Part shown: positions 1-64,000 of the stretch, in pieces
Position numbering within the stretch: position 1 is the first letter of the stretch
Layout: the number at the start of each line of letters is the position of its first letter
Origin: Pseudomonadota bacterium
GTDB lineage: Bacteria; Pseudomonadota; Gammaproteobacteria; JAADHS01
Direction: 5' to 3'
DNA length: 64,000 nucleotides
Assembly (NCBI GenBank): GCA_021821045.1
Contig: JAKACW010000018.1
Span: 1-64,000 of the forward strand
Notes under the pieces: model-generated
Seen by the model: the letters and a program-made list of their open reading frames with translations, nothing else
The model's database searches: none
What the model was told of the DNA's origin: nothing
Position numbers and translations under genes: made by a program

Positions 1-109
1 GCACGTGCCGCTGCACCACCCGACCACCGCTCACACGCGTGTTTTCCACGATGCTCCAATAGTGGTGCACCTTGCCGTCTTTCTTGCGAGGCGTTGCGCG
101 CAGAAACAT
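1..109 (-). mobile_element. IS1634-family transposase, N-terminal fragment (runs off the window edge)
   Basis: Reading the minus strand from the ATG at 109 gives 36 codons that run off the left edge. They begin MFLRATPRKKDGK and continue with HHYWSIVENTRVSGGRVVQR, which is the typical start of IS1634-family DDE transposases (basic KKDGK, YWS(V/I)VEN, GGRVVQRHV). Only the beginning is visible, so intactness cannot be judged. The 155 bases between this start and the rarA stop should contain one end of the element, but I could not place an inverted repeat. In Pseudomonas-like order serS follows rarA here; no serS is seen in the few bases available. Confidence 0.75.
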
Positions 110-264
110 AGTGGCTCGTCATTATCCACATGCCTCGTTGCTTGGCAACAAGCAAGGTCTGCACTACAGCGCTTTTTGCCGGTTTTTGGCGGGTCGAGCG
201 CTTGTGCGTCAATGACTTAAAAACTGGGAAAGGGGAAAATCGGGGGCGAATCCGCTAAGTCGGG

Positions 265-1599
265 TTAGATGGGGGTCTGACCCCGGGCTTTGCGGTCGAG
301 TTGGCGCAGGTATTCGAGTTTTTCTTTGATTTTGGTTTCGAGGCCGCGGGGGACGGGTTGGTAGTAGGTGCTCGGCGTCATGTCGTCGGGAAAGTAGGAC
401 TCTCCGGCGGCGTAGGCTTCGGGTTCGTCGTGGGCGTAGCGATAGGTTTTGCCGTAGCCGAGTTTCTTCATCAGGGCCGTGGGCGCGTTGCGCAGGTGCA
501 GCGGCACTTCCAGCGAGCCCTTGCGCTTCACCTCCTCCGCTGCTTTGTTGTAGGCGACATATACGGCGTTGCTCTTGGCCGCACAGGCCATGTAGATCAC
601 CGCTTGCGCCAACGTCAGCTCGCCTTCCGGGCTGCCTAAACGCTCCTGCACATCCCACGCTTCGAGCGCCAAGGTCAACGCCCGCGGGTCCGCGTTGCCG
701 ATGTCTTCACTGGCCATGCGCACCATGCGGCGGGCGATGTAGCGTGGATCGCAACCGCCGTCGAGCATGCGGCACAACCAATACAAGGCCGCATCGGGCG
801 ACGACCCCCGCACGGACTTGTGCAGCGCCGAAATCTGATCGTAAAACGCTTCGCCGCCTTTGTCGAAGCGCCGCACGCCGCCGGCCAGGACTTCGTTCAA
901 CACATCGTCTGATATGCCGTGCCCGCCGCCCTCGCCCGCCGGCTCCGCCAAATCCGCGACAAGTTCCAGCAGGTTGAGCGCGCGCCGGCCGTCACCGTCC
1001 GCCGCTTGGGCGATTCGATCGATCTGCTCCGCGCTTAGATCAAGACGCAACGCCCCCAGGCCGCGCTCAGCATCCTCCAACGCCCGATACAGCATTGCCG
1101 TCACTTCCTCCACAGCCAAGCGCTTTAGAACATAAACCCGCGCCCGCGACAGCAACGCGCTGTTCAATTCGAACGACGGATTCTCCGTGGTGGCGCCGAT
1201 GAACGTCACCGTGCCGTCCTCGACATAGGGCAAGAACGCGTCTTGCTGCGCCTTGTTGAAGCGATGAACCTCATCGACAAACAAAATGGTGGCGCGCTGA
1301 TGCAGACGGCGCTCAGATTGCGCCCGCTCGATGGCTTCCCGAATGTCCTTGACGCCGGACAACACGGCCGACAGCGGAATGAACAGCGCGTCGCTATGCT
1401 GCGCGATCAGCCGCGCCAGCGTCGTCTTGCCCGTACCCGGCGGCCCCCAAAACACCAGCGAATGGGGTTTGCGCGACTCGAGCACGCGGCGCAGCGGTTT
1501 GCCCGCGCCGAGTAAATGGGACTGGCCGGCGATCTCGTCGATCGAACGCGGTCGCATGCGATCGGCCAACGGGCGGTTTAATTCTTCGTGTGAGGACAT
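265..1599 (-). CDS. rarA: Replication-associated recombination protein A (RarA/MgsA), AAA+ ATPase
   Basis: Clamp-loader-like AAA+ ATPase acting at stalled replication forks in the cytoplasm. The 444-residue product has the usual family length. Walker A GPPGTGKT is at residues 52-59 and Walker B FVDEVH around 108-112, followed by the sensor-1 GATTENPSFE stretch, then the MgsA-type C-terminal tetramerisation region with MVRMASEDIGNADP. The ATG at 1599 gives the standard N-terminus (MSSHEELNRPLADRMRP). It follows lolA and ftsK on the same strand, as in Pseudomonas and E. coli relatives. The last codons and stop fall in a GGGGTCAGACCCC palindrome, so the extreme C-terminus (ARGQTPI) may be a replaced tail; the enzymatic part is complete. 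Confidence 0.95.
   Translation of the reverse strand: MSSHEELNRPLADRMRPRSIDEIAGQSHLLGAGKPLRRVLESRKPHSLVFWGPPGTGKTTLARLIAQHSDALFIPLSAVLSGVKDIREAIERAQSERRLHQRATILFVDEVHRFNKAQQDAFLPYVEDGTVTFIGATTENPSFELNSALLSRARVYVLKRLAVEEVTAMLYRALEDAERGLGALRLDLSAEQIDRIAQAADGDGRRALNLLELVADLAEPAGEGGGHGISDDVLNEVLAGGVRRFDKGGEAFYDQISALHKSVRGSSPDAALYWLCRMLDGGCDPRYIARRMVRMASEDIGNADPRALTLALEAWDVQERLGSPEGELTLAQAVIYMACAAKSNAVYVAYNKAAEEVKRKGSLEVPLHLRNAPTALMKKLGYGKTYRYAHDEPEAYAAGESYFPDDMTPSTYYQPVPRGLETKIKEKLEYLRQLDRKARGQTPI
272..284. repeat. GGGGTCTGACCCC palindrome inside the rarA 3' end
   Basis: The 13-base palindrome GGGGTCTGACCCC lies over the last codons of rarA, so its reverse complement encodes the terminal residues G-Q-T-P before the stop. 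Motifs of this GGGGTCAGACCCC type are scattered through many proteobacterial genomes, often near REP-associated or IS200-like elements. Whether this copy was mobilised here is inference. Confidence 0.55.
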
Positions 1600-1697
1600 G
1601 ACTCGAAACTCTTACAATGCGCGGAAGAGGCCGCGCTGGACTCTATGGGACCACCCTTGCCGTTGTTCTTGCCGAAGGTCGTCGCCCGCGCCGATTC

Positions 1698-1721
1698 AAT
1701 CGCGGAATAATCCGCTCCCAC
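1698..1721 (-). repeat. REP-like palindromic element, ATTATT subtype
   Basis: A 24-base imperfect palindrome between lolA and rarA. Arms GTGGGAGCGG and CCGCGATT flank ATTATT. It is an exact reverse complement of the copy at 2425-2448. The sequence type resembles the short REP elements of Pseudomonas. Confidence 0.75.
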
Positions 1722-1748
1722 AACCTTTGCCATGGCGCCGATGGATTT

Positions 1749-2360
1749 CTACTCGCCCACCACATCAACACCCTTAGGTATGTCCAATTTGAACGTCGCC
1801 CGATCCAATTGCGGATTGACCTTGATGTTGCTGAACGTCAGCACGGTGTGGTGACCCAGATTGTCGCGCAGTTCCATGGTTGCAAGTTGCGATGCACGAA
1901 ACGCCAGCCGGATGCTCGCAAACACCCCATCACCGTCTTTCGGGATCAACTCGACCCAGTCCATGCCGGCGGTTTGACCCTGATCGGCGATATCGAATGT
2001 TTCTTCCAACTCGGCGGTTGTGCTCAACAACTGCGCCGGCGTCGAACCCAGCGTCTCCTTTTGCGAGCGCACCGTCACTTGAGCCAAATCCTCGTCATAG
2101 ATCCACACTTTGGCCCCGTCGCCGACGATCACTTGTTTGAAAGGCGTTTCATAATCCCAGCGAAACAAGCCCGGGCGCTGCAACACCATGGCGCCGTCCG
2201 ATTTCTGCACCGGCGCGCCTTCGTCGCCGTAAACCGTTTGGGAAAAGCGCGCGCTGAAACCTTGGGTTTCGTTGAAAAAGGTTTCCAGGGCGTCACGGCC
2301 GCTGGCGGCCAGTGCGGCTTGAGTGGCAAGGCTTAGTAACAAAAGAACGAGCAATCGCAT
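1749..2360 (-). CDS. lolA: Outer-membrane lipoprotein carrier protein LolA
   Basis: Periplasmic chaperone that accepts lipoproteins from LolCDE and passes them to LolB. At 203 residues it matches the family. It has a signal peptide (MRLLVLLLLSLATQAALA, cleavage near residue 18), then the LolA fold with typical stretches: FFNETQGFSARFSQTV, PGLFRWDYETPF, VWIYDEDLAQVTV. The ATG at 2360 has an AGGA about 8 bases upstream. It sits between ftsK and rarA on the same strand, an order conserved across gammaproteobacteria. REP-like palindromes occupy the gaps on both sides, so lolA and rarA may be partly uncoupled from ftsK at mRNA level (inference). Confidence 0.93.
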   Translation of the reverse strand: MRLLVLLLLSLATQAALAASGRDALETFFNETQGFSARFSQTVYGDEGAPVQKSDGAMVLQRPGLFRWDYETPFKQVIVGDGAKVWIYDEDLAQVTVRSQKETLGSTPAQLLSTTAELEETFDIADQGQTAGMDWVELIPKDGDGVFASIRLAFRASQLATMELRDNLGHHTVLTFSNIKVNPQLDRATFKLDIPKGVDVVGE

Positions 2361-2380
2361 CGATAGGATCCTAAATAGTC

Positions 2381-2473
2381 AATCGCGGTAGGAAACCGCT
2401 CCCACGGAAGATGGCGTCCTAATTGTGGGAGCGGATTATTCCGCGATTCCTCGCGGTAGGAAACCGCTCCCAC
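2381..2473. repeat. Cluster of three REP-like palindromes (BIME-like)
   Basis: Three copies in alternating orientation fill the ftsK-lolA gap: 2381-2405 (minus, TTTCCTA subtype), 2425-2448 (plus, ATTATT subtype) and 2451-2473 (minus, TTTCCTA subtype). Each reads GTGGGAGCGG - spacer - CCGCGA on one strand. The first is a 25/25 match to the copy at 21896-21920. Alternating head-to-head copies are the arrangement called BIME in enterobacteria. They could stabilise the upstream ftsK mRNA end or bind gyrase or IHF; nothing here shows which. Confidence 0.85.
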
Positions 2474-2477
2474 AACG

Positions 2478-4766
2478 CTAATCCTTCGGCGGTGCCGCCG
2501 CGAACACTTCCCGCATGCCGTTGGACTGCAGCGGCCCGACGACGCCCTGGCGTTCCATTTCTTCGACCATGCGGGCGGCGCGGTTGTAGCCGATTTTCAG
2601 CCGCCGCTGCACGCCCGATACCGAGGCTTTGCGCGTCTCAGTCACAATACGCACCGCCATGTCGTATAACTCGTCCATTTCGACCGGTTCGCCGGTGATC
2701 TCGTCGATAGACACATCGCCGCCACCCGCCTCGCCCATCAAGATGTCTTCCACGTAATCCGGTGCGCCCAGCTTTTTCAGCTCGGCCACCACGGCATGAA
2801 CCTCATGATCGTCGACGAACGCGCCGTGAACACGAATCGGCACCGCGGTGCCCGGCGGCAGATACAGCATGTCGCCGTGACCCAGCAGTTGCTCCGCGCC
2901 CATTTGATCGAGGATGGTACGCGAATCGATGCGCGAAGAAACCTGAAATGCAATACGGGTCGGAATATTGGCCTTGATCAAACCGGTCAACACGTCGACC
3001 GACGGCCGCTGCGTGGCGAGAATCAAGTGAATGCCGGAGGCGCGCGCCTTCTGCGCCAAACGGGCGATGAACTCCTCCACCTTCTTGCCCACCACCATCA
3101 TCATGTCGGCCAACTCGTCCACCACGACGACGATGTATGGCAAGGGCTCCAGGGTCTCGGGCTCGTCGACAAACTCGGCGTTCACCGTCGGATCGGCGAT
3201 CGGTTCTCCGGCTTCGATGGCATCCGTGACCTTGCGATTGTAGCCGGCGATGTTGCGTGTTCCCAACGCCGCCATGAGCCTGTAGCGCCGCTCCATTTCG
3301 TTGACGCACCAGCGCAAGGCATTGGCCGCCTCCTTCATGTCGGTCACCACCGGCGCCAGCAAATGGGGAATACCTTCGTAGATCGACAACTCCAGCATTT
3401 TCGGATCGATCATGATCATGCGCACTTGATCGGGCGTGGAGTTGTACAGCAAGCTCAACACCATGCAATTCAAGCCGACGGATTTACCGGAACCGGTCGT
3501 TCCCGCCACCAGCAAATGCGGCATTCGCCCCAGATCCGCCGCCACCGGCTGGCCGCCGATATCCTTGCCCAATGCCAGCGTCAACGGCGAACCCACTTTG
3601 GCGAACACCTGACTTTCCAGAATCTCACCCAGCGTCACCAGTTCGCGCGACTCATTGGGAATTTCCAAGCCAACGTAAGGCTTGCCCGGAATGACATCGA
3701 CGATGCGCACGCTGATGACCGACAGCGCGCGCGCCAAGTCCTTCGCCAGATTGGTGATCTGACTGACCTTCACGCCGGCGGCGGGCTGCAGTTCGAAGCG
3801 CGTGATGACCGGTCCGGGATGCACGGCGACCACTTCCACCTCGATGCCGAAATCGAGCAGCTTAAGTTCGACCAGGCGCGACAACGCCTCCAAGTCCTCG
3901 CGGGAAACGTTGCGCGTTTTGGGCTTGGGTTTATCCAACAGGGCCAGCGACGGCCGGAATGATGGGCCCGGCTCGAGAAACAGTTCGCCTTGGCGATCCG
4001 CCTTGGCCCGCTCGCTGGGCTCGATCTTGGCGATGACCGGCTCGATGCGCGGCGCGCGTTTGGAGATTTTCTTCTCCGTCTCGCGCACATGCTCATGGCG
4101 TTCGGCGCTGGCGCGGCGGGCGCCCCAATAGTCGCGCAAACGGCCGCTGGAGTAACGCGCCCATTCGATCGATCGCAGCGTCAGCCGCCCCACGCTGTCC
4201 ATCACCCAAAACCACGACAGTCCGGTGAACAGCGTCACCCCGGCAAGAAACAATGCCAGCAGAAACAGCGTCGCGCCGACGAAACTGAAAGGCGCCACCA
4301 AAGTCTGACCGGCGAACTCGCCGAGAATGCCGCCCGGCCCCGCGGGCAGCGCGGTCAACGGACTGCCGAAATGCAATCCGGCCAGCGCGCTGCCGGCGGT
4401 GATCGTCAACACGCAGCCGCCAAGACGCAGCAGAAAATGCTTGGGATCAAATCCGGCGTCGTCTTCGCGGTCGCAATACACCAGCCAGCCGGCGTAGGCG
4501 ACCATGAAGGGGAAGATGTAGCCGAAGTAGCCGAACAAATACAGAAACACGTCGGCGAACCAGGCGCCGGCCACGCCGCCGATATTGGTGGTTTGGTCTT
4601 CGAAGCCGCGGTGCGACCAGCCCGGATCACTGGGATTGTAGGAGGCCAGCGCAATGAGCAGGTACACAGCAATCGCGCCGAAAACAAACAGCGCTCCTTC
4701 CCTGATGCCCCGATTCACGGGCGCGGTAAGTGCTATGCCCGACTTTTTGCGCGTCGCTTGTGCCAT
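2478..4766 (-). CDS. ftsK: DNA translocase FtsK
   Basis: Septum-located DNA pump that clears and aligns the chromosome dimer region for XerCD. The 762-residue product has four membrane segments in the first about 190 residues (for example [20 protein letters not shown] and [20 protein letters not shown]). A charged linker of about 100 residues follows, then the alpha/beta motor with Walker A GTTGSGKS near 420 and Walker [10 protein letters not shown] near 550. The C-terminal winged-helix gamma domain that reads KOPS sites follows ([19 protein letters not shown]). The linker is short compared with E. coli FtsK and like that of SpoIIIE-sized homologues. It is first in the ftsK-lolA-rarA series. 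Confidence 0.95.
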
Positions 4767-4952
4767 TCCTTAGTTACGAATTACAGCCGTTGGTAGAACG
4801 TTAACAATGCCGGACACCCGCCGGGAAAGGCCAATGCAAAGATCGAATATGAGTTGCACAAACAGCGGGACTACATCCATGAAACACCGCTTTGGTGAGA
4901 AAAGTTACAGCGCCGTCTATTCTACCCGAAGTAGCGATGGAGGCAAAACACG

Positions 4953-6026
4953 TTACATTTTGGCCAAACTGCGCAACAAACCGGGGTGAACGATCTTTCC
5001 GCCTTCGACGTTTATCCCGGCGCGCAGCGCCGCATTCTGGCGCCAATCAGGCTGCGTCAACGCGGAAACGTACGGAATCAGGGCCGCCGACAACGCTTGC
5101 GACGCCGTTTTCGGCACCGCGCCCGGCATATTGGTCACCGCAAAATGCAACACGCCTTCATAAGTGTAGACGGGATCGGCGTAAGTTGTAGGCCGCGTGG
5201 TTTCGATGCAACCGCCTTGATCGACGGAAATGTCGATAATCACGCTGCCGGGCTCCATTGCGCCAACCGTCGCGGCATCGATGAGATGAGGGGCTTTCTC
5301 ACCCACAATAAGCACCGCGCCGACCACCAAATCCGCGCCCTTCACCGCTTCCCGGATCTGATGCTCGAACGGATACAGCGCAGTGACATTCGCCCCCAGG
5401 GCCCGCATCGCCGCCAGCTTGTCGCGATTGCGATCGAACACGGTCACCCGTGCGCCCATGGCCGCGGCCAGCGCAACCGCATTGCCGCCCGCCACCCCCG
5501 CGCCCAACACAACCACGTGGCCGCGCTCGGCGGCGGGCAACCCACCGAGCAAGATGCCCTTTCCGCCCAACGGACGATGCAGGTAATGGGCGCCGGCTTG
5601 AATCGCGATGCGCCCGGCGATATCGCTCATCGGCGCCAACAACGGCAAGGCGCGATTCGTCTCTTCCACCGTTTCGAAGGCCACGGCAGTTAAGCCGATG
5701 TCCCGCAGATTCTTGGTCAGTTCGGGTTCCGCCGCCAAATGCAGGTAGGAAAACAGCAGGTGATCCGGGCGCAACAATCTCACTTCCGCCGGCTGCGGCT
5801 CCTTGACTTTGACGATCAGCTGCGCGGCGTCGTAAACGCTTTTCGCATCGGGGAGAATCTTCGCGCCCATTGCGGTGTATTGAGCGTCGGCAAACCCGCT
5901 CGACTCACCGGCGCTCGCTTGCACCGCAACCTCATGACCGGCGCTCACCAACGCGCCGACCGCCGCCGGCACAAGTCCAACGCGGCCTTCCAACGTTTTG
6001 ACTTCTTTCGGAATTCCGATGCGCAC
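4953..6026 (-). CDS. ald: Alanine dehydrogenase (NAD-dependent)
   Basis: Oxidative deamination of L-alanine to pyruvate and ammonium in the cytoplasm. I chose the GTG at 6026: it is preceded by AAAGGA six bases upstream and gives the family N-terminus MRIGIPKEVKTLEGRVGL. ATG codons at 6041 and 6044 lie upstream in frame but have no visible ribosome site. The product is 357 residues, close to the usual about 370. The Rossmann signature VVVLGAGVAGGNA, the substrate-site KVKEPQ and SYLHLA, and the DQGGCIETTRPTTY stretch are all present. It lies between ftsK and divergent trxB, where Pseudomonas has no ald, so this is a local addition to the core order. Confidence 0.92.
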   Translation of the reverse strand: MRIGIPKEVKTLEGRVGLVPAAVGALVSAGHEVAVQASAGESSGFADAQYTAMGAKILPDAKSVYDAAQLIVKVKEPQPAEVRLLRPDHLLFSYLHLAAEPELTKNLRDIGLTAVAFETVEETNRALPLLAPMSDIAGRIAIQAGAHYLHRPLGGKGILLGGLPAAERGHVVVLGAGVAGGNAVALAAAMGARVTVFDRNRDKLAAMRALGANVTALYPFEHQIREAVKGADLVVGAVLIVGEKAPHLIDAATVGAMEPGSVIIDISVDQGGCIETTRPTTYADPVYTYEGVLHFAVTNMPGAVPKTASQALSAALIPYVSALTQPDWRQNAALRAGINVEGGKIVHPGLLRSLAKM

Positions 6027-6112
6027 GTTGAGTCCTTTCATCATCGTCACACTATCAGCATGGCCTAATTTGATGCTACGTTACGGCTTCCCTTATTATA
6101 GGGCCATCATAA

Positions 6113-7093
<981 letters not shown>

Positions 7094-7138
7094 GAAATGT
7101 GGCACACTTAGGCGAATGAACAGGCAAGGAGCGAGCAG

Positions 7139-7441
7139 ATGCTAATCACGCAAGGGGAACGACGCGCGTTTACCCGCCTCCCGGTAAACTGCAAAGTGAT
7201 TTTTCGCCATTCCGAGAACACCAAGGAACTGCAGGGCCGCGGGCTCAATTTGAGCGGCAACGGCATCATGTTCGTGACGCCTCAGCAGCTTCCCATCGGC
7301 GCCGAACTGGAACTCAATGTGCTGCCCACATTGCCCAGCCTCGCTCCCCTCACTGCGCTGGTCAAAGTCGTTCGCGCCGAACCGAGCGCCGAACCCAACG
7401 AGTTCGCGGTCGCGGGAAGAATCCGACAAATCCTTGGTTGA
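7139..7441 (+). CDS. PilZ-domain protein (probable cyclic-di-GMP receptor)
   Basis: A single-domain protein of 100 residues. The PilZ binding elements are visible: the arginine pair motif GERRAFTRLPV (R-x-x-x-R) at residues about 7-15, and N-L-S-G-N-G in place of D/N-x-S-x-x-G around residues 38-43. The start has an ideal AAGGAG seven bases upstream. Its stop overlaps the probable start of the next gene. PilZ proteins couple c-di-GMP to motility or polysaccharide production; a link to the exopolysaccharide genes further right is possible but not shown. Confidence 0.85.
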   Translation: MLITQGERRAFTRLPVNCKVIFRHSENTKELQGRGLNLSGNGIMFVTPQQLPIGAELELNVLPTLPSLAPLTALVKVVRAEPSAEPNEFAVAGRIRQILG

Positions 7442-8594
7442 GTTGTCTTCCGCCGCGTCGATCACGGCCCGAGTTATCGCGTCACTCGACGAGGTTGCGG
7501 CGGACCAGTGGAATGCGCTCGACGCAACGGACAACCCATTTCTCAGTCATCAATTTCTATCCGCGCTTGAAAACACCGGTTGCGTCGGCGGCCCAAGCGG
7601 CTGGCATCCGGAGCACATTACGCTTTGGCAGAACAACCAACTCGTCGCGGCGGCGCCCGCCTATCGCAAGGATCACTCCTTCGGCGAATATGTCTTCGAT
7701 TTCGCATGGGCCGATGCGTACCGGCGGGCAGGCTTAAGATATTATCCAAAACTGCTGGTCGCTGTTCCCTTCTCGCCCGTCACCGGACCGCGCCTGCTGG
7801 TCCATCCGCACCACGCTGCCGAACCGCTGAAAGCCAAGCTGATCGATGCGCTCATCGCCCACTGCCACGCGCGCGGTTACTCCACCGCCCACATCCTATT
7901 TCCCGATGGGCGGGATCGCCAGCATTTGGCGGCGTCCGGCATGATCGAACGCAGCGGTTTTCAGTTTCATTGGCGCAATGAAGGATACGCGGCATTCGAC
8001 GACTATCTCTCGGCACTGTCGGCCCGCAAGCGCAAGAACATTCAGCGCGAACGCCGCCAAGTGCACGAAGCCGGCATTCATTTGCGCGTCATTACCGGCG
8101 CGCAAGTGCAGGAAGTCGATTGGAACCGCTTCTATCAACTCTATCGATTTTCCGCTGAGATCAAAGGCGGCAGCGCCTATCTCACCCGCGCATTTTTTGA
8201 AGAACTGGCGCGCCGCATGCCGCAGCGAATTGTGTTGGTCGAAGCCGCGCGTGGAGCGGAATTGATCGCCTACGCGCTTTGTCTGCGCAGCGGCGACACC
8301 TTGTACGGGCGAAACTGGGGCACGTCCGGTTTCTACCCGGGACTGCACTTCGACGCCTGCTACTACACGCCCCTGGAATACTGCATCGAACAGGGCATTC
8401 AGCATTTCGATGCCGGCGCCCAGGGCGAGCATAAACTGGCGCGCGGATTTCTGCCGATGCCGACCTATTCGTTTCACTGGGTCGCTCATTCCGAGTTTCG
8501 TGACATTCTGCGCCGCTATCTCAAGGAGGAGACACGTCATGTGGAGCACTACGTGGATGAGTTGGAAGCCGCAGGGCCGTACAAGAAGCAGTAA
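7434..8594 (+). CDS. GNAT-like N-acyltransferase (COG3146/FemAB-like)
   Basis: About 386 residues of the predicted acyltransferase family COG3146, which shares the GNAT/FemAB fold. Typical stretches are NPFLSHQFLSALE near the start, VPFSPVTGPRLL, and ARKRKNIQRERR followed by YGRNWG and FDACYYTPLEY. No ATG lies near the family start. TTG at 7434 (or TTG at 7443) fits best and overlaps the PilZ stop, which suggests translational coupling. The substrate is unknown. This family often lies near trxB or aat in gammaproteobacteria. Confidence 0.75.
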   Translation: MVELSSAASITARVIASLDEVAADQWNALDATDNPFLSHQFLSALENTGCVGGPSGWHPEHITLWQNNQLVAAAPAYRKDHSFGEYVFDFAWADAYRRAGLRYYPKLLVAVPFSPVTGPRLLVHPHHAAEPLKAKLIDALIAHCHARGYSTAHILFPDGRDRQHLAASGMIERSGFQFHWRNEGYAAFDDYLSALSARKRKNIQRERRQVHEAGIHLRVITGAQVQEVDWNRFYQLYRFSAEIKGGSAYLTRAFFEELARRMPQRIVLVEAARGAELIAYALCLRSGDTLYGRNWGTSGFYPGLHFDACYYTPLEYCIEQGIQHFDAGAQGEHKLARGFLPMPTYSFHWVAHSEFRDILRRYLKEETRHVEHYVDELEAAGPYKKQ

Positions 8595-8673
8595 TCGCTT
8601 TGCACCTTGCCAAAACGGCATTCTTTGACAACCATTGCACTGTGAATGGAACAACGTTGGCAAGCATTGACCT

Positions 8674-9438
8674 ATGGTGAGCATCGTCTGGCTCGACAAC
8701 GTGGCGGACCCGCAGTGGTTTCCGGACCCGCGGCTCGCCATGCGCGATCCCAACGGCTTGTTGGCGGCGGGCGGCGAGCTGACGCCGGAACGCATTATCG
8801 CCGCCTATCACAGGGGAATTTTTCCCTGGTACAGCGAGGGCGAACCGGTATTGTGGTGGTCCCCCGATCCCCGCGCGGTTTTGTTGCCCGACGAGCTGGA
8901 CATCTCGCGCAGCCTGCGCAAGACGCTCAAACAGCGCCCTTTCACTGTTCGCAGCGACACGGCGTTCCGCCGCGTCATGGGGGAGTGCGCCGCCCCGCGG
9001 GCCGGACAATCGGGCACCTGGATCACCGAGGACGTGCTCGACGCCTACTGCCGTCTCCATGACATGGGTATCGCTCACAGTATCGAATGCTGGCAGGACG
9101 ATCAGCTGGTCGGGGGTTTATACGGCATCGCGCTGGGCAAGGTTTTTTTCGGCGAATCGATGTTTTCCCGCCGTGCGGACGCATCGAAAGTCGCGCTGGT
9201 CTACCTCACTGCGCAATTGACGCGGTGGGACTACGGCCTGATCGACTGCCAAGTGTCGTCGGCCCACTTGCGCAGTTTGGGGGCGCGGGATATTCCGCGG
9301 GACATTTTTCTGAACATGCTCAATCACTGGGTGCGGGAACCGGGACAGCCGAACTGCGCCTGGCGATTCGATGACGATATTGACGCCGCGGCGCTGGGCT
9401 ATCAAAAGCGGCGAGTCGTTCCGGGAAATCTAGGTTAG
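8674..9438 (+). CDS. aat: Leucyl/phenylalanyl-tRNA--protein transferase
   Basis: Adds Leu or Phe from aminoacyl-tRNA to N-terminal Lys or Arg of proteins, creating primary N-degrons recognised by ClpS. 254 residues. Conserved blocks are present: FPDPRLAM, NGLLAAGGELTPERIIAAYH, GIFPWYSEGEPVLWWSPDPR, GTWITEDV, GGLYGIALGKVFFGESMFS and CQVSSAHLRSLGARDIPRD. The start may be the ATG at 8674 or the next codon (GTG 8677). Normally bpt and infA follow directly; here they are 11 kb away. Confidence 0.96.
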   Translation: MVSIVWLDNVADPQWFPDPRLAMRDPNGLLAAGGELTPERIIAAYHRGIFPWYSEGEPVLWWSPDPRAVLLPDELDISRSLRKTLKQRPFTVRSDTAFRRVMGECAAPRAGQSGTWITEDVLDAYCRLHDMGIAHSIECWQDDQLVGGLYGIALGKVFFGESMFSRRADASKVALVYLTAQLTRWDYGLIDCQVSSAHLRSLGARDIPRDIFLNMLNHWVREPGQPNCAWRFDDDIDAAALGYQKRRVVPGNLG

Positions 9439-9450
9439 TACGGAATCGGC

Positions 9451-9981
9451 TCAGTCGTCGCGGCGCCTAGGTACGTCCCTAACCGCTCCCCCGGTCCAAA
9501 CGGGCTCCGAATCGACGACCAAGTGCGACTGATCGTCGTGGTGCACCAATCGAACGGCTGTCGATGCAGGCATATCCCCTGGGAGCGACACCCGAAAATC
9601 CAATGTCCGTGAGTTCTCACGGGCCTGGGGGTAGTCGAATTTGGCCGTTCTAACGACCTCGGCGTTGGCGTCGAGCACCTCAACATGAAGGTGACCGGGT
9701 ATTGGCCCGCGCACCGGGTAGCGATGAGTCAACTCGCCCTCCAAGACGATTCGACTATCGATCAGTAACACGCGCGCCCGCGTAATTAGCACGGTATGGG
9801 AAGGTACACGCACCACGACTATGGACGTCTCACGTTTGACGTCGGTCCCCGTCGCGCAGCCTTGGGCCGCGAACACGAGGGCTAGGACGAGCGGTGCGCC
9901 CAAACGGGGGTGCGTCATCGGCACCAGACTTCGAAATCCAAGCCGCACCCCGATACCAAACGGCATGCCGATTGTAGGCAT
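9451..9981 (-). CDS. Unknown lipoprotein-like protein
   Basis: About 176 residues with no family I recognise. A hydrophobic stretch LGAPLVLALVFAAQGC followed by ATG looks like a lipoprotein signal with Cys at about residue 42, then a beta-rich domain (RYPVRGPIPGHLHVEVLDAN, RTLDFRVSLPGDMPAS). I chose the ATG at 9981 because it overlaps the stop of the upstream gene as TGATG and has GGAGG seven bases upstream. The ATG at 9918 would give a shorter, more typical signal peptide but has a poor ribosome site. It is the last gene of the minus-strand metal operon and converges on aat. Confidence 0.6.
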   Translation of the reverse strand: MPTIGMPFGIGVRLGFRSLVPMTHPRLGAPLVLALVFAAQGCATGTDVKRETSIVVVRVPSHTVLITRARVLLIDSRIVLEGELTHRYPVRGPIPGHLHVEVLDANAEVVRTAKFDYPQARENSRTLDFRVSLPGDMPASTAVRLVHHDDQSHLVVDSEPVWTGGAVRDVPRRRDD

Positions 9982-10301
9982 CACAACGCCTCCACCAATC
10001 GCTCCCAGACCCGGGTGAGGTGCTCCGACCGCTCCTTTGAACATCGGCCAATTTCAATCACGTCGGCCACTCGTCGCGACGTATCTCTCATATGCCACTC
10101 AACGTGTTTGCGGTACTGACTGGACCGCGAGTTCGTGGCTCTCACGCTCTTAAGTTCGTTCAGAAGGTCATCGACCTCTTCGTCAATCTCTTCGGAACTG
10201 AGGTCACAAAGCATAAATGTAAATGACAACGGCGCCGCCTGCGCCATCGACACGACACCGATTCCAAGGGAAATCAACAGCGCACCTTTTGCTAACTTCA
10301 T
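9981..10301 (-). CDS. Small secreted protein of unknown function
   Basis: 106 residues. The N-terminus MKLAKGALLISLGIGVVSM then AQAA is a clear signal peptide, cleaved near residue 22. The mature part has an acidic helix (SSEEIDEEVDDLLNELKSV), a basic middle and two cysteines, so it is probably helical and periplasmic. Start: ATG at 10301 with AGAGGTGG upstream; a longer reading to 10352 lacks that. Its stop overlaps the start of the next gene by one base. Placed behind the RND efflux genes, it might act in periplasmic metal handling, but nothing in the sequence proves this. Confidence 0.65.
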   Translation of the reverse strand: MKLAKGALLISLGIGVVSMAQAAPLSFTFMLCDLSSEEIDEEVDDLLNELKSVRATNSRSSQYRKHVEWHMRDTSRRVADVIEIGRCSKERSEHLTRVWERLVEAL

Positions 10302-10411
10302 AAAACCACCTCTCACATTTAATTTCGCAACAACCAACGCATCCGTGCACAAATCGCTTTGTCCGTCATGGCCAAAGCACCCTTAACCTGCGCGTCATTG
10401 AGCACACCGCG

Positions 10412-10720
10412 CTAAAATCGACCAGGCTTTTCCGCCGGCAACACCCAATACACGCCCTGCCCAGCCACGCCGCAGTCGGCGGTGCCTATAGCAGAGATCA
10501 CAGCGTCCACGTCGTGGTCATCCAACAAGACGTCGACACGGATACGCGGCACATATCCCACCACTCGATCCCGAGCGGACAGAAACGGGTCATCGTCGAC
10601 TGGGCTGCCGTGCCCCTCGGCATGACTAAAGGTAAAACCCCGCACTTGGCGGAGATCCCGCAGGCAGTCAGCCAGGTCTTGCTGCACGTTGGCATGAACG
10701 ATTATGACCAAGTTTTTCAT
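10412..10720 (-). CDS. PII-like DUF3240 protein linked to cation efflux
   Basis: 102 residues resembling the DUF3240 family, small PII-like ferredoxin-fold proteins commonly encoded behind CzcA/CusA-type pumps. It opens MKNLVIIVHANVQQDLADCL and has GFTFSHAEGHGS, the region corresponding to the loop around the conserved GHG. The start overlaps the czcA stop by four bases (ATGA) with a GAGGAAAGG site, so translation is coupled to the pump. It may bind metal or adenylates and regulate efflux; this is inferred from context. Confidence 0.75.
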   Translation of the reverse strand: MKNLVIIVHANVQQDLADCLRDLRQVRGFTFSHAEGHGSPVDDDPFLSARDRVVGYVPRIRVDVLLDDHDVDAVISAIGTADCGVAGQGVYWVLPAEKPGRF

Positions 10721-13700
10721 ATCCTTTCCTCCGCGAGGCGCTCTGTTCGACGATCGCTTCGCCCTTCGAGCCAGGCGTATAGCGTCGGCAACAAAACGAG
10801 CGTTAACAATGTCGACGTAGCCAAGCCGCCGATCACCACCACGGCCAAGGGCCGCTGCAACTCGGACCCAGGTCCACTCGCGGCGAGCAGCGGAAGCAGC
10901 CCCAAGCTGGCAATAAGAGCAGTCATCAGCACTGGACGCAGACGCCGCTCTGCACCTTCCTTCACGGCTTCGAGCACCGTGCGCCCCGCCGCCCGCAGCT
11001 GATTGAAATAGGTCACCATCACCACACCGTTCAGCACTGCCACCCCAAACAAGGTGATGAATCCCACGGAAGCGGGTACGGAGAGATACAATCCCGACGC
11101 GAACAGACCGACCACGCCGCCGATTAACGCGAACGGAATGTTCAAAAGTATCAGCCCCGCCTGCCGCAGCGAGCGGAAAGTGGTAAAGAGCATGAGGAAG
11201 ATCAAAACGATGGCGATAGGCACCACCAACGCCAAACGCGCGGCCGCCCGCTGCTGATTCTCGAACTGACCGCCGAAGGTAATATAGTAGCCCTCGGGCA
11301 AATCGACTTCGCGCTCGATCGTCGCACGGACCTCATCCACAAACCCGACCACATCGCGCCCTTCGACGTTGGCCTGAATGACCACCTGACGTTTCGCCGA
11401 TTCCCTGGAGATAACCACCGGACCGTCCACCTCGCGAATATCCGCGAGCATACCCAACGCGACCCGGTCGCCGTCGGGCGTCTCGACCAGCAACGCGGCG
11501 ATATCTTGTGGCGAGGTGCGCGCCTGTTCGGGGTAACGCAAAAGTACACCGACCCGCCGGCTGTCCTCGATTACTTCCGTGATGACCCGGCCACCGACGG
11601 CTACTTCCACCAAGCGATTGATGTCTTCGGCGCTTATGCCAAAGCGGGAAATCGTTTCGGGGCGAATCTCGATCTGCAGATAGATTTGCCCCGATAGCTG
11701 CTCTCGAAACACATCCACCGCCCCGGGAACTTCATTCACGACCTCTTCGATTTGTTTAGACTTCTCCTCCAAAACCGATAGATCGTCGCCGTACAGCTTA
11801 ATAGCCATAGCGGCGCGCACACCCGTGAGCATTTCGGATACCCGCATATCGATGGGTTGAGTAAACGCGTAGTCGATCCCCACAAAGCTATCGAGCCTTT
11901 CGCGGAGCAACGCCTGAAACTCACCCAAGCCAACTGTCCATTCATCCCGTGGTTTGGTGATTAGAAAATTATCGGTTTGGTTCAAATCCATCGGATCCAA
12001 ACGCAACTCGTCGGCACCAGTGCGTGACACCACCCCGATCACTTCGGGCAGATCCATCATGGCTTTCTGATAGGGCTCGTCGAGTTCCAGAGAGCGTTCC
12101 AGCGAAATGCTCGGCAGCTTCTCGATGATGACCACCGTAGTGCCTTCATCCATCACCGGCATGAACTCCTTGCCGATCAGCGGGAAGAGAGCAAGCGACA
12201 CGGCTAGCGCGACGACCGCGCCGCCGACGGCCACCTTTCTACGGCGCAGCGCCCAATGCATAAGCGGCAAGTAGAGCCTTTTCAGAGCGCCCAACAAGCG
12301 ACCTTCGTGCTCGCCGCTGCCGCGCATGAGCAGACTGGCCAGCACAGGGATTACCGTCAGCGACAACACAAGGGAACCGATCAGCGCGAAACTAATCGTG
12401 ACCGCCAAGGGCGTAAACATCTTGCCTTCAAGGCCGGTAAGACTAAACAAGGGAAGAAAAACGATGATTATGATCAAAACGCCCGAAATCACCGGCGTTG
12501 CCACTTCAATTACGGCGCGATAAACGAGGTGAAGGCGGCTGATTCCCGGCTGCGCGCGACTCAGCCGGGTATGAATGTTCTCGACCACCACCACGGCAGC
12601 ATCAACGAGTATTCCGATGGCGATGGCCAGCCCCCCCAAGGACATCAAGTTGGCACCAACCCCAAAGACCCGCATCATCGCAAACGTGAAGAGCACGGAT
12701 AACGGTAGAATCAGCGCCACCGTTAGAGCACTGCGCAGATTGCCGAGCATAACCACCAACACGATCAGAACAAGAATCACCGCTTCTCCAAGCGCTTTCT
12801 CTACGGTCCAAACTGATTCGTTCACAAGCCATGTTCGGTCATAGAAGGGAATGATCTCCACTCCCTTGGGCAAGGCCGGCTTAAGTTGTTCCAATAGCTT
12901 TTTTGTGCCCTCGATAGTGGTACGGCTGTTGGCGCCTTCACGCAGCAGTACCAGGCCCGTCACCACTTCGCCCTCCCCGTCCGCAGTCACCGCACCGTAG
13001 CGGGTAAGCGAGTTGATGCGAACTTGGGCGATATCACGTACATGCACGGGGATACCGTTACGCGTGGCAACGGTTATGCCGCCGATGTCGTCCATAGTGC
13101 GCAGCTGACCGACCGTTCGAACCAGCAATACCTCGTTGTTGCGATTGATTCGATCACCGCCGGCGTTGCGATTATTGGCCAGCAACGCGGCTTCCAGTTC
13201 GTCGAGCCCTACACCGCGTGCAGCCAACGCTTGCGGTTGCGCAACGACTTCGTAGACTTTCACTTCCCCGCCTAGTGAGTTGACATCCGCCACGCCTTCG
13301 ACTCCGCGCAACCGTGGACGGATTATCCAGTCCTGGATATAGCGCAGATCCTGGTTGCTATACCCTTCTCCCGCGACCCTGTACATGTACCCTTCGCCCA
13401 GCGGCGTTGTGATCGGGCCGAGCCCGCCCTCGACGCCTTCGGGCAAGTCGGCCCACACCTGATTGAGGCGCTCGGCCACCTGCTGTCGCGCCCAATAAAT
13501 GTCAGTTCCGTCTTCGAAGTCGATTACGATGACACTCAACGCGTACTTGGTCGTAGATCGCAGCGTCGTCTGCCGAGGCAGTCCCTGCATCTCCACCTCA
13601 ATCGGGAAAGTGATACGGCTCTCAACTTCAGTCGGGGAAAGGCCCGGTGCTTTTACGACCACGCGAACCTGAGGCGCCGAAATTTCGGGAAAGGCGTCGA

Positions 13701-13806
13701 TGGGCAAGGTGCGGAAGGCCCAAATTCCCGCCCCTGAAAGCCCCGAAGCCAGCAACAGAACCATCAACCGCTGGATCAGGGAAAAGCGGATTAACGCGGT
13801 AATCAT
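10717..13806 (-). CDS. Heavy-metal RND efflux pump, inner-membrane subunit (CzcA/CusA family)
   Basis: Proton-driven trimeric exporter that moves metal ions from periplasm or cytoplasm through the CzcB and TolC-like partners. 1029 residues, the usual length. The N-terminal membrane helix is followed by LPIDAFPEISAPQVRV, DFEDGTDIYWARQQVAERL and two large periplasmic loops, with membrane helices at about 335-500 and 860-1020. The helix-4 motif, which correlates with metal specificity, reads IAIGILVDAAVVVVEN (residues about 396-411). This is not the DFG-DGA pattern of Zn/Co/Cd pumps and lacks the AMID/MIEN pattern of Cu/Ag pumps, so the substrate is unclear. Three bases separate it from czcB. 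Confidence 0.92.
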   Translation of the reverse strand: MITALIRFSLIQRLMVLLLASGLSGAGIWAFRTLPIDAFPEISAPQVRVVVKAPGLSPTEVESRITFPIEVEMQGLPRQTTLRSTTKYALSVIVIDFEDGTDIYWARQQVAERLNQVWADLPEGVEGGLGPITTPLGEGYMYRVAGEGYSNQDLRYIQDWIIRPRLRGVEGVADVNSLGGEVKVYEVVAQPQALAARGVGLDELEAALLANNRNAGGDRINRNNEVLLVRTVGQLRTMDDIGGITVATRNGIPVHVRDIAQVRINSLTRYGAVTADGEGEVVTGLVLLREGANSRTTIEGTKKLLEQLKPALPKGVEIIPFYDRTWLVNESVWTVEKALGEAVILVLIVLVVMLGNLRSALTVALILPLSVLFTFAMMRVFGVGANLMSLGGLAIAIGILVDAAVVVVENIHTRLSRAQPGISRLHLVYRAVIEVATPVISGVLIIIIVFLPLFSLTGLEGKMFTPLAVTISFALIGSLVLSLTVIPVLASLLMRGSGEHEGRLLGALKRLYLPLMHWALRRRKVAVGGAVVALAVSLALFPLIGKEFMPVMDEGTTVVIIEKLPSISLERSLELDEPYQKAMMDLPEVIGVVSRTGADELRLDPMDLNQTDNFLITKPRDEWTVGLGEFQALLRERLDSFVGIDYAFTQPIDMRVSEMLTGVRAAMAIKLYGDDLSVLEEKSKQIEEVVNEVPGAVDVFREQLSGQIYLQIEIRPETISRFGISAEDINRLVEVAVGGRVITEVIEDSRRVGVLLRYPEQARTSPQDIAALLVETPDGDRVALGMLADIREVDGPVVISRESAKRQVVIQANVEGRDVVGFVDEVRATIEREVDLPEGYYITFGGQFENQQRAAARLALVVPIAIVLIFLMLFTTFRSLRQAGLILLNIPFALIGGVVGLFASGLYLSVPASVGFITLFGVAVLNGVVMVTYFNQLRAAGRTVLEAVKEGAERRLRPVLMTALIASLGLLPLLAASGPGSELQRPLAVVVIGGLATSTLLTLVLLPTLYAWLEGRSDRRTERLAEERI

Positions 13807-13809
13807 GGC

Positions 13810-14913
13810 TTACTCGCTCCCTTGGTACTGCCAGTGGGACTTGAGTTCAGCGACGCCGGCACTCACGATTTCGGTACCCGCCGCGACACCCGATTCGACG
13901 CGGACCCAGCCATTCGCAGGTTGCCCGACCACGACTTTTACGGGTTCAAACGTATTCGCACCGGTCACCTTAAATAGATAGTTATCATTCCCGCGACGAA
14001 ACACCGCACTTTCAGGCACCATCGATACCGACTGGACTGGCCCCTTTAGTTCCACCTGAACATACGTACCTGGTCGAAGCAGAAGATTCCGATTGTCGAT
14101 CACCACCCGGCCCGTAACGGTCTGGCTTTGCGAATCGACTTCGCCACTCACGGCCTGCAGTTGACCGGTAAATACGCGACCCGGGTAACCCGCGGCTCGA
14201 ATAGCCACATCGCTACCGAGCACAACCTGGTTGACGTTGGCCACCGGTATATGAACGTCCGCCCACAGCACAGTCAGATCCGCCAGGCGAAACGCCGTTT
14301 CGCCTGCCTCCAGCATCTGTCCGATCTCCGCGGACATGTCGAGCACCACGCCATCGGCAGGACTGACGAGCGCGTAATAAGCAATATCATCCGGGTTGTC
14401 GATCGGCGTCTTTATTTGTGTTTCGCTCAGCCCGGCCAACGACAGGGCTCGGCGGCGCTGATCAAGCATGATTCGCGCGGTTTTGTAGTTGCTTTCAGCT
14501 TCGAGCAAACGGCTGTCCGCAACAACACCGTCTTTTCTCAGTTTCTGAACGCGTTGAAACTCGGACTCGACAACGTCAAAACGAGCCAGCGCTTCCAGGT
14601 AGTCCGCGCGCGCCTGACCTAACGTATTGCTACGCAGCGTGGCAAGACTTTGACCCTTGGCAACGGTGCCATACTCTACCGCTTTCAGTTCGGTAACAAC
14701 GCCGTCTACGACCGGAGCAACGCGGAACAGCCGCTGTTGATCGGCTCTCAGGGTGCCATTGACCGTTACAGCGTCACCGATCTGGCGTTCGACGACTTCG
14801 GTGGTACTCAACTTTGCAGTGGCAAGTTGTTGCGGAGTTAGCTCGAGGGCCGTCGCGGATAGCGACAGCGCAACGGCAATCAACGACGCCGAATTTGCGA
14901 GAACATTTTTCAT
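13810..14913 (-). CDS. RND efflux periplasmic adaptor subunit (CzcB-like)
   Basis: Membrane-fusion protein bridging the RND pump and the outer-membrane channel. About 367 residues from the ATG at 14913, which has AGAAGGAAA upstream and overlaps the czcC stop (ATGA); a longer reading to 14997 is unlikely. Signal sequence (LIAVALSLSATALE), then the barrel-sandwich lipoyl halves (APVVDGVVTELKAVEYGTVA and SPADGVVLDMSAEIGQMLEA) around a helical hairpin, then beta-barrel and membrane-proximal domains (GNDNYLFKVTG). No His-rich N-terminal metal-binding extension of the CzcB type is seen. Confidence 0.9.
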   Translation of the reverse strand: MKNVLANSASLIAVALSLSATALELTPQQLATAKLSTTEVVERQIGDAVTVNGTLRADQQRLFRVAPVVDGVVTELKAVEYGTVAKGQSLATLRSNTLGQARADYLEALARFDVVESEFQRVQKLRKDGVVADSRLLEAESNYKTARIMLDQRRRALSLAGLSETQIKTPIDNPDDIAYYALVSPADGVVLDMSAEIGQMLEAGETAFRLADLTVLWADVHIPVANVNQVVLGSDVAIRAAGYPGRVFTGQLQAVSGEVDSQSQTVTGRVVIDNRNLLLRPGTYVQVELKGPVQSVSMVPESAVFRRGNDNYLFKVTGANTFEPVKVVVGQPANGWVRVESGVAAGTEIVSAGVAELKSHWQYQGSE

Positions 14914-16202
14914 TGTTTGTTTCCTTCTAATGCATGGGATTGCGTGGAACTCAACGCGATACCGGCTGAGCGACGCAATTCGGCTGCCTCCAGCCAAGCC
15001 TCGGTAAGCAATTCCAGGTGCCGCAGGCGAGCGTCGAAAAAGGTGTCAACCGCGTCGACGAGGTTGAGTATGTCGACCTGACCTACAGCGAAACCTTTGC
15101 GTGTTAGCTGAAAGATATCTTCCGCAGGGAAGAGTACTTTCATCCGGTACTCTTCCGACTGCTCGATCAAGTGAGCCAGATGAAGATGATTCAAACGCAC
15201 CTGATTAGCCAGGCGAAGTCGCAACGCGTCGCGCTCATACTGTACTTTTTGCTTGTTCGCCTGCGCCGTGTCGATACGCCCCGACCCACGATCCCAAAGC
15301 GGCAGCGTCACCGATACACCCACTGCGGTGACGTCTTGGCGACTTCCTCCTATATAGTCCCGTTCGCGCGACAACCATACTTCCGGGTCAACAACACGAT
15401 TAGCGCGAGCCAGGTCGACGCCGTGGGCGGCGGATTCGATTCCGTGTGTCGCTGCAACCAGAGTAGGATGAAGTTCCAACCGAGACTCCAAATCTGCCAG
15501 GTTCGGTAGGTCCGGAGTACTTTTTAGCGCGGAGAATGTCGGATCGAGTTCACCGAGACTCAGCAGCGTACGAAAGTCTGCCAGCGCCTCGCTGTACTCT
15601 CCCTCCGCCGTTGCAATCGTCTGCATGGCCGTCTCTCGAACGACATCGAGACGCAACCGCTCCAAGCGCGACAGGTCTCCAGCTTGTTCACGACGCAAAC
15701 CGATATTCTGCAGCTCGTCTGCGGCGCGCAGTCGCTCCTCGGCCAAGCGCAGTTCGGCCCCGGCACGTTGCAGAGTATGCAGAGCCCGGGCTGCATCATA
15801 CTCCAGGGCTAAGCGTTGTTGATCAACCTCGGATTCCGCTTGATTGAGGTCCGATCGGGCTTGTTTGCGCGCGTAGGCAATGCGACCGCTTAGCGGTATC
15901 GGCTGTTTGAAAGTGAACTGCGTAAAATCCGTACCACCCTCGCCATCTTCCTTGCCGAGCGTGTTGTCAGCGCCCAGCTCGACGCTGGGATTCGGCCACT
16001 TTCCCGCCTGGTCGAGCATGCCTTTTTGGGCGGCCACCCGGGCGTCAGCCGCCAAGCGTTGCGGAGCCACGGCTAAAGCCCGCTGCGTTGCGGATTCCAA
16101 AGTCCACTCTTGTTGTTGAGCCCTAACACTCGACGCTGCCGCGCATACCAAAAGGCTGACGAACAGCGTGGTCCCCCGTTTCCTAGAACGCCGATGTAAC
16201 AC
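14910..16202 (-). CDS. TolC-family outer-membrane efflux protein (CzcC-like)
   Basis: Outer-membrane channel of the tripartite pump, 430 residues. The signal peptide is TTLFVSLLVCAAASSVRA, followed by the duplicated OEP coiled-coil architecture: ATQRALAVAPQRLAADARVA, GRIAYARKQARSDLNQAE and GVSVTLPLWDRGSGRI. The C-terminal helix-rich end has GFAVGQVDILNLVDAVDTFF. It is first of the three pump genes on the minus strand, preceded by a His-rich membrane protein gene 159 bases upstream. Confidence 0.9.
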   Translation of the reverse strand: MLHRRSRKRGTTLFVSLLVCAAASSVRAQQQEWTLESATQRALAVAPQRLAADARVAAQKGMLDQAGKWPNPSVELGADNTLGKEDGEGGTDFTQFTFKQPIPLSGRIAYARKQARSDLNQAESEVDQQRLALEYDAARALHTLQRAGAELRLAEERLRAADELQNIGLRREQAGDLSRLERLRLDVVRETAMQTIATAEGEYSEALADFRTLLSLGELDPTFSALKSTPDLPNLADLESRLELHPTLVAATHGIESAAHGVDLARANRVVDPEVWLSRERDYIGGSRQDVTAVGVSVTLPLWDRGSGRIDTAQANKQKVQYERDALRLRLANQVRLNHLHLAHLIEQSEEYRMKVLFPAEDIFQLTRKGFAVGQVDILNLVDAVDTFFDARLRHLELLTEAWLEAAELRRSAGIALSSTQSHALEGNKQ

Positions 16203-16361
16203 AACTTTTCTCCCCGTCGCCGTATCCGCCAGCCAGCCATCACTTCGTGGCCGGACGAATCGACGAGCATCAAATATTCAATGAATGTCGCAAAGCGCAC
16301 GCGACCGGCGGTGAAAAACCAGCGGACGTAAACGCACTAGGGTGATCTGTCGGAGATAGAC

Positions 16362-16784
16362 TTAGCGAGGAGGTGCGCGAAGAGGCGGGCGAATCGCCTT
16401 ATCGCGCGATGCAACGAAAGAGATGTTCGAAAGTACCGCCCACCGTTGTCCGTACAACTGCAACGACAGCAGAAAGACAGTCAGAAAAACAAGAATGACC
16501 GGCAGGTCGCCGAATACCTTGGCGGTCTTGAGAACTACCGGGCCGGCGGCGTCGATCTCCAAGCCGGCACCGTGGTGCTCATCGGACGGCTGGGACACGA
16601 TTGTATGGGTTTGCCCAATATGGGCGTGGTCCGTGGCGTCGGCGATCGCGAATGCGCCAGCGTGGGTGTGGTTAACGTGGGAGTGCGGCGATGCCATCTG
16701 CAAAAACGCGAACGCAAACAGTGCGTAACACAGGAAAACCCTGTTTCTACACCGGCTGCGTAACCGTGACAACCCTAAGAGCAC
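16362..16784 (-). CDS. Histidine-rich small membrane protein upstream of the metal efflux operon
   Basis: 140 residues with a GTG start preceded by GGGAG. A first hydrophobic segment (VFLCYALFAFAFLQMA) is followed by a His-rich stretch, SHVNHTHAG then DHAHIGQTH and DEHHG. A second membrane segment (LPVILVFLTVFLLSLQLYG) precedes a basic tail. This layout fits a periplasmic metal-binding loop held at the inner membrane, as seen in DUF2946-like or CzcI/CopQ-like accessory proteins near efflux pumps, but I do not recognise a family with certainty. Same strand as the pump genes and probably cotranscribed. Confidence 0.65.
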   Translation of the reverse strand: MLLGLSRLRSRCRNRVFLCYALFAFAFLQMASPHSHVNHTHAGAFAIADATDHAHIGQTHTIVSQPSDEHHGAGLEIDAAGPVVLKTAKVFGDLPVILVFLTVFLLSLQLYGQRWAVLSNISFVASRDKAIRPPLRAPPR

Positions 16785-16981
16785 TACGCCATCTCCCTAA
16801 GAACCGTAAGCGGTACCAAGTATCGATCAACAACCCAACGACGTCAAGGCGCGTTGGTGCGCTAAAGCGACCTTGCCCTTGATAGCGGCATGGTAATCGC
16901 GAAACCTTAACGCGAGCTTATGCTGTTGCGCCGCACGCCATTAAGAGACACAAACCGTTAGAGTTAGTTCGCGCTGCAATA

Positions 16982-18022
16982 CTAAAAAAGCACTTGAAGC
17001 TGAGCGGACAATGTAACCGCATCGTTGTCCGTTCCGCCGTCGGATTGCGCATAGTCATCATCCCAGCGAAACTCCAGTCCAACGCTTGTGTTATCCATAA
17101 CCGACGATCGCAGCCCGATCGAAAACCGAGACTCCGGCAAACTAAGCGCAACCGCTTCGTCGGTAAATTGCATACCCACGGACACCGTAGACTCGTTGCC
17201 CAAGAAATAAAAATCCATCCCCACCTCAAAATTCAGAGCATATAGTTCTGCGGGGCCTCCCTTAAATGCAAGATCAGCGGCGTTGAATTCCCCGGTATCG
17301 ACATATTCCGCCAACAGCGAAAACGGGCCGTAACGCCCGGTTCCCCGAAGGACAAAACCGCCAACGTACTCCTGAACGGGGGATCCCGTCAGCTCCCTAA
17401 TTACAAATGCTTCGCCAACACTGTTGATGTAGTCAAAACCGACATCGAAACTCAGCTCATTAAGTTCCGCGGCGAACCCGACGCTAAACCCAAAGTGCTC
17501 GATTGAGTCGTCACCCCGGGCCGCCGAGGCAACCTCATTCACCTCGCCGTTGAAAACATAAACCGAACCGTAGAAGCCCTGATAATCGACCCCGAATAGC
17601 AGCGCCGTTTCCCGCGTTTCGGTCAACGAATAGGTCAGAGGATCGGTAATCATATTGACTTGAAGCGTACCGAACGGTACATACTGACGGCCCGCATCGA
17701 TGTGATAACCGTTGTAGGTCAACGCAAGATACGCTTGGTCCAGCTCCCACGGATCGGTACCGTCATCCTCGTGGAGCGCGTACATATGGGCGGAGATAAC
17801 ATCGTTAACCGCCGTGTCGAATCCGAGCTGGGCATAATCGACTCGGATATCGCCTTGATCGGAGTTATCCAGACCTTCGCCGAGGTAACCTTCGACGCGC
17901 ACGTCCGCGTGCAAATCGACACGCTCGGACATATCGTCTAGGGTAATCCCGTTCGATGGAAAAGAGACGAGTGATACGCACCCTCCAACAAACCACGTCC
18001 AAACACGTTTATCCCCGTACAT
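16982..18022 (-). CDS. LbtU-like outer-membrane porin
   Basis: About 346 residues that look like the LbtU family of outer-membrane beta-barrels, described for TonB-independent uptake of legiobactin in Legionella. Supporting stretches are DLHADVRVEGYLGEGLD, the GRQYVPFGTLQVNMITDPLT loop followed by YSLTETRET, alternating amphipathic strands throughout, and a C-terminal strand ending in F (LSAQLQVLF). Signal peptide VWTWFVGGCVSLVSFPSNG. The start at 18022 has GGGGAGGGG just upstream. It lies 145 bases behind znuB on the same strand, pointing to a role in zinc or other metal passage rather than iron (inference). Confidence 0.7.
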   Translation of the reverse strand: MYGDKRVWTWFVGGCVSLVSFPSNGITLDDMSERVDLHADVRVEGYLGEGLDNSDQGDIRVDYAQLGFDTAVNDVISAHMYALHEDDGTDPWELDQAYLALTYNGYHIDAGRQYVPFGTLQVNMITDPLTYSLTETRETALLFGVDYQGFYGSVYVFNGEVNEVASAARGDDSIEHFGFSVGFAAELNELSFDVGFDYINSVGEAFVIRELTGSPVQEYVGGFVLRGTGRYGPFSLLAEYVDTGEFNAADLAFKGGPAELYALNFEVGMDFYFLGNESTVSVGMQFTDEAVALSLPESRFSIGLRSSVMDNTSVGLEFRWDDDYAQSDGGTDNDAVTLSAQLQVLF

Positions 18023-18167
18023 GACACCCCTCCCCAATTTGCAGATATACACCAACGGATTCGTCAAGCAAGATACGACCGCGACATGTCTAACCCTGTC
18101 CCGGAATAACAGCCGGCCTAATGATAGCCTCCTCGGGCCCGGGCCGTAATCCCCAACGGGTCCGCGA

Positions 18168-18962
18168 TTACCGTGGCGACTTGAGCCGCGCCCCGAGCAA
18201 ACCCGCCACGAAAAAGATGCAGGTCCAAATCACGATCATCGGGCCCGCCGGCGCATCCCACCAATATGACCCCATGACGCCCAAGCCGCTGGAGACCACA
18301 CCGACCGCGACGGCGCCCACCGCCATTCTCTCGGGCGTGGCGGACCAGGCGCGCGCGGCCGCCGCCGGGATGGTCAATAGCGAAACCACCAACAGCACGC
18401 CGACGGCCTTCATTCCCAGCGCAATGACCGCCGCGACGACGACCACGAACCCGAGTTCGATGCGTTCGACCGCGATGCCTTCCACGATGGCCAAGTCGCG
18501 ATTGACCGTGGCCGCGATCAAATCCCGCCAGGTGTATGCGAGCCAGGCGAGCACGACGACAGCAACGGCGAACATCAACGCGACGTCGGCCCAACCCACC
18601 GCGAGGATATCGCCGAACAAGTACGCCATGAGATCCATGCGAACCTGCTCCATGAATGCAACGACCACCAAACCCAGCGCCAGGGCGCCGTGAGCCAGAA
18701 TGCTCAACAAGGTGTCGGTGGCGAGCATGCGATAACGCTGCAGCTTGAAAATCGCCAAGGCCAACACCACGCAAAATACTGCAACCGTATAGATTGGTTC
18801 GATGCCGATCAGGATGCCCAACGCCACGCCGAGCAGCGCCGAATGGGACAGCGCGGCGCCGAAGTAGGCCATGCGCCGCCACACGATGAAGCAACCCAAC
18901 GGGCCGGCAATGAGCGCCACGCCGGTACCTGCCAGCAGCGCCCGAATCAGAAATTCATCCAT
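18168..18962 (-). CDS. znuB: Zinc ABC transporter permease ZnuB
   Basis: Membrane component of the ABC-3 metal importer, 264 residues. It has about seven to eight hydrophobic helices with the family pattern [20 protein letters not shown] near the start and the conserved VKAVG-like element [19 protein letters not shown] near the end. The ATG at 18962 overlaps the znuC end by eight bases and gives the usual N-terminus [14 protein letters not shown]; the longer reading to 19079 runs inside znuC and is not used. It partners ZnuC and the divergently encoded ZnuA. Confidence 0.93.
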
Positions 18963-19728
18963 GACGGTGCTCGTCGTCGTGCAGCGGAACCACTCCGCCG
19001 GTCGCATCGTGCACGTGATCGTGATGATGGCTGTACACCGCGGCCACCTTTGCAAACGAAGTGCCGAACAGTTCGACAAAGGCAGGATCCCGCGCCACCG
19101 AATGGGGATGGCCCGTGCAGCACACGTGGTGGTTCAAACACACCACATCGTCCGTCGCCGCCATGACGACGTGCAAATCATGAGAAACCATGAGCACGCC
19201 GCAATGGTAGCGGTCGCGAATTTGGGGGATCAGATTGTAGAGTTCCGTCTGACCGGTTACGTCGACACCGGCCAAAGGCTCGTCGAGCACCAGCAGATCC
19301 GGGCGACGCAACAACGCACGAGCCAATAAGACCCGCTGCATTTCGCCGCCGGATAGATCCGCCAACGGGTGTTGGAGTATGTCGCCGAGCCCAACTTGGC
19401 CCAGGACCTCGGCCAGCGACGCTTTCGACACCCCGCCGGCGAGCGTCAAAAACCGCAACACATTCAGGGGCAACACGGGATCCCGATCGATACGTTGCGG
19501 GACATAACCAATGCGCAGACCGGGGTGCCGCCGCACCGCGCCGCGCTGCGGTTTGATCAGCCCAAGAAGCGTCTTGACCAGCGTCGTCTTGCCGGCCCCG
19601 TTCAGCCCGATCAGAGTCACGATCTCACCCCGCCGCACCAGGAGGCCGACGTGATCGAGGACGTTTTGCGACCCAAACGCGACGCAAATGTCCGTCGCTT
19701 CGATTAAAATTTCACCTGGATTTGCCAT
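18955..19728 (-). CDS. znuC: Zinc ABC transporter ATP-binding protein ZnuC
   Basis: ATPase of the zinc importer. Walker [10 protein letters not shown], signature LSGGEMQRV, Walker [13 protein letters not shown] and switch His (VSHDLHVV) are all present. The C-terminus is His-rich ([13 protein letters not shown] and HDDEHRHG), an extended version of the His tail known in ZnuC. I start at ATG 19728 ([13 protein letters not shown]), which leaves 68 bases for the divergent promoters; ATG 19755 is a possible alternative and neither has a clear ribosome site. No convincing Zur box was seen by eye in the intergenic region. Confidence 0.92.
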
Positions 19729-19796
19729 CACGTCGCAATGAAATAAAAACCGCATAGTACACTAGGACTTCACCTACCACTAGAGAGAACAACTGC

Positions 19797-20732
19797 TTGC
19801 ACTACTCCAATCTCCGAACAATTTTGCGTAACTCGCGCCGCCTCTGCGCGGTGCTATTGGTTCTGGCGACGAGCACCGTTCGCGCCGAAATCGATGTCGT
19901 CGCGACCATTGTGCCGATCCACTCGCTGGTGGCCGGCGTCATGGACGGCGTGGCCAGCCCCACGCTGCTGCTGCGCGCTAACGTGTCTCCGCACTCCTAT
20001 CAACTGCGCCCGTCTGACGCGCGCGCGCTGGAAGACGCCGATATCGTATTCTGGGTTGGGCAGACACTTGAAACTTTTTTGGAAGGACCGCTGACCAAAA
20101 TCGCCAAAAAGGCCGATGTCGTCGCGCTAATGGACAACGCCGATCTCTCACTCCTTCCGGCGCGCAAAGGCGGAACCTGGGAAGAGGACGAACATCATCA
20201 CGAGCACGCAACGGCCCTCGACCCCCATATCTGGTTGGATCCCAACAACGCCAAAGTAATTGTCGAGCAGGTGAGCGCGGCGCTGGCAAAGGCGGATTCG
20301 CCCAATGCCCACACCTATCGGCGCAATGCCCGCCAAGTCATCGCCCGCATCGACGCTATGTCGGCGCAAGGCAAGCAATCGCTGGCGACGGTGGGCAACA
20401 CGCCCTTTTTGGTTTTTCACGATGCCTATCAATATTTCGAACACCATTTCGGGCTGAAGGCGGCGGGCGCGGTCACCACCCACCCCACGCGCGCCCCGAG
20501 CGCACGGCGCGTAACTGAATTGCGGGCCACGATTCTCCACCACGGCGCGCGGTGCGTTTTCCACGAGCCACAGTTCAGCGATGCGGTGCTCAAAATCATT
20601 CTGGAAAACACGCCGGCGCGGCGCGGCCAGCTCGACCCCTTGGGCGTCCAATTGGACCCCGGCCCGGACGCCTATTTCGACATGATGGCCTACAATATGG
20701 AGGTGATTCTGGATTGTCTGAGGACGCCATGA
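19797..20732 (+). CDS. znuA: Zinc ABC transporter substrate-binding protein ZnuA
   Basis: Periplasmic zinc-binding protein of the ZnuABC importer, 311 residues. A signal peptide (LCAVLLVLATSTVRA) precedes the mature protein. Metal ligands expected in the family are visible: NVSPHSYQLRPSDA (first His), DPHIWLDP (second), FLVFHDAYQYFEHHFGL (third), and a C-terminal acidic ligand in LDPGPDAY. The flexible His loop is short (EDEHHHEHATA). The start is a TTG at 19797 with AGAGAGA upstream; no ATG or GTG is available before the signal peptide. It is divergent from znuCB. Confidence 0.92.
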   Translation: MHYSNLRTILRNSRRLCAVLLVLATSTVRAEIDVVATIVPIHSLVAGVMDGVASPTLLLRANVSPHSYQLRPSDARALEDADIVFWVGQTLETFLEGPLTKIAKKADVVALMDNADLSLLPARKGGTWEEDEHHHEHATALDPHIWLDPNNAKVIVEQVSAALAKADSPNAHTYRRNARQVIARIDAMSAQGKQSLATVGNTPFLVFHDAYQYFEHHFGLKAAGAVTTHPTRAPSARRVTELRATILHHGARCVFHEPQFSDAVLKIILENTPARRGQLDPLGVQLDPGPDAYFDMMAYNMEVILDCLRTP

Positions 20733-20790
20733 CCAGCGCGGCGATTTTGACTAAACTTCAGTGCAGGGAAACCTTCGGTGCCATTGGCAG

Positions 20791-21516
20791 ATGAAAAACT
20801 CCTCGCCACTCGAACCCGTATCTAAGCTCGATTTCTATTTGAGCCAACCCCACGATTGCGGCTACTTTCCCAACCGCCGCGCCATGTCGCTGTTCGCCGA
20901 TCCCGACCACCCGCACTCCGCGGAGGCCTACGCGCGCTTGATCGCGCTGGGGTTTCGCCGCAGCGGCCGCACTGTGTACCGGCCGCAATGTTTTGGCTGC
21001 CATGCCTGTATTCCCTTTCGAGTAGACGCGACCACCTATCAACCCACCCGCAGTCAGATGCGCGCCTGGCGGCGCAACCAGGACATCACGGTTGAGAGCA
21101 AGCCGGCGGAGTTTCGCGAGGAACACTTCGAACTTTACACGCGCTACATCGCGGCGCGCCATGCCGGCGGCGGCATGGACAATCCGACACGCGAGGACTT
21201 CACGCGGTTCTTGTGTCAGTCGATCCCCAACACCTGCTGCTACGAATTCCGCGCCGGAAAACAACTGCTGGCGGTGGCAGTGACGGATCAATTCGATGAC
21301 GCGTTTTCCGCCGTATACACTTACTACGACCCGGGCGAAAACCAGCGCAGCTTAGGCACCTATGCCGTAATGTGGGAACTGGCGGAGGCGCGGCGGTTGG
21401 GCAAACGCTGGCTGTACCTGGGTTACTGGATCGAGAACTGCGCGAAAATGGTTTATAAGCAAGCCTTTCGGCCGGCGGAGACCTTTGTCGACGGCCAATG
21501 GCAACCTTTCCCCTAG
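20791..21516 (+). CDS. bpt: Aspartate/glutamate leucyltransferase (Bpt, arginyl-transferase family)
   Basis: Transfers Leu from Leu-tRNA to N-terminal Asp or Glu of proteins, feeding them to ClpS/ClpAP. About 241 residues from ATG 20791; a GTG at 20761 would add ten residues of unlikely sequence. Conserved blocks: SQPHDCGYFPNRRAMSLFAD, then the cysteine-containing GFRRSGRTVYRPQCFGCHAC (residues near 60-75), RNQDI, RHAGGGM, AVYTYYDP and YLGYWIENCAKMVYK. It is followed by infA on the same strand, as in most gammaproteobacteria. Confidence 0.94.
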   Translation: MKNSSPLEPVSKLDFYLSQPHDCGYFPNRRAMSLFADPDHPHSAEAYARLIALGFRRSGRTVYRPQCFGCHACIPFRVDATTYQPTRSQMRAWRRNQDITVESKPAEFREEHFELYTRYIAARHAGGGMDNPTREDFTRFLCQSIPNTCCYEFRAGKQLLAVAVTDQFDDAFSAVYTYYDPGENQRSLGTYAVMWELAEARRLGKRWLYLGYWIENCAKMVYKQAFRPAETFVDGQWQPFP

Positions 21517-21517
21517 A

Positions 21518-21548
21518 TTAACGTTTCCGCATCGAATTCGGTTATAAT
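21518..21548 (+). promoter_or_regulatory. Possible sigma-70 promoter of infA
   Basis: A perfect -10 hexamer TATAAT lies at 21543-21548. TTAACG at 21518-21523 could be a weak -35 with a long 19-base spacer. This would start transcription about 50 bases before infA, so infA could be expressed independently of bpt. Read by eye only. Confidence 0.4.
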
Positions 21549-21605
21549 TCGCCGCTGTTAATCGCTACCCCGCATTTGGATTATCAAGGAGATCTTTCCG
21601 TCCCT

Positions 21606-21824
21606 ATGGCGAAAGAAGAAAATATCGAAATGGAAGGCACGGTCATCGAGACTTTGCCCAATACCATGTTTCGGGTTCAATTGGACAACGGACACATCGT
21701 TACGGCCCACATTTCCGGTCGGATGCGCAAGAATTACATTCGCATTCTCACCGGCGATAAAGTCACCGTTCAAGTCACGCCCTACGACCTATCGAAAGGT
21801 CGCATCGTATTTCGCGCGCGCTAA
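21606..21824 (+). CDS. infA: Translation initiation factor IF-1
   Basis: 72-residue OB-fold protein that binds the ribosomal A site during initiation. Begins [20 protein letters not shown] and ends RIVFRAR, with the conserved [20 protein letters not shown] core. The ATG at 21606 gives the standard length; an AAGGAG lies 14 bases upstream, a rather long spacing. An in-frame extension to 21576 is not used. It is convergent with clpA across a gap holding two REP-like elements. Confidence 0.97.
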
Positions 21825-21895
21825 GGCGCAGTCCACTGGCCTAGCCGAAACATTTCCCATCAGCTCGATAAAGATGCTTTCGGCTGCTCACCGCT

Positions 21896-21975
21896 GTGGG
21901 AGCGGTTTCCTACCGCGATTTGAATCGGGAAAAACGACAAATCAAACGAACTATCGCGGAACGATCCGCTCCCAC
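21896..21975. repeat. Head-to-head pair of REP-like palindromes
   Basis: Copy 21896-21920 (plus orientation, TTTCCTA subtype) and copy 21953-21975 (minus orientation, spacer ATCGTT) lie in the gap between convergent infA and clpA. The first is identical over 25 bases to 2381-2405. The inverted pair could form a large hairpin and act as a bidirectional barrier or mRNA stabiliser. Confidence 0.85.
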
Positions 21976-21990
21976 AAAAATATCTTCTGA

Positions 21991-24276
21991 TTACTGACCG
22001 ACGTCCTCTTGGGCGCGCTCTTTGGTACCGGCCTCTTCGATCTCGAATTCGAGCTTGTCGTCGCGAGCGGTCACGAACACGCTGCCGCCGTTGGACAATC
22101 GCCCGAACAACAACTCCTCGGCCAACGGTCGCTTGATGTTCTCTTTGATGATTCTCGCCATCGGCCGGGCGCCCATGGCCGGGTCGTAACCGTTGCGGGC
22201 CAACCAGGCGCGCGCGGCGTCGTCCACCGATAGGGCCACCCGCTTCTCGTCCAACTGGGCTTCGAGTTCGACGATGAACTTATCCACAACGTGAACGATC
22301 GTCGACTCGTCGAGGGACTTGAACGGAATAATCATATCGAGACGATTGCGAAACTCCGGCGTGAAGGTCCGCTTAATCACCTCCATGCCGTCGGTCGCAT
22401 GATCCTGCTTGGTGAAGCCAATGGACGCGCGGCTCATTTGTTCGGCACCCGCATTGGTCGTCATTACCAACACAACGTTGCGGAAATCGGCTTTGCGACC
22501 GTTGTTGTCCGTCAATGTGCCGTGGTCCATCACTTGCAGCAACAGATTGAACACATCTGGATGGGCCTTTTCGATTTCGTCGAGCAACAACACCGCGTGG
22601 GGATGCTTGTTGATCGCCTCGGTCAGCAGGCCGCCTTGATCGAAACCGACGTACCCGGGCGGCGCGCCGATCAAACGGGAAACGGTATGACGCTCCATGT
22701 ACTCGGACATGTCGAAGCGAATCAATTCTACGCCCATGATCAACGCCAGCTGGCGGGTCACTTCGGTCTTGCCGACACCCGTGGGGCCGGCGAACAGGAA
22801 GCACCCAATGGGTTTCTCCGTTTGCCCCAAGCCGGCACGCGACATCTTGATCGCCGTCGCCAAACTCTCGATGGCATCGTCTTGACCGAAGACCACCATC
22901 TTGAGGTTGCGCTCGAGGTTCTGCAGCAGTTCTTTGTCGGACGTGGATACGTTCTTGGGCGGGATGCGCGCGATTTTCGCCACCACCGCTTCCACTTCAT
23001 GCACGCCGATTTGGGCGCTGCGCTTGGCCGGCGCCAACAGACGCTGCACCGCACCGGCTTCGTCGATGACATCAATCGCTTTGTCCGGCAAATGCCGTTC
23101 GTTGATATAGCGCGCGGACAACTCGGCCGCCGCCGCCAATGCGGATTGGGTGTATTTGACTTGGTGATGTTCCTCGAATCGCGACTTGAGCCCTTCGAGG
23201 ATCTGCACCGTTTCTTGCACCGTGGGCTCGACGACGTCGATCTTCTGGAAACGCCGGGCCAGCGCGCGGTCTTTCTCGAAAATACCGCGATACTCCTGAT
23301 AGGTTGTCGACCCCATGCAACGGATTTCGCCGGAGGCCAGCACCGGCTTGATCAGGTTCGAAGCGTCCATCACGCCGCCGGATGCGGCGCCGGCGCCGAT
23401 GATGGTGTGGATTTCGTCGATGAACAAAATCGCGCCGGGCTCTTTACGCAGCTGGTTGACCACCGACTTGAGGCGCTTTTCGAAATCGCCGCGATACTTG
23501 GTCCCCGCCAGCAATGCGCCCAGGTCCAAAGCGTAAATTGTGCAATGGGCCAATATGTCGGGCACCTGGCCGTCGACAATCATCTTGGCCAAGCCTTCTG
23601 CCAGAGCGGTCTTACCCACGCCGGCTTCGCCAACAAACAACGGATTATTCTTGCGCCGGCGGCACAGGACTTGGACGGTCCGTTCGATTTCGGTCGCGCG
23701 CCCGATCAGCGGATCGATCTTGCCGAGTCGCGCCTGCTCGTTGAGATTGGTGGCGAAGTTTTCCAGCGGACTCTTGACCGCGTTCTCGCCCGATTCGTCC
23801 TCTTGCGGCGCCGCCGAGGATTCTTCGCTCTCTTCCTCCTGCGGGACTTTGGAAATGCCATGGGAAATGAAATTCACCACGTCGAGGCGATTGATGTTTT
23901 GCTTATTGAGCAGATAGACCGCTTGCGAATCCTGCTCGCCGAAGATGGCCACGAGCACATTGGCGCCAGTCACTTCCTTCTTGCCGGACGACTGAACGTG
24001 AAAGATCGCCCGCTGCAAAACACGCTGAAAGCCGAGGGTCGGCTGGGTGTCGCGGGTGTCGTTGGGCTGCAGCAGCGGCGTGGTTTCATCGAGAAACTGC
24101 GCCAGTTCGGTCTTGAGCTTGTCGACGTTGGCGCCGCATGCGCGCAGGACCTTTACGGCAGCCGGGTTGTCCGTCAGCGCGAGCAGCAAGTGCTCCACGG
24201 TCATGAATTCGTGCAACTTGGCGCGCGCCTCTTTGAAGGCCACGTTCAATGTGAACTCGAGTTCTTTGCTTAACAT
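21991..24276 (-). CDS. clpA: ATP-dependent Clp protease ATP-binding subunit ClpA
   Basis: Hexameric AAA+ unfoldase that feeds N-degron and ssrA-tagged substrates to ClpP. About 761 residues from ATG 24276 (MLSKELEFTLNVAFKEARAK); a GTG three codons earlier is possible but atypical. The N-domain binds ClpS. AAA-1 has Walker A GEAGVGKT, and AAA-2 has GPTGVGKT and VLLLDEIEKAHPDV. The ClpP-docking loop is the IGF type (ASIGFTKQDHATD), as in pseudomonads. It lies 32 bases behind clpS on the same strand. Confidence 0.96.
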   Translation of the reverse strand: MLSKELEFTLNVAFKEARAKLHEFMTVEHLLLALTDNPAAVKVLRACGANVDKLKTELAQFLDETTPLLQPNDTRDTQPTLGFQRVLQRAIFHVQSSGKKEVTGANVLVAIFGEQDSQAVYLLNKQNINRLDVVNFISHGISKVPQEEESEESSAAPQEDESGENAVKSPLENFATNLNEQARLGKIDPLIGRATEIERTVQVLCRRRKNNPLFVGEAGVGKTALAEGLAKMIVDGQVPDILAHCTIYALDLGALLAGTKYRGDFEKRLKSVVNQLRKEPGAILFIDEIHTIIGAGAASGGVMDASNLIKPVLASGEIRCMGSTTYQEYRGIFEKDRALARRFQKIDVVEPTVQETVQILEGLKSRFEEHHQVKYTQSALAAAAELSARYINERHLPDKAIDVIDEAGAVQRLLAPAKRSAQIGVHEVEAVVAKIARIPPKNVSTSDKELLQNLERNLKMVVFGQDDAIESLATAIKMSRAGLGQTEKPIGCFLFAGPTGVGKTEVTRQLALIMGVELIRFDMSEYMERHTVSRLIGAPPGYVGFDQGGLLTEAINKHPHAVLLLDEIEKAHPDVFNLLLQVMDHGTLTDNNGRKADFRNVVLVMTTNAGAEQMSRASIGFTKQDHATDGMEVIKRTFTPEFRNRLDMIIPFKSLDESTIVHVVDKFIVELEAQLDEKRVALSVDDAARAWLARNGYDPAMGARPMARIIKENIKRPLAEELLFGRLSNGGSVFVTARDDKLEFEIEEAGTKERAQEDVGQ

Positions 24277-24308
24277 ACCCGCCACCCTCTATTGATAAAT
24301 AAAAAGCC

Positions 24309-24632
24309 TCAGGCCTTCTCGATTGTGCATTGCAATGGATGTTGATTCTCGCGCGCATATTGCACGACTTGCGCCGATTTGGTTTCCGCCACGTCGCGGG
24401 TGAATACCCCGCACACACCGACGCCTCGCGTATGAACGTGAAGCATAATCTCGGTCGCCTGTTCCGTCGACATCCCAAAGAACGCTTTCAACACGTGCAC
24501 GACGAAATCCATCGGCGTGTAGTCGTCGTTCAGCATGAGCACCTTGTAGAGCGGCGGTTTTTTTAGTTTCGGCTGCGCTTCCTGCAGCGCGGTACCGCTC
24601 TCGTTGTCCATTAGATGCTGTTTGTCACTCAT
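24309..24632 (-). CDS. clpS: ATP-dependent Clp protease adaptor ClpS
   Basis: N-recognin that binds N-terminal Leu, Phe, Tyr or Trp and delivers the protein to ClpA. 107 residues. The ligand-pocket elements [20 protein letters not shown] and the following [20 protein letters not shown] are intact. It is upstream of clpA on the same strand and divergent from cspD, the standard gammaproteobacterial arrangement. With aat, bpt and clpA it completes the N-degron pathway in this window. Confidence 0.96.
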
Positions 24633-24972
24633 CGGCTTCCTACCGGAACCTTTCGCTTATTCACCGTTAGCATAGACATCGCCGTCGCACGGCGCGTTCA
24701 AACTCGCCCCCGTACCTGGCTGGCGCGAGCGGCAAACGGTAAGTGACTCACCCAGCCATGGTATATCGCGAATCACCCAGGAACCATGTCGACTATCCCC
24801 TATATTACGGATAAACGACCCCGCCTTCCACGACGGATGTCAGGGCAATTTCTGGATTCATAATCAGGTTAAAATTTCCCGGAGATTAGGTAGAATGGCC
24901 GCCTGATCGGCTCGCCGGTCAGGCTAATAAAAAGGGACTTTTATTAGGTGCTTATTATGAGGATTAGAAGAC
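24633..24972. other. clpS-cspD divergent intergenic region with structured cspD leader
   Basis: 340 bases without a gene. A candidate cspD promoter has -10 TAGAAT at 24891-24896 and a weak -35 TTAAAA at 24869-24874. Just after it are two hairpins: 24902-24923 (CCTGATCGG / CCGGTCAGG, one G-T pair) and 24924-24947 (CTAATAAAA / TTTTATTAG, nine perfect pairs). Both would be in the cspD 5' UTR. The remaining bases towards clpS show nothing I can name. Confidence 0.5.
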
Positions 24973-25245
24973 ATGGAGACGGGAGTCGTTAAGTGGTTTA
25001 GCAATGCCAAGGGATATGGGTTTATTTCTCCTGATGAAGGTGGCGGTGACGTATTCGCCCACTTCTCGGCCATAGCAATGGATGGCTATAGGACGCTTCG
25101 TCGAGGTCAGAAGGTCAGATTCGAAATAACGGATGGCCCGAAAGGGCTTCTCGCTTCGCAAATCATGCCCGCCGAGGAAGACGGTGTTCCACAAAGTCCC
25201 CCACCAATGAGTGGCGCCGGACCGTCGCTTGCCGCGGGCGAATAG
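24973..25245 (+). CDS. cspD: Cold-shock domain protein CspD
   Basis: Small nucleic-acid-binding protein of 90 residues. The single cold-shock domain has both RNP motifs: NAKGYGFI and DVFAHF. A Pro/Gly-rich tail of about 20 residues ([13 protein letters not shown]) follows the domain, as in other CspD proteins. In E. coli CspD inhibits DNA replication in stationary phase. The ATG has GAGG about ten bases upstream. It is divergent from clpS, with a structured leader, and is followed by a terminator-like hairpin. Confidence 0.93.
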
Positions 25246-25278
25246 TCCGCGCTATTTCACGAGTGGCTTTTGCAGCAT

Positions 25279-25332
25279 GCTCAAGGTGGATCTGCGGCAT
25301 GGACGCCGAAGTACGACCCACCTTGAGCTTTT
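25279..25332. terminator. Terminator-like hairpin between cspD and icd
   Basis: Eleven perfect base pairs, GCTCAAGGTGG at 25279-25289 with CCACCTTGAGC at 25318-25328, followed by TTTT. The loop is long (28 bases) with a small internal CGGC/GCCG pairing. It lies between the convergent ends of cspD and icd and most likely serves cspD. Confidence 0.65.
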
Positions 25333-25343
25333 AACGCGCCTGC

Positions 25344-26600
25344 TTACATGTGGGCGATGATCACGTCGCCGAAGCCTGAACACGACACTTGCTTCGCGCC
25401 GTCCATGAGCCGAGCCAGGTCATAGGTGACCTGCTGTGAAGCGATCGCCCCCGACACACCATTGATGATCAGATCGGCCGCTTCGACCCAGCCCATGTGG
25501 CGCAACATCATCTCGGCCGACAAAACCAGCGAACTTGGGTTGACCATGTCCTGGCCGGCATACTTGGGCGCGGTGCCATGAGTCGCTTCGAACAGACCGA
25601 CCGTGTCCGATAGATTGGCCCCCGGCGCAATACCAATGCCGCCGACTTGCGCGGCCAACGCATCGGAAATGTAATCGCCGTTGAGGTTCAGAGTGGCAAT
25701 TACGCTGAACTCTTCCGGACGCAACAGAATCTCTTGCAGGAATGCATCGGCAATAGAATCTTTGATGATGATCTCGCGGCCGGTTCTTGGATTCTTGAGC
25801 GTGCACCAAGGGCCGCCGTCGAGCAGTTGGGCGCCGAATTCTTTTTGCGCCAACTCGTAGCCCCAGGTTTTGAAGGCACCCTCGGTGAACTTCATGATGT
25901 TGCCTTTGTGCACCAATGTCACTGACGAGCGATCATTGTCGATGGCGTATTGAATCGCCTTGCGAACCAAACGCTGCGTGCCGTCGCGGGACACCGGCTT
26001 GATGCCGATGCCGGAACTCTCGGGAAAGCGAATTTTCTTGACGCCCATCTCGGTTTGAAGAAAGGAGATAAGCTTTTTAACCTCAGGCGTCTCCGCCGCC
26101 CACTCGATTCCGGCGTAAATATCTTCGGAATTCTCGCGAAAAATGACCATATCGGTTTTTTCGGGATGCTTCACCGGACTCGGCGTTCCGGTGAAATAGC
26201 GCACCGGCCGCAAACACACATACAAATCCAACTGCTGGCGCATCGCGACATTGAGCGAGCGGATACCGCCGCTCACCGGCGTCGTCAGGGGCCCTTTGAT
26301 CGCAACGGAAAAATGTTTGATTGCGTTGACGGTGTCCTCGGCAAGCCAAGTATCGGCGTCGTAAACCTTGGTGCATTTTTCCCCAGCGTAGATTTCCATC
26401 CAGGCGATCTTGCGCTTACCGCCGTATGCTTTGTTGACCGCCGCATCGACGACCTTCTTCATCACCGGCGTGATGTCGACGCCGATGCCGTCACCTTCAA
26501 TGAAGGGCACGACGGGATTATTCGGAACGTTGAGCGAGTTGTCCTTCGCCACAGTGATGCGCTGCCCCTGAGTCGGGACCGAAATCTTGTTGGAGAACAT
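25344..26600 (-). CDS. icd: Isocitrate dehydrogenase (NADP)
   Basis: Converts isocitrate to 2-oxoglutarate in the TCA cycle. 418 residues from ATG 26600, which has AGAGGC upstream and begins [17 protein letters not shown]; the longer reading to 26747 is not supported. It has the substrate-site serine in [19 protein letters not shown], the residue that AceK phosphorylates in E. coli. The NADP-type nucleotide site follows ([20 protein letters not shown]), and the metal-binding region is [14 protein letters not shown]. Divergent from rluE, as in E. coli. Confidence 0.96.
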
Positions 26601-26693
26601 GCTTTGCCTCTTTGAAATGCCAAACCTGCCGGGCGGCTCTTGAAAGGGCGTTAGTGTATCATTTCGAGCACACCGACACCTCACGCCGCGCCT

Positions 26694-27239
26694 ATGATCG
26701 TTCTGTTCAACAAGCCCTTTCGCGTCTTGCCCCAGTTCACTGACCAAGAGGGGCGAGCAACCTTAGCCGACTTCATTCCCATTCCGAATATCTACCCCGC
26801 CGGACGGCTCGATTTCGACAGCGAAGGACTCATGGTGCTGACCGACGACGGCGCACTTATTCATCGCATCGCCCATCCACGGCGCAAAATGCCGAAAACC
26901 TATTGGGTGCAGGTCGAAGGTCAGACAAACGCGTCGGCTCTTGATCAACTGCGCAAGGGTGTCCAATTGAATGACGGCCCGGCGCGGGCGCTGAGAGCCG
27001 CAGCGATCGAACCGCCCGATCTCTGGCCGCGCGATCCCCCGATTCGTTTCAGAAAAGATATCCCTACATCATGGTTGGAAATAACGCTGACCGAGGGACG
27101 GAACCGCCAAGTCCGCCGAATGACGGCTGCCGTCGGCCTGCCTACATTGCGCCTGATCCGCATTCAAATCGGCGACTGGAAAATCAACGGATTAACGCCC
27201 GGACAATACCGGATTCTGGATACACATCCCTCCACCTAG
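26694..27239 (+). CDS. rluE: 23S rRNA pseudouridine synthase, RluE-like
   Basis: Modifies a uridine of 23S rRNA. 181 residues, compact like RluE. It starts directly at the catalytic domain ([17 protein letters not shown]), without an S4 domain. The catalytic Asp lies in [19 protein letters not shown], with [12 protein letters not shown] near the end. Adjacent to and divergent from icd, the same pairing as in E. coli, which supports RluE over the related RluB/F. Confidence 0.9.
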
Positions 27240-27397
27240 TCCCGAAATATTAGCGTTCTCTAATTCGCAAAGAGTGCGTCATGTCAAGCACTATTTCTAA
27301 AGTTCGCGGCGGAATTTGACGTTACAGGCGTTGGTAATGGGGTTCTCGAACATCCACGTTAGGTAAACCACGAGCTTCATTTTTGAAGGAGTAAATT

Positions 27398-27817
27398 ATG
27401 AAACGCGTTCTTTCTATATTTTCCGCCATGGTGCTGAGCCTGGCGATGATGGGCCTGGCCACCGCAGAAGACAAGACCTCTCCCGAAGCCGTCGCGGGTG
27501 CAACGACCGTCGACACCGCCAAGGCCAAAGAGCTGTTTGACCGCGGCGTAGTGTTTGTCGATGTGCGCTCCAATAAAGACTGGGACGCCGGGCGCATTCC
27601 GGGCGCGGAGCATCTCGAGCTGAAAAGCAACTACAGCGAAGCCAGTCTAAGCGGCGTCGCCGGCAAGGACAAAGAAGTTGTGCTCTACTGCAACGGTCAC
27701 AAATGTCTGCGCAGCGCCGAAGCATCTGAAATGGCCGCCGCCTGGGGCTTCAAAAAGATCTATTACTATCGCGACGGTTTCCCGGCATGGCAAGGCGCCG
27801 GCTATCCGGTTGAGTAA
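27398..27817 (+). CDS. Secreted rhodanese-like protein
   Basis: 139 residues with a signal peptide ([20 protein letters not shown]) and one rhodanese domain: [20 protein letters not shown], then the active-site loop [17 protein letters not shown] with the expected cysteine, and [18 protein letters not shown] at the end. A sulfur carrier or transferase acting in the periplasm; substrate unknown. AAGGAG precedes the start. A chemoreceptor gene follows after 53 bases with no terminator between, so the two may be cotranscribed. Confidence 0.88.
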
Positions 27818-27870
27818 CCGGAACGCCGCTAGGAAGCACAGAGCATAATCGGAAACAGGGGAAGCTAACC

Positions 27871-29736
27871 ATGACGCTGAGGTCTCGTATCGCTGTCGCC
27901 GCGTCTTTTGCCGTGTTGTTGATCGCAATCATTTCGAGCACGGGAGGCTTGAAATCGCAGCAGGAGGCGGAAGGCCGCTTCGAGCAAGCGCTGATCCAAG
28001 GCAAGGGTGTCTTGTGGAAGAAGATCATCGCCAGCCAGCTCGACAGCATGGAAGTCGGGATGTCTGGATTGACACGCGATCGCGACACGCTCAAAGCACT
28101 GGACAGCAATGAACTCAGCGTTCTCAAGGAAAGCGTTCAGACAGCTTATAACCGTCTGAGCACGTCGAAGGTCATCACCAAACTGCAAATGACCGATCTG
28201 AATGGTCAGATCCTGTTCTCGGCGCCCAAGGATGTGTCAGGCCGAACCGGCAGCGATTTGACGTTCGCAGCGCTGCGCGAGGGAAGGATCGCGCGCGGCG
28301 TGGAACGGGCCACGGATGGCTCGCTGGAAGCGGTGGTTAGCTTTCCTCTTTATTATCGCGGCAAAGCAGTCGGCGCAGGCATCTTCGCCCGCGACCTCAA
28401 CGCCGCCATCGAAGACTTCAAAGTCAACGACGAGGCGGAAGTATTCATCATCGATGACAAAGGCGGCGTAGAATACACCACCAACGAAGGCATGTTCTCC
28501 GACCTGAAATTCGAAGTGCCCGAACTCGGCATGAGCAGCGTGCACCAGTCGACGCTCGACGGCAAAACGCTCGCCGTTGTTGCGCAGCCGATCCCGGATG
28601 TCAACGGCGCCCCGCTCGGCACGCTGGTCAGCGCCAAGGACTTCACCGAAAGCTATCAGGCCCAAAACAAGATCAACATGATGTCCTACGGCGCCAGCGC
28701 ACTCGGTTTGATACTGGCATTTGTCGGCATTTACTTTTTCATGGTGCGCGCGTTTCGCCCCCTTGATACGGTCATCAACGGCATGAACGCCATTGCATCG
28801 GGCGATCTCACGGCGAACTACACCGTCACATCCAATGACGAAACCGGCCAGCTCATCGCCGCGATGAAAACCATGATGGAGCGCTTGAAAGCCATCATCG
28901 AAAACATCACCGGCTCGACCAGCAAGTTGTCCAGTTCGGCGGAAAAACTCGCCGGCATTACGGTCGAAACCAACGAGGGCGTCAAACGTCAGCAGGCCGA
29001 GGCCGAGCAAGTGGCCACCGCGGCCAATGAAATGTCCGCCACGGTGCAGGAAGTGTCGCGCAGCACTCAGATGGCCGCTGAGGCGTCCACGCGCGCCAAC
29101 GAAGAAGCGTTCTCCGGCAAAGACGTCGTCACCCAAACCGTGCGCGCCATCGACGCTTTGGCCAACGAAGTCGAGCAGGCCGCCAAGGTTATTCATAAGC
29201 TGAAATCGGATTCGGAAAATATCGGCGTGGTGTTGGACGTCATCAAAGGCATCGCCGAGCAAACCAACCTACTTGCGCTCAATGCCGCAATCGAAGCCGC
29301 GCGCGCCGGTGAGCAAGGCCGCGGCTTCGCCGTCGTCGCCGACGAAGTGCGCACGCTGGCCAGCCGCACGCAGGAATCCACCAAAGAAATCGAAGGCATG
29401 ATCGAGCGGTTGCAAACCGGCGCCGTCGAGGCCGTGCGCGTCATGGAAGAAAGCCAGAAACGGGCTCAGGTCGGTGTCGAACAAGCCGCCCGCGCCGGCG
29501 CGTCCTTGGAAGCGATTACGGAGGCCGTGGAGACCATCAACACCATGACCACCCAAATCGCCAGCGCCGCCGAAGAACAAAGCGCCGCGGCCGAAGAGAT
29601 CGACCGCAACGTCACCAGCATCAGCCACGTCATTCAGCAAAGCGCCAAAGGTTCGCAGCAAATCTACGTTGCAAGCGAGGAATTGGCAGAGCTGGCGTCG
29701 GAACTGCATGGGTTGGTGGGGCAGTTTAGGACGTGA
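27871..29736 (+). CDS. Methyl-accepting chemotaxis protein with periplasmic Cache-type sensor
   Basis: 621-residue transmembrane chemoreceptor. TM1 is at about residues 5-24 ([17 protein letters not shown]). A periplasmic ligand-binding region of about 245 residues looks like a Cache/sCache fold ([29 protein letters not shown]-like [15 protein letters not shown]). TM2 is at about 271-292, followed by HAMP ([20 protein letters not shown]) and the cytoplasmic coiled coil with hairpin tip [20 protein letters not shown] near residue 465. No C-terminal CheR/CheB pentapeptide is visible. The ligand is unknown; the rhodanese gene just upstream hints at sulfur compounds (weak inference). Confidence 0.93.
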
Positions 29737-29770
29737 CAATATACCTAATGCGATAAACGCCGCACTTTTC

Positions 29771-29799
29771 AAACGCCCGAGATTCCTCGGGCGTTTTTG
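29771..29799 (+). terminator. Rho-independent terminator after the chemoreceptor gene
   Basis: Perfect stem AACGCCCGAG at 29772-29781 with CTCGGGCGTT at 29786-29795, loop ATTC, followed by a T run. It lies 35 bases after the chemoreceptor stop. Confidence 0.9.
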
Positions 29800-29958
29800 T
29801 TTGACGACTTTGCATCTCCCCACGATTGACTCAAACAATCGCTCTCCACTACTCTAGACGCTTCGCAGTTCGCGCGCAGTGTGCAGGGTCTTTATCCTCG
29901 CTGTCTCTACCTGTGCGCTCATCACAACCAGGATGGTTTTTCCTCGAGGGACCGAATA

Positions 29959-32900
29959 ATGCCGATGCCTTTTTCCGGGTTAGCCATTACCCGCTCTTTT
30001 GCCGTGCTTTTTTTCACCCTGATTCTGAGTGCCTGTGGAGGCGGAGGTGGCGGTGGCGATCCGGCGCCCGTCGATCCCGGTCCCGGCGGCGGCGCCGCAC
30101 CGGACACCACCGCACCGATTACCACCCTGCTCTCCGCACCGCAGACGATCACCCAAGAAACTAACGCAACCTTTACCTTTGAAGCCAACGAGAGTGGCGC
30201 AACGTTCGAGGCCAACATCGATGGCGCGGGATTCGCCGCGGAGACAAGTCCGATTTCTCTCACCGGCCTGGCGCTCGGAACCCATTCCGTCCAGATTCGC
30301 GCCCGCGATGCCGCCGGGAACCAAGAGGACCCTGGCCTAACTCACCAATGGGAAATCGTTGCGCCAAGTTCGGATACGACGCCGCCCGAAACGACGTTGA
30401 CCTCAGGCCCGAGCGGCACAACGAACCAAACCACGGCCACGTTCGCGTTTACGTCCGACGATCCCGCAGCGGTGTTTGAAGGCAGCCTCAACGGCGCGGC
30501 GTTTTTAGCAATCACTAGCCCCCATCAGCTGAACGGCTTGGCAGACGGTGCACATACATTTCGCATTCGCGCCATCGATCCCTCGGGGAATTTCGACGCC
30601 ACACCGGTTGAGATACAGTGGAACGTTGACGCGACGCCGCCGACAACAACGATCACCGCGGCGCCGTCGGGAACGGACAGTCGAACCACTGGAACAATTT
30701 CCTTCAGCGCAAATGACGCGAACGCTACGTTCGAGGGCAGCCTCGACGGCGGCGCGTTTCAGGCAGTTACCAGCCCGCACCAACTTTCAGGGTTGAGCGA
30801 AGGCAGCCATACCTTCCGGATTCGCGCTACTGACGCACTCGGGAATGTGGAAAATCCGCCGGTATCGGTAACCTGGACCGTGGCAGCGGCCGCAACGCCA
30901 ACGGCCTCGATTGTTTTCCCCACCCCGGTTTCGATGACCGACGCGGCGCAGATTACCGTCGTTGGTACGGCGACTAACACGAGCACGATCACCGGCATTC
31001 GCGTCAACGGCCAGGCCGCAACGAGTTCGGATGGCTTCGCCAACTGGCGCGCCAGCGTGAATCTCACTCCTGGCAATAACACGTTGACGGTTTCGATTGA
31101 GCGCAGCGGCGGCGCGGCCATTGCGAACGCGGCGACTGTCACTGTTAAATACTCGCCGAATCTTCTGACCCAGGCCGACGGGGTTGCCGTCGATGGGGCC
31201 GGCCAGCGCGCCTTCGTCGTCGATGATACACGCATCATTGAAGTTAACCTGGCCACAGGCTCACGCAGCATTCTGGCAGATGCAAGCACGGGCTCGGGGC
31301 CAGTCTTTCAGCGCCCGCGCGGGATCGCCTACGACGCTGCGTCCAACCGCGTACTGGTGGTCGATCAGACCGCGCGGGCCGTCATTGCGATCAACACGCA
31401 AACCAGGGCGCGGCAGGTGCTCTCCGACGACAGCACACCATCCGCCGTCGATTTCGCCGCGCCCCGAGGGGCCGCCATTGACAGTACTGGCAATCGCCTG
31501 CTGGTCGTCGATGCCGGCGCAGCCGTCAGGGGTTTGCTCGAAGTCGACCTTACAAGCGGCGCGCGCGAGATCATCTCGATCAACTCGCCCACGACCGGCA
31601 GCAACTTCACCTTGCCGGCCTATGTTGCCCTGGACGCCGCCAACAACCGCGCGCTCATCACCGATCTGGTGGCCAATGACATTGTCATCGCCGTCGATCT
31701 TGCCACAGGGGTCCAATCCATACTCAGCGGTCCCGGCGTGGGCAGCGGCGAGGATTTCAGCGTTGCCGGCAACATCGCGGTGGATCCAACAACAAACCGT
31801 GCCCTGGTTTCCGACCCAGGCGTAAACGCTGTGGTGGCCGTGAGTCTGAGCAACGGCAACCGCAGCCGCTTCTCCGACAACTCGGATGCGGGCCCCCGGC
31901 TATTTGAACCCCGAGGCGTGGCCTACGACGCGACCAGCTCTCGGCTGCTGCTTGCGGAAGGTCAGATCAAGAGCGTGCTTGCCATCAGCACGACTGCGGG
32001 CACCGGCGACCGTAGCCGGGTCAGCGACGACGCTGTCGGATCCGGCTCTGGCTTGGGCTTCGTTCAAGACTTGGGAATCGACTCTGCCAATGACCGATTA
32101 GTGCTGCTGCAGGAAGATCCCTTCGAGCTCACCGCGTTAAGCTTGGGCACAAGCAACCGCAACTCCTTGGTCAGCAACGCCTCCGGCAGCGGGCCAGCGA
32201 TGGCGAGCGCGAGCCGGCTTGCGGTAACGAGCAGCGGATCGGAGGCCTATGTCATTGCGCAGAACGCGAACCAGCCGACGTCGCAGGCCCCCGCGTTGTT
32301 CCGCGTCAACCTGGCCACCGGCCAGCGCAGCGCGCTGGTAGCCAATCTCTCTGCTCTCGGTACCAGCTACCAGTCCATCACCTCAGGCGGGGTCGTTCTC
32401 AACGGCGCGGACCAAGCACTGTTTGTGGGCGGCTTTGGCAACGTCGTTGATCCTGGTCCTCCGCCAATAACGGAAACGATCGATTCCTTGGTGTCAGCGC
32501 AATTGGCGTCGGGCCAACTGGCAGAAGTCTCCGGCGTAAATAGAGGCACCGGGCCGCTCATCGGTGGTGACAACATCATGGATTTGGCGATTAGCGCCGC
32601 GGCCGGCGTTGTGTTCGCATCAGATATCGGCGAGAACCGTCTGTTGGCAATCGCACTGGGCTCCGGTAACCGCACTGTCCTTTCGGGTGCGGGCACCGGC
32701 ACCGGTCCGGATTTCGGCAGCATCGGCAGCGTCGGCGTGAACGTCACGCAACAGTCGGCTTACGTTGTGGATCTCGGCGAGCGAGCGGTGTTGAGCATTC
32801 CGCTTGCGGGGGCTAACGCGGGCAACCGCGCCTTGGTTTCCGGCGCTGCGAGAGGCACCGGACCCGCGCTGGGTCCATTTGTCGGGCTCGACGTAGACGC

Positions 32901-32994
32901 CACGGATGGCGTGATTTATGGCTTCGATTTGGGCTGGTCTGGCATCATCGCCATCGAACCCGTCTCCGGCGACCGCATTATCGTCTCGCGCTAG
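29959..32994 (+). CDS. Large lipoprotein with three Ig-like modules and a C-terminal beta-propeller-like domain
   Basis: About 1011 residues from ATG 29959 (GAGGG upstream). The N-terminus is a lipoprotein signal, FAVLFFTLILSAC followed by a glycine run. Three similar modules of about 85 residues follow, each starting D-T/A-T-x-P and containing F(E/G)A-like strands, with TSPHQLxGLxxGxHTFRIRA and GN near the end. A further Ig-like region is at about 310-395. The rest (about 400-1009) is built of about 50-residue repeats with VAxDxxxxRALVxD and VDLATGxRSxLS, like NHL or lactonase-type beta-propeller blades. No catalytic residues recognised. It may be a surface adhesin or binding protein. Confidence 0.75.
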   Translation: MPMPFSGLAITRSFAVLFFTLILSACGGGGGGGDPAPVDPGPGGGAAPDTTAPITTLLSAPQTITQETNATFTFEANESGATFEANIDGAGFAAETSPISLTGLALGTHSVQIRARDAAGNQEDPGLTHQWEIVAPSSDTTPPETTLTSGPSGTTNQTTATFAFTSDDPAAVFEGSLNGAAFLAITSPHQLNGLADGAHTFRIRAIDPSGNFDATPVEIQWNVDATPPTTTITAAPSGTDSRTTGTISFSANDANATFEGSLDGGAFQAVTSPHQLSGLSEGSHTFRIRATDALGNVENPPVSVTWTVAAAATPTASIVFPTPVSMTDAAQITVVGTATNTSTITGIRVNGQAATSSDGFANWRASVNLTPGNNTLTVSIERSGGAAIANAATVTVKYSPNLLTQADGVAVDGAGQRAFVVDDTRIIEVNLATGSRSILADASTGSGPVFQRPRGIAYDAASNRVLVVDQTARAVIAINTQTRARQVLSDDSTPSAVDFAAPRGAAIDSTGNRLLVVDAGAAVRGLLEVDLTSGAREIISINSPTTGSNFTLPAYVALDAANNRALITDLVANDIVIAVDLATGVQSILSGPGVGSGEDFSVAGNIAVDPTTNRALVSDPGVNAVVAVSLSNGNRSRFSDNSDAGPRLFEPRGVAYDATSSRLLLAEGQIKSVLAISTTAGTGDRSRVSDDAVGSGSGLGFVQDLGIDSANDRLVLLQEDPFELTALSLGTSNRNSLVSNASGSGPAMASASRLAVTSSGSEAYVIAQNANQPTSQAPALFRVNLATGQRSALVANLSALGTSYQSITSGGVVLNGADQALFVGGFGNVVDPGPPPITETIDSLVSAQLASGQLAEVSGVNRGTGPLIGGDNIMDLAISAAAGVVFASDIGENRLLAIALGSGNRTVLSGAGTGTGPDFGSIGSVGVNVTQQSAYVVDLGERAVLSIPLAGANAGNRALVSGAARGTGPALGPFVGLDVDATDGVIYGFDLGWSGIIAIEPVSGDRIIVSR

Positions 32995-33004
32995 AGACAT
33001 AAGC

Positions 33005-34063
33005 TCACCCGGCACGTAGCGCGCCCAAAATGCGCGCTACGTGTTCCGGCCATGAGTTCGATTTTAGCCAGGCACTGTTGTCCAGGCTAACTCGCCCCTC
33101 TTTAATGTCACTGGCAAGGCACTCCAACGCACGACAGGCATCGGTGACGCTTCCTGGCGTGTATGCATCGCCGCACCAACCTGCCAGCGACGATTCGAAA
33201 CATCCCAGGCGTGGGTAAACCGCGGGAACCGAAAACGTCGCGGCCAGCGGCAACAAGCCCGAGTTCAACCCCTTCGCGTGGCCGAGCAGCACCACATTCG
33301 ATGCACTCAGAAATGCCGGCATCTCCTCATTGGAGATCGCCCGGTAGACGAACTTGCGGTCGGAATAGGGGAAGCGTTCCCGCCACGCGTTGCGCAGCTT
33401 GAAGCGCCACTTCTCCCACATCGAACCACGACCCTGATCGAAACTCCCCACGACCATTAGATACTTGTTCTGAATATTCGCCTGCCTGAAAACATCGAGC
33501 AGGAATTGCTCGTTCTTGTAGCCGCGCTGGCGGCCAAAATTCAGCAGCACGAACGCGCTATCCGGTACGCCGAGTTGACGACGCGCCTTGCCCCGCTCCA
33601 CATGCCGATAGTGAACAAGATAGTCTCCATGGGCACACACGATATTCTTCTTATCCCGCAACTCCGGATAACGCTGTGTCGCCTGGCGCACGGACTCCTC
33701 GCAATGATGAACTACGACGTCCGCGTATTGAAAAAACTGCCCATAGGCGGGATCCGACTCCGAACTCCCCTCATGCGGCGACAGATTGTGTACCGTCAAG
33801 ACGGTCTTGGTGCCCTGCTCTCTGTACCACTGCAATCGACGGGTGGCGGCCGCGATCTGCTCGGCTGCCGGCTTGCCCTGAAACGGCCCATACCAATACG
33901 TCAACCGCTCCGGCCAATGGATATGCAGCACATCCGGGACGAGGTTGGAATGGTAGAAATTGCTCGGATCGCACACCACGGTGTGGCCGGCTTGCTGATA
34001 GGCCAAAATGAGCGACTCGATGTAGCCGTTGAGCGCGGGCTTTTCCGTCAGCAGAATAATCAT
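33005..34063 (-). CDS. Glycosyltransferase (GT-B fold), exopolysaccharide region
   Basis: 352 residues, soluble. The N-terminal Rossmann-like half opens MIILLTEKPALNGYIESLIL and has VLHIHWPERLTYW and VLTVHNLSPHEG. The C-terminal half has FVLLNFGRQRGYKNEQFLLD and KYLMVVGSFDQGRG. A late acceptor/donor region follows (NSGLLPLAATFSVPAVYPRL), lying where GT4-like enzymes have the E-x7-E motif. The sugar is unknown. It is divergent from the next gene and forms the left edge of the exopolysaccharide region. Confidence 0.7.
   Translation of the reverse strand: MIILLTEKPALNGYIESLILAYQQAGHTVVCDPSNFYHSNLVPDVLHIHWPERLTYWYGPFQGKPAAEQIAAATRRLQWYREQGTKTVLTVHNLSPHEGSSESDPAYGQFFQYADVVVHHCEESVRQATQRYPELRDKKNIVCAHGDYLVHYRHVERGKARRQLGVPDSAFVLLNFGRQRGYKNEQFLLDVFRQANIQNKYLMVVGSFDQGRGSMWEKWRFKLRNAWRERFPYSDRKFVYRAISNEEMPAFLSASNVVLLGHAKGLNSGLLPLAATFSVPAVYPRLGCFESSLAGWCGDAYTPGSVTDACRALECLASDIKEGRVSLDNSAWLKSNSWPEHVARILGALRAG
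33013..33043. repeat. Perfect 12-bp inverted repeat at a glycosyltransferase 3' end
   Basis: CACGTAGCGCGC at 33013-33024 pairs perfectly with GCGCGCTACGTG at 33032-33043 around a 7-base loop. It lies in the last codons of the minus-strand glycosyltransferase and just after the convergent propeller gene. There is no T run, so it could be a mutual transcription barrier rather than a classical terminator. Confidence 0.6.
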
Positions 34064-34154
34064 TGGTGCTCGGGCCTATTCCTCATTGCTTACAAAGTAT
34101 AATCGCGCCGCTATATTGTTACTATTGACCGCCGCCCGAAATAGGACAACGCTT

Positions 34155-35216
34155 GTGCTCAAGGTTCTCGTATTCGAATTCTTTCCGTACCATGCCCAGA
34201 ATTTTCCCATGTACCCGCAATTGCTGCCGGAACTGCTGGGCACTGATGACGTGTCGTTCGAATTCTATGCCGTGCCGGAGCAAATTCCGGATCTAATCTT
34301 CCCGCAGCCCGAACATCTGCATCGCATCTATCCTTCGACGGCCTTTGAGAGCCGGCTCAAGCGGCTGCGCTTAAACGTCCCGTATCTGAAAGGCGTCGTC
34401 GCCCTGCAGCGCCGCAAGTATCGACCGGACTGCATCGTCTTCAATACCCTGGAACCCGGCGCAACCTATCGCACCTTTGCCGGCATCAAGGCGACGAAAA
34501 AAATCGGTATTCTGCACAACCCGGACACCGCGCGATTCGCCAAGGACGCCAATACCCGCTACCTGTGCATGAACGAATATATTTACCAAAATCTCCGCGC
34601 CGACGGATTGCTCGACGGCTATCTGCTGTCGTTCTTTCCGCCTCTCGACCTCGGCGCGACCCCCGCCCACGACGGCATCGTGGTGGGCATTCCGGGCGGC
34701 ATCAGTTTCAATCGCCGCGACTATCACGTCGCGCTCGACGCCGCCGCCATTTGGAAAGCCTCCAACAAACCCGTCCATGTTACTTTCAACGTTATCGGCG
34801 AAGTTGGCCGCAAGGACGGCCGGGCCTTGCAGGAACAGATCCGCTCACGCGGGCTGGAACGTTACTTCATCTTTCATGAACGCTTGACCGACGCGGATTT
34901 CGCGGTGCAGGTTCATGCCTGCGACTACCTGCTGCCCTTGGTCGGCGGTCAGCAGGAACGCTATTTAAAAGTAAAAAACTCGGCGACTTTTTCCCATTCG
35001 GCGCGATACCTCAAACCGATGGTGCTGCCCGTGACCGCTGCGCGCGAGTGGGATCTATCGCCCGAGTGCTGCATCACCTACGAGAACACGGCGGATCTCG
35101 CCGCGCGCCTGGCCAGCCTGCCCCAGCCCGACCCCGACATCCAGAAAAACTACGCCGCACTCATCGCGCGCAAACTCGCGGATAATCGCGCGGTACTGCG
35201 CGCGGCCGCCTTCTAG
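34155..35216 (+). CDS. Uncharacterised protein, possibly glycosyltransferase-like
   Basis: About 353 residues from a GTG at 34155, with AGGA nine bases upstream and the hydrophobic first strand VLKVLVFEFFPYHAQNF; a longer reading upstream to 34029 is unlikely. The Rossmann-like pattern (IVFNTLEPGATYRTFAGIKA, KKIGILHNPDTARF) and a later VGIPGGISFNRRDYHVAL with YLLPLVGGQQERYLKVK resemble GT-B enzymes, but no catalytic motif is certain. It faces the GT4 gene at its 3' end (12 bases apart) and lies alone on the plus strand between exopolysaccharide genes. Confidence 0.55.
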   Translation: MLKVLVFEFFPYHAQNFPMYPQLLPELLGTDDVSFEFYAVPEQIPDLIFPQPEHLHRIYPSTAFESRLKRLRLNVPYLKGVVALQRRKYRPDCIVFNTLEPGATYRTFAGIKATKKIGILHNPDTARFAKDANTRYLCMNEYIYQNLRADGLLDGYLLSFFPPLDLGATPAHDGIVVGIPGGISFNRRDYHVALDAAAIWKASNKPVHVTFNVIGEVGRKDGRALQEQIRSRGLERYFIFHERLTDADFAVQVHACDYLLPLVGGQQERYLKVKNSATFSHSARYLKPMVLPVTAAREWDLSPECCITYENTADLAARLASLPQPDPDIQKNYAALIARKLADNRAVLRAAAF

Positions 35217-35228
35217 CGCGCCGTCGTG

Positions 35229-36431
35229 CTATTTACCTAACAAAGCGTCGTACGCCGCAAGCAAGCGCGGCACTTCGTGTTCCCACGCCAGTTCGTCCCG
35301 CACACGCTTTTGACCGATCTGGCCCATGCGCTGCCGCGCCTCAGGGTCATCCAGCAGTCCGATGATCTTCTCGGCAAAATCCTGGTGATCATTGTGCTTG
35401 GCGTAGAGCGACGCCTCTTGCGCACTATAGCGGCCTTCGGTGAGATCGAACTGTACGATCGGCTTGCCCAACGCCATATACTCCATGATTTTGTTCATGG
35501 TCGATTTGTCGTTCATCTCGTTGGCCACATCGGGATTCACGCAGATATCCGCAGTGTTCAACATCGCTAGCAGGTCATCATCCGGAACGCGGCCGGTGAA
35601 GGTAACGTAGTCGGCCACGCCCAGTTCTTGCGCCATCTGCTTCATCGCGTCCAGCGAAGTGCCGCCGCCGACCAAGCCGAAGTAAATATCGGTGCGCTTT
35701 TTATCGTGAACAATGTAACGCACCGCGTTCAATAAAATGTCGATGCCCTCCTGCTTGCCCATAACGCCGACATAGCCAACCAGATACTGGCGACCTCGCT
35801 TTAGTTCGGGCGCCGGCGGCAGCACCTTCAAGCGGCTCAGATCCGGACCGCTGCGCACGACGAAAACTTTGTCCGGCGCCATCCCACCGCGTTCAATGGC
35901 GATGCGTCGGTAGGACTCATTGGTTGCAATGGAGACATCGGCCGTCTTAAACGTCATCCGTTCGAGCCAGCAAATCACCTTGTAGAAGAAATCCCGCCGG
36001 CCGAACTTGGCGTCGTAAAGCTCCGGATTGATATCGTGGTGGTCGAACAGATAGCGCTTGCCGAACAGCTTGTAGAAAAGGCCGATGATGAAGATCGTAT
36101 CAGGCGGATTGCAGGCGTGAATGGCGTCGAAGCCGCGCGTGAACAAGACGCGCAACGACAGCATAAACTCCCAGAATAGGGCGGAGGCGTACTCAAGGGC
36201 GTACCCTACCGCGCCCTCGGCCTCCAACGGCAAAGGATGGCGATAGATGTGAACATCGTCGATGACTTCGTACGATTTCTCGTACCCCTTGCCCTTGGGG
36301 CAAACGACGCTGACCTGATAACCCGCCGCAACAAGCGTCTTCGATTCCTGCCAGACCCGCCGATCGAACGGCAGCGGCAGATTCTCGACGATTATGAGTA
36401 CACGGCGGCCCTTACCAGCAGATGCCGTCAT
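35229..36431 (-). CDS. GT4-family glycosyltransferase (WbuB-like)
   Basis: About 400 residues. The GT4 pattern is clear: RVLIIVENLPLPFDRRVWQE at the start, FDAIHACNPPDTIFIIGLFY in the middle of the first domain, then VGYVGVMGKQEGIDILLNA, and the donor-site EMNDKSTMNKIMEYMALGKP. The ATG at 36431 overlaps the end of algD by 20 bases, so it is the last gene of that operon and translationally coupled. Transfers an unknown sugar to the lipid-linked repeat unit (inference from context). Confidence 0.88.
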   Translation of the reverse strand: MTASAGKGRRVLIIVENLPLPFDRRVWQESKTLVAAGYQVSVVCPKGKGYEKSYEVIDDVHIYRHPLPLEAEGAVGYALEYASALFWEFMLSLRVLFTRGFDAIHACNPPDTIFIIGLFYKLFGKRYLFDHHDINPELYDAKFGRRDFFYKVICWLERMTFKTADVSIATNESYRRIAIERGGMAPDKVFVVRSGPDLSRLKVLPPAPELKRGRQYLVGYVGVMGKQEGIDILLNAVRYIVHDKKRTDIYFGLVGGGTSLDAMKQMAQELGVADYVTFTGRVPDDDLLAMLNTADICVNPDVANEMNDKSTMNKIMEYMALGKPIVQFDLTEGRYSAQEASLYAKHNDHQDFAEKIIGLLDDPEARQRMGQIGQKRVRDELAWEHEVPRLLAAYDALLGK

Positions 36432-37725
36432 AGGTGCTTCCGTCGCTCTTGCGATCGGCGACCCGGGCAAGATCGACGACAACCTGGCCGGCTTTCAATT
36501 TACCCGCCAGCGCCTTGAACTCGGGATCGCCGTTGCCGACGATGATCGTCTGGGCATGGGCCAGCACCTCATCCATCGACTGCACCATCAAACGGGAAAT
36601 GTGCGGGATGTGGTTCAAGATATAGTCCTTGTTGGCGCCCACCAGGCTGGCGATGTTGACGTTTCGATCGTAGACCTTGATGTCGAACCCCTTCCCGACA
36701 AGACGCTCGATCATTTCGACCAGAGGGCTTTCACGCAAATCGTCGGTGCCCGCTTTGAAACTAAAACCAAGCACGCCGACTTTCCGATGGCCTTTCTTCA
36801 GCACCATTTGCATGCCGCGCTCCAAGTGCGCTTCATTGGCGTTCATGAGCGAGCCTAAAAGCGGCACATCAAGATCCAATGAACGCGCTTTATACGTCAG
36901 GGCACGCACGTCCTTCGGCAAACACGAGCCGCCAAAGCAGAAGCCGGGTCTCAGGTAGTACGAGGATAGGTTCAGCTTGTCGTCCTGGCAGAAGATCTCC
37001 ATAACCTTGTGGCTGTCAATGCCCACGGCTTTGCAAATCGCGCCAATTTCATTGCCAAACGCCACTTTGACCGCATGCCAGTTGTTGTCGGCATATTTGA
37101 CCATCTCGGCGGTTTTGACGTCGGTACGAATCAGCGGCGCGTCGAGATCTTTATAAATCTCCGCCAGCATCTCGCCGCTGCGCTTGTCGGTTTCACCGAT
37201 GACGGTTTTCGGCGGGTTATAGAAATCGTAAACAGCCGTGCCTTCGCGCAAAAATTCGGGGTTGTTACATACGCCGAAGTCCACACCCGCCTTCTTGCCT
37301 GAGTATTGCTCGAGAGTCGGGATGACCACATCGGACATCGTGCCCGGCAATACGGTGCTGCGCTGGACAACGATGTGAAAACCGGATTTTTTCTTCAGCG
37401 CCGCGCCGATTTCTTCGCACACCTTGCGCACATAACGCAAATCGAGGCTGCCGTTGATCTGGCTGGGCGTGCCGACGCAGATAAACGACATCTCGGAGTT
37501 GTTGACTGCTTCTTCGACGCTGGTGGTCGCGCGTAACTTGCCCGCGTTGACGGCGTCACGAATGATGTCGCCAATCTCAGCTTCGATAATGGGTGTCTGA
37601 CCTTTATTGATTAGATCGACCTTGGCTTGGTAGGGATCGACGCCGATGACGGTGTGACCTTCTTTGGCCAGCACGCCGGCCCCAACCGCGCCGACATACC
37701 CCAGCCCGAACACGCTGATTTTCAT
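36412..37725 (-). CDS. algD: GDP-mannose 6-dehydrogenase AlgD
   Basis: Oxidises GDP-mannose to GDP-mannuronic acid, the precursor of alginate-like polymers. 437 residues, the same as Pseudomonas AlgD. Start at ATG 37725 with AAGGAG upstream. NAD site ISVFGLGYVGAVGAG, then SFICVGTPS, RSTVLPGT, GKKAGVDFGVCNNPEFLRE, the catalytic cysteine near residue 268 in PGFCFGGSCLPKDVRALTY, and a C-terminus ending GICW as in known AlgD proteins. These favour GDP-mannose over UDP-glucose dehydrogenase. It lies between a heparinase-like gene and a GT4 gene; no alg8, alg44 or algG is seen in the window. Confidence 0.93.
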   Translation of the reverse strand: MKISVFGLGYVGAVGAGVLAKEGHTVIGVDPYQAKVDLINKGQTPIIEAEIGDIIRDAVNAGKLRATTSVEEAVNNSEMSFICVGTPSQINGSLDLRYVRKVCEEIGAALKKKSGFHIVVQRSTVLPGTMSDVVIPTLEQYSGKKAGVDFGVCNNPEFLREGTAVYDFYNPPKTVIGETDKRSGEMLAEIYKDLDAPLIRTDVKTAEMVKYADNNWHAVKVAFGNEIGAICKAVGIDSHKVMEIFCQDDKLNLSSYYLRPGFCFGGSCLPKDVRALTYKARSLDLDVPLLGSLMNANEAHLERGMQMVLKKGHRKVGVLGFSFKAGTDDLRESPLVEMIERLVGKGFDIKVYDRNVNIASLVGANKDYILNHIPHISRLMVQSMDEVLAHAQTIIVGNGDPEFKALAGKLKAGQVVVDLARVADRKSDGSTYDGICW

Positions 37726-37798
37726 TGTCTTAGACTCCTTCGTCTTCCATTCGCGCCGCGGGATCGGTACATCGCGATCCCTCGCAAGCTTATCGACA

Positions 37799-39781
37799 TC
37801 ATCGCAACTGTCTGAACGAGACCCGGGTTGTGAAAGTCGATGACCCGGAAATGTCCGCACTGCAAACAATGGTTACCGTAGGTTGTTTCACATCAAAACG
37901 CCTCGAAACCCACCCTAAAGGTCGGGTTTCGTCGCCACGAACCAGGAGCGGCGACGCAAAAGCCTGGTCGAAATCAAAACGCACCTGCCAACCCGGAATT
38001 TCCGCAAAGGCGCGGTGGCCGTCAATTCGCACAGCCACATTCTCGGCAAAGTGCCAGAATTGTTCCACAGAATGCGAAGCGTTGCACTCAAGTTCGTCCA
38101 CCACCTGCAAGTGCAACGACTCTCCGTCCAGTCGCAGATTGCGGCGGTGTTTGACCGAATCTGGCAATCGCACATAGCCGTCGTGCCACCCTTCGAACTC
38201 ACCCTGCTGCGCACTATCGACGAACTTCGTACAGTGGGCATTGGCGTGTTGCATCCACATGAAATTTCCGCCAATAACGGACTGGTCCTGCCGATCCACC
38301 CGAACGGTGTTATGCGCCGACGTGCCGCGAAAATAATCGCGCCATTTCTTTTGCGTGTGGTATGCGTAAGTGCCGGGATCGACGAGAATCTCAGCGCCGC
38401 CGCAGGAAAGGGTAAACGCCAATGCATCGGCGTGACCGTGGGCCGCGATGGCCGAATAGCCGAGCGGTCCGGCATCGACCACGATCTTGATTTCATCCTC
38501 CGTCCCCTCGCGGTGGCTCAGAACGAAATAACCCGCCTCGGGGAACTGACTGCGCTTCGGTTGCGAACTGGCAGTTTTCGCCATCGCGAAATCTTGCTTT
38601 CCCTGTTCGCCGAACAACCACAGATTGCGCTCATCGACCGCACCGGCTGCCTGCTGAAAGTCACTGCGGCCAAACAAAATAGCCGCTGTCGCCAACATGG
38701 AGCGAAACGGATCGAATTGCGGCGCCGGATCAAGCCGCGTGACGAAACCGTCATCGGCATCCCCGATCATCGGCACATTCCCGCCGGCATCCCGCACCGC
38801 AAGAATAAATTCCGCCATGCGCTCCAAACGCTGCCAGTAACGGGACGAGAAATCGCTGCCGGCGGCCCGGGCCGCCAAACCCGCCGTCAACAGAAACTCA
38901 AACACAAACTGCTGGTAGGCAGTGGTCTGTTCCCGATCAACGCCGTCCTCAGTTACCTGTTTGACTGCTTCTTCCTCTAGAATCCGGGTCGCCACCCCTC
39001 GCCAACCCAGGCACTCGCGCCAATAGGGCCACTGCAACGAGCCCACCAGTAATCCCGCCGCCTCGCCGATGAGATGGTTGTTCGCCGAGGAGTAGCGCGA
39101 AAAATAACCGGCGATGAAATGCATGTGCCGGTAGATGCTGGCGATCCAGGTAGTTTTGAAATCGCGACCGCCGACCCCTTCGAACAGGGGCGAGTCAACC
39201 CCGCCGACAAGCTTCCAAATAACGCTCCAATTGATGAGCCGAATGGCGAGTTCCAGTGCACTGGTCCAGTTCGGGCCTTTGTTGTAAGGGCATTGATCGA
39301 ACCACGACGACAACGCCTGTTGCAACCCGTCGAGATAACGCTTGTCTTTTGACAGATAATAAGCCTGCGCCAAGGTGACAAGGTGCAAGTGGCGATTCGG
39401 CTCCCAAAGGTATTTGATGTCGCCTACCAGATTCTCGTCGCGGTAATTGAGTAACTTACCGAATGCGAGGGGAGCGTCCTTTCCGGTTCGGTAGTCCCGG
39501 TTCCACCGGGGCGGAAACCCCACTTCTACATCATCCAGCGCGAAGATCGACAACTTCCCCCGTAGAATGCGCTCCGCGGCCGCAATATATTTGTCCTTAT
39601 CAATATCCGCCGCAGGATGCGCCCATGACCCCGCGCTCGCGACGATGTTCGGCTGGGGAATCGTTTCGGCGACGCCTACGCCCCGACTCTCGAGCCGGGA
39701 CTGAAGCGTCTTTCGAGCCCGATATCCGATTTCGGGCACCGACATGCGGCGCAACCGATTGATATACCATCCGATGTTCAT
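37799..39781 (-). CDS. Heparinase II/III-like (alginate-lyase superfamily) protein of the exopolysaccharide operon
   Basis: About 660 residues without a signal peptide. Begins NIGWYINRLRRMSVPEIGYR, the N-terminus typical of heparinase II/III-like proteins encoded in polysaccharide clusters. The alpha-toroid domain (TSALELAIRLINWSVIWKL; SANNHLIGEAAGLLVGSLQW) is followed by the beta-sandwich domain (AIAAHGHADALAFTLSCGG, GTSAHNTVRVDRQDQS). The conserved His and Asn positions of the lyase family are present, so activity on a uronic-acid polymer is plausible. Its ATG overlaps the stop of the upstream DUF5672 gene (ATGA). Confidence 0.82.
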   Translation of the reverse strand: MNIGWYINRLRRMSVPEIGYRARKTLQSRLESRGVGVAETIPQPNIVASAGSWAHPAADIDKDKYIAAAERILRGKLSIFALDDVEVGFPPRWNRDYRTGKDAPLAFGKLLNYRDENLVGDIKYLWEPNRHLHLVTLAQAYYLSKDKRYLDGLQQALSSWFDQCPYNKGPNWTSALELAIRLINWSVIWKLVGGVDSPLFEGVGGRDFKTTWIASIYRHMHFIAGYFSRYSSANNHLIGEAAGLLVGSLQWPYWRECLGWRGVATRILEEEAVKQVTEDGVDREQTTAYQQFVFEFLLTAGLAARAAGSDFSSRYWQRLERMAEFILAVRDAGGNVPMIGDADDGFVTRLDPAPQFDPFRSMLATAAILFGRSDFQQAAGAVDERNLWLFGEQGKQDFAMAKTASSQPKRSQFPEAGYFVLSHREGTEDEIKIVVDAGPLGYSAIAAHGHADALAFTLSCGGAEILVDPGTYAYHTQKKWRDYFRGTSAHNTVRVDRQDQSVIGGNFMWMQHANAHCTKFVDSAQQGEFEGWHDGYVRLPDSVKHRRNLRLDGESLHLQVVDELECNASHSVEQFWHFAENVAVRIDGHRAFAEIPGWQVRFDFDQAFASPLLVRGDETRPLGWVSRRFDVKQPTVTIVCSADISGSSTFTTRVSFRQLR

Positions 39782-40617
39782 GATCGATCGGGAGCCAGCA
39801 AATAAGGCTCCCAAAACTTTCTGTCGTATTTTTGCCAGGCGTGGCAGCCGAACGGCAATTGCCTGTTGCTAAGCTCAAAACAGTAGGACGGGACGCACTC
39901 AAACGCAAATCGCAGCGCATCCTCGACTGGCGCTACCCGAAACCCCGGATAGTAATGCGCAGCGCGATTGGCCCAAAAAGCATCTTCGTTACCCCGGAAG
40001 CGTCTAAGCTCCCAACGAACATTGTTGTACTCGGCAGAATGTAACAACGCATACTCGCGCAGCGCCTTCAAGCGCCGGCGCCAGTCTTTCGATCCCCACT
40101 GTTGGCGCAGAAATTCGCCCGGTATTATCGCCGGCACGCGCGCCTCAAGCACGTCGAGAAACGCCGCGACCCGCTTGAGTGAAAATCCGCCGTTGCCAAC
40201 CTTCCCTTCGTACAGCGGCTTGCCGCGGTACGGCGCGTCCGCGTGACTGACCCAAGGCGGACCAATGAAATCGTAGCCAACATCGCACCAGTACTGAAGC
40301 TTATCGGAAAACACCAGCGCATCCAGATGGTAAGTCAGCAAGAACTCATAGTCGGCAAAAGCACGATAGAAATTCGGAGAAACCAGCAAGCGATTATGAT
40401 TCGCGGCGCTGCCAAAATACTGGTCTTCGAAACGCAGGAGTGCAAAATCAGGCAACTCAATTTTCAGGGACTGGGGAACTACAGCGAAGCGATCATACGC
40501 ACCCAAGTAGTATCGAAGATGCCGCAGGGAAATTTCCTCGTCGGCCGTAAATGTGCCCCGATTCGACAGCGGCACCATGATGGCGACGCGCTTGGACGGT
40601 TTTGGGTTCGTGCTCAC
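39778..40617 (-). CDS. DUF5672 family protein (GT-A-like)
   Basis: 279 residues. The DUF5672 pattern is visible: LTYHLDALVFSDKLQYWC, YDFIGPPWV, GNGGFSLKRVAAFLDVL, a GNEDAFWANRA stretch, ALRFAFECVPS and LPFGCHAWQKYD. This family is thought to have a GT-A glycosyltransferase fold, with activity undefined. Three bases separate it from the upstream acyltransferase, and its stop overlaps the start of the heparinase-like gene by four bases, so it is firmly part of the algD operon. Confidence 0.78.
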   Translation of the reverse strand: MSTNPKPSKRVAIMVPLSNRGTFTADEEISLRHLRYYLGAYDRFAVVPQSLKIELPDFALLRFEDQYFGSAANHNRLLVSPNFYRAFADYEFLLTYHLDALVFSDKLQYWCDVGYDFIGPPWVSHADAPYRGKPLYEGKVGNGGFSLKRVAAFLDVLEARVPAIIPGEFLRQQWGSKDWRRRLKALREYALLHSAEYNNVRWELRRFRGNEDAFWANRAAHYYPGFRVAPVEDALRFAFECVPSYCFELSNRQLPFGCHAWQKYDRKFWEPYLLAPDRS

Positions 40618-40620
40618 GAC

Positions 40621-41286
40621 CTAGTCCGTCCTAAACTTGATGACCCGCGCCGGATTGCCCACTGCAACGGCCATCGGCGGAATGTCTTTCACCACCACCG
40701 AGCCCGCTCCGACGACCGCGCCAGCGCCAATGCGCACGCCGTCTAAAACAATGACACCGTAACCGAGCCACACGTCGTCCTCGATAACGATATCGCCGCG
40801 GGAAACCAGCGGTTGCGTTCGCACCGGTTCGCTCGGATCAATTTTATGGTTGTAACAGAAAAATGCGCAGGCCGGCGCAATCTCGCACCGCCGCCCGATG
40901 AGGACAGAGTTGACGCCGGCGACCAGATGACAGCGGGCCTGCACGTGCGTGCCCTCTCCGATCACCAGTTTGCCGCCATGGGTCGTCTCTACAATGATGT
41001 CGCTGTAGAGCTTGACGTCGTTTTCAAGCGTCACGGGGCCTCCGGAATCGGTCCCGTAGATCGCGACGCGGTCACCGATGAATACACGTTGTCCGCGGTT
41101 CAAAATCCGATGCGCAATGGTGGCGCTTGGACTTATGTAGCCGTTGGGACCCCATTTGGCCAGCGGAACCCGCGCCTTGTATCCAGGCACGAACAACACT
41201 GCGAGGCGAGTAGCCAGACGCCCCAATGGGCTCATGCCTGACCGGCGCATCCAGAAAGATGCCCACTTTTTTTGAAGGCGGTTCAT
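40621..41286 (-). CDS. Hexapeptide-repeat acyltransferase (LbH family)
   Basis: 221 residues with left-handed beta-helix repeats: NGYISPSATIAHRI, GQRVFIGDRVAIYG, LYSDIIVETTHGGKLVIGEG, then the active-site histidine region CYNHKIDPSEPVRTQP and the cap (VIEDDVWLGYGVIVLDGVRI, GAGAVVGAGSVVVKDIPPMA). WcaF/VatD-like, so probably an O-acetyltransferase that decorates a sugar of the exopolysaccharide. It lies between the EpsL-like barrel and the DUF5672 gene in one operon. Confidence 0.86.
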   Translation of the reverse strand: MNRLQKKWASFWMRRSGMSPLGRLATRLAVLFVPGYKARVPLAKWGPNGYISPSATIAHRILNRGQRVFIGDRVAIYGTDSGGPVTLENDVKLYSDIIVETTHGGKLVIGEGTHVQARCHLVAGVNSVLIGRRCEIAPACAFFCYNHKIDPSEPVRTQPLVSRGDIVIEDDVWLGYGVIVLDGVRIGAGAVVGAGSVVVKDIPPMAVAVGNPARVIKFRTD

Positions 41287-41304
41287 CGGCGATTGGCCGC
41301 AAGA

Positions 41305-42474
41305 CTAAAACGACGCCCTCAGTTGTGCGATCCAGCGGCTGTAAGTCCAGACATCACCCGGCACGTTGGATGCCCTGTCGTACGTCTTGTACCCGAGCGT
41401 CCCGACAATTCGGCGAGTCAGCGCGTAAGAAAGCGACGCCGCAACAGATTTGTTCGTATCTTCCCGAGCCGCGCCTGTTGGCGCCACTGCCGCGTCGCCC
41501 TCATAGATCACGTCCTCATACAGCAAGTCCAGCGATCCCGACAACTTCGACGTCATCGAAAGCGTTGGTTTGATGCTGATGCCTTGCGTGACCACATAGC
41601 CCGAAATCTCTTCCCTCCCCCGCGCCTGGTTCCAAGCCCGAACAAGCAACCGCGTCTTTCCGGTGGCGTCCCAGGTGTAGGCCGCACGCATCAGGCGACC
41701 GTCATAGTCGAACTCCGACCCCTGCGCGGCGTCCACCTCGGAATAACCAAGCTCAAAGTTAAGTTTCGACTTGCCCGTAGTCTCCCACTGAAAGGTTCCG
41801 CTCATCGCCGTAAATGTATAGTCGTTGTCAAACGGTTCGCCATTGACAATTTGCGTGTTCAGATAATCGCCTTCCGTAACCGTGTAGCGCGCACCTATCT
41901 TCGTGCGCGCGCCGGTCGCATACCGCACTTCCCCGATCGCCGTGGTAGCGTCGAATTCCACCTCGGGCCGGTTATCAACTCGACTCTGCTGCGCGTCAAA
42001 CGCACCGACAAGCTCCCAACGCGGGGTCAACTCAAAAATGAGAGTTCCCGCCAAATTAGTGTCTTTTCGGTCATCCTTGGTCCGGGTCGCCTGCTCGTCG
42101 AACGAACCGATGGTTTCGCTGTAGTTGGCCCGCAAATCGCCGTTCAATCGATTGCCCACGACCCAATCCCAGGTGAAATTACCATCGATATCATCGTGAT
42201 CCAGAGAGTCGTTGACGTCGTAAGCGACATGAGTGTATTTCCCAGCGAAGCCGAAATTTTGCCTGCTGACCGGCAAGTTGATATCCACCCCGGCGCCCAA
42301 TTCGAGGTAGGTATCACTTTCCGGATTCGTGGTACTGCGAAAAATATTGTCATCATCAACATAGCGAAGATCGACAAATGGCCGGATGGTGTCGCTTATT
42401 TGAGCAAGCGCGCCGACTGGCACGAGCGCGCACAAAGCCAGGCAGGCAACAAATGTTGTTCTCAGAACGGCCAT
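41305..42474 (-). CDS. epsL: EpsL-like outer-membrane beta-barrel protein
   Basis: About 389 residues, start ATG 42474 with GGGGTGA upstream. Signal peptide TTFVACLALCALVPVGALA, then alternating amphipathic strands over the whole length (for example FVDLRYVDDDNIFRS, RLNGDLRANYSETIG, SKLNFELGYSEVDAA) and a C-terminal strand ending in F (SRWIAQLRASF). This matches the outer-membrane protein called EpsL in methanolan and exosortase-associated exopolysaccharide clusters. It could be an export or assembly pore. The match to EpsG at the far right of the window supports this reading. Confidence 0.68.
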   Translation of the reverse strand: MAVLRTTFVACLALCALVPVGALAQISDTIRPFVDLRYVDDDNIFRSTTNPESDTYLELGAGVDINLPVSRQNFGFAGKYTHVAYDVNDSLDHDDIDGNFTWDWVVGNRLNGDLRANYSETIGSFDEQATRTKDDRKDTNLAGTLIFELTPRWELVGAFDAQQSRVDNRPEVEFDATTAIGEVRYATGARTKIGARYTVTEGDYLNTQIVNGEPFDNDYTFTAMSGTFQWETTGKSKLNFELGYSEVDAAQGSEFDYDGRLMRAAYTWDATGKTRLLVRAWNQARGREEISGYVVTQGISIKPTLSMTSKLSGSLDLLYEDVIYEGDAAVAPTGAAREDTNKSVAASLSYALTRRIVGTLGYKTYDRASNVPGDVWTYSRWIAQLRASF

Positions 42475-42567
42475 TTCGGAATCACCCCACACGCATATTG
42501 GCAAAAGTGCTGAAAGTATAAGTTTCGCGTCCGCCAGACGCAAAGCCGCTAGCTACCACATCGACCA

Positions 42568-43383
42568 TCAGGATCGCTTCAATAGGGGACGAAGCAAACG
42601 GTAAAGGGGGTTGCGCGTGATTCGCGCCACCTGAGCCTCGAGATAAGCCTGCCTATCCGCCATTCTGTTTAAATACTTGCGGGCATACTCGACCCCACCC
42701 GCCCGCATAATGACCAACGAGCAATCAACGACCATGCGATGGCGAAACGCCGCAGTCTTGGCGTCGGGATGGAATACAGCGCTGGAGAGGAGCTTGTCGA
42801 TCTTGGCGAACGTTGAAATTTTCACCATCTTGAGCCATAAATCCACATCCAGAGCAATGTGAACATCCTCATCAAGTGGCCCTGCTTCGTCCCAGACCGA
42901 CTTGCGGAAAAAGCAGGAAGGCTGCATAAAGTTGCCACCCTCCATCCATTGGCACAAACCGTCGAACGTCAACTCGCGCGGCGCCTTGTAGTACACCTCT
43001 TTACCGTCCGGATCGACCTTGCGGCCGTGACCCACAAAAACGCCCGCCTGCGGATTGGCTGCGGCTGCCTCCGCCACGGTCTGCAGCGCACCAGGCTCAT
43101 AGTAATCATCGGAATTGAGCCATGCCAAAATGTCGCCCGTGGCGCGGGCCATTCCCTTGTTGATCGCGTGACTCTGACCGCGATCCTTTTCGCTGACCCA
43201 GAAACTTAATCGATCCGCATAGCGCTTGATGACCTCAACGCTGTCGTCCGTGCTGCCACCGTCGATGACGATGTATTCGAGATTGGGGTAGCCCTGGTCG
43301 AGTACGGAGCGAATGGTTTTCTCGAGGAAACGGCCCTGATTGTAGGAGGGGGTGATGACGCTGATTTTGGGCTGATCTGACAT
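42568..43383 (-). CDS. GT2-family glycosyltransferase
   Basis: About 271 residues. The GT-A nucleotide-binding and metal motifs are clear: ISVITPSYNQGRFLEKTIRS, IDGGSTDDSVEVIKRY and LAWLNSDDYYEPGAL (the DxD-type site), followed by MQPSCFFRKSVWDEAG and a late HPDAKT. ATG 43383 is chosen over a GTG one codon earlier. No membrane anchor. First gene of the minus-strand operon that continues with epsL, acyltransferase, DUF5672, heparinase-like, algD and GT4. Confidence 0.88.
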   Translation of the reverse strand: MSDQPKISVITPSYNQGRFLEKTIRSVLDQGYPNLEYIVIDGGSTDDSVEVIKRYADRLSFWVSEKDRGQSHAINKGMARATGDILAWLNSDDYYEPGALQTVAEAAAANPQAGVFVGHGRKVDPDGKEVYYKAPRELTFDGLCQWMEGGNFMQPSCFFRKSVWDEAGPLDEDVHIALDVDLWLKMVKISTFAKIDKLLSSAVFHPDAKTAAFRHRMVVDCSLVIMRAGGVEYARKYLNRMADRQAYLEAQVARITRNPLYRLLRPLLKRS

Positions 43384-43815
43384 CACGGGTCATTTTACAT
43401 GGAAGGCCGATCGAAATGTCTGAAGCGGTATTGAAAACTTGCCTAAACCGCCCCTCCATTCACCGCACCAATCGATTCGGCAACAAACACCATCAAGAAT
43501 AGCTCAATTCGGCAGGTGGAAACACCCACTCGGCCCGTCTTAAGATCTGCGACTCAATCCACGGTCCTCACGAGGCACGTACCTGCAGCTTCGACGGCCC
43601 TACTTTACGACCGTCGAAAAGCACCTTTTCGATATTTATTTTTCAGTTTCTGGGGTGTAACATGGCGCTCGCGAGCGACAATCGGACGCACGCTCCCCGA
43701 TTTCGGCTTCAGTTTTGGCGCATTTTGCGAACTGCAGTCGGGAGCAACTCGCCTCATCAGACCTCTCTTTGGACTTTATGAACCCGAATCTCTTTTTGCT
43801 TGCGGGAAGCCACCA
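43384..43815. other. Intergenic region between divergent glycosyltransferase and heparinase-like genes
   Basis: 432 bases without a supported gene. It has one perfect 8-bp hairpin, TTCGACGG at 43590-43597 with CCGTCGAA at 43611-43618, and an A/T-rich patch around 43626-43646 that could hold a promoter for the plus-strand gene. An open reading frame extends through it in frame with the heparinase-like gene, but the ribosome site and membrane-protein start at 43816 fit better. Confidence 0.45.
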
Positions 43816-46038
43816 ATGCTGCTACCGAAAACATCGCCATTGACTCTTCTCCAAAGCACCGCGTATTTTGCCGCGATTACAGCCTCGGCCGCTGTTGCAT
43901 CTCGCATACTGGCCGAGCTTGCACCGACGCGCGTCGTGGAAATCTATTTAGTAGCCGTTTTGGGCTTCATAGTCGCCGCGACTTCGTGGGTGTTAGGTCG
44001 ACGCATCCCGAGGACGAGATTCGCGCTTTTCGTCGCCGCGCTGCTGCTCACCAGTGGCCTCCTAGCAGGCGGCTATCTAGCGGTCAAACGAAACCTGGAC
44101 ACGAAATTTCCGCCTGTTGCCAAATTTATCGACATTGACGCGGCCCGGCCCGGTAACGACGAAACCGCGCCGGCGCGGCAGAGCGGGTTGCTTGCCATCT
44201 TGCGAGAAACGCCCGGTTTTCGACTGCGTCTCTTTGACTTGCTGAATGCGCCGGTTCCACAGGAAGAGGTACTTAGCAAAGCTGCGGAATTGGTCCAATC
44301 TCGTTACCAGTTACTGACGTACGACTCCGTGCAGTTACCGCCAAGCCTCACTTGGGACGAAAATCCGCACCAGGACCGAAGCTGGAACTGGGCACTTCAC
44401 AATATGGACTATGTCGTGACGTTGACTCGTGCCTATGAAGCGACAAACGATGCAGCATTCTTGCAGCGCGCGGAAGACATCGCTCTCGATTGGATAGACG
44501 TCAACACGAAATACTTTTTGAAACCACCATCCGAGTTTTCATGGGGCGATCATACGACAGCCCTACGCCTACTAAATTGGTTGTATTTTTTCGATGTTTG
44601 GAAAGGGTCCGAACTGGCTACCCCTGAGCACGTAGAAACGATTTTTCGCGCGTTACTCGGACATGCGCAGATGCTGTCAGATGCGAATTTCTATAATGAC
44701 AATCACAACCATGGCATCGACCAAGATCGAGCGCTTCTCGCCTTTTCGTTGATGTTCCCCAACACCGCAAGATCCGCGCAATGGATGGGCCTGGCGTTAA
44801 GCCGACTAAGCTCCCAGGTGCAATTTGCAGTGTCGCCAAATGGAATTCACCTAGAACATTCCGCCGGCTATCAGCTTTACGGAATGCTGCAATTGCAGAA
44901 GACGCACTCATTTCTCCAGCAGTGGCAAGTCCACCACGGCGTGGTCGACTCGATGACCAGGAACATCGCGCTAATGGCCGATTACGTGCCGAACCTAGTC
45001 AAGCCAGACGGATTTTTAGTGAAGATCGGGGACACGGCCAATGCACGCATAACCGGTTTTCGTGAACAACTATCTCTTGTTGAAGCGGCCCCGCCCGCAC
45101 TGAGAGACCTCGCTGAAAACGGCACCACGAACAAACTGGCGAATATATCTTTGGCCTTTCCCGCCGAGGGGTATGCTCTAATACGCGATTTCGAGAACGG
45201 ACTGCGGGATTTTCAAAAATCCTTTTACCTGTTTTTTTCCGCCGCCGCACACCAAGGCCGTGCCCATCGTCATGCGGACGACCTCAGTTTTGTGATGTCA
45301 CACGGGGGACGAGAAATTCTCATTGACCCGGGCATGCACAGCTACAAGCGTGGCGATCCTGGAAGAGCATACGTTGTGAGTGCCGCTGCCCACAATTCTG
45401 TGATCGTGGACGGTAAGTCGTATCAAGGTTGGGATACTAGCTTCGACGGCTATTTCGCCAATGATCGATTGACACTGATACGGGGATCGCACCGCAATTA
45501 CCCCGGATTCGAGCACCTCCGGTGGTTACTCTATCTTCGCCCGGCAATGCTGATTGTACTTGACCGCGTCCGGCCGATCAGTGGTTCAAAAACTAACGCA
45601 GATGTCCCATTTGAACAGGTGTTTCATTTTTCATCAAAACTAACCGTAACGTTGGATGAGGCCGAAGGCCGAGCGACGGTTTTATCCGACACCTCCGATC
45701 AAGAGGCAGTCCTGTTATTGACACAAGTGGGACCTCAGAAGGGTTCTATGCGTGTCGCAAAGGGAGAAGAATCGCCAATGCAAGGCTGGGATTCGCCGGC
45801 GCGCGCGCAATTGGTTCCGACGCCAACCTTGGTTAGCCTGCAACGTGGAGCGCAAGCGGAGTTTGTGACGGTGCTTCAGATTCCCGCAACTGGCCAGTCG
45901 TTGGACGAGCTGGAAGAAATACGGCGAAGCCTTCAGGGCTCCATAGAAGCACAATCTTTTAGAATCGACTGGACTGAAGGCAACAGCCCGCATAAACTCA
46001 AGCTGGATCTAAGCACAAACGGCGTTCTCATCGACTAA
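43816..46038 (+). CDS. Membrane-anchored heparinase II/III-like protein
   Basis: About 740 residues from ATG 43816 (GGGAAG upstream). Three hydrophobic segments at the N-terminus (residues about 10-95: STAYFAAITASAAVASRIL, VVEIYLVAVLGFIVAATSWV, FALFVAALLLTSGLLAGGYL) replace a normal signal peptide. The alpha-toroid domain follows (WNWALHNMDYVVTLTRAY; NDNHNHGIDQDRALLAFSLM; GIHLEHSAGYQLYGML), then the C-terminal beta-sandwich (GRAHRHADDLSFVMSHGG, DPGMHSYKRGDPG, AAAHNSVIVDG). His and Tyr positions of heparinase II/III-type lyases are present. Probably periplasmic, tethered to the inner membrane; it could trim the polymer during assembly. Confidence 0.78.
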   Translation: MLLPKTSPLTLLQSTAYFAAITASAAVASRILAELAPTRVVEIYLVAVLGFIVAATSWVLGRRIPRTRFALFVAALLLTSGLLAGGYLAVKRNLDTKFPPVAKFIDIDAARPGNDETAPARQSGLLAILRETPGFRLRLFDLLNAPVPQEEVLSKAAELVQSRYQLLTYDSVQLPPSLTWDENPHQDRSWNWALHNMDYVVTLTRAYEATNDAAFLQRAEDIALDWIDVNTKYFLKPPSEFSWGDHTTALRLLNWLYFFDVWKGSELATPEHVETIFRALLGHAQMLSDANFYNDNHNHGIDQDRALLAFSLMFPNTARSAQWMGLALSRLSSQVQFAVSPNGIHLEHSAGYQLYGMLQLQKTHSFLQQWQVHHGVVDSMTRNIALMADYVPNLVKPDGFLVKIGDTANARITGFREQLSLVEAAPPALRDLAENGTTNKLANISLAFPAEGYALIRDFENGLRDFQKSFYLFFSAAAHQGRAHRHADDLSFVMSHGGREILIDPGMHSYKRGDPGRAYVVSAAAHNSVIVDGKSYQGWDTSFDGYFANDRLTLIRGSHRNYPGFEHLRWLLYLRPAMLIVLDRVRPISGSKTNADVPFEQVFHFSSKLTVTLDEAEGRATVLSDTSDQEAVLLLTQVGPQKGSMRVAKGEESPMQGWDSPARAQLVPTPTLVSLQRGAQAEFVTVLQIPATGQSLDELEEIRRSLQGSIEAQSFRIDWTEGNSPHKLKLDLSTNGVLID

Positions 46039-46130
46039 GCACTTCAACGAAACCGGCATTGCCTTCCGGAACGCGCGCAAGATGCTGGCGGCGATGATGA
46101 TGTGCACAGAAGAACTGGCATCCTCCCGCA

Positions 46131-46170
46131 GGCCACCCTTCCCGGCAACGCCGGGAAGGGTGTGGGCCTA
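46131..46170. terminator. Strong bidirectional hairpin between convergent genes
   Basis: ACCCTTCCCGGC at 46136-46147 pairs perfectly with GCCGGGAAGGGT at 46151-46162 around the loop AAC; outer AGGCC and GGCCT extend the stem. It separates the heparinase-like gene from the convergent PL6 gene. No long T run, so efficiency is uncertain. Confidence 0.7.
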
Positions 46171-46181
46171 TTAATCTGCCA

Positions 46182-48200
46182 CTAGCGCTCAACCGCACCT
46201 ACATCAGGCTGGCCACCGCGGGCCCGCCCGAAGTAGTCAGTTTGCACCTGTGGAATCGCCAATCCCCTGCCGTTTGCCGCACTGGTGGATGAGATGCTCA
46301 GACCATCGGACGACAAACCAGGGTTACCGACAATCGCACCTGAGCCTGTAAATCCATTGGTTGCATTGTTACGCGAATAATAGAGATTATTTCGTACAAC
46401 CGTCCCACTCCCGCTTATCAATCGAAGCAGCGTACCTTCAGCCCCAACAAGAATATTGTTAAAAAATGAGTTATTGTAGGGTGGTATATCCGCCATCTGA
46501 TAGCCCGGATATCCCTCCACAACCCCTACCGCAATCGCACCTCGATAAGCGTCAACAATGGTGTTGTTCGCGATAATATTGTTCCCTGTAGGCGGAAACG
46601 AACTCCATTTGTCGGGCGAAAGCTGGAACTTTCCATAACAATTGACCGAGATACCGTTGCCCCGGTAAGTATCGACGACGACATTATTCCTCACAACATG
46701 ATTCTCGCCGCGGACTGATATGCCGCTACGAGTATGCAAGAGATAATTTCCATCAACAACGTTCTTATTGCCCTCACGAAGAGACAATCCGCCGGCCACA
46801 TTCCGTAAGGTATTGCCACGGATGACATTGCCACTAGCTTTGATCTCAATCGTCTCGCGCGCAACATTGACGAAACTATTAAATTCAATTTCCGCGCGCG
46901 TCATCAAATCAGGAGTTCCGCGACCGCCGGACCAGCCGGAACCCTGACCAATCTGAATTGCCTCTCGGCCATTTGATTTGGCTTCGGAGCTATTCTGGAA
47001 TATGTTGTTGTCAATTCGAGTTCCAGTGCTCGGCCCACTTCGAACGTCAAATGCCGATAGATAGACGGCGATACCGTTCGCCCGAAGGTCATCAAACAGC
47101 AAGTGATCAAACCTATTTCGATGCGAGAGCTCCTTGACCTCGACGATTCGTTCACCATCGACTGTCCCGCAGGACCGAAATTCGCTATCGGTGAATCTGT
47201 TATTGCCTGCGCGCGCAAAAACGACCGCAAAACTTGCGCAGCCGCGGAACTTGAATCCGCCAATCAGATTGTGCGAGCCGGTAACATGTAAGGCTCGAAC
47301 GGTCTGTCCATCAAAGATTACACGGCCTGGATTTCGAGCTGTGTAGATAATTGGCCGATCTGCCGTACCCGACGATGTAATCTTGAAGCTTCCGCCGCGA
47401 TAGACTCCGTCTTCAAACAGTACAATGTCTCCTGGTCTCAAGGAGCGGGTAATGGCATCTAGGTTTGCCGGTGAAGAAATTCGATAAATCGTTCCAGTGC
47501 TTCTGGCAATGAGATCGCGCCAATTCACTGAATCCTCATTTGACCACCAATTTCCACTGGATGGTCCGTTTGCTGCGGTCGGTACATATGGGGTACTCGG
47601 CGATGCCGCAGGCGTCGACGGCGCAATCGGTTTCGCGGCATCAGTTCCCGAAGCTGGCGCAACGACCCCGCCCCCAGACCCCAAGAAGTTAATTTCCGCC
47701 GCACTCGCCCACGGGTTCCCGTTCACTTCGGAGAGCGCGACTAAACGAACGTAGCGGCCCGAGCGCGCATTGAAAATGACCATTTTCTCCTGGCCGTCAT
47801 TGCCAAATGTGCCAGTTGCCACGGGGGCACCCAGATTGGTCGGCGAAGTGCCGACGTAAAGGGCATATTTGGCGATGCGTCCATTGTGTGACCAGGAAAA
47901 GCGAGTGGTCGGGCGCGGCAGGTATTTGAAGCCGCTGATACTGTAGGTGTTACCCAGGTCAATTCGAATTTCGTGCGGACCCGCTTTATTTACTCGCGAC
48001 CACTCTGTATGCCATATGGTCTTTGGATTCCCGTCAAATGCATTGACCGCCGCACCGTTTTCGGCGGAAAGCTCCTGGCTGGTCGTCCACAAGAGCTTCC
48101 AGCCTTTCTGCGGAATAACCGTCGCCGCGCTCACCGAACCGGCTGCGAGCGACAAACCTAACCCCAACGTAACAGTCTTAAAGATGCGTCCAAATATCAT
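46182..48200 (-). CDS. Secreted discoidin (F5/8C)-PL6 polysaccharide lyase-like protein
   Basis: About 672 residues from ATG 48200, with GGAG upstream. Signal peptide TLGLGLSLAAGSVSA. A discoidin-type carbohydrate-binding domain lies at about 30-175 (SAENGAAVNAFDGNPKTIWH, ARSGRYVRLVALSEVNGN). A Ser/Pro-rich linker precedes a right-handed beta-helix of PL6 type from about 225 to the end (SLRPGDIVLFEDGVYRGG, NRFDHLLFDDL, NGREAIQIGQGSGW, many NN/GN turns). The E-V-K-x-L-S-H-x-N-R stretch supplies Lys and Arg where PL6 lyases have their catalytic pair. PL6 enzymes cut alginate or dermatan; mannuronate in this locus favours alginate-like chains. Confidence 0.8.
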   Translation of the reverse strand: MIFGRIFKTVTLGLGLSLAAGSVSAATVIPQKGWKLLWTTSQELSAENGAAVNAFDGNPKTIWHTEWSRVNKAGPHEIRIDLGNTYSISGFKYLPRPTTRFSWSHNGRIAKYALYVGTSPTNLGAPVATGTFGNDGQEKMVIFNARSGRYVRLVALSEVNGNPWASAAEINFLGSGGGVVAPASGTDAAKPIAPSTPAASPSTPYVPTAANGPSSGNWWSNEDSVNWRDLIARSTGTIYRISSPANLDAITRSLRPGDIVLFEDGVYRGGSFKITSSGTADRPIIYTARNPGRVIFDGQTVRALHVTGSHNLIGGFKFRGCASFAVVFARAGNNRFTDSEFRSCGTVDGERIVEVKELSHRNRFDHLLFDDLRANGIAVYLSAFDVRSGPSTGTRIDNNIFQNSSEAKSNGREAIQIGQGSGWSGGRGTPDLMTRAEIEFNSFVNVARETIEIKASGNVIRGNTLRNVAGGLSLREGNKNVVDGNYLLHTRSGISVRGENHVVRNNVVVDTYRGNGISVNCYGKFQLSPDKWSSFPPTGNNIIANNTIVDAYRGAIAVGVVEGYPGYQMADIPPYNNSFFNNILVGAEGTLLRLISGSGTVVRNNLYYSRNNATNGFTGSGAIVGNPGLSSDGLSISSTSAANGRGLAIPQVQTDYFGRARGGQPDVGAVER

Positions 48201-48665
48201 GCTTAACTCTCTCCTAAAATTAACTGCTTTATTGCCCACGGGCTCCGCCCGGGTGGCCGACTCCTTCGTCGGCCCACGCTTGGACGCGGTATTTAATGCA
48301 GATGCCGTGCCATATTTATTTTTATCTATGAAACCAAACCTTTATGGAAGATGGGGGGATAGCGCCGCGATCGGAGTACGCGCAAAATCGTCTCTGTATA
48401 GAGACAGCTATTCCGCAAACCACTGAACTGGGGGCGATTCGTTCGGTCGCTGCATAGCGACAAGGTAATTTGCCCTTCTTACGTTTACTTCCCGCGAGAC
48501 TCGACTAGCAAACCGGAGCAAGTGTGCTTGGCGTCACATCCAGGACCCCCGCCACGTTGACCGCACTTAACGTGCGGCCAATCTGTGACACAGTTCGGCT
48601 ACAACTAGGCGCCAAAGACCGATGCTTACCTGGCACGAGGAAAGATTCTCCGCGAGGAAGCATTG
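48201..48665. promoter_or_regulatory. Divergent control region between the two PL6 genes
   Basis: 465 bases with no gene. Contains three small symmetrical sites: GGCCGAC/GTCGGCC hairpin at 48255-48274 (leader of the minus-strand gene), the compact palindrome GTCTCTGTATAGAGAC at 48390-48405 and CCGCAC-TTAAC-GTGCGG at 48561-48577. The 48390 site has the form of an operator for a dimeric regulator. No convincing sigma-E/AlgU-type promoter was found by eye. Confidence 0.4.
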
Positions 48666-51600
48666 ATGACGGAAGCAAAGACAAACGGGCTATGGTTGGC
48701 AGCAGCGCTAGCGGTTACGCTGGCAGGATGCGGCGGCGGTAGCGGTGGCGGTTCGAGCACGACGGAGCAAACCCAGGCTGATCGAAGCCTCTCATCCCCG
48801 ATCTTGGTCGAGTTCAATGGTCTAAAGGGGCCTTTGGCCTTCGCACAGATCAAGCTCTACCCGATGGACACGCGTTTCTCGGGCCTTTACGACCCTTCAT
48901 CCACTCCCGTCGCCGAAACCCAAACGGACGAGACCGGCCGCGCGCAGGCGATCAGCATTCCCGAAGGCCTCAAGCCGCCGTTCGTCGTCGTTGTGGACGG
49001 CACGCGTGCGATGGACGTGACCACTTCGCGCACACCCGTCATCCCGACCCTGACCACCATCGTCACGGCGCGCATGCTCGTCAACGGAGCGGCAATTTAT
49101 GCAACCCCGCTCACCACGCTAGCCGTCACAATGACGGCAACCGCCGTCGAGCCCGCCGGCTCGAGCGACGCGATCGCCGAGAGATTCGAGCAATCCGCTA
49201 AGACGGTGGCATCCACTTTTGGATTCGGACTGCCTAAAGAAGTCGACATCCTGACCACTCCCGCCGTGTTCTCGTCCCGCACCGGCACAATCGATGGTCA
49301 ACAGCAAGCAGCCCATCATCGTGCAGCGATCGAAGCATTCGCATCGATTACATTCGAACTGGCCCAACGCGCCAACGAGCCTACGGATGCATTGATCAAT
49401 GAACTTGCCAAGGACTTGGCAAGCGACGGAAAACTCGACCGTTCGTCTGGTGGTGAAACACTTGATAAAATCGATTTAGCGGTCGTATTCCAGGATCCCG
49501 CTCGATTGGTTATTGCGGACAGCACGATCACGGTGCAGGACATCGGAAGCGTAATGACCCAGGAATCGACGGCCAGCATCCTTCAAGGGACGGCCATCGA
49601 GCCGGTCGCGCCGCTAACCCTGGCCCCCGCCTCCGAAAGCGCCGACAGCGACGGAGACGGCGTCTTGAATATCGATGAAACGAACGCCACGGTGCCGAGC
49701 ACTGAGCCTGTCAGCCACCACGGCCTCATCCCCCAATCCGCATGGCGGTTGGTTTACACAAACAGCCAGGAAACGGCTGCCGAGAACGGTGCTGCGGTAA
49801 ATGCATTTGACGGAAATCCTGCTACGTACTGGCACACCGAATGGTCCAAGAGTCAGCCCATACATCCCCATGAACTTCGAATCGATCTTGGCGCGGCGTA
49901 TGAAATATCGGCACTGCGTTATTTACCGCGCCAGGACCGCTCAACCAACGGGCAGGTAACAGACTACCGCGTCTACGTCAGCAACGACGGAAAAACCTGG
50001 GGCGACCCGATCACGACCGGGACGCTCCCCAACACAAAGCTTGAGCAGAGCATTTCCGTTCCCGCTACCCTAGCCCGTTATATTCGCTTTGTCGCGATGA
50101 GCGAGATCAACAACAACCGATTCGCGTCCATTGCGGAACTCAATGTGATCGGAAGGATTGCTAAAGATCAGAACATCATCGTAAGCCCAACGGATGTCAC
50201 ACCTACTTCAACCACCACAACGTCGACTACGACGCAATCGTCTACGACTACAACGCAATCGTCCACGACTACGACAAAATCGCCTACCAGCACGACCACG
50301 AGCACTGCCGGAACAACGACATCGACGACGTCGATGCCAAGCACGACCACCACAAGCTCAACAACGACCAGCACCAGAAGTTCCACTTCGACGAGCAGCA
50401 CGACGACGACAACACAACTCAATCCTCCGGTTGACGGACACGGCGTAATACCGCAGACTTCCTGGCGTCTTGTCTACACCGACAGTCAGGAAACCAACCG
50501 TGAGAACAGCGCCGCCGTGAATGCGTTCGACGGCAATCCCTCGACGTACTGGCATACTGAGTGGTATCTCAGCCAACCGGCGCACGCCCATGAGATCCAG
50601 ATTGACCTGGGCGCGACATATGAATTATCAGAGCTACGGTACCTGCCGCGCCAGGACACCAGCAACAACGGCCAGGTCAAGGACTTCCAAGTTTTCTTAA
50701 GCAACGATACCAGCAAGTGGGGCAGCGCCATCGCCAGTGGTACGTTCGCCAACAGCAAGGCCGAGCAAAGTGTTTCCGTGCCTCTTACCACTGCACGCTA
50801 TGTTCGATTCGTCGCGTTGAGTGAGGTCAAGGGGAGGGTATTTACCTCGGTAGCCGAGATAACGGCTTACGGAGCACTCGCACCAACGCCGAGCCCTGAT
50901 CCCGTTGCTGATCCGTCGAATCAACCCGGAACCAATGATCCTGTCGACATTGTGCCCACGGGCCCAGCCGTCGATGATCCCATCGACTGGCCGACGCAAA
51001 TTGCACAGGCAACGGGAAGTATCTACTTCGTTTCAACTGCCAGCGAGTTTAATGCGACGGCAGCGGTCGCGCAGCCCGGAGACGTTGTAATTTTGAAAAA
51101 CGGGACGTATTCCGGTTGGCAACTTAAAATTCCCTCTCGTGGCACGGCGGCTAATCCCGTGATTTACACCGCACAAACACCGGGAGGAGTCACTTTCACG
51201 GGACGCCATCAGAACGGATTGGTAGTCACCGGCGACCATAACATCGTGGGTGGGTTTCAGTTCAGAGACTGCGGTGCCTACTTCGTACGCTTTATTAAGG
51301 CGAACCACAACCGCTTAACCGACTCCAAGTTCTGGTCATGCGGAGAGGGCGACACTAACCGACTGATCGAGGTGAAACAGCTTTCCCACCATAACCGCAT
51401 CGATCACCTATTGATGGACAACATCTTGTCCAATGGCATCACCGTCTTTCTCGATCAGTTCGACGTGGCTAATGGTCCGAGTCAGTACACCCGAATTGAT
51501 CACAACGTCATTCAAAACAGCGGCGCAGGAGCGACCAACGGACGCGAAGCCATACAAATCGGCCAGGGCTCAGGGTGGTCCGGCGGGGCCGGGACCGACA

Positions 51601-52322
51601 TGCTCGAAACCGTGGCGGTGGTCGAATATAACTATTTCACAAAAATGACCCGAGAAATAATCGAGATCAAATCCAGCCGAAACCTGGTGCGTTTCAATCG
51701 ACTTGTGGACGCGGAAGGTAGCCTATCGATCCGACAGGGAACCGAAAACGTTGTCGACAGCAACTTCCTACATAACACAAAATCCGGAATTACTGTGAAA
51801 GGCGAGAACCAGGTTGTTACCAACAACGTGGTCGTCGGATCACGCAACTTCGGAATCAGCATAACCGCCTACGGTAACTTCCAGCTGACCGAAACTAAAT
51901 GGTCCAGCTTCCCTCCAACGGGCAACATGCTGATTGCGCACAATACTCTAATTGACAACGTCAAAGGAGCCATAGACTTGGGCAGAAAGGTGGGTTACGT
52001 CGGCCTAACGAATGCCGAATTGCCTCCATATAACATTACATTTATCAATAACGTCTTCGCCGGGAGCTCGGGTACTCTTTTCAGTCACATCAAGAGTACC
52101 GGAACTCAGATTGTAAAGAACCTCTACCATACGTCGGGTACTGCCTCGATTGGGGACCAAGGCACCGAACCGGTGGTTGGCGACCCGAAGCTAGATGGTA
52201 ACTTCAAGCCGACCGCGGGCAGCATCGCGGCCAGCGCCGGAAAAATGCTGTCATCTGTCAAATTGGATGCGGCCGGAAAAACGCGGCCCCTCAACCCGGC
52301 CTTGGGAGCATTTGAGAAATAG
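48666..52322 (+). CDS. Lipoprotein with two discoidin domains and a C-terminal PL6 lyase-like beta-helix
   Basis: 1218 residues. Lipoprotein signal (GLWLAAALAVTLAGC then GGGSGGG). An N-terminal region of about 290 residues is unknown. A calcium-loop motif (DSDGDGVLNIDE) lies near residue 328. Discoidin 1 is at about 350-500, a Thr/Ser-only linker at about 512-584, discoidin 2 at about 590-735, and a PL6-type beta-helix from about 775 to the end (AQPGDVVILKNGTYSGW, EVKQLSHHNRIDHLLMDN, NGREAIQIGQGSGWSGG). The helix is closely similar to that of the neighbouring secreted protein, so the two are paralogues. Likely an outer-membrane-attached enzyme or binder for the exopolysaccharide. Start ATG 48666 with GAGGAA upstream. 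Confidence 0.8.
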   Translation: MTEAKTNGLWLAAALAVTLAGCGGGSGGGSSTTEQTQADRSLSSPILVEFNGLKGPLAFAQIKLYPMDTRFSGLYDPSSTPVAETQTDETGRAQAISIPEGLKPPFVVVVDGTRAMDVTTSRTPVIPTLTTIVTARMLVNGAAIYATPLTTLAVTMTATAVEPAGSSDAIAERFEQSAKTVASTFGFGLPKEVDILTTPAVFSSRTGTIDGQQQAAHHRAAIEAFASITFELAQRANEPTDALINELAKDLASDGKLDRSSGGETLDKIDLAVVFQDPARLVIADSTITVQDIGSVMTQESTASILQGTAIEPVAPLTLAPASESADSDGDGVLNIDETNATVPSTEPVSHHGLIPQSAWRLVYTNSQETAAENGAAVNAFDGNPATYWHTEWSKSQPIHPHELRIDLGAAYEISALRYLPRQDRSTNGQVTDYRVYVSNDGKTWGDPITTGTLPNTKLEQSISVPATLARYIRFVAMSEINNNRFASIAELNVIGRIAKDQNIIVSPTDVTPTSTTTTSTTTQSSTTTTQSSTTTTKSPTSTTTSTAGTTTSTTSMPSTTTTSSTTTSTRSSTSTSSTTTTTQLNPPVDGHGVIPQTSWRLVYTDSQETNRENSAAVNAFDGNPSTYWHTEWYLSQPAHAHEIQIDLGATYELSELRYLPRQDTSNNGQVKDFQVFLSNDTSKWGSAIASGTFANSKAEQSVSVPLTTARYVRFVALSEVKGRVFTSVAEITAYGALAPTPSPDPVADPSNQPGTNDPVDIVPTGPAVDDPIDWPTQIAQATGSIYFVSTASEFNATAAVAQPGDVVILKNGTYSGWQLKIPSRGTAANPVIYTAQTPGGVTFTGRHQNGLVVTGDHNIVGGFQFRDCGAYFVRFIKANHNRLTDSKFWSCGEGDTNRLIEVKQLSHHNRIDHLLMDNILSNGITVFLDQFDVANGPSQYTRIDHNVIQNSGAGATNGREAIQIGQGSGWSGGAGTDMLETVAVVEYNYFTKMTREIIEIKSSRNLVRFNRLVDAEGSLSIRQGTENVVDSNFLHNTKSGITVKGENQVVTNNVVVGSRNFGISITAYGNFQLTETKWSSFPPTGNMLIAHNTLIDNVKGAIDLGRKVGYVGLTNAELPPYNITFINNVFAGSSGTLFSHIKSTGTQIVKNLYHTSGTASIGDQGTEPVVGDPKLDGNFKPTAGSIAASAGKMLSSVKLDAAGKTRPLNPALGAFEK
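50205..50415 (+). repeat. Degenerate repeats encoding a Thr/Ser linker
   Basis: About 210 bases built from variants of CGACTACGACGCAATCGTC and ACGAC/ACAAC units. They encode a low-complexity stretch of almost only Thr and Ser (with a few Gln, Lys, Pro, Arg) between two discoidin domains. Imperfect tandem repeats of this type are prone to length change. Confidence 0.8.
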
Positions 52323-52534
52323 CGACAGTATCTAGATATGGGCAGCCCATAGGCAATCATCGCGTTTAGTCAGTTTGACCAATAGCACGTCCGAGATGCC
52401 CCGTCGCCCGATCGCTCCTCCCAGCGACAACGCAGTGCAATGACACGGGACTCGAGCAAAGGCTTCAAGGAAAAAAAAAGCACAACTTCGGACCGCGACC
52501 CGCGTCACTGATGCTTTGCCTACGCCGTCGCCCC

Positions 52535-54103
52535 CTACGGATCAATCGGCTGCTCGCTTACCCTCAGCTTGTCGAAATAAATATATCCCAGTCCGGGCGC
52601 ATAGTTGGCGCGCAAATACAAAATCACCCGTTCGATTCCCAAAGACTCCACCGAGCGGAACCGCATGGCCGTTCCCTGAAACGCGAGCTTGCCGTCCACC
52701 CACATTTCGGACAGACCGTCATTACGACCCGGCGTATTGAGCTTCAAGTGCTGCAAAACGTGGACCCAGCGGCCAACAGGAAAATTGCCTGCGGTCTCGT
52801 CCCATAATGTGTCGCCGCTGGTCAAGTCTTCCTGGTCCATGTGATAGATATAGGCGACGATCTTGCCGCGACTTGCGAAGTTGGTAAAGGTGCTGAAGCC
52901 GTTCTGCCCATCAGGCTTCTCGTGGATGTAGTCGGGTCCTGACAACGCCAATAGTTTGCCTGTGGTAGGCCATTGGAAATTTGAACTGAACATTATCCGG
53001 TAAGACAAATACAGTTCGTTGTAGGCGCGATTTAGCATGACGTTGGCGCTGATACCAGTTTTGGTTTCCTTGATATTGGCCGGTATAGTCACGCGCAACG
53101 ATGCACCTTCGTAGGCGTTGCTGTCGCGGACGATATGTAAGAAATTCTCATCGATGAACGTGCCCGTGAAGTTGACGCTCAGGCTGGGCATGTCGCGCTG
53201 CAACTGCGTCGTCGAATACGGGCCTGCCACATTGTTGTTGAAGTCAATTTGAAGAACGCTGGACATGGGTGATACGACAAGCGTTTGCGATGGTGCTTGA
53301 GCGCTTAGGTTATCGTTGTCTGTGACTGTAAAGCTGATGGTGTGAGTGCCTTCCGACAAGGTGCTGGATACGAAGTTTTGGTTTACCCCGATGACGCCAT
53401 CGAGACTGGAGCGCCAGCTATAGGACGCGATGACGCCGTCAGCGTCACTGGCAGAACCGGAGAAGGCCACAGGGGTGCCAACGACGGCGGGGTTCGGCGT
53501 CATAGCACTAATGGCGGCTTGGGGTGGCGTCAAAGGTGGATGCTCCGCGGTTGCCGGTACAAACTTGACGGCATCGGCACTAAAAGAGTAAGGACCACCG
53601 GCGTGCAGCGCTTTGGGCGTCAAAGAAACAGAGCCGCCGACGGTGTTGAAGTCGTATTCGCCGAGCAATTGCCAGAGACCGTTGTTGCTGCGTTGATCAA
53701 TGTTGTCCACGTAGTGAGTGCCGGTGGCGGATTCTATCGTATACGTCGTCTGCGGCGATCTACTGCTGGCAGCGACCCAGCGTGCAAAGACGCGATAACG
53801 ACCGGCACTGGGGAGACTAGCCGGCCAAGTGTAAATCATTGTGTTGTAGCCGTAGCGGTGATTGCCGCCGTAGGCAGCGCTGTCGTTGCCGAGATACCCG
53901 GATTCGATAGTACCCGGATCGCCGTTGTCGACAATGATGTCGTTTCCGTTCGCCAATTGAGATACGAATAGCGTCGCCAAGACAATTAGCAGAGACAACG
54001 GCGACACCTGTTCACGCGGCGAGGGTCTTCGGGCCGCCCTGAACCGGGCGTCGCTTCCGCGAGCAGGGCAATTGGACCGCGAAGGCGTTGCTTCAATAGG
54101 CAT
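52535..54103 (-). CDS. Secreted golvesin-PKD-PL14-like protein (putative alginate lyase)
   Basis: 522 residues; ATG 54103 has AGAGGGAA upstream. A basic N-region and hydrophobic segment (LSLLIVLATLFVSQLANG) form the signal peptide. A golvesin-type binding domain is at about 55-185 (DNGDPGTIESGYLGNDSA, AGRYRVFARWVA, LLGEYDFNT, SADAVKFVP), a PKD domain at about 195-280 (FSGSASDADGVIASYSW), and the C-terminal 240 residues resemble PL14-type lyases or related jelly-rolls (LYLSYRIMFSSNFQWPTTGK, LNTPGRNDGLSEMWVDGKLA, YIYFDKLRVSE). PL14 includes alginate lyases from algae viruses and molluscs. Substrate is inferred from the locus. Confidence 0.68.
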   Translation of the reverse strand: MPIEATPSRSNCPARGSDARFRAARRPSPREQVSPLSLLIVLATLFVSQLANGNDIIVDNGDPGTIESGYLGNDSAAYGGNHRYGYNTMIYTWPASLPSAGRYRVFARWVAASSRSPQTTYTIESATGTHYVDNIDQRSNNGLWQLLGEYDFNTVGGSVSLTPKALHAGGPYSFSADAVKFVPATAEHPPLTPPQAAISAMTPNPAVVGTPVAFSGSASDADGVIASYSWRSSLDGVIGVNQNFVSSTLSEGTHTISFTVTDNDNLSAQAPSQTLVVSPMSSVLQIDFNNNVAGPYSTTQLQRDMPSLSVNFTGTFIDENFLHIVRDSNAYEGASLRVTIPANIKETKTGISANVMLNRAYNELYLSYRIMFSSNFQWPTTGKLLALSGPDYIHEKPDGQNGFSTFTNFASRGKIVAYIYHMDQEDLTSGDTLWDETAGNFPVGRWVHVLQHLKLNTPGRNDGLSEMWVDGKLAFQGTAMRFRSVESLGIERVILYLRANYAPGLGYIYFDKLRVSEQPIDP

Positions 54104-54533
54104 GTTTCGTTCCCTCTGCGCTTATGGCGGAATGTGAAGTATAGACGACCTTTTTCGAGAAATGGAACAGCATCCACCGCCCGCGCTGTGCAAGCCAGAC
54201 TGCGACTAAGATATGATCATAGCGCTCCGACGCATGAATTCGATAAGCCGTCATCGCGCGACCGGGCACATCCACTCTCTTGCTTTTTCGAACTGAAATA
54301 CTCTAACATCCTGAGCCATTGCATTGGCGCCATACACTGCTCGGCCGGTGAAGGATCGGTTGTCGTACGCTCGATCACGCGGGGCGTTGATACAGTTGTT
54401 TATGCAACGCAGCTGAGTCGAGAGGACTTTTTGTCGCGAGCTTCAGCAGGGAAGTTGAATGAGAATTCAAGTATCCGCGCGCCACGACCGGCCATTTTAG
54501 CCGGCTGGGTTCAACAATTTGCGAGGCGCAACC
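54104..54533. other. Intergenic region upstream of the methyltransferase gene
   Basis: 430 bases. One long open frame exists here, but it has no ribosome site, no recognisable domain and ends inside the next gene, so I do not call it. A short CCGGC/GCCGG inverted repeat lies near 54491-54507. Nothing else is clear. Confidence 0.4.
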
Positions 54534-55385
54534 ATGTGGGAACACCAGCTCGATAAAACAGACAAATCGGGGTACGACAGTTACTATCGTGGAAAACTCG
54601 CTGGGTTAGCTAATGTATCCGGGCCTGCAGAATATGTCGACGCATACAAAAGCCAACGCCTGTCTCCGTACTGGCTTGGTGGAGCAACAAAGGGTTTCGT
54701 TCGTGGCCTTGCAACTCGGCGTCTACTCTCCGCTGTTACGACAGCGGGACTGTCCAACAGAGTTGTAACGGTCCTCGATGCAGGCAGCGGTCTTGGCGGG
54801 CTCTCCGTGTACTTAGCGTGTCTGGGATTCAACGTCACAGGGGTCGACATTTCCGAGCAAGGGTGTGCAGCCGCCAAAACACTTGCTGAGAAAATGGGGG
54901 TGACTCGCAATTGCCAATTTCTAGCAGAAAGCCTCGAGAAGACCTCTATTGCTAATTCAAGTATCGACTTCATCATCGGACACGGATCTCTTCATCACTT
55001 TATCAAGTACCAAGGGGTTCCCGCGGAATTCAAGCGGATAATGAAACCCAGTGCAGAGGGATTTTTCGCAGATTCGTTTGGCGAATTTCGGCCATATCAC
55101 TTGTTCCACGACAAAGCGAAAATGCAGCGTTTGGGGGACGTGACGCTTACCAGAGACCTTATTCTCGAATATTTCAGCGGGTTCGACGTCGAGCTGGTTC
55201 CGACGGACTGGTTCACTATGCTGGATAAACTATGGATAAAAGTGTTCAAAGGTCGCCTGGACCGTGCCGTACGTCGCGCGTCCAGAATTCACTTCGCGCT
55301 CGACCGAAAAATTCCAGTTTCGTCGCCCGCCACCTTATATTTTTCCGGCGCGGTAATGACGCACATACGAAAGTCCGATCCATAG
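54534..55385 (+). CDS. SAM-dependent methyltransferase (class I)
   Basis: About 283 residues from ATG 54534, with GCGAGG upstream. Motif I is VVTVLDAGSGLGGLSVYLA, motif II VTGVDISEQGCAAAKTLA, and the post-I region IDFIIGHGSLHHFIKYQGVP, a class-I Rossmann methyltransferase. The N-terminal (DKTDKSGYDSYYRGKLAGL) and C-terminal parts are not diagnostic. It might methylate a sugar or a lipid carrier intermediate of the exopolysaccharide; no direct evidence. The only plus-strand gene in this part, convergent with the sulfotransferase. Confidence 0.8.
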   Translation: MWEHQLDKTDKSGYDSYYRGKLAGLANVSGPAEYVDAYKSQRLSPYWLGGATKGFVRGLATRRLLSAVTTAGLSNRVVTVLDAGSGLGGLSVYLACLGFNVTGVDISEQGCAAAKTLAEKMGVTRNCQFLAESLEKTSIANSSIDFIIGHGSLHHFIKYQGVPAEFKRIMKPSAEGFFADSFGEFRPYHLFHDKAKMQRLGDVTLTRDLILEYFSGFDVELVPTDWFTMLDKLWIKVFKGRLDRAVRRASRIHFALDRKIPVSSPATLYFSGAVMTHIRKSDP

Positions 55386-55492
55386 CCGGCTCCTGAATTG
55401 GCAGCACGTCGAAGTTGTCGAAACCGGTGAAACTGACCTAACGGTCCAACCGAACGTCTGCCGACATTGAAGGTTTTGGCGGCGAGATTTGG

Positions 55493-56377
55493 CTATCCCA
55501 CTTTCAAAAGACGCGCCCATGCGTTCATAACTGAGCGGCATATTCGCGCTTCAACAGTTTCAAGATGATACTCGGAACTGCCAACGCGAAACCGCAGATC
55601 GCGCTGCTTTCTAAGCCGGTTGCCGGTAAGAATGTGCCGGATATCCAAGATCGCCCCTTCGCTTATTTTTCTCCTCGAGACGGTTAGGTCGAGACCGCTC
55701 CATTTTTCGATTCTGGCTAGCGTCTCGTCTGGTGAGGCCACAAACGCGTCATAGCGAGCCATCAACACCTGATCGTTGAACCGTCGCTTAACGAGCCATG
55801 CGCACGTCATTACATAGAGATAGTACATCATTGCGACGAGCGGGCGCTTCGGCCGTTGCTCCTCTTTGTTGGGTTTCGAGAACGCGCTCAACACCCCATC
55901 AGGCGACCGCACCAACCAAATCACAGCCACATCATCTTTCATCGCCTGCAGCAGCGCCCATGCTCGCCCTGCATATTTGGAAGAGTCGACGATTGTTTTG
56001 GCGCCGGCAAGTTCGCTCACCCGTGAATACAAGCTAAGGTTCTCAGAGCGATAGCGCTTCAAAAGCCCGTCCTTCTGAAAACCAAGCCAGGTCAAAAAAA
56101 ATCTTGAATGCGACTCAATTCGTCGAAAAACAATGTCAAGATCGGCCGCCGTCTTCTCCGTCCATCCAAGGAGCCGAAACAAACTCGACCAAAACTCGCA
56201 ACGACGAGCTTTCTCCCCGCAACTGCAAACTTCATCCCTTATGAGACCATCTCGAAAGACATGGGTTACTTCACCTACCCCAAACACGTCAGCACTATTT
56301 GCCAACACGACCTCGAGAATCGTCGTCCCGGACCGTCCCGTTCCCATGATAAACAAAACCTTCGGTGGTTTTCTCAT
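55493..56377 (-). CDS. Sulfotransferase family protein
   Basis: 294 residues. The PAPS-binding 5'-phosphosulfate loop GTGRSGTT is at residues 12-19. The 3'-phosphate region includes IVDSSKYAGRAWALL and VIWLVRSPDGVLSAFSKP, and EETLARIEKWSGL-like SPDETLARIEKWSGLDL lies near the end. No membrane segment. Start ATG with GGAATC upstream. It is the last gene of the eight-gene minus-strand operon with glycosyltransferases and polymerase, suggesting that the exopolysaccharide, or a lipid-linked intermediate, carries sulfate. PAPS synthesis genes are not in the window. Confidence 0.82.
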   Translation of the reverse strand: MRKPPKVLFIMGTGRSGTTILEVVLANSADVFGVGEVTHVFRDGLIRDEVCSCGEKARRCEFWSSLFRLLGWTEKTAADLDIVFRRIESHSRFFLTWLGFQKDGLLKRYRSENLSLYSRVSELAGAKTIVDSSKYAGRAWALLQAMKDDVAVIWLVRSPDGVLSAFSKPNKEEQRPKRPLVAMMYYLYVMTCAWLVKRRFNDQVLMARYDAFVASPDETLARIEKWSGLDLTVSRRKISEGAILDIRHILTGNRLRKQRDLRFRVGSSEYHLETVEARICRSVMNAWARLLKVG

Positions 56378-56389
56378 GTCACGATTCCT

Positions 56390-57631
56390 TCAATGCCCGG
56401 ACTCGCGGCGGTTCGCCGCTCGCGCCGCACTTCCCGAACGCGGACCCTGTCTCAGCTGAACATACAGCTCCTCCAATCGATCGACACGAGCGGAAAATGA
56501 CAGCTCTTGTTCGGCAAGTCCTCGACCGTCGGCGCACAGCTTGGTTAAGCCATTGGGATTCCGCATCAACTCTGCGCAAGCCTGCTCAAAGCCGTCAGAC
56601 GATGCCGGACACAACAATCCCAATCGCTTGGTTGAAAAAAGCTCCTCAAGGTCGCCGGTGGGGTTTGTAAGAATTGGTCTTTCCAAGCTGAGGTAGTCAC
56701 CGATTTTGTTTGGCCATCGCCCGGCATTTCGAGCCGTCGGACGAAGAGGCAGGACAAACACATCGCACGCCGCGAGATAGAGGTTGTACTGCTCGAAGTC
56801 TAACCAACCCGGATATATAACCCTATCTCGACACGGAAACGCGTCAAGTAGTGCATGCAGATACTCCGCTCCGCCCGTGACAAGTAGGCGAACATCGGGG
56901 AAACGCTCCGCAAGGTGACAAAACGCATCAAAAAATAGTCTGTTATCCCCTTCGTCGTCGGGGTGTACATTGCTCATCCCAAAAATGAACAAGTTCTCCG
57001 AAATTGACAAGGCTGATCGCGCCTGCGGTTTGCCAATGGGGCGCAGTGCACTTGCCTCTGCGCCACCACGCAGCACGAAAGACCGTTTGTAGACATCAGG
57101 CCAGCGACTTAGGCGGGCACGCAGGGTGGAGGTGATGGGCAAGGTTAAGTCATAGAGTCGCTTAGCCGGCAATTCAAACAGGGAATCGTAGGCCCCCATG
57201 ATTTTACCCATCATCCCTTTTCGCTCGTCGGCCAGGCCGCCGCGTCCATGCCACTCCCACCACTCACAAACAAGCGACGAATTCCGAAACCATCGGCCGC
57301 ACAACGACGGGATAATCTGGGCCGGCCGTTGACCGGAGGTCACGTGAATAATGTCGTAACCGCCCGAAATCGCCTCTACAGTCTTTACGACAGTATCGAG
57401 AGCCCCAAAACCACCACTCCGAAATCTTGCCGGGAACCATCCAGGGGACTCGACCAGAACGAAATTTGGCAACTCCTGCTGACGCACCGAGCGTGTCGAC
57501 TCCAACGACGGGAACACGTAAGTAACTTCGTGCCCACGCTCTGCTAGCGCGCGCGCGGTCAAGTACCGAACACGATAAGCGCAGCTCGCTCTATGCGCTT
57601 TAATGAAGTCTCCAAGCATCAAAATTTTCAT
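56390..57631 (-). CDS. GT4-like glycosyltransferase
   Basis: About 413 residues from ATG 57631 (MKILMLGDFIKAHRASCAYR). GT-B organisation: N-domain GHEVTYVFPS and YDIIHVTSGQRPAQIIPSLC; C-domain NLFIFGMSNVHPDDEGDNRL, VRLLVTGGAEYLHAL and the donor-site ARNAGRWPNKIGDYLSLERP. The RASCAYR start resembles glycosyltransferases that use a GT4 fold in O-antigen clusters. Substrate unknown. A reading 54 codons longer overlaps the upstream GT2 gene and is not preferred. Part of the gmd-wzy operon. Confidence 0.82.
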   Translation of the reverse strand: MKILMLGDFIKAHRASCAYRVRYLTARALAERGHEVTYVFPSLESTRSVRQQELPNFVLVESPGWFPARFRSGGFGALDTVVKTVEAISGGYDIIHVTSGQRPAQIIPSLCGRWFRNSSLVCEWWEWHGRGGLADERKGMMGKIMGAYDSLFELPAKRLYDLTLPITSTLRARLSRWPDVYKRSFVLRGGAEASALRPIGKPQARSALSISENLFIFGMSNVHPDDEGDNRLFFDAFCHLAERFPDVRLLVTGGAEYLHALLDAFPCRDRVIYPGWLDFEQYNLYLAACDVFVLPLRPTARNAGRWPNKIGDYLSLERPILTNPTGDLEELFSTKRLGLLCPASSDGFEQACAELMRNPNGLTKLCADGRGLAEQELSFSARVDRLEELYVQLRQGPRSGSAARAANRRESGH

Positions 57632-57708
57632 CGATTCGTCAGCCAATGCACGAAGCAACCAAGAGGATTTTTGCGCGATTTTCGTCGACTTGGCGCACCC
57701 GGTTTCAA

Positions 57709-58593
57709 TTATCCTTGCAACTTGGAAGATGCGTAGCGAAGGGCCATGCCGCCTATAATTCTCGTGTACTTCCGGATCAAGTAAAGCCACCATATGCGGC
57801 CCAGATGCTTCCTTGCGAAGCGATAATTCACTGTCCAGTTGTTGGGCGAGTACAAACCTCGAAACGTTCGCACGACCCCCTGCAGCGACATAGCTTGACC
57901 GGGAATCGTCATGTTCTTTTGGTTAACGTCGCTGTAGACGACCGTGTCGAAGTCCACGAGAACAGGAATTCCCGCTTCGTGCGCCACTAGCGCAAAGTCA
58001 CTGTCAGCGTGGTAATGAGGAAACCTCGCCTCGTCGTAGATCCCGAAGCGCTGGAACAGCGCAACTGGAATGAGCACGCCCTTGCCAGGAACGTGGGTGA
58101 CCCGCCTTACGCCAACACAAGACGAGTCGCGCGGCTGGCCACGCTTTGTCACCGGTCGCCAACTCCCCGTCGAATAGTTCAATATGAACCCACTTGTTTC
58201 AATCTTGTTAGGATCCTCGAGGAAAACACATACAGAACCAATCATCGAGTCCGGGTACTCGCCAGCCCGCCGAACCTTGCGCTCTACGTAGTCCGGGTCA
58301 ACTACGACATCATTGTTAATTGTCAGCACATAGTCCCCTGGACCCGATGCACCGAGGACATGCTGAATGCATCGGTTTATACCTCCGGTCCACCAAAGAT
58401 TCCCTGTTCCTTGAACAACCTTCACTTTGGGATAGGCCGCCTGTACCGCCTCCGCGGTTCCATCCGTCGAACCGTCATCACACATCACGACTTCGATGTT
58501 CGGATACGTTTGAACCTCCATACACTTCAAAAAGCGAAGCGTATCACTCTTTCTATTAAAAACAGGAAAAGTAACAAACACAGTCGGACTCAT
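57709..58593 (-). CDS. GT2-family glycosyltransferase
   Basis: About 294 residues from ATG 58593, one base beyond the stop of the polymerase gene. GT-A motifs: VFVTFPVFNRKSDTLRFLKC, VMCDDGSTDGTAEAV, GNLWWTGGINRCIQHV and LTINNDVVVDPDYVE (metal-binding NND). The WWTGG stretch and PGKGVLIPVALFQRFG are typical of rhamnosyltransferase-like GT2 enzymes, which would fit with gmd if GDP-rhamnose is made, but specificity cannot be read from sequence alone. Confidence 0.87.
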   Translation of the reverse strand: MSPTVFVTFPVFNRKSDTLRFLKCMEVQTYPNIEVVMCDDGSTDGTAEAVQAAYPKVKVVQGTGNLWWTGGINRCIQHVLGASGPGDYVLTINNDVVVDPDYVERKVRRAGEYPDSMIGSVCVFLEDPNKIETSGFILNYSTGSWRPVTKRGQPRDSSCVGVRRVTHVPGKGVLIPVALFQRFGIYDEARFPHYHADSDFALVAHEAGIPVLVDFDTVVYSDVNQKNMTIPGQAMSLQGVVRTFRGLYSPNNWTVNYRFARKHLGRIWWLYLIRKYTRIIGGMALRYASSKLQG

Positions 58594-58594
58594 G

Positions 58595-59857
58595 TCAAAG
58601 TCTACCGTTAACGCGCAACGATGGGGTTTCACTGTGAGCAATGGTGCGGCTGAATACAAAAGTACTGGCAATCAACATAAGCGGCAAAGGACGCAGAACC
58701 AATGTTTCCGCCCAAAAATACATCCCGACCAGGGCGATCGCGGTCAAACGCAGGATAAAATCGTCCACGTAACGAAAAAAGAACACCAACATCGACCCGA
58801 AGACGAACATCCCGAAGGGCAGACCGTACACAGCCAGCAACTTAGTGACGCCATTTGACGATCCTGACATTTCCTCCGGACGAATGAACCCAACCGACAG
58901 ACTTGTGAATTTCTCCCCGTAGTCTCGAAATCCAGCGCCGAAGAGATTTTCCGAGAATATGCGCATATCCGCGAGCACGTCGAATTTGCGCCGCATGGTG
59001 ACACCTTCCTCCAGCGACGAGCCGGACAGATAGTGAGCAACTTTGTCGTGAACTACTTCCTCTACCTTATCGTAAAAAAGCACTACGAAGGACATCGCCC
59101 CAACCACAACAACCGTAACCAACCGAGGGTCTAGCCTTCTGGCGCGCAGCACTAAGACAAGAAGCTGCAAGACAAAAATCAAGTATCCTGTGGTTGATGC
59201 ACAAGTTATAAGCGCTACGATCAATAGTGCAAGGTACTGCATACGCCGCTTTGTCACCAATCCAGGCGAGCAAAATAAAAGCAGAAAAATAGCCAGATTT
59301 AGAAACGCCTGATAAACAGCCGGCTCGAAAAAAATCGAAGTATTGCGAGTAAGATGTTCGTGATAGCCGAAAGCGTAAGCCACACCCTCATAGAACTGAC
59401 CCCGGTCTGGAAGGAATGCGTAAAGACCGCTAAGGCCAGGAATTTGGTCTATCGCAAAGCCGACTAAGCTGACCGCGGCCAGCGCGGCGATCAGATTGAC
59501 GTATACACCGATGAACCGCTCTCGAACAATTAACAACACAAGGTAGGCAATGGTCAGCTGCATTATCGAGCCCACAACCGAAGTAATGGGCAGCGATCCT
59601 TCCGTGTAAATTGAAATCCACCACAGAAGCAGAGTAAACGCGCTCAGATAGGCAATAAACGCCAAACTAAAATTCCGAACATAAACGGCCGCAGCGCCCA
59701 GGCATAATCCAAAAATCCCGATGAGAAATTTGTCCTGGGCCGTCTGGTAGAGTAGTCCACCGCTGGCGAATACCACAAGGTAGACGAGAATATACTCGAT
59801 TACAGTACGAACCCTTGAGGGACTGACATTCGACTGAGCGATCGCATCGTTAGACAT
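58595..59857 (-). CDS. Putative O-antigen/exopolysaccharide polymerase (Wzy-like)
   Basis: 420-residue polytopic membrane protein with about 10-12 hydrophobic segments (for example EYILVYLVVFASGGLLY, MQYLALLIVALITCASTTGY, PRLVTVVVVGAMSFVVLFYD). A large periplasmic loop in the centre contains PGLSGLYAFLPDRGQFYEG and HLTRNTSIFFEPAVYQAF, which fits Wzy or O-antigen ligase-type proteins. Sequence conservation in this class is low, so the call rests on topology and place between glycosyltransferase genes. Base composition is low: two 60-base stretches at 59161-59280 count 42-45% G+C, against 62% in gmd. Confidence 0.7.
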   Translation of the reverse strand: MSNDAIAQSNVSPSRVRTVIEYILVYLVVFASGGLLYQTAQDKFLIGIFGLCLGAAAVYVRNFSLAFIAYLSAFTLLLWWISIYTEGSLPITSVVGSIMQLTIAYLVLLIVRERFIGVYVNLIAALAAVSLVGFAIDQIPGLSGLYAFLPDRGQFYEGVAYAFGYHEHLTRNTSIFFEPAVYQAFLNLAIFLLLFCSPGLVTKRRMQYLALLIVALITCASTTGYLIFVLQLLVLVLRARRLDPRLVTVVVVGAMSFVVLFYDKVEEVVHDKVAHYLSGSSLEEGVTMRRKFDVLADMRIFSENLFGAGFRDYGEKFTSLSVGFIRPEEMSGSSNGVTKLLAVYGLPFGMFVFGSMLVFFFRYVDDFILRLTAIALVGMYFWAETLVLRPLPLMLIASTFVFSRTIAHSETPSLRVNGRL

Positions 59858-59868
59858 ATCAACTCAAA

Positions 59869-60861
59869 TCAGCCGGGCGACCGCCGCATGGTCTTTGCGA
59901 CCGCGATGATTCGACTAGGCAGTAGCTGCTGAGCCCACAAAAAAAATACCCGACTCACCACAACCCCGCTTGCGTACCAGGGCAGCTTGCTATCGGCGGC
60001 CGCGGTTCGATAGGCCTTCCACGCTTCATCGAAAACTCCCGTTGCGAGTTTCCCGGCAGCCAGATGGCCCATTACTGTTGCAACGTACCGGCGCATACGC
60101 GCATCGCCCTCATGCGACCCGAGCCAGTCTCGGTAAGTTGGTTGCCACTTGGACACGTACTGGCGGACACCCTGTATTCGCCTCAACGTCGAACTCATAG
60201 CGGTCGAACGTGCAAATCGGTCGAAATGAACCACCAGCGGTTCGTCCGCCGCCGCCCCGGAATATCCTTCCACTGCAAGCGCCATCCAAATGTCATGGTC
60301 GACGGAAGACGCAAGACTTTCGTCAAAGCCGCCAACTCGCTCAAGCGCCTCACGGGCAAACAGGAAACTCGAGGAAGGCGTTCGCGCGCCCTCTCGAATG
60401 ATTGCTTCTTTTAATGGTCCCACATTACCGTAAGGGCGTACGGATATGCGACCCGATTTTGGAAAATGCATTTCCGTTTTGCACGTTACCACGCCGATTT
60501 GCTTGCGCTCGCTGACCGGCAGGGCACTGAGAGCGTCGACTTGCTTCCGAATTCGCTCAGGCTTCCACACATCATCGTCATCTAAATAGGCGATATAGTC
60601 ACCCGTAGATTCACGCAGACCTGTGTTGCGGGCCGCAGGGAGCCCTTTGTTGACACCGTGCGCAATATATCGAACCCGATTGCCGTAATTTCGGTGTATC
60701 CACTCTCCCAGTTCGGTTGCCGGTCCATCCTCGATTACTATAATCTCAGCAAGCGGGTAAGTCTGAGAGACCACGCTAGCAAGGGCGCGACGCACGTCGT
60801 CGGGACGTTTAAAAGTAGTGACCACTGCGCTGACCGCTATGTGGCGAGTGTTCTCAACCAT
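59869..60861 (-). CDS. GT2-family glycosyltransferase
   Basis: 330 residues. GT-A motifs are clear: VSAVVTTFKRPDDVRRALAS, IIVIEDGPATELGEWI, GLPAARNTGLRESTGDYIAY followed by LDDDDVWKPERI (DxD-type site), and the acceptor-side VGGFDESLASSVDHDIWMAL. The C-terminal 100 residues are helical with a hydrophobic segment (ASGVVVSRVFFLWAQQLL) that could attach it to the membrane. Two bases separate its start from the stop of the preceding GT2, so the two are coupled. Confidence 0.88.
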   Translation of the reverse strand: MVENTRHIAVSAVVTTFKRPDDVRRALASVVSQTYPLAEIIVIEDGPATELGEWIHRNYGNRVRYIAHGVNKGLPAARNTGLRESTGDYIAYLDDDDVWKPERIRKQVDALSALPVSERKQIGVVTCKTEMHFPKSGRISVRPYGNVGPLKEAIIREGARTPSSSFLFAREALERVGGFDESLASSVDHDIWMALAVEGYSGAAADEPLVVHFDRFARSTAMSSTLRRIQGVRQYVSKWQPTYRDWLGSHEGDARMRRYVATVMGHLAAGKLATGVFDEAWKAYRTAAADSKLPWYASGVVVSRVFFLWAQQLLPSRIIAVAKTMRRSPG

Positions 60862-60863
60862 AC

Positions 60864-61772
60864 TTAGGAGCGCCTCAAAGGGCCACGACCTGCCAATTCC
60901 ACCATCCCCTTAGCAAACTTTTTCCAAAGGTGGAGGGAGAATGGGTATAACCTCATCGCCTGAAAGAAATTCGAGAATGCCGCTTTCCGCTCCCGCAGTT
61001 GAGCGTAATCATAGCCAATGAGGGCATGAATGTTCGCCCTCTGCTTCGGATATTCGCTCAGCACTGAAGCAAATTTGCGCAACTTGATCTCCTGGCTCAG
61101 AATCTCCTTTCGAATATGCGCTTCCGATACTCCGGTGATCCTCTCATAGCCGTGGCCGACATCAATTCGCACCAACACTTCAGGAACAAAGTCTACGTCA
61201 TACTTTTGACAAATCCGGCGGATAAAGTCGCCGTCATTTCCGCGGGGCAATGATTCATCAAAAGGACCAACATCCGCGATGACGTTACGTCGAACAAGCA
61301 GAGTTGAAGAATTTCCAATGGGCTGGGTATCTAGAACGTCCGCAAAAATGTAACCGCGCAGACTGGGTCGAAGCGATTTCTGGAAACCACCTTCGTCTTG
61401 GTAGTCCATCCAGCAATAAACCAATCCAACGTTGTCGGGTGCGTTTTTCAGAACGGAAAGTTGGCGGTCCAGCTTGTGGGGCAGCCACTCATCATCGTCA
61501 TCCAAAAAAGCGATGTAACGCCCTTTTGCAAGCTGAATCCCTGTATTTCGGGCAGCGGATGCGCCCCGTGGAGACTCGTGATGAACGCAGACCAAACGAT
61601 CATCCGCGATTTGCCGCAACCTTTCAGCCGTATCGTCGGATGATGCATCATCGACGACGATACACTCGAGGTCCGAATACGTTTGACTGAGCACGCTCTT
61701 TACTGCCCGCACGACCAGCGCAGACCTGTTGTGCGTGGGGATGACCACCGACACTTCAGCGCTACGTTGCAT
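60864..61772 (-). CDS. GT2-family glycosyltransferase
   Basis: About 302 residues from ATG 61772; a TTG five codons earlier is possible. GT-A motifs: VSVVIPTHNRSALVVRAVKS, CIVVDDASSDDTAERL, RGASAARNTGIQLAKGRYIA then FLDDDDEWLPHKL, and VGPFDESLPRGNDGDFIRRI. It resembles the neighbouring GT2 in the first half (shared ARNTG and FLDDDD blocks), so the pair may come from an old duplication. Follows gmd by 80 bases. Confidence 0.88.
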   Translation of the reverse strand: MQRSAEVSVVIPTHNRSALVVRAVKSVLSQTYSDLECIVVDDASSDDTAERLRQIADDRLVCVHHESPRGASAARNTGIQLAKGRYIAFLDDDDEWLPHKLDRQLSVLKNAPDNVGLVYCWMDYQDEGGFQKSLRPSLRGYIFADVLDTQPIGNSSTLLVRRNVIADVGPFDESLPRGNDGDFIRRICQKYDVDFVPEVLVRIDVGHGYERITGVSEAHIRKEILSQEIKLRKFASVLSEYPKQRANIHALIGYDYAQLRERKAAFSNFFQAMRLYPFSLHLWKKFAKGMVELAGRGPLRRS

Positions 61773-61852
61773 AAAAGGTAATCCCAATTCCGATGTGCAA
61801 TGCGTGCCGATCCGAACCGCGCTCCGCTTTTTGCTCTAACGAATGCCGAGCA

Positions 61853-62935
61853 CTACTCGTGATAATTCGGCGCGCGGTATCCGTGCTTCGACACCAGATG
61901 ATCCCGCTCCGCGATTTGCAGATCCTCGCGGACCATCTCGGACACCATTTCCTCGAAGGCAATACGCGGCGTCCAGCCTAGCTTCTGCTTGGCCTTGGTC
62001 GGGTCGCCAAGCAGCGTGTCGACTTCGGCGGGGCGGAAATAGCGCGGATCGACACGAACGATGACATTCCCCTTCTGATCCTTGCCAATCTCATCGACAC
62101 CGTGGCCTTGCCAAGTGACTTTGATCCCCAGCTCACTTGCCGCGATATCGACAAATTGGCGAACGCTGTACTGCACGCCCGTTGCAATCACAAAATCCTC
62201 GGGGGCTTCCTGCTGGAGCATCAGCCATTGCATTTCAACGTAATCCTTGGCGTGGCCCCAGTCGCGCAGCGAATCGAGATTACCCAGGTAGAGGCAATCC
62301 TGCAGGCCAAGCTTGATGCGGGCAAGCGCGCGGGTGATCTTGCGGGTGACGAACGTCTCGCCGCGGCGCGGCGACTCATGGTTGAACAGGATGCCGTTGC
62401 AGGCATAGATACCGTAGGCCTCGCGGTAGTTCACGGTGATCCAATAGGCGTAGATTTTCGCCGCAGCATAGGGGCTGCGCGGATAAAACGGCGTGGTCTC
62501 CTTTTGGGGAATCTCCATCACTTTGCCGTAAAGTTCGGAAGTCGAGGCCTGGTAGAAGCGGGTTTTCTTTTCCAGCCCCAACATGCGTATCGCTTCCAAC
62601 AACCGCAGCGTGCCCAGTCCGTCGCAGTTGGCGGTGTATTCAGGCTCTTCGAATGACACTGCAACGTGCGACTGCGCGCCGAGATTGTAGACCTCATCGG
62701 GCTGGACGTTTTGCATGATGCGTAGCAGATTGGTGGAATCCGTCAGATCGCCGTAGTGGAGCCGAAAGTGGGGATCTTTGCTGTGGGGATCGACATAAAT
62801 ATGATCGATGCGATCGGTATTGAAACTCGATGCCCGGCGCTTGATGCCATGTACTTCGTAGCCCTTCTCGAGCAAAAACTCGGCGAGATACGAGCCGTCC
62901 TGACCAGTTATACCGGTGATGAGCGCCTTTTTCAT
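61853..62935 (-). CDS. gmd: GDP-mannose 4,6-dehydratase
   Basis: Converts GDP-mannose to GDP-4-keto-6-deoxymannose, the branch point to GDP-rhamnose, GDP-fucose and related sugars. 360 residues of the extended SDR family. NADP site [29 protein letters not shown], catalytic region [20 protein letters not shown] (Tyr about 157, Lys about 161), and [23 protein letters not shown] with AAGGAC upstream. No GDP-fucose synthase or rmd reductase is visible in the window, so the final sugar is unknown. It shares the GDP-mannose pool with AlgD. Confidence 0.95.
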
Positions 62936-62960
62936 CTGGAATTGTCCTTGGTTTTCCTGC

Positions 62961-63980
62961 TTAGAATTCGTTGAGAATGCTTCCGGCGAACTCGACGTCA
63001 GCTTGCTGCAGCGAGGCTTTTAGTTTGACCGCCGAGTCCAGCTTGGTGCGATCGCGCCGCACCACCATCACCGCACTGCCGGCCGCGCCGGCCAGGGCCT
63101 GCACATCGGCCGTATACTGCCCGGCCGGCGAATCGACAATGATCACCTCAAAGAAGCGCTTCAGTTCGCGCAGAATATTTGCGAACCGCTCGCCGCTGAA
63201 CAATTCGGAAGGGTTGGGCGGCACCGCCCCCGCACCAAGCACGGAAAGCCGCGTGAAAAACGGCACCGCCTCGGGCAGCAAATCGAGTTCGTCCTTTTTT
63301 ATCCTGCCGGACAGCATCGCCGACAAACCGACTCGGCGGGAGAACCCGAAAATCTCATGCTGTCGTGGCGTACGCAGGTCGGCATCGATGAGCAGCGTGG
63401 ACTTGCCGAGCTGCGAAAAACTTACCGCCAAATTCGCAGCAACATAGCTGCGCCCTTCCCCGTCGCCGGGGCTTACCACCGTCAGCACTTTGCGCTCGGG
63501 GCTCAACCACCGAAAACAAAGCTGCCCTCGAATGGCGCGGAAAATTTCCGCCTGTTTGCCGAAGGGCTCATAAGCCGTAACCAGCTCCTCCCCGAACGTG
63601 CCGTCGCTGGGCCGCACGGTCGGGTAATTGAACTGACGCGCTAACGCGTATTGAATGTCATCCTCGCCGAGCAGCTTGAGTCGTTTGGCGGCCTCACCGA
63701 AGAAAATGCCGTCTTTCTCCTGCAGGGCGACGATGCGCTCGACGTCGTTCGTTGTGAGCTTGCCGGCTTCGATCAGAATATTTCCGATGTTACGGTCATC
63801 GCCGGGCGGGTCGGCCTCGAAAGATGACTCATCGCCAAAAGCGCGTTCACGCCAAGCATCTTCGCCGTGCTGGCTGCGGGGAAGCGGTTCGACCACCGAC
63901 ATCACCGTTGCCGAATCATCGTCCTCAACCACAACCTTGCTCCCCGAAGGCGGGATCTTACTTTCCTGATTGTCAGCCAT
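62961..63980 (-). CDS. epsG: EpsG-like chain-length determinant tyrosine kinase / polysaccharide ATPase
   Basis: 339 residues. The N-terminus (about 1-55) is acidic and disordered. An MshEN-like domain is at about 60-125 ([20 protein letters not shown] and [20 protein letters not shown]), followed by a BY-kinase-like P-loop domain: [20 protein letters not shown] around 169-188 (a Walker A with GEGRSY in place of GKT/S), Walker A' [15 protein letters not shown], and VIIVDSPAG (Walker B). This order matches EpsG of exosortase-associated exopolysaccharide clusters. No C-terminal Tyr cluster is visible (ends GSILNEF). The rest of its operon, expected to hold the Wzc-like co-polymerase and Wza, lies beyond the window. 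Confidence 0.82.
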
Positions 63981-64000
63981 TTAGTTTGTTCTTCCACATT

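Follow-up and report, generated by a model that had tools for sequence, protein, structure and literature searches.

The two divergent genes described here, P1 and P2, encode duplicated discoidin-PL6 proteins and lie in an exopolysaccharide (EPS) locus within the window, i.e., the whole stretch of 64,000 nucleotides of gammaproteobacterial DNA that was analysed. With a probability of about 0.6, we consider them to be PL6-type lyases of this locus which act on its own uronate-containing polymer in matrix remodelling. The discoidins would serve to hold the polymer, with galactose-like residues as the probable attachment points, while the beta-helix would break the chain next to a uronic acid through beta-elimination, using Lys454/Arg475 (P1) and Lys1002/Arg1023 (P2) as acid/base pair and probably without the usual Ca2+, in an AlyF-like manner. 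P1 could be released and act at a distance from the cell, where it would trim the matrix or loosen it, and P2 would stay on the outer membrane and hold or trim chains at the surface. Such a split of labour between soluble release and cell-attached trimming, already put forward in the original prediction, is plausible, with both localisations judged from sequence features.

Both genes are present as open reading frames (Table 1), and their earlier description as paralogous discoidin-PL6 genes is borne out by Pfam, PDB sequence search, the P1 structure model and Foldseek, which all agree. The Pfam family Chondroitinas_B (Chondroitinase-B/PL6; curated cut-off 24 bits) was matched by P1 with 71.9 bits (6.6e-20) and by P2 with 91.8 bits (6.1e-26). 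Using the predicted structure of P1 (pLDDT 92.3), the best 26 Foldseek matches were all PL6 enzymes, i.e., alginate lyases or chondroitinase B (best E 1.5e-16), and P2 is covered via the 49% identity between the two PL6 domains (449 columns). These domains are sisters in the tree (support 99/98); apart from P1 and P2, no PL6 gene was found in the genome, which comprises 140 contigs and appears to be a MAG. Judged from the sequences and the P1 model, P1 and P2 are duplicate PL6-type paralogues with the PL6 fold. The genes stand head to head; in the region between them no sigma-70-like site was found, and a shared divergent promoter was dropped as an explanation.

For P1, which comprises a signal peptide, a discoidin and the PL6 beta-helix, the best start is ATG 48200 with an RBS-like AGGAGAG just upstream (full ORF 685 aa). 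The best start of P2 is ATG 48666, one codon downstream of the TTG (48663) at which the mechanically called ORF of 1219 aa begins. The predicted difference in targeting could be read from both N-termini, that of P1 being a plain signal peptide and that of P2 carrying an LAGC lipobox with its Cys near the N-terminus, as in bacterial lipoproteins; the other extras ascribed to P2, namely the DSDGDGVLN loop, two discoidins and a Thr/Ser linker, are likewise present. F5/8 type C occurs in two copies in P2 (Pfam 3e-48), and the discoidins of P1 and P2 (P2a, P2b) all combine this fold with equivalents of the Glu, His, Trp and Arg of NedA-like CBM32 modules, which we take to form the galactose site and whose positions were checked in the alignment. 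In the discoidin of G001, a genome of the same taxonomic family, the Glu and His of this site are lost.

Table 1. Features of the P1/P2 pair and of neighbouring genes (positions in the window).
Feature	Position	Strand	Basis
UDP-glucose/GDP-mannose dehydrogenase family protein, putative uronic acid source	36412..37869	-	profile search
Heparinase II/III-like protein, no predicted TM segment	37799..39814	-	profile search, TM prediction
EpsL-type outer-membrane protein	41305..42543	-	TIGR03014 E 1.4e-71, 241.6 bits vs cut-off 275
Heparinase II/III-like protein, two N-terminal hydrophobic segments	43516..46038	+	Pfam, TM prediction
P1, secreted-type discoidin-PL6 protein	46182..48200	-	672 aa from ATG 48200; ORF, Pfam, PDB sequence search
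P1 PL6 right-handed beta-helix domain	46185..47531	-	Pfam, structure prediction, Foldseek
P1 candidate catalytic Arg475 (R488 in 685-aa ORF), = AlyGC R241, BcelPL6 R270	46776..46778	-	alignment
P1 candidate catalytic Lys454 (K467 in 685-aa ORF), = AlyGC K220, BcelPL6 K249	46839..46841	-	alignment
P1 discoidin (F5/8 type C, NedA-like CBM32)	47679..48119	-	Pfam 2.2e-17; NedA 1w8n E 4e-28
P1 signal peptide-like N-terminus MIFGRIFKTVTLGLGLSLAAGSVSA, without lipobox Cys	48123..48200	-	read from sequence
P1-P2 divergent intergenic region, 465 bp	48201..48665	.	ORF coordinates
P2, lipoprotein NTD - Ca loop - discoidin - T/S linker - discoidin - PL6	48666..52322	+	1218 aa from ATG
P2 lipobox L-A-G-C, then Gly	48720..48731	+	sequence
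P2 N-terminal domain (NTD); elsewhere precedes PL14-like lyases in EPS loci of the EpsL type	48783..49616	+	homologue searches
P2 Ca-binding-type loop DSDGDGVLN	49644..49670	+	sequence
P2 discoidin 1	49725..50156	+	Pfam; NedA E 2e-34
P2 Thr/Ser-rich linker, about 80 residues	50196..50438	+	sequence
21-bp x 3 DNA repeat inside P2 linker	50224-50287	+	sequence
P2 discoidin 2 (64% identity with discoidin 1)	50451..50882	+	Pfam, alignment
P2 PL6 domain (49% identity with the P1 domain)	50979..52319	+	Pfam, PDB sequence search, alignment, tree
P2 candidate catalytic Lys1002 (K1003 in 1219-aa ORF)	51669..51671	+	alignment
P2 candidate catalytic Arg1023 (R1024 in 1219-aa ORF)	51732..51734	+	alignment
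Golvesin-C/PKD/PL14-like protein	52535..54103	-	Pfam

The catalytic Lys and Arg of PL6 are both present in P1 and P2, where they sit in IEIK and LS(L/I)R, and are invariant in 40/40 aligned relatives; the position mutated in the AlyGC R241A structure 5gkq aligns with P1 Arg475. The two motifs named earlier as shared, EVKxLSHxNR and NGREAIQIGQGSGW, do occur in both proteins, but neither contains the catalytic pair, and EVKxLSHxNR was ruled out as the catalytic motif, since the residues matching AlyGC K220/R241 lie in the two short motifs above. In G001, a PL6 paralogue has lost both Lys and Arg, and their pattern in P1 and P2 is therefore not forced by the fold. A conserved divergent pair was ruled out in that genome, where the second PL6-like lipoprotein, the one lacking Lys and Arg, is encoded near nusA/infB on another contig.

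The original prediction had suggested judging the pair by its Lys, Arg and Ca-site residues. While Lys and Arg align where they are expected, the Ca2+ site departs from the canonical one: among AlyGC N181, E213 and E215, checked for letter and position and presumably the Ca2+-coordinating residues near the Lys, the E213 position is deleted and the equivalents of E215 and N181 are kept. The residues typical of PL6 alginate lyases are replaced as well, with Q, S/T and E/Q at BcelPL6 R216, R294 and His271, i.e., Gln and Ser/Thr for the carboxylate-binding -2 and +2 Arg, and Glu (P1) or Gln (P2) for the conserved His after the catalytic Arg (REG/RQG). The BcelPL6 variant H271N is inactive (PMC6879350). 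Around the catalytic Lys, P1 and P2 share R-E-x-I-x-I-K with AlyF, which is reported to be Ca2+-independent and water-assisted (PMC6879350, PMC8618178); with AlyF as an example of a PL6 enzyme that does without Ca2+, an altered Ca site is no bar to membership of this family. Given the replaced His and -2/+2 Arg and the deleted Ca-site residue, alginate is a poor guess as substrate and appears unlikely.

The surrounding locus is an EPS cluster of the EpsE/F/G/L type with a UDP-glucose dehydrogenase (UGD), a GDP-mannose dehydratase, glycosyltransferases and a 10-TM protein. The family of UGD also makes other uronic acids. The cluster is of the XrtB/EpsL (methanolan-like) type, EpsE scoring above its cut-off, while the scores of EpsF, EpsG and EpsL fall slightly or somewhat short of theirs. 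No exosortase was found in the locus, whose contig (C64) ends at 70.9 kb; exosortases occur only on contigs C120 and C134. Five lyase-like genes lie in the locus, in a second genus from this family EpsL has a discoidin-PL6 gene as its immediate neighbour, and PL14-like and heparinase-II/III-like genes are present in other sampled EpsL-type loci. The earlier view that lyases in an EPS locus are unusual was thus too strong, since AlgL and RbmB have been published in such loci, with the glycosidase WceF and the other EpsL-type loci as further precedents. Neither an alginate exporter nor a PL7 match was found in the genome, the latter search being weak as its controls gave no match either, and an alginate or PL7 context was dropped.

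Several known systems resemble the pair in part. AlyGC (5gkd), Pedsa0632 (7o7a/7o84), BcelPL6 (6qps) and chondroitinase B share with it the beta-helix, the Lys/Arg pair and similarity to E 3e-26, at about 17–24% identity in structural alignments; P1 and P2 differ from them in the acidic Ca-site position, the His and the -2/+2 Arg as well as in their discoidins and placement in an EPS locus. AlyF (5z9t), which shares R-E-x-I-x-I-K, is a polyG-cleaving alginate lyase with RHG after the catalytic Arg, whereas P1 and P2 have REG/RQG. The welan gum lyase WelR of Sphingomonas is a beta-helix protein acting on its own EPS, was modelled on AlyGC and is not inhibited by EDTA (PMC7899989), but no signal peptide was reported for it, and it features a laminin-G-like domain instead of a discoidin and forms no pair. 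RbmB of Vibrio cholerae, a parallel beta-helix lyase of a matrix cluster, cuts its own VPS (PMC11637428) and was matched by the P1 model in Foldseek at 2e-6; it is, however, a single secreted protein of a different family with 12% identity. AlgL (PL5) is encoded in its polymer's own operon (PMC8829089), comparable to the placement of P1 and P2 in the EPS locus, but is a periplasmic alpha/alpha toroid without binding modules.

The extra N-terminal region that had been noted in P2 does exist; it is, however, not filler but a recurring domain (NTD). It has no Pfam match and no PDB sequence relative, and its single-sequence model (pLDDT 40.5) is too low to use. Among 25 EpsL loci surveyed, just five of which are NTD-positive and several broken off at contig ends, the NTD was found in 5/7 with UGD and 0/18 without (Fisher 4e-4), or, counted by family, in 4/5 and 0/12 (0.002). 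In other UGD-positive EpsL loci (L161, L162, L166), lipoproteins with the same lipobox and NTD carry a PL14-like catalytic module in place of the discoidin-PL6 part of P2. As the NTD bears a PL14-like lyase elsewhere, P2 looks, by its domain order, like a surface lyase with an exchanged catalytic module.

Alternatively, both proteins could be matrix proteins that have lost PL6 activity and only bind, as a secreted and an anchored lectin cross-linking polymer chains with one another and with the cell. The lost His, the deleted acidic position of the Ca site and the two replaced substrate-binding Arg fit this option, as catalysis could be gone and binding kept, and so do the three discoidins with intact binding positions, the PL6-like domain of the G001 lipoprotein without Lys and Arg, and WceF, the beta-helix enzyme of the stewartan locus, which is slow and agglutinates with its polymer (PMC7949094). 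Nevertheless, we regard it as unlikely, because Lys and Arg are kept in both paralogues and all 40 aligned relatives, including close ones with equally altered surroundings, and an AlyF site of similar build works without Ca2+ (PMC6879350).

Clearance of polymer stalled in the periplasm during export, instead of an action in the matrix, is described for AlgL of the alginate operon (PMC8829089), and the position of both genes inside a biosynthetic locus would agree with such a homeostatic role. It appears improbable, however, since the Gly (not Asp) after the P2 lipobox and the long linker rather fit the outer membrane and outward display, and discoidins on both proteins fit matrix binding. Foraging on external algal or animal polymers by alginate or glycosaminoglycan lyases, located in the EPS locus by chance, is in line with most studied PL6 enzymes being alginate or dermatan lyases (PMC4954714) and with the five lyase-like genes, but is highly improbable in view of the replaced -2 and +2 uronate-binding residues, the adjacency of discoidin-PL6 and EpsL also in the second genus and the P2 NTD tracking EPS loci; the lack of a PL7 match adds little, given its silent controls. 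Accounting for the pair as lyases of the own polymer is also what the drifted active sites suggest, i.e., trimming of the own coat and not digestion of food.

Tentatively, uronate-type EpsL loci might carry an interchangeable surface-lyase chassis, in which a lipoprotein NTD outside Pfam is grafted to PL14-like, PL6 or perhaps other beta-helix modules, and the gammaproteobacterial PL6 clade might represent a Ca2+-independent branch for the own heteropolysaccharide and not for alginate. If true, the NTD-plus-lyase combination would offer a sequence-readable handle on how cells trim this whole class of uronate EPS or hold it at their surface, name candidate enzymes for degrading such matrices, and mark a PL6 branch which generic annotation would miscall alginate lyase or chondroitinase B. 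In plasmid records, relatives of the pair are distant, with at most about 30% identity.

The divergent genes P1 and P2 lie head to head in the window, and both products match the F5/8 type C and Chondroitinase-B/PL6 families of Pfam far over the cut-off. Their PL6 domains are 49% identical and form sisters (support 99/98) in a maximum-likelihood tree, which bears out the original prediction of a paralogous discoidin-PL6 pair distinguished by a signal peptide and a lipobox. In this tree, their clade includes the "Chromatiaceae" MAG G001 and two gammaproteobacterial MAGs, neighbours Armatimonadota and is separate from the AlyGC/BcelPL6 group; given the sister placement in a clade holding G001, the duplication probably postdates the split from G001. 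P1 and P2 were the sole PL6 genes detected in a search of their genome. The Thr/Ser linker of P2 contains a 21-bp unit three times (50224-50287), where its length could vary.

Coordinates of the gene pair, occurrences of the P2 N-terminal domain (NTD) and further features
Feature	Position	Strand	Layout or remark
P1	46182-48200	minus	signal peptide (read from sequence), discoidin, PL6
P2	48666-52322	plus	lipobox LAGC, NTD, DSDGDGVLN loop, discoidin, Thr/Ser linker, discoidin, PL6
NTD of P2	48783-49616		
NTD	L162:5296-6126		UGD+ EpsL locus
NTD	L161:9745-10584		UGD+ EpsL locus
NTD	L166:18378-19289		UGD+ EpsL locus
NTD	L189, L190, L191		
EpsL	41305-42543		
PL14-like protein	52535-54103		golvesin/PKD/PL14-like
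10-TM protein	58595-59857		polymerase-like
EpsG-type tyrosine kinase	62961-63980		
Second NTD protein, same genome	L197:1625-2959		contig C134
Exosortase gene	C134:12155-12925		contig C134
G001 lipoprotein	L020:184-1887		contig C389
Large lipoprotein	29881-32994		SACGGGGGGGD

The suggested comparison with PL6 structures was made with an alignment-based model of P1 alone (PL6 domain pLDDT 92.3), whose best 26 PDB matches were all PL6 proteins (Pedsa0632 at 1.5e-16, AlyGC, chondroitinase B, AlyF); residue placement was read from alignments, not coordinates. K249 and R270, demonstrated to be catalytic in BcelPL6 (PMC6879350), align with AlyGC K220/R241 (R241A mutant structure 5gkq), with K454/R475 of P1 counted from the ATG (K467/R488 in the 685-aa ORF) and with K1002/R1023 of P2 (K1003/R1024 in the 1219-aa ORF). 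The surroundings of this pair are changed in P1, P2 and three gammaproteobacterial relatives. Lys and Arg are unchanged in 40/40 aligned relatives; the position of AlyGC E213, an acidic Ca-site residue, is deleted in P1, P2 and G001 and occupied by Arg in the two other MAGs.

Where BcelPL6 carries H271, which is essential there (PMC6879350), P1 has Glu and P2 has Gln; R216 and R294, reported as 98% conserved and touching carboxylates at –2 and +2, are replaced in both by Gln and Ser/Thr, respectively. The motif R-E-x-I-x-I-K is common to P1, P2 and AlyF and occurs in no other PL6 sequence among those listed; AlyF is Ca2+-independent (PMC6879350) and, according to a review, employs a water-assisted mechanism (PMC8618178). 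From this handful of residues we infer that P1 and P2 could be working beta-eliminases without need for the usual Ca2+, which would not recognise a run of uronates the way alginate lyases do. Alternatively, both are possibly inactive PL6 enzymes retained as lectins; PL6_3 enzymes have no usual Lys and mostly no Arg, yet are active on alginate (PMC8953905), and therefore losing or keeping residues proves nothing either way. In G001, which represents a related genus, a lipoprotein encoded near nusA/infB, outside any exopolysaccharide (EPS) locus, carries a PL6-like domain that has lost both catalytic residues.

All three discoidins are NedA-like, with the Micromonospora sialidase as top PDB match (P1 4e-28, P2 2e-34). 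The positions of NedA E522, H539, W542 and R572, its galactose site, are all kept in P1 and in both P2 discoidins, which likely bind a galactose-type sugar; G001, whose discoidin-PL6 gene immediately adjoins EpsL, has lost this Glu and this His. The window further encodes a GDP-mannose 4,6-dehydratase, glycosyltransferases, sulfotransferase-like and acetyltransferase-like proteins, a UDP-glucose dehydrogenase (UGD) and two heparinase II/III-like proteins, one without predicted TM segment and the other with two N-terminal hydrophobic segments; relatives of EpsF and EpsE follow downstream on the same contig. It is a fair inference that the polymer contains uronic acid and deoxyhexose, and the genome search found no alginate exporter. 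With the two heparinase II/III-like genes (within 36412-46038) and the PL14-like gene included, one locus holds five lyase-like genes of three folds.

Most likely, judged from sequence, P1 and P2 would serve in remodelling the matrix: they would grip the cell's own polymer via their discoidins and cleave it next to uronic acids, P1 doing so within the matrix and P2 at the outer membrane. Lyases inside an EPS locus had been called unusual, which is too strong, since AlgL (PMC8829089) and RbmB, a matrix enzyme of PL6-like fold (PMC11637428), are likewise encoded in their polymer's own locus, as is the glycosidase WceF (PMC7949094), and WelR is a lyase for the producing cell's own welan (PMC7899989), as proposed here for P1 and P2. 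The new features are that two such genes form a pair, that their PL6 site is altered and that the chassis has apparently been swapped.

This chassis, the NTD of P2, gave no Pfam and no PDB match and was found again in other lipoproteins, as an uncatalogued domain that proteins of EPS loci combine with modules of the PL14-like, beta-helix or PL6 type. EpsL was present in 25/369 sampled genomes of the class; for 23 of them the survey covered up to ~20 kb on each side, and the window and the contig from G001 were included as well. PL6 occurred in the window and G001 only, heparinase II/III-like and PL14-like genes together in three loci (window, G352, G194) and UGD in seven. The NTD was found in 5/7 loci with UGD vs. 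0/18 without (Fisher 4e-4), or 4/5 vs. 0/12 when collapsed by family (0.002), in a small sample with several loci cut off at their ends and tested only once the pattern had been noticed. In each of the remaining four NTD-positive loci, a PL14-like domain follows it (G194, G257 twice, G352 and G359, the last running off the contig end and assigned by eye). P2 therefore looks like the surface lipoprotein lyase customary for such loci, with discoidin-PL6 apparently replacing PL14; the window's own PL14-like protein has no NTD. In G194 the NTD also precedes non-PL6 beta-helices, and in three genomes without listed EpsL it stands ahead of long Asp-rich repeats instead. Phylum-wide it is rare (3/398 in the sample).

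A PA14-like insert splits the NTD in G205 and G359. The contig encoding the second NTD protein of the window's genome also bears an exosortase gene, and the exosortase genes of this genome sit on contigs other than that of the EPS locus. Residues 65-116 of the EpsG-type kinase weakly match an MshE-type c-di-GMP motif (NF053729, under cut-off), and the large lipoprotein adjoining the EPS locus shows weak Ig-like domain matches.
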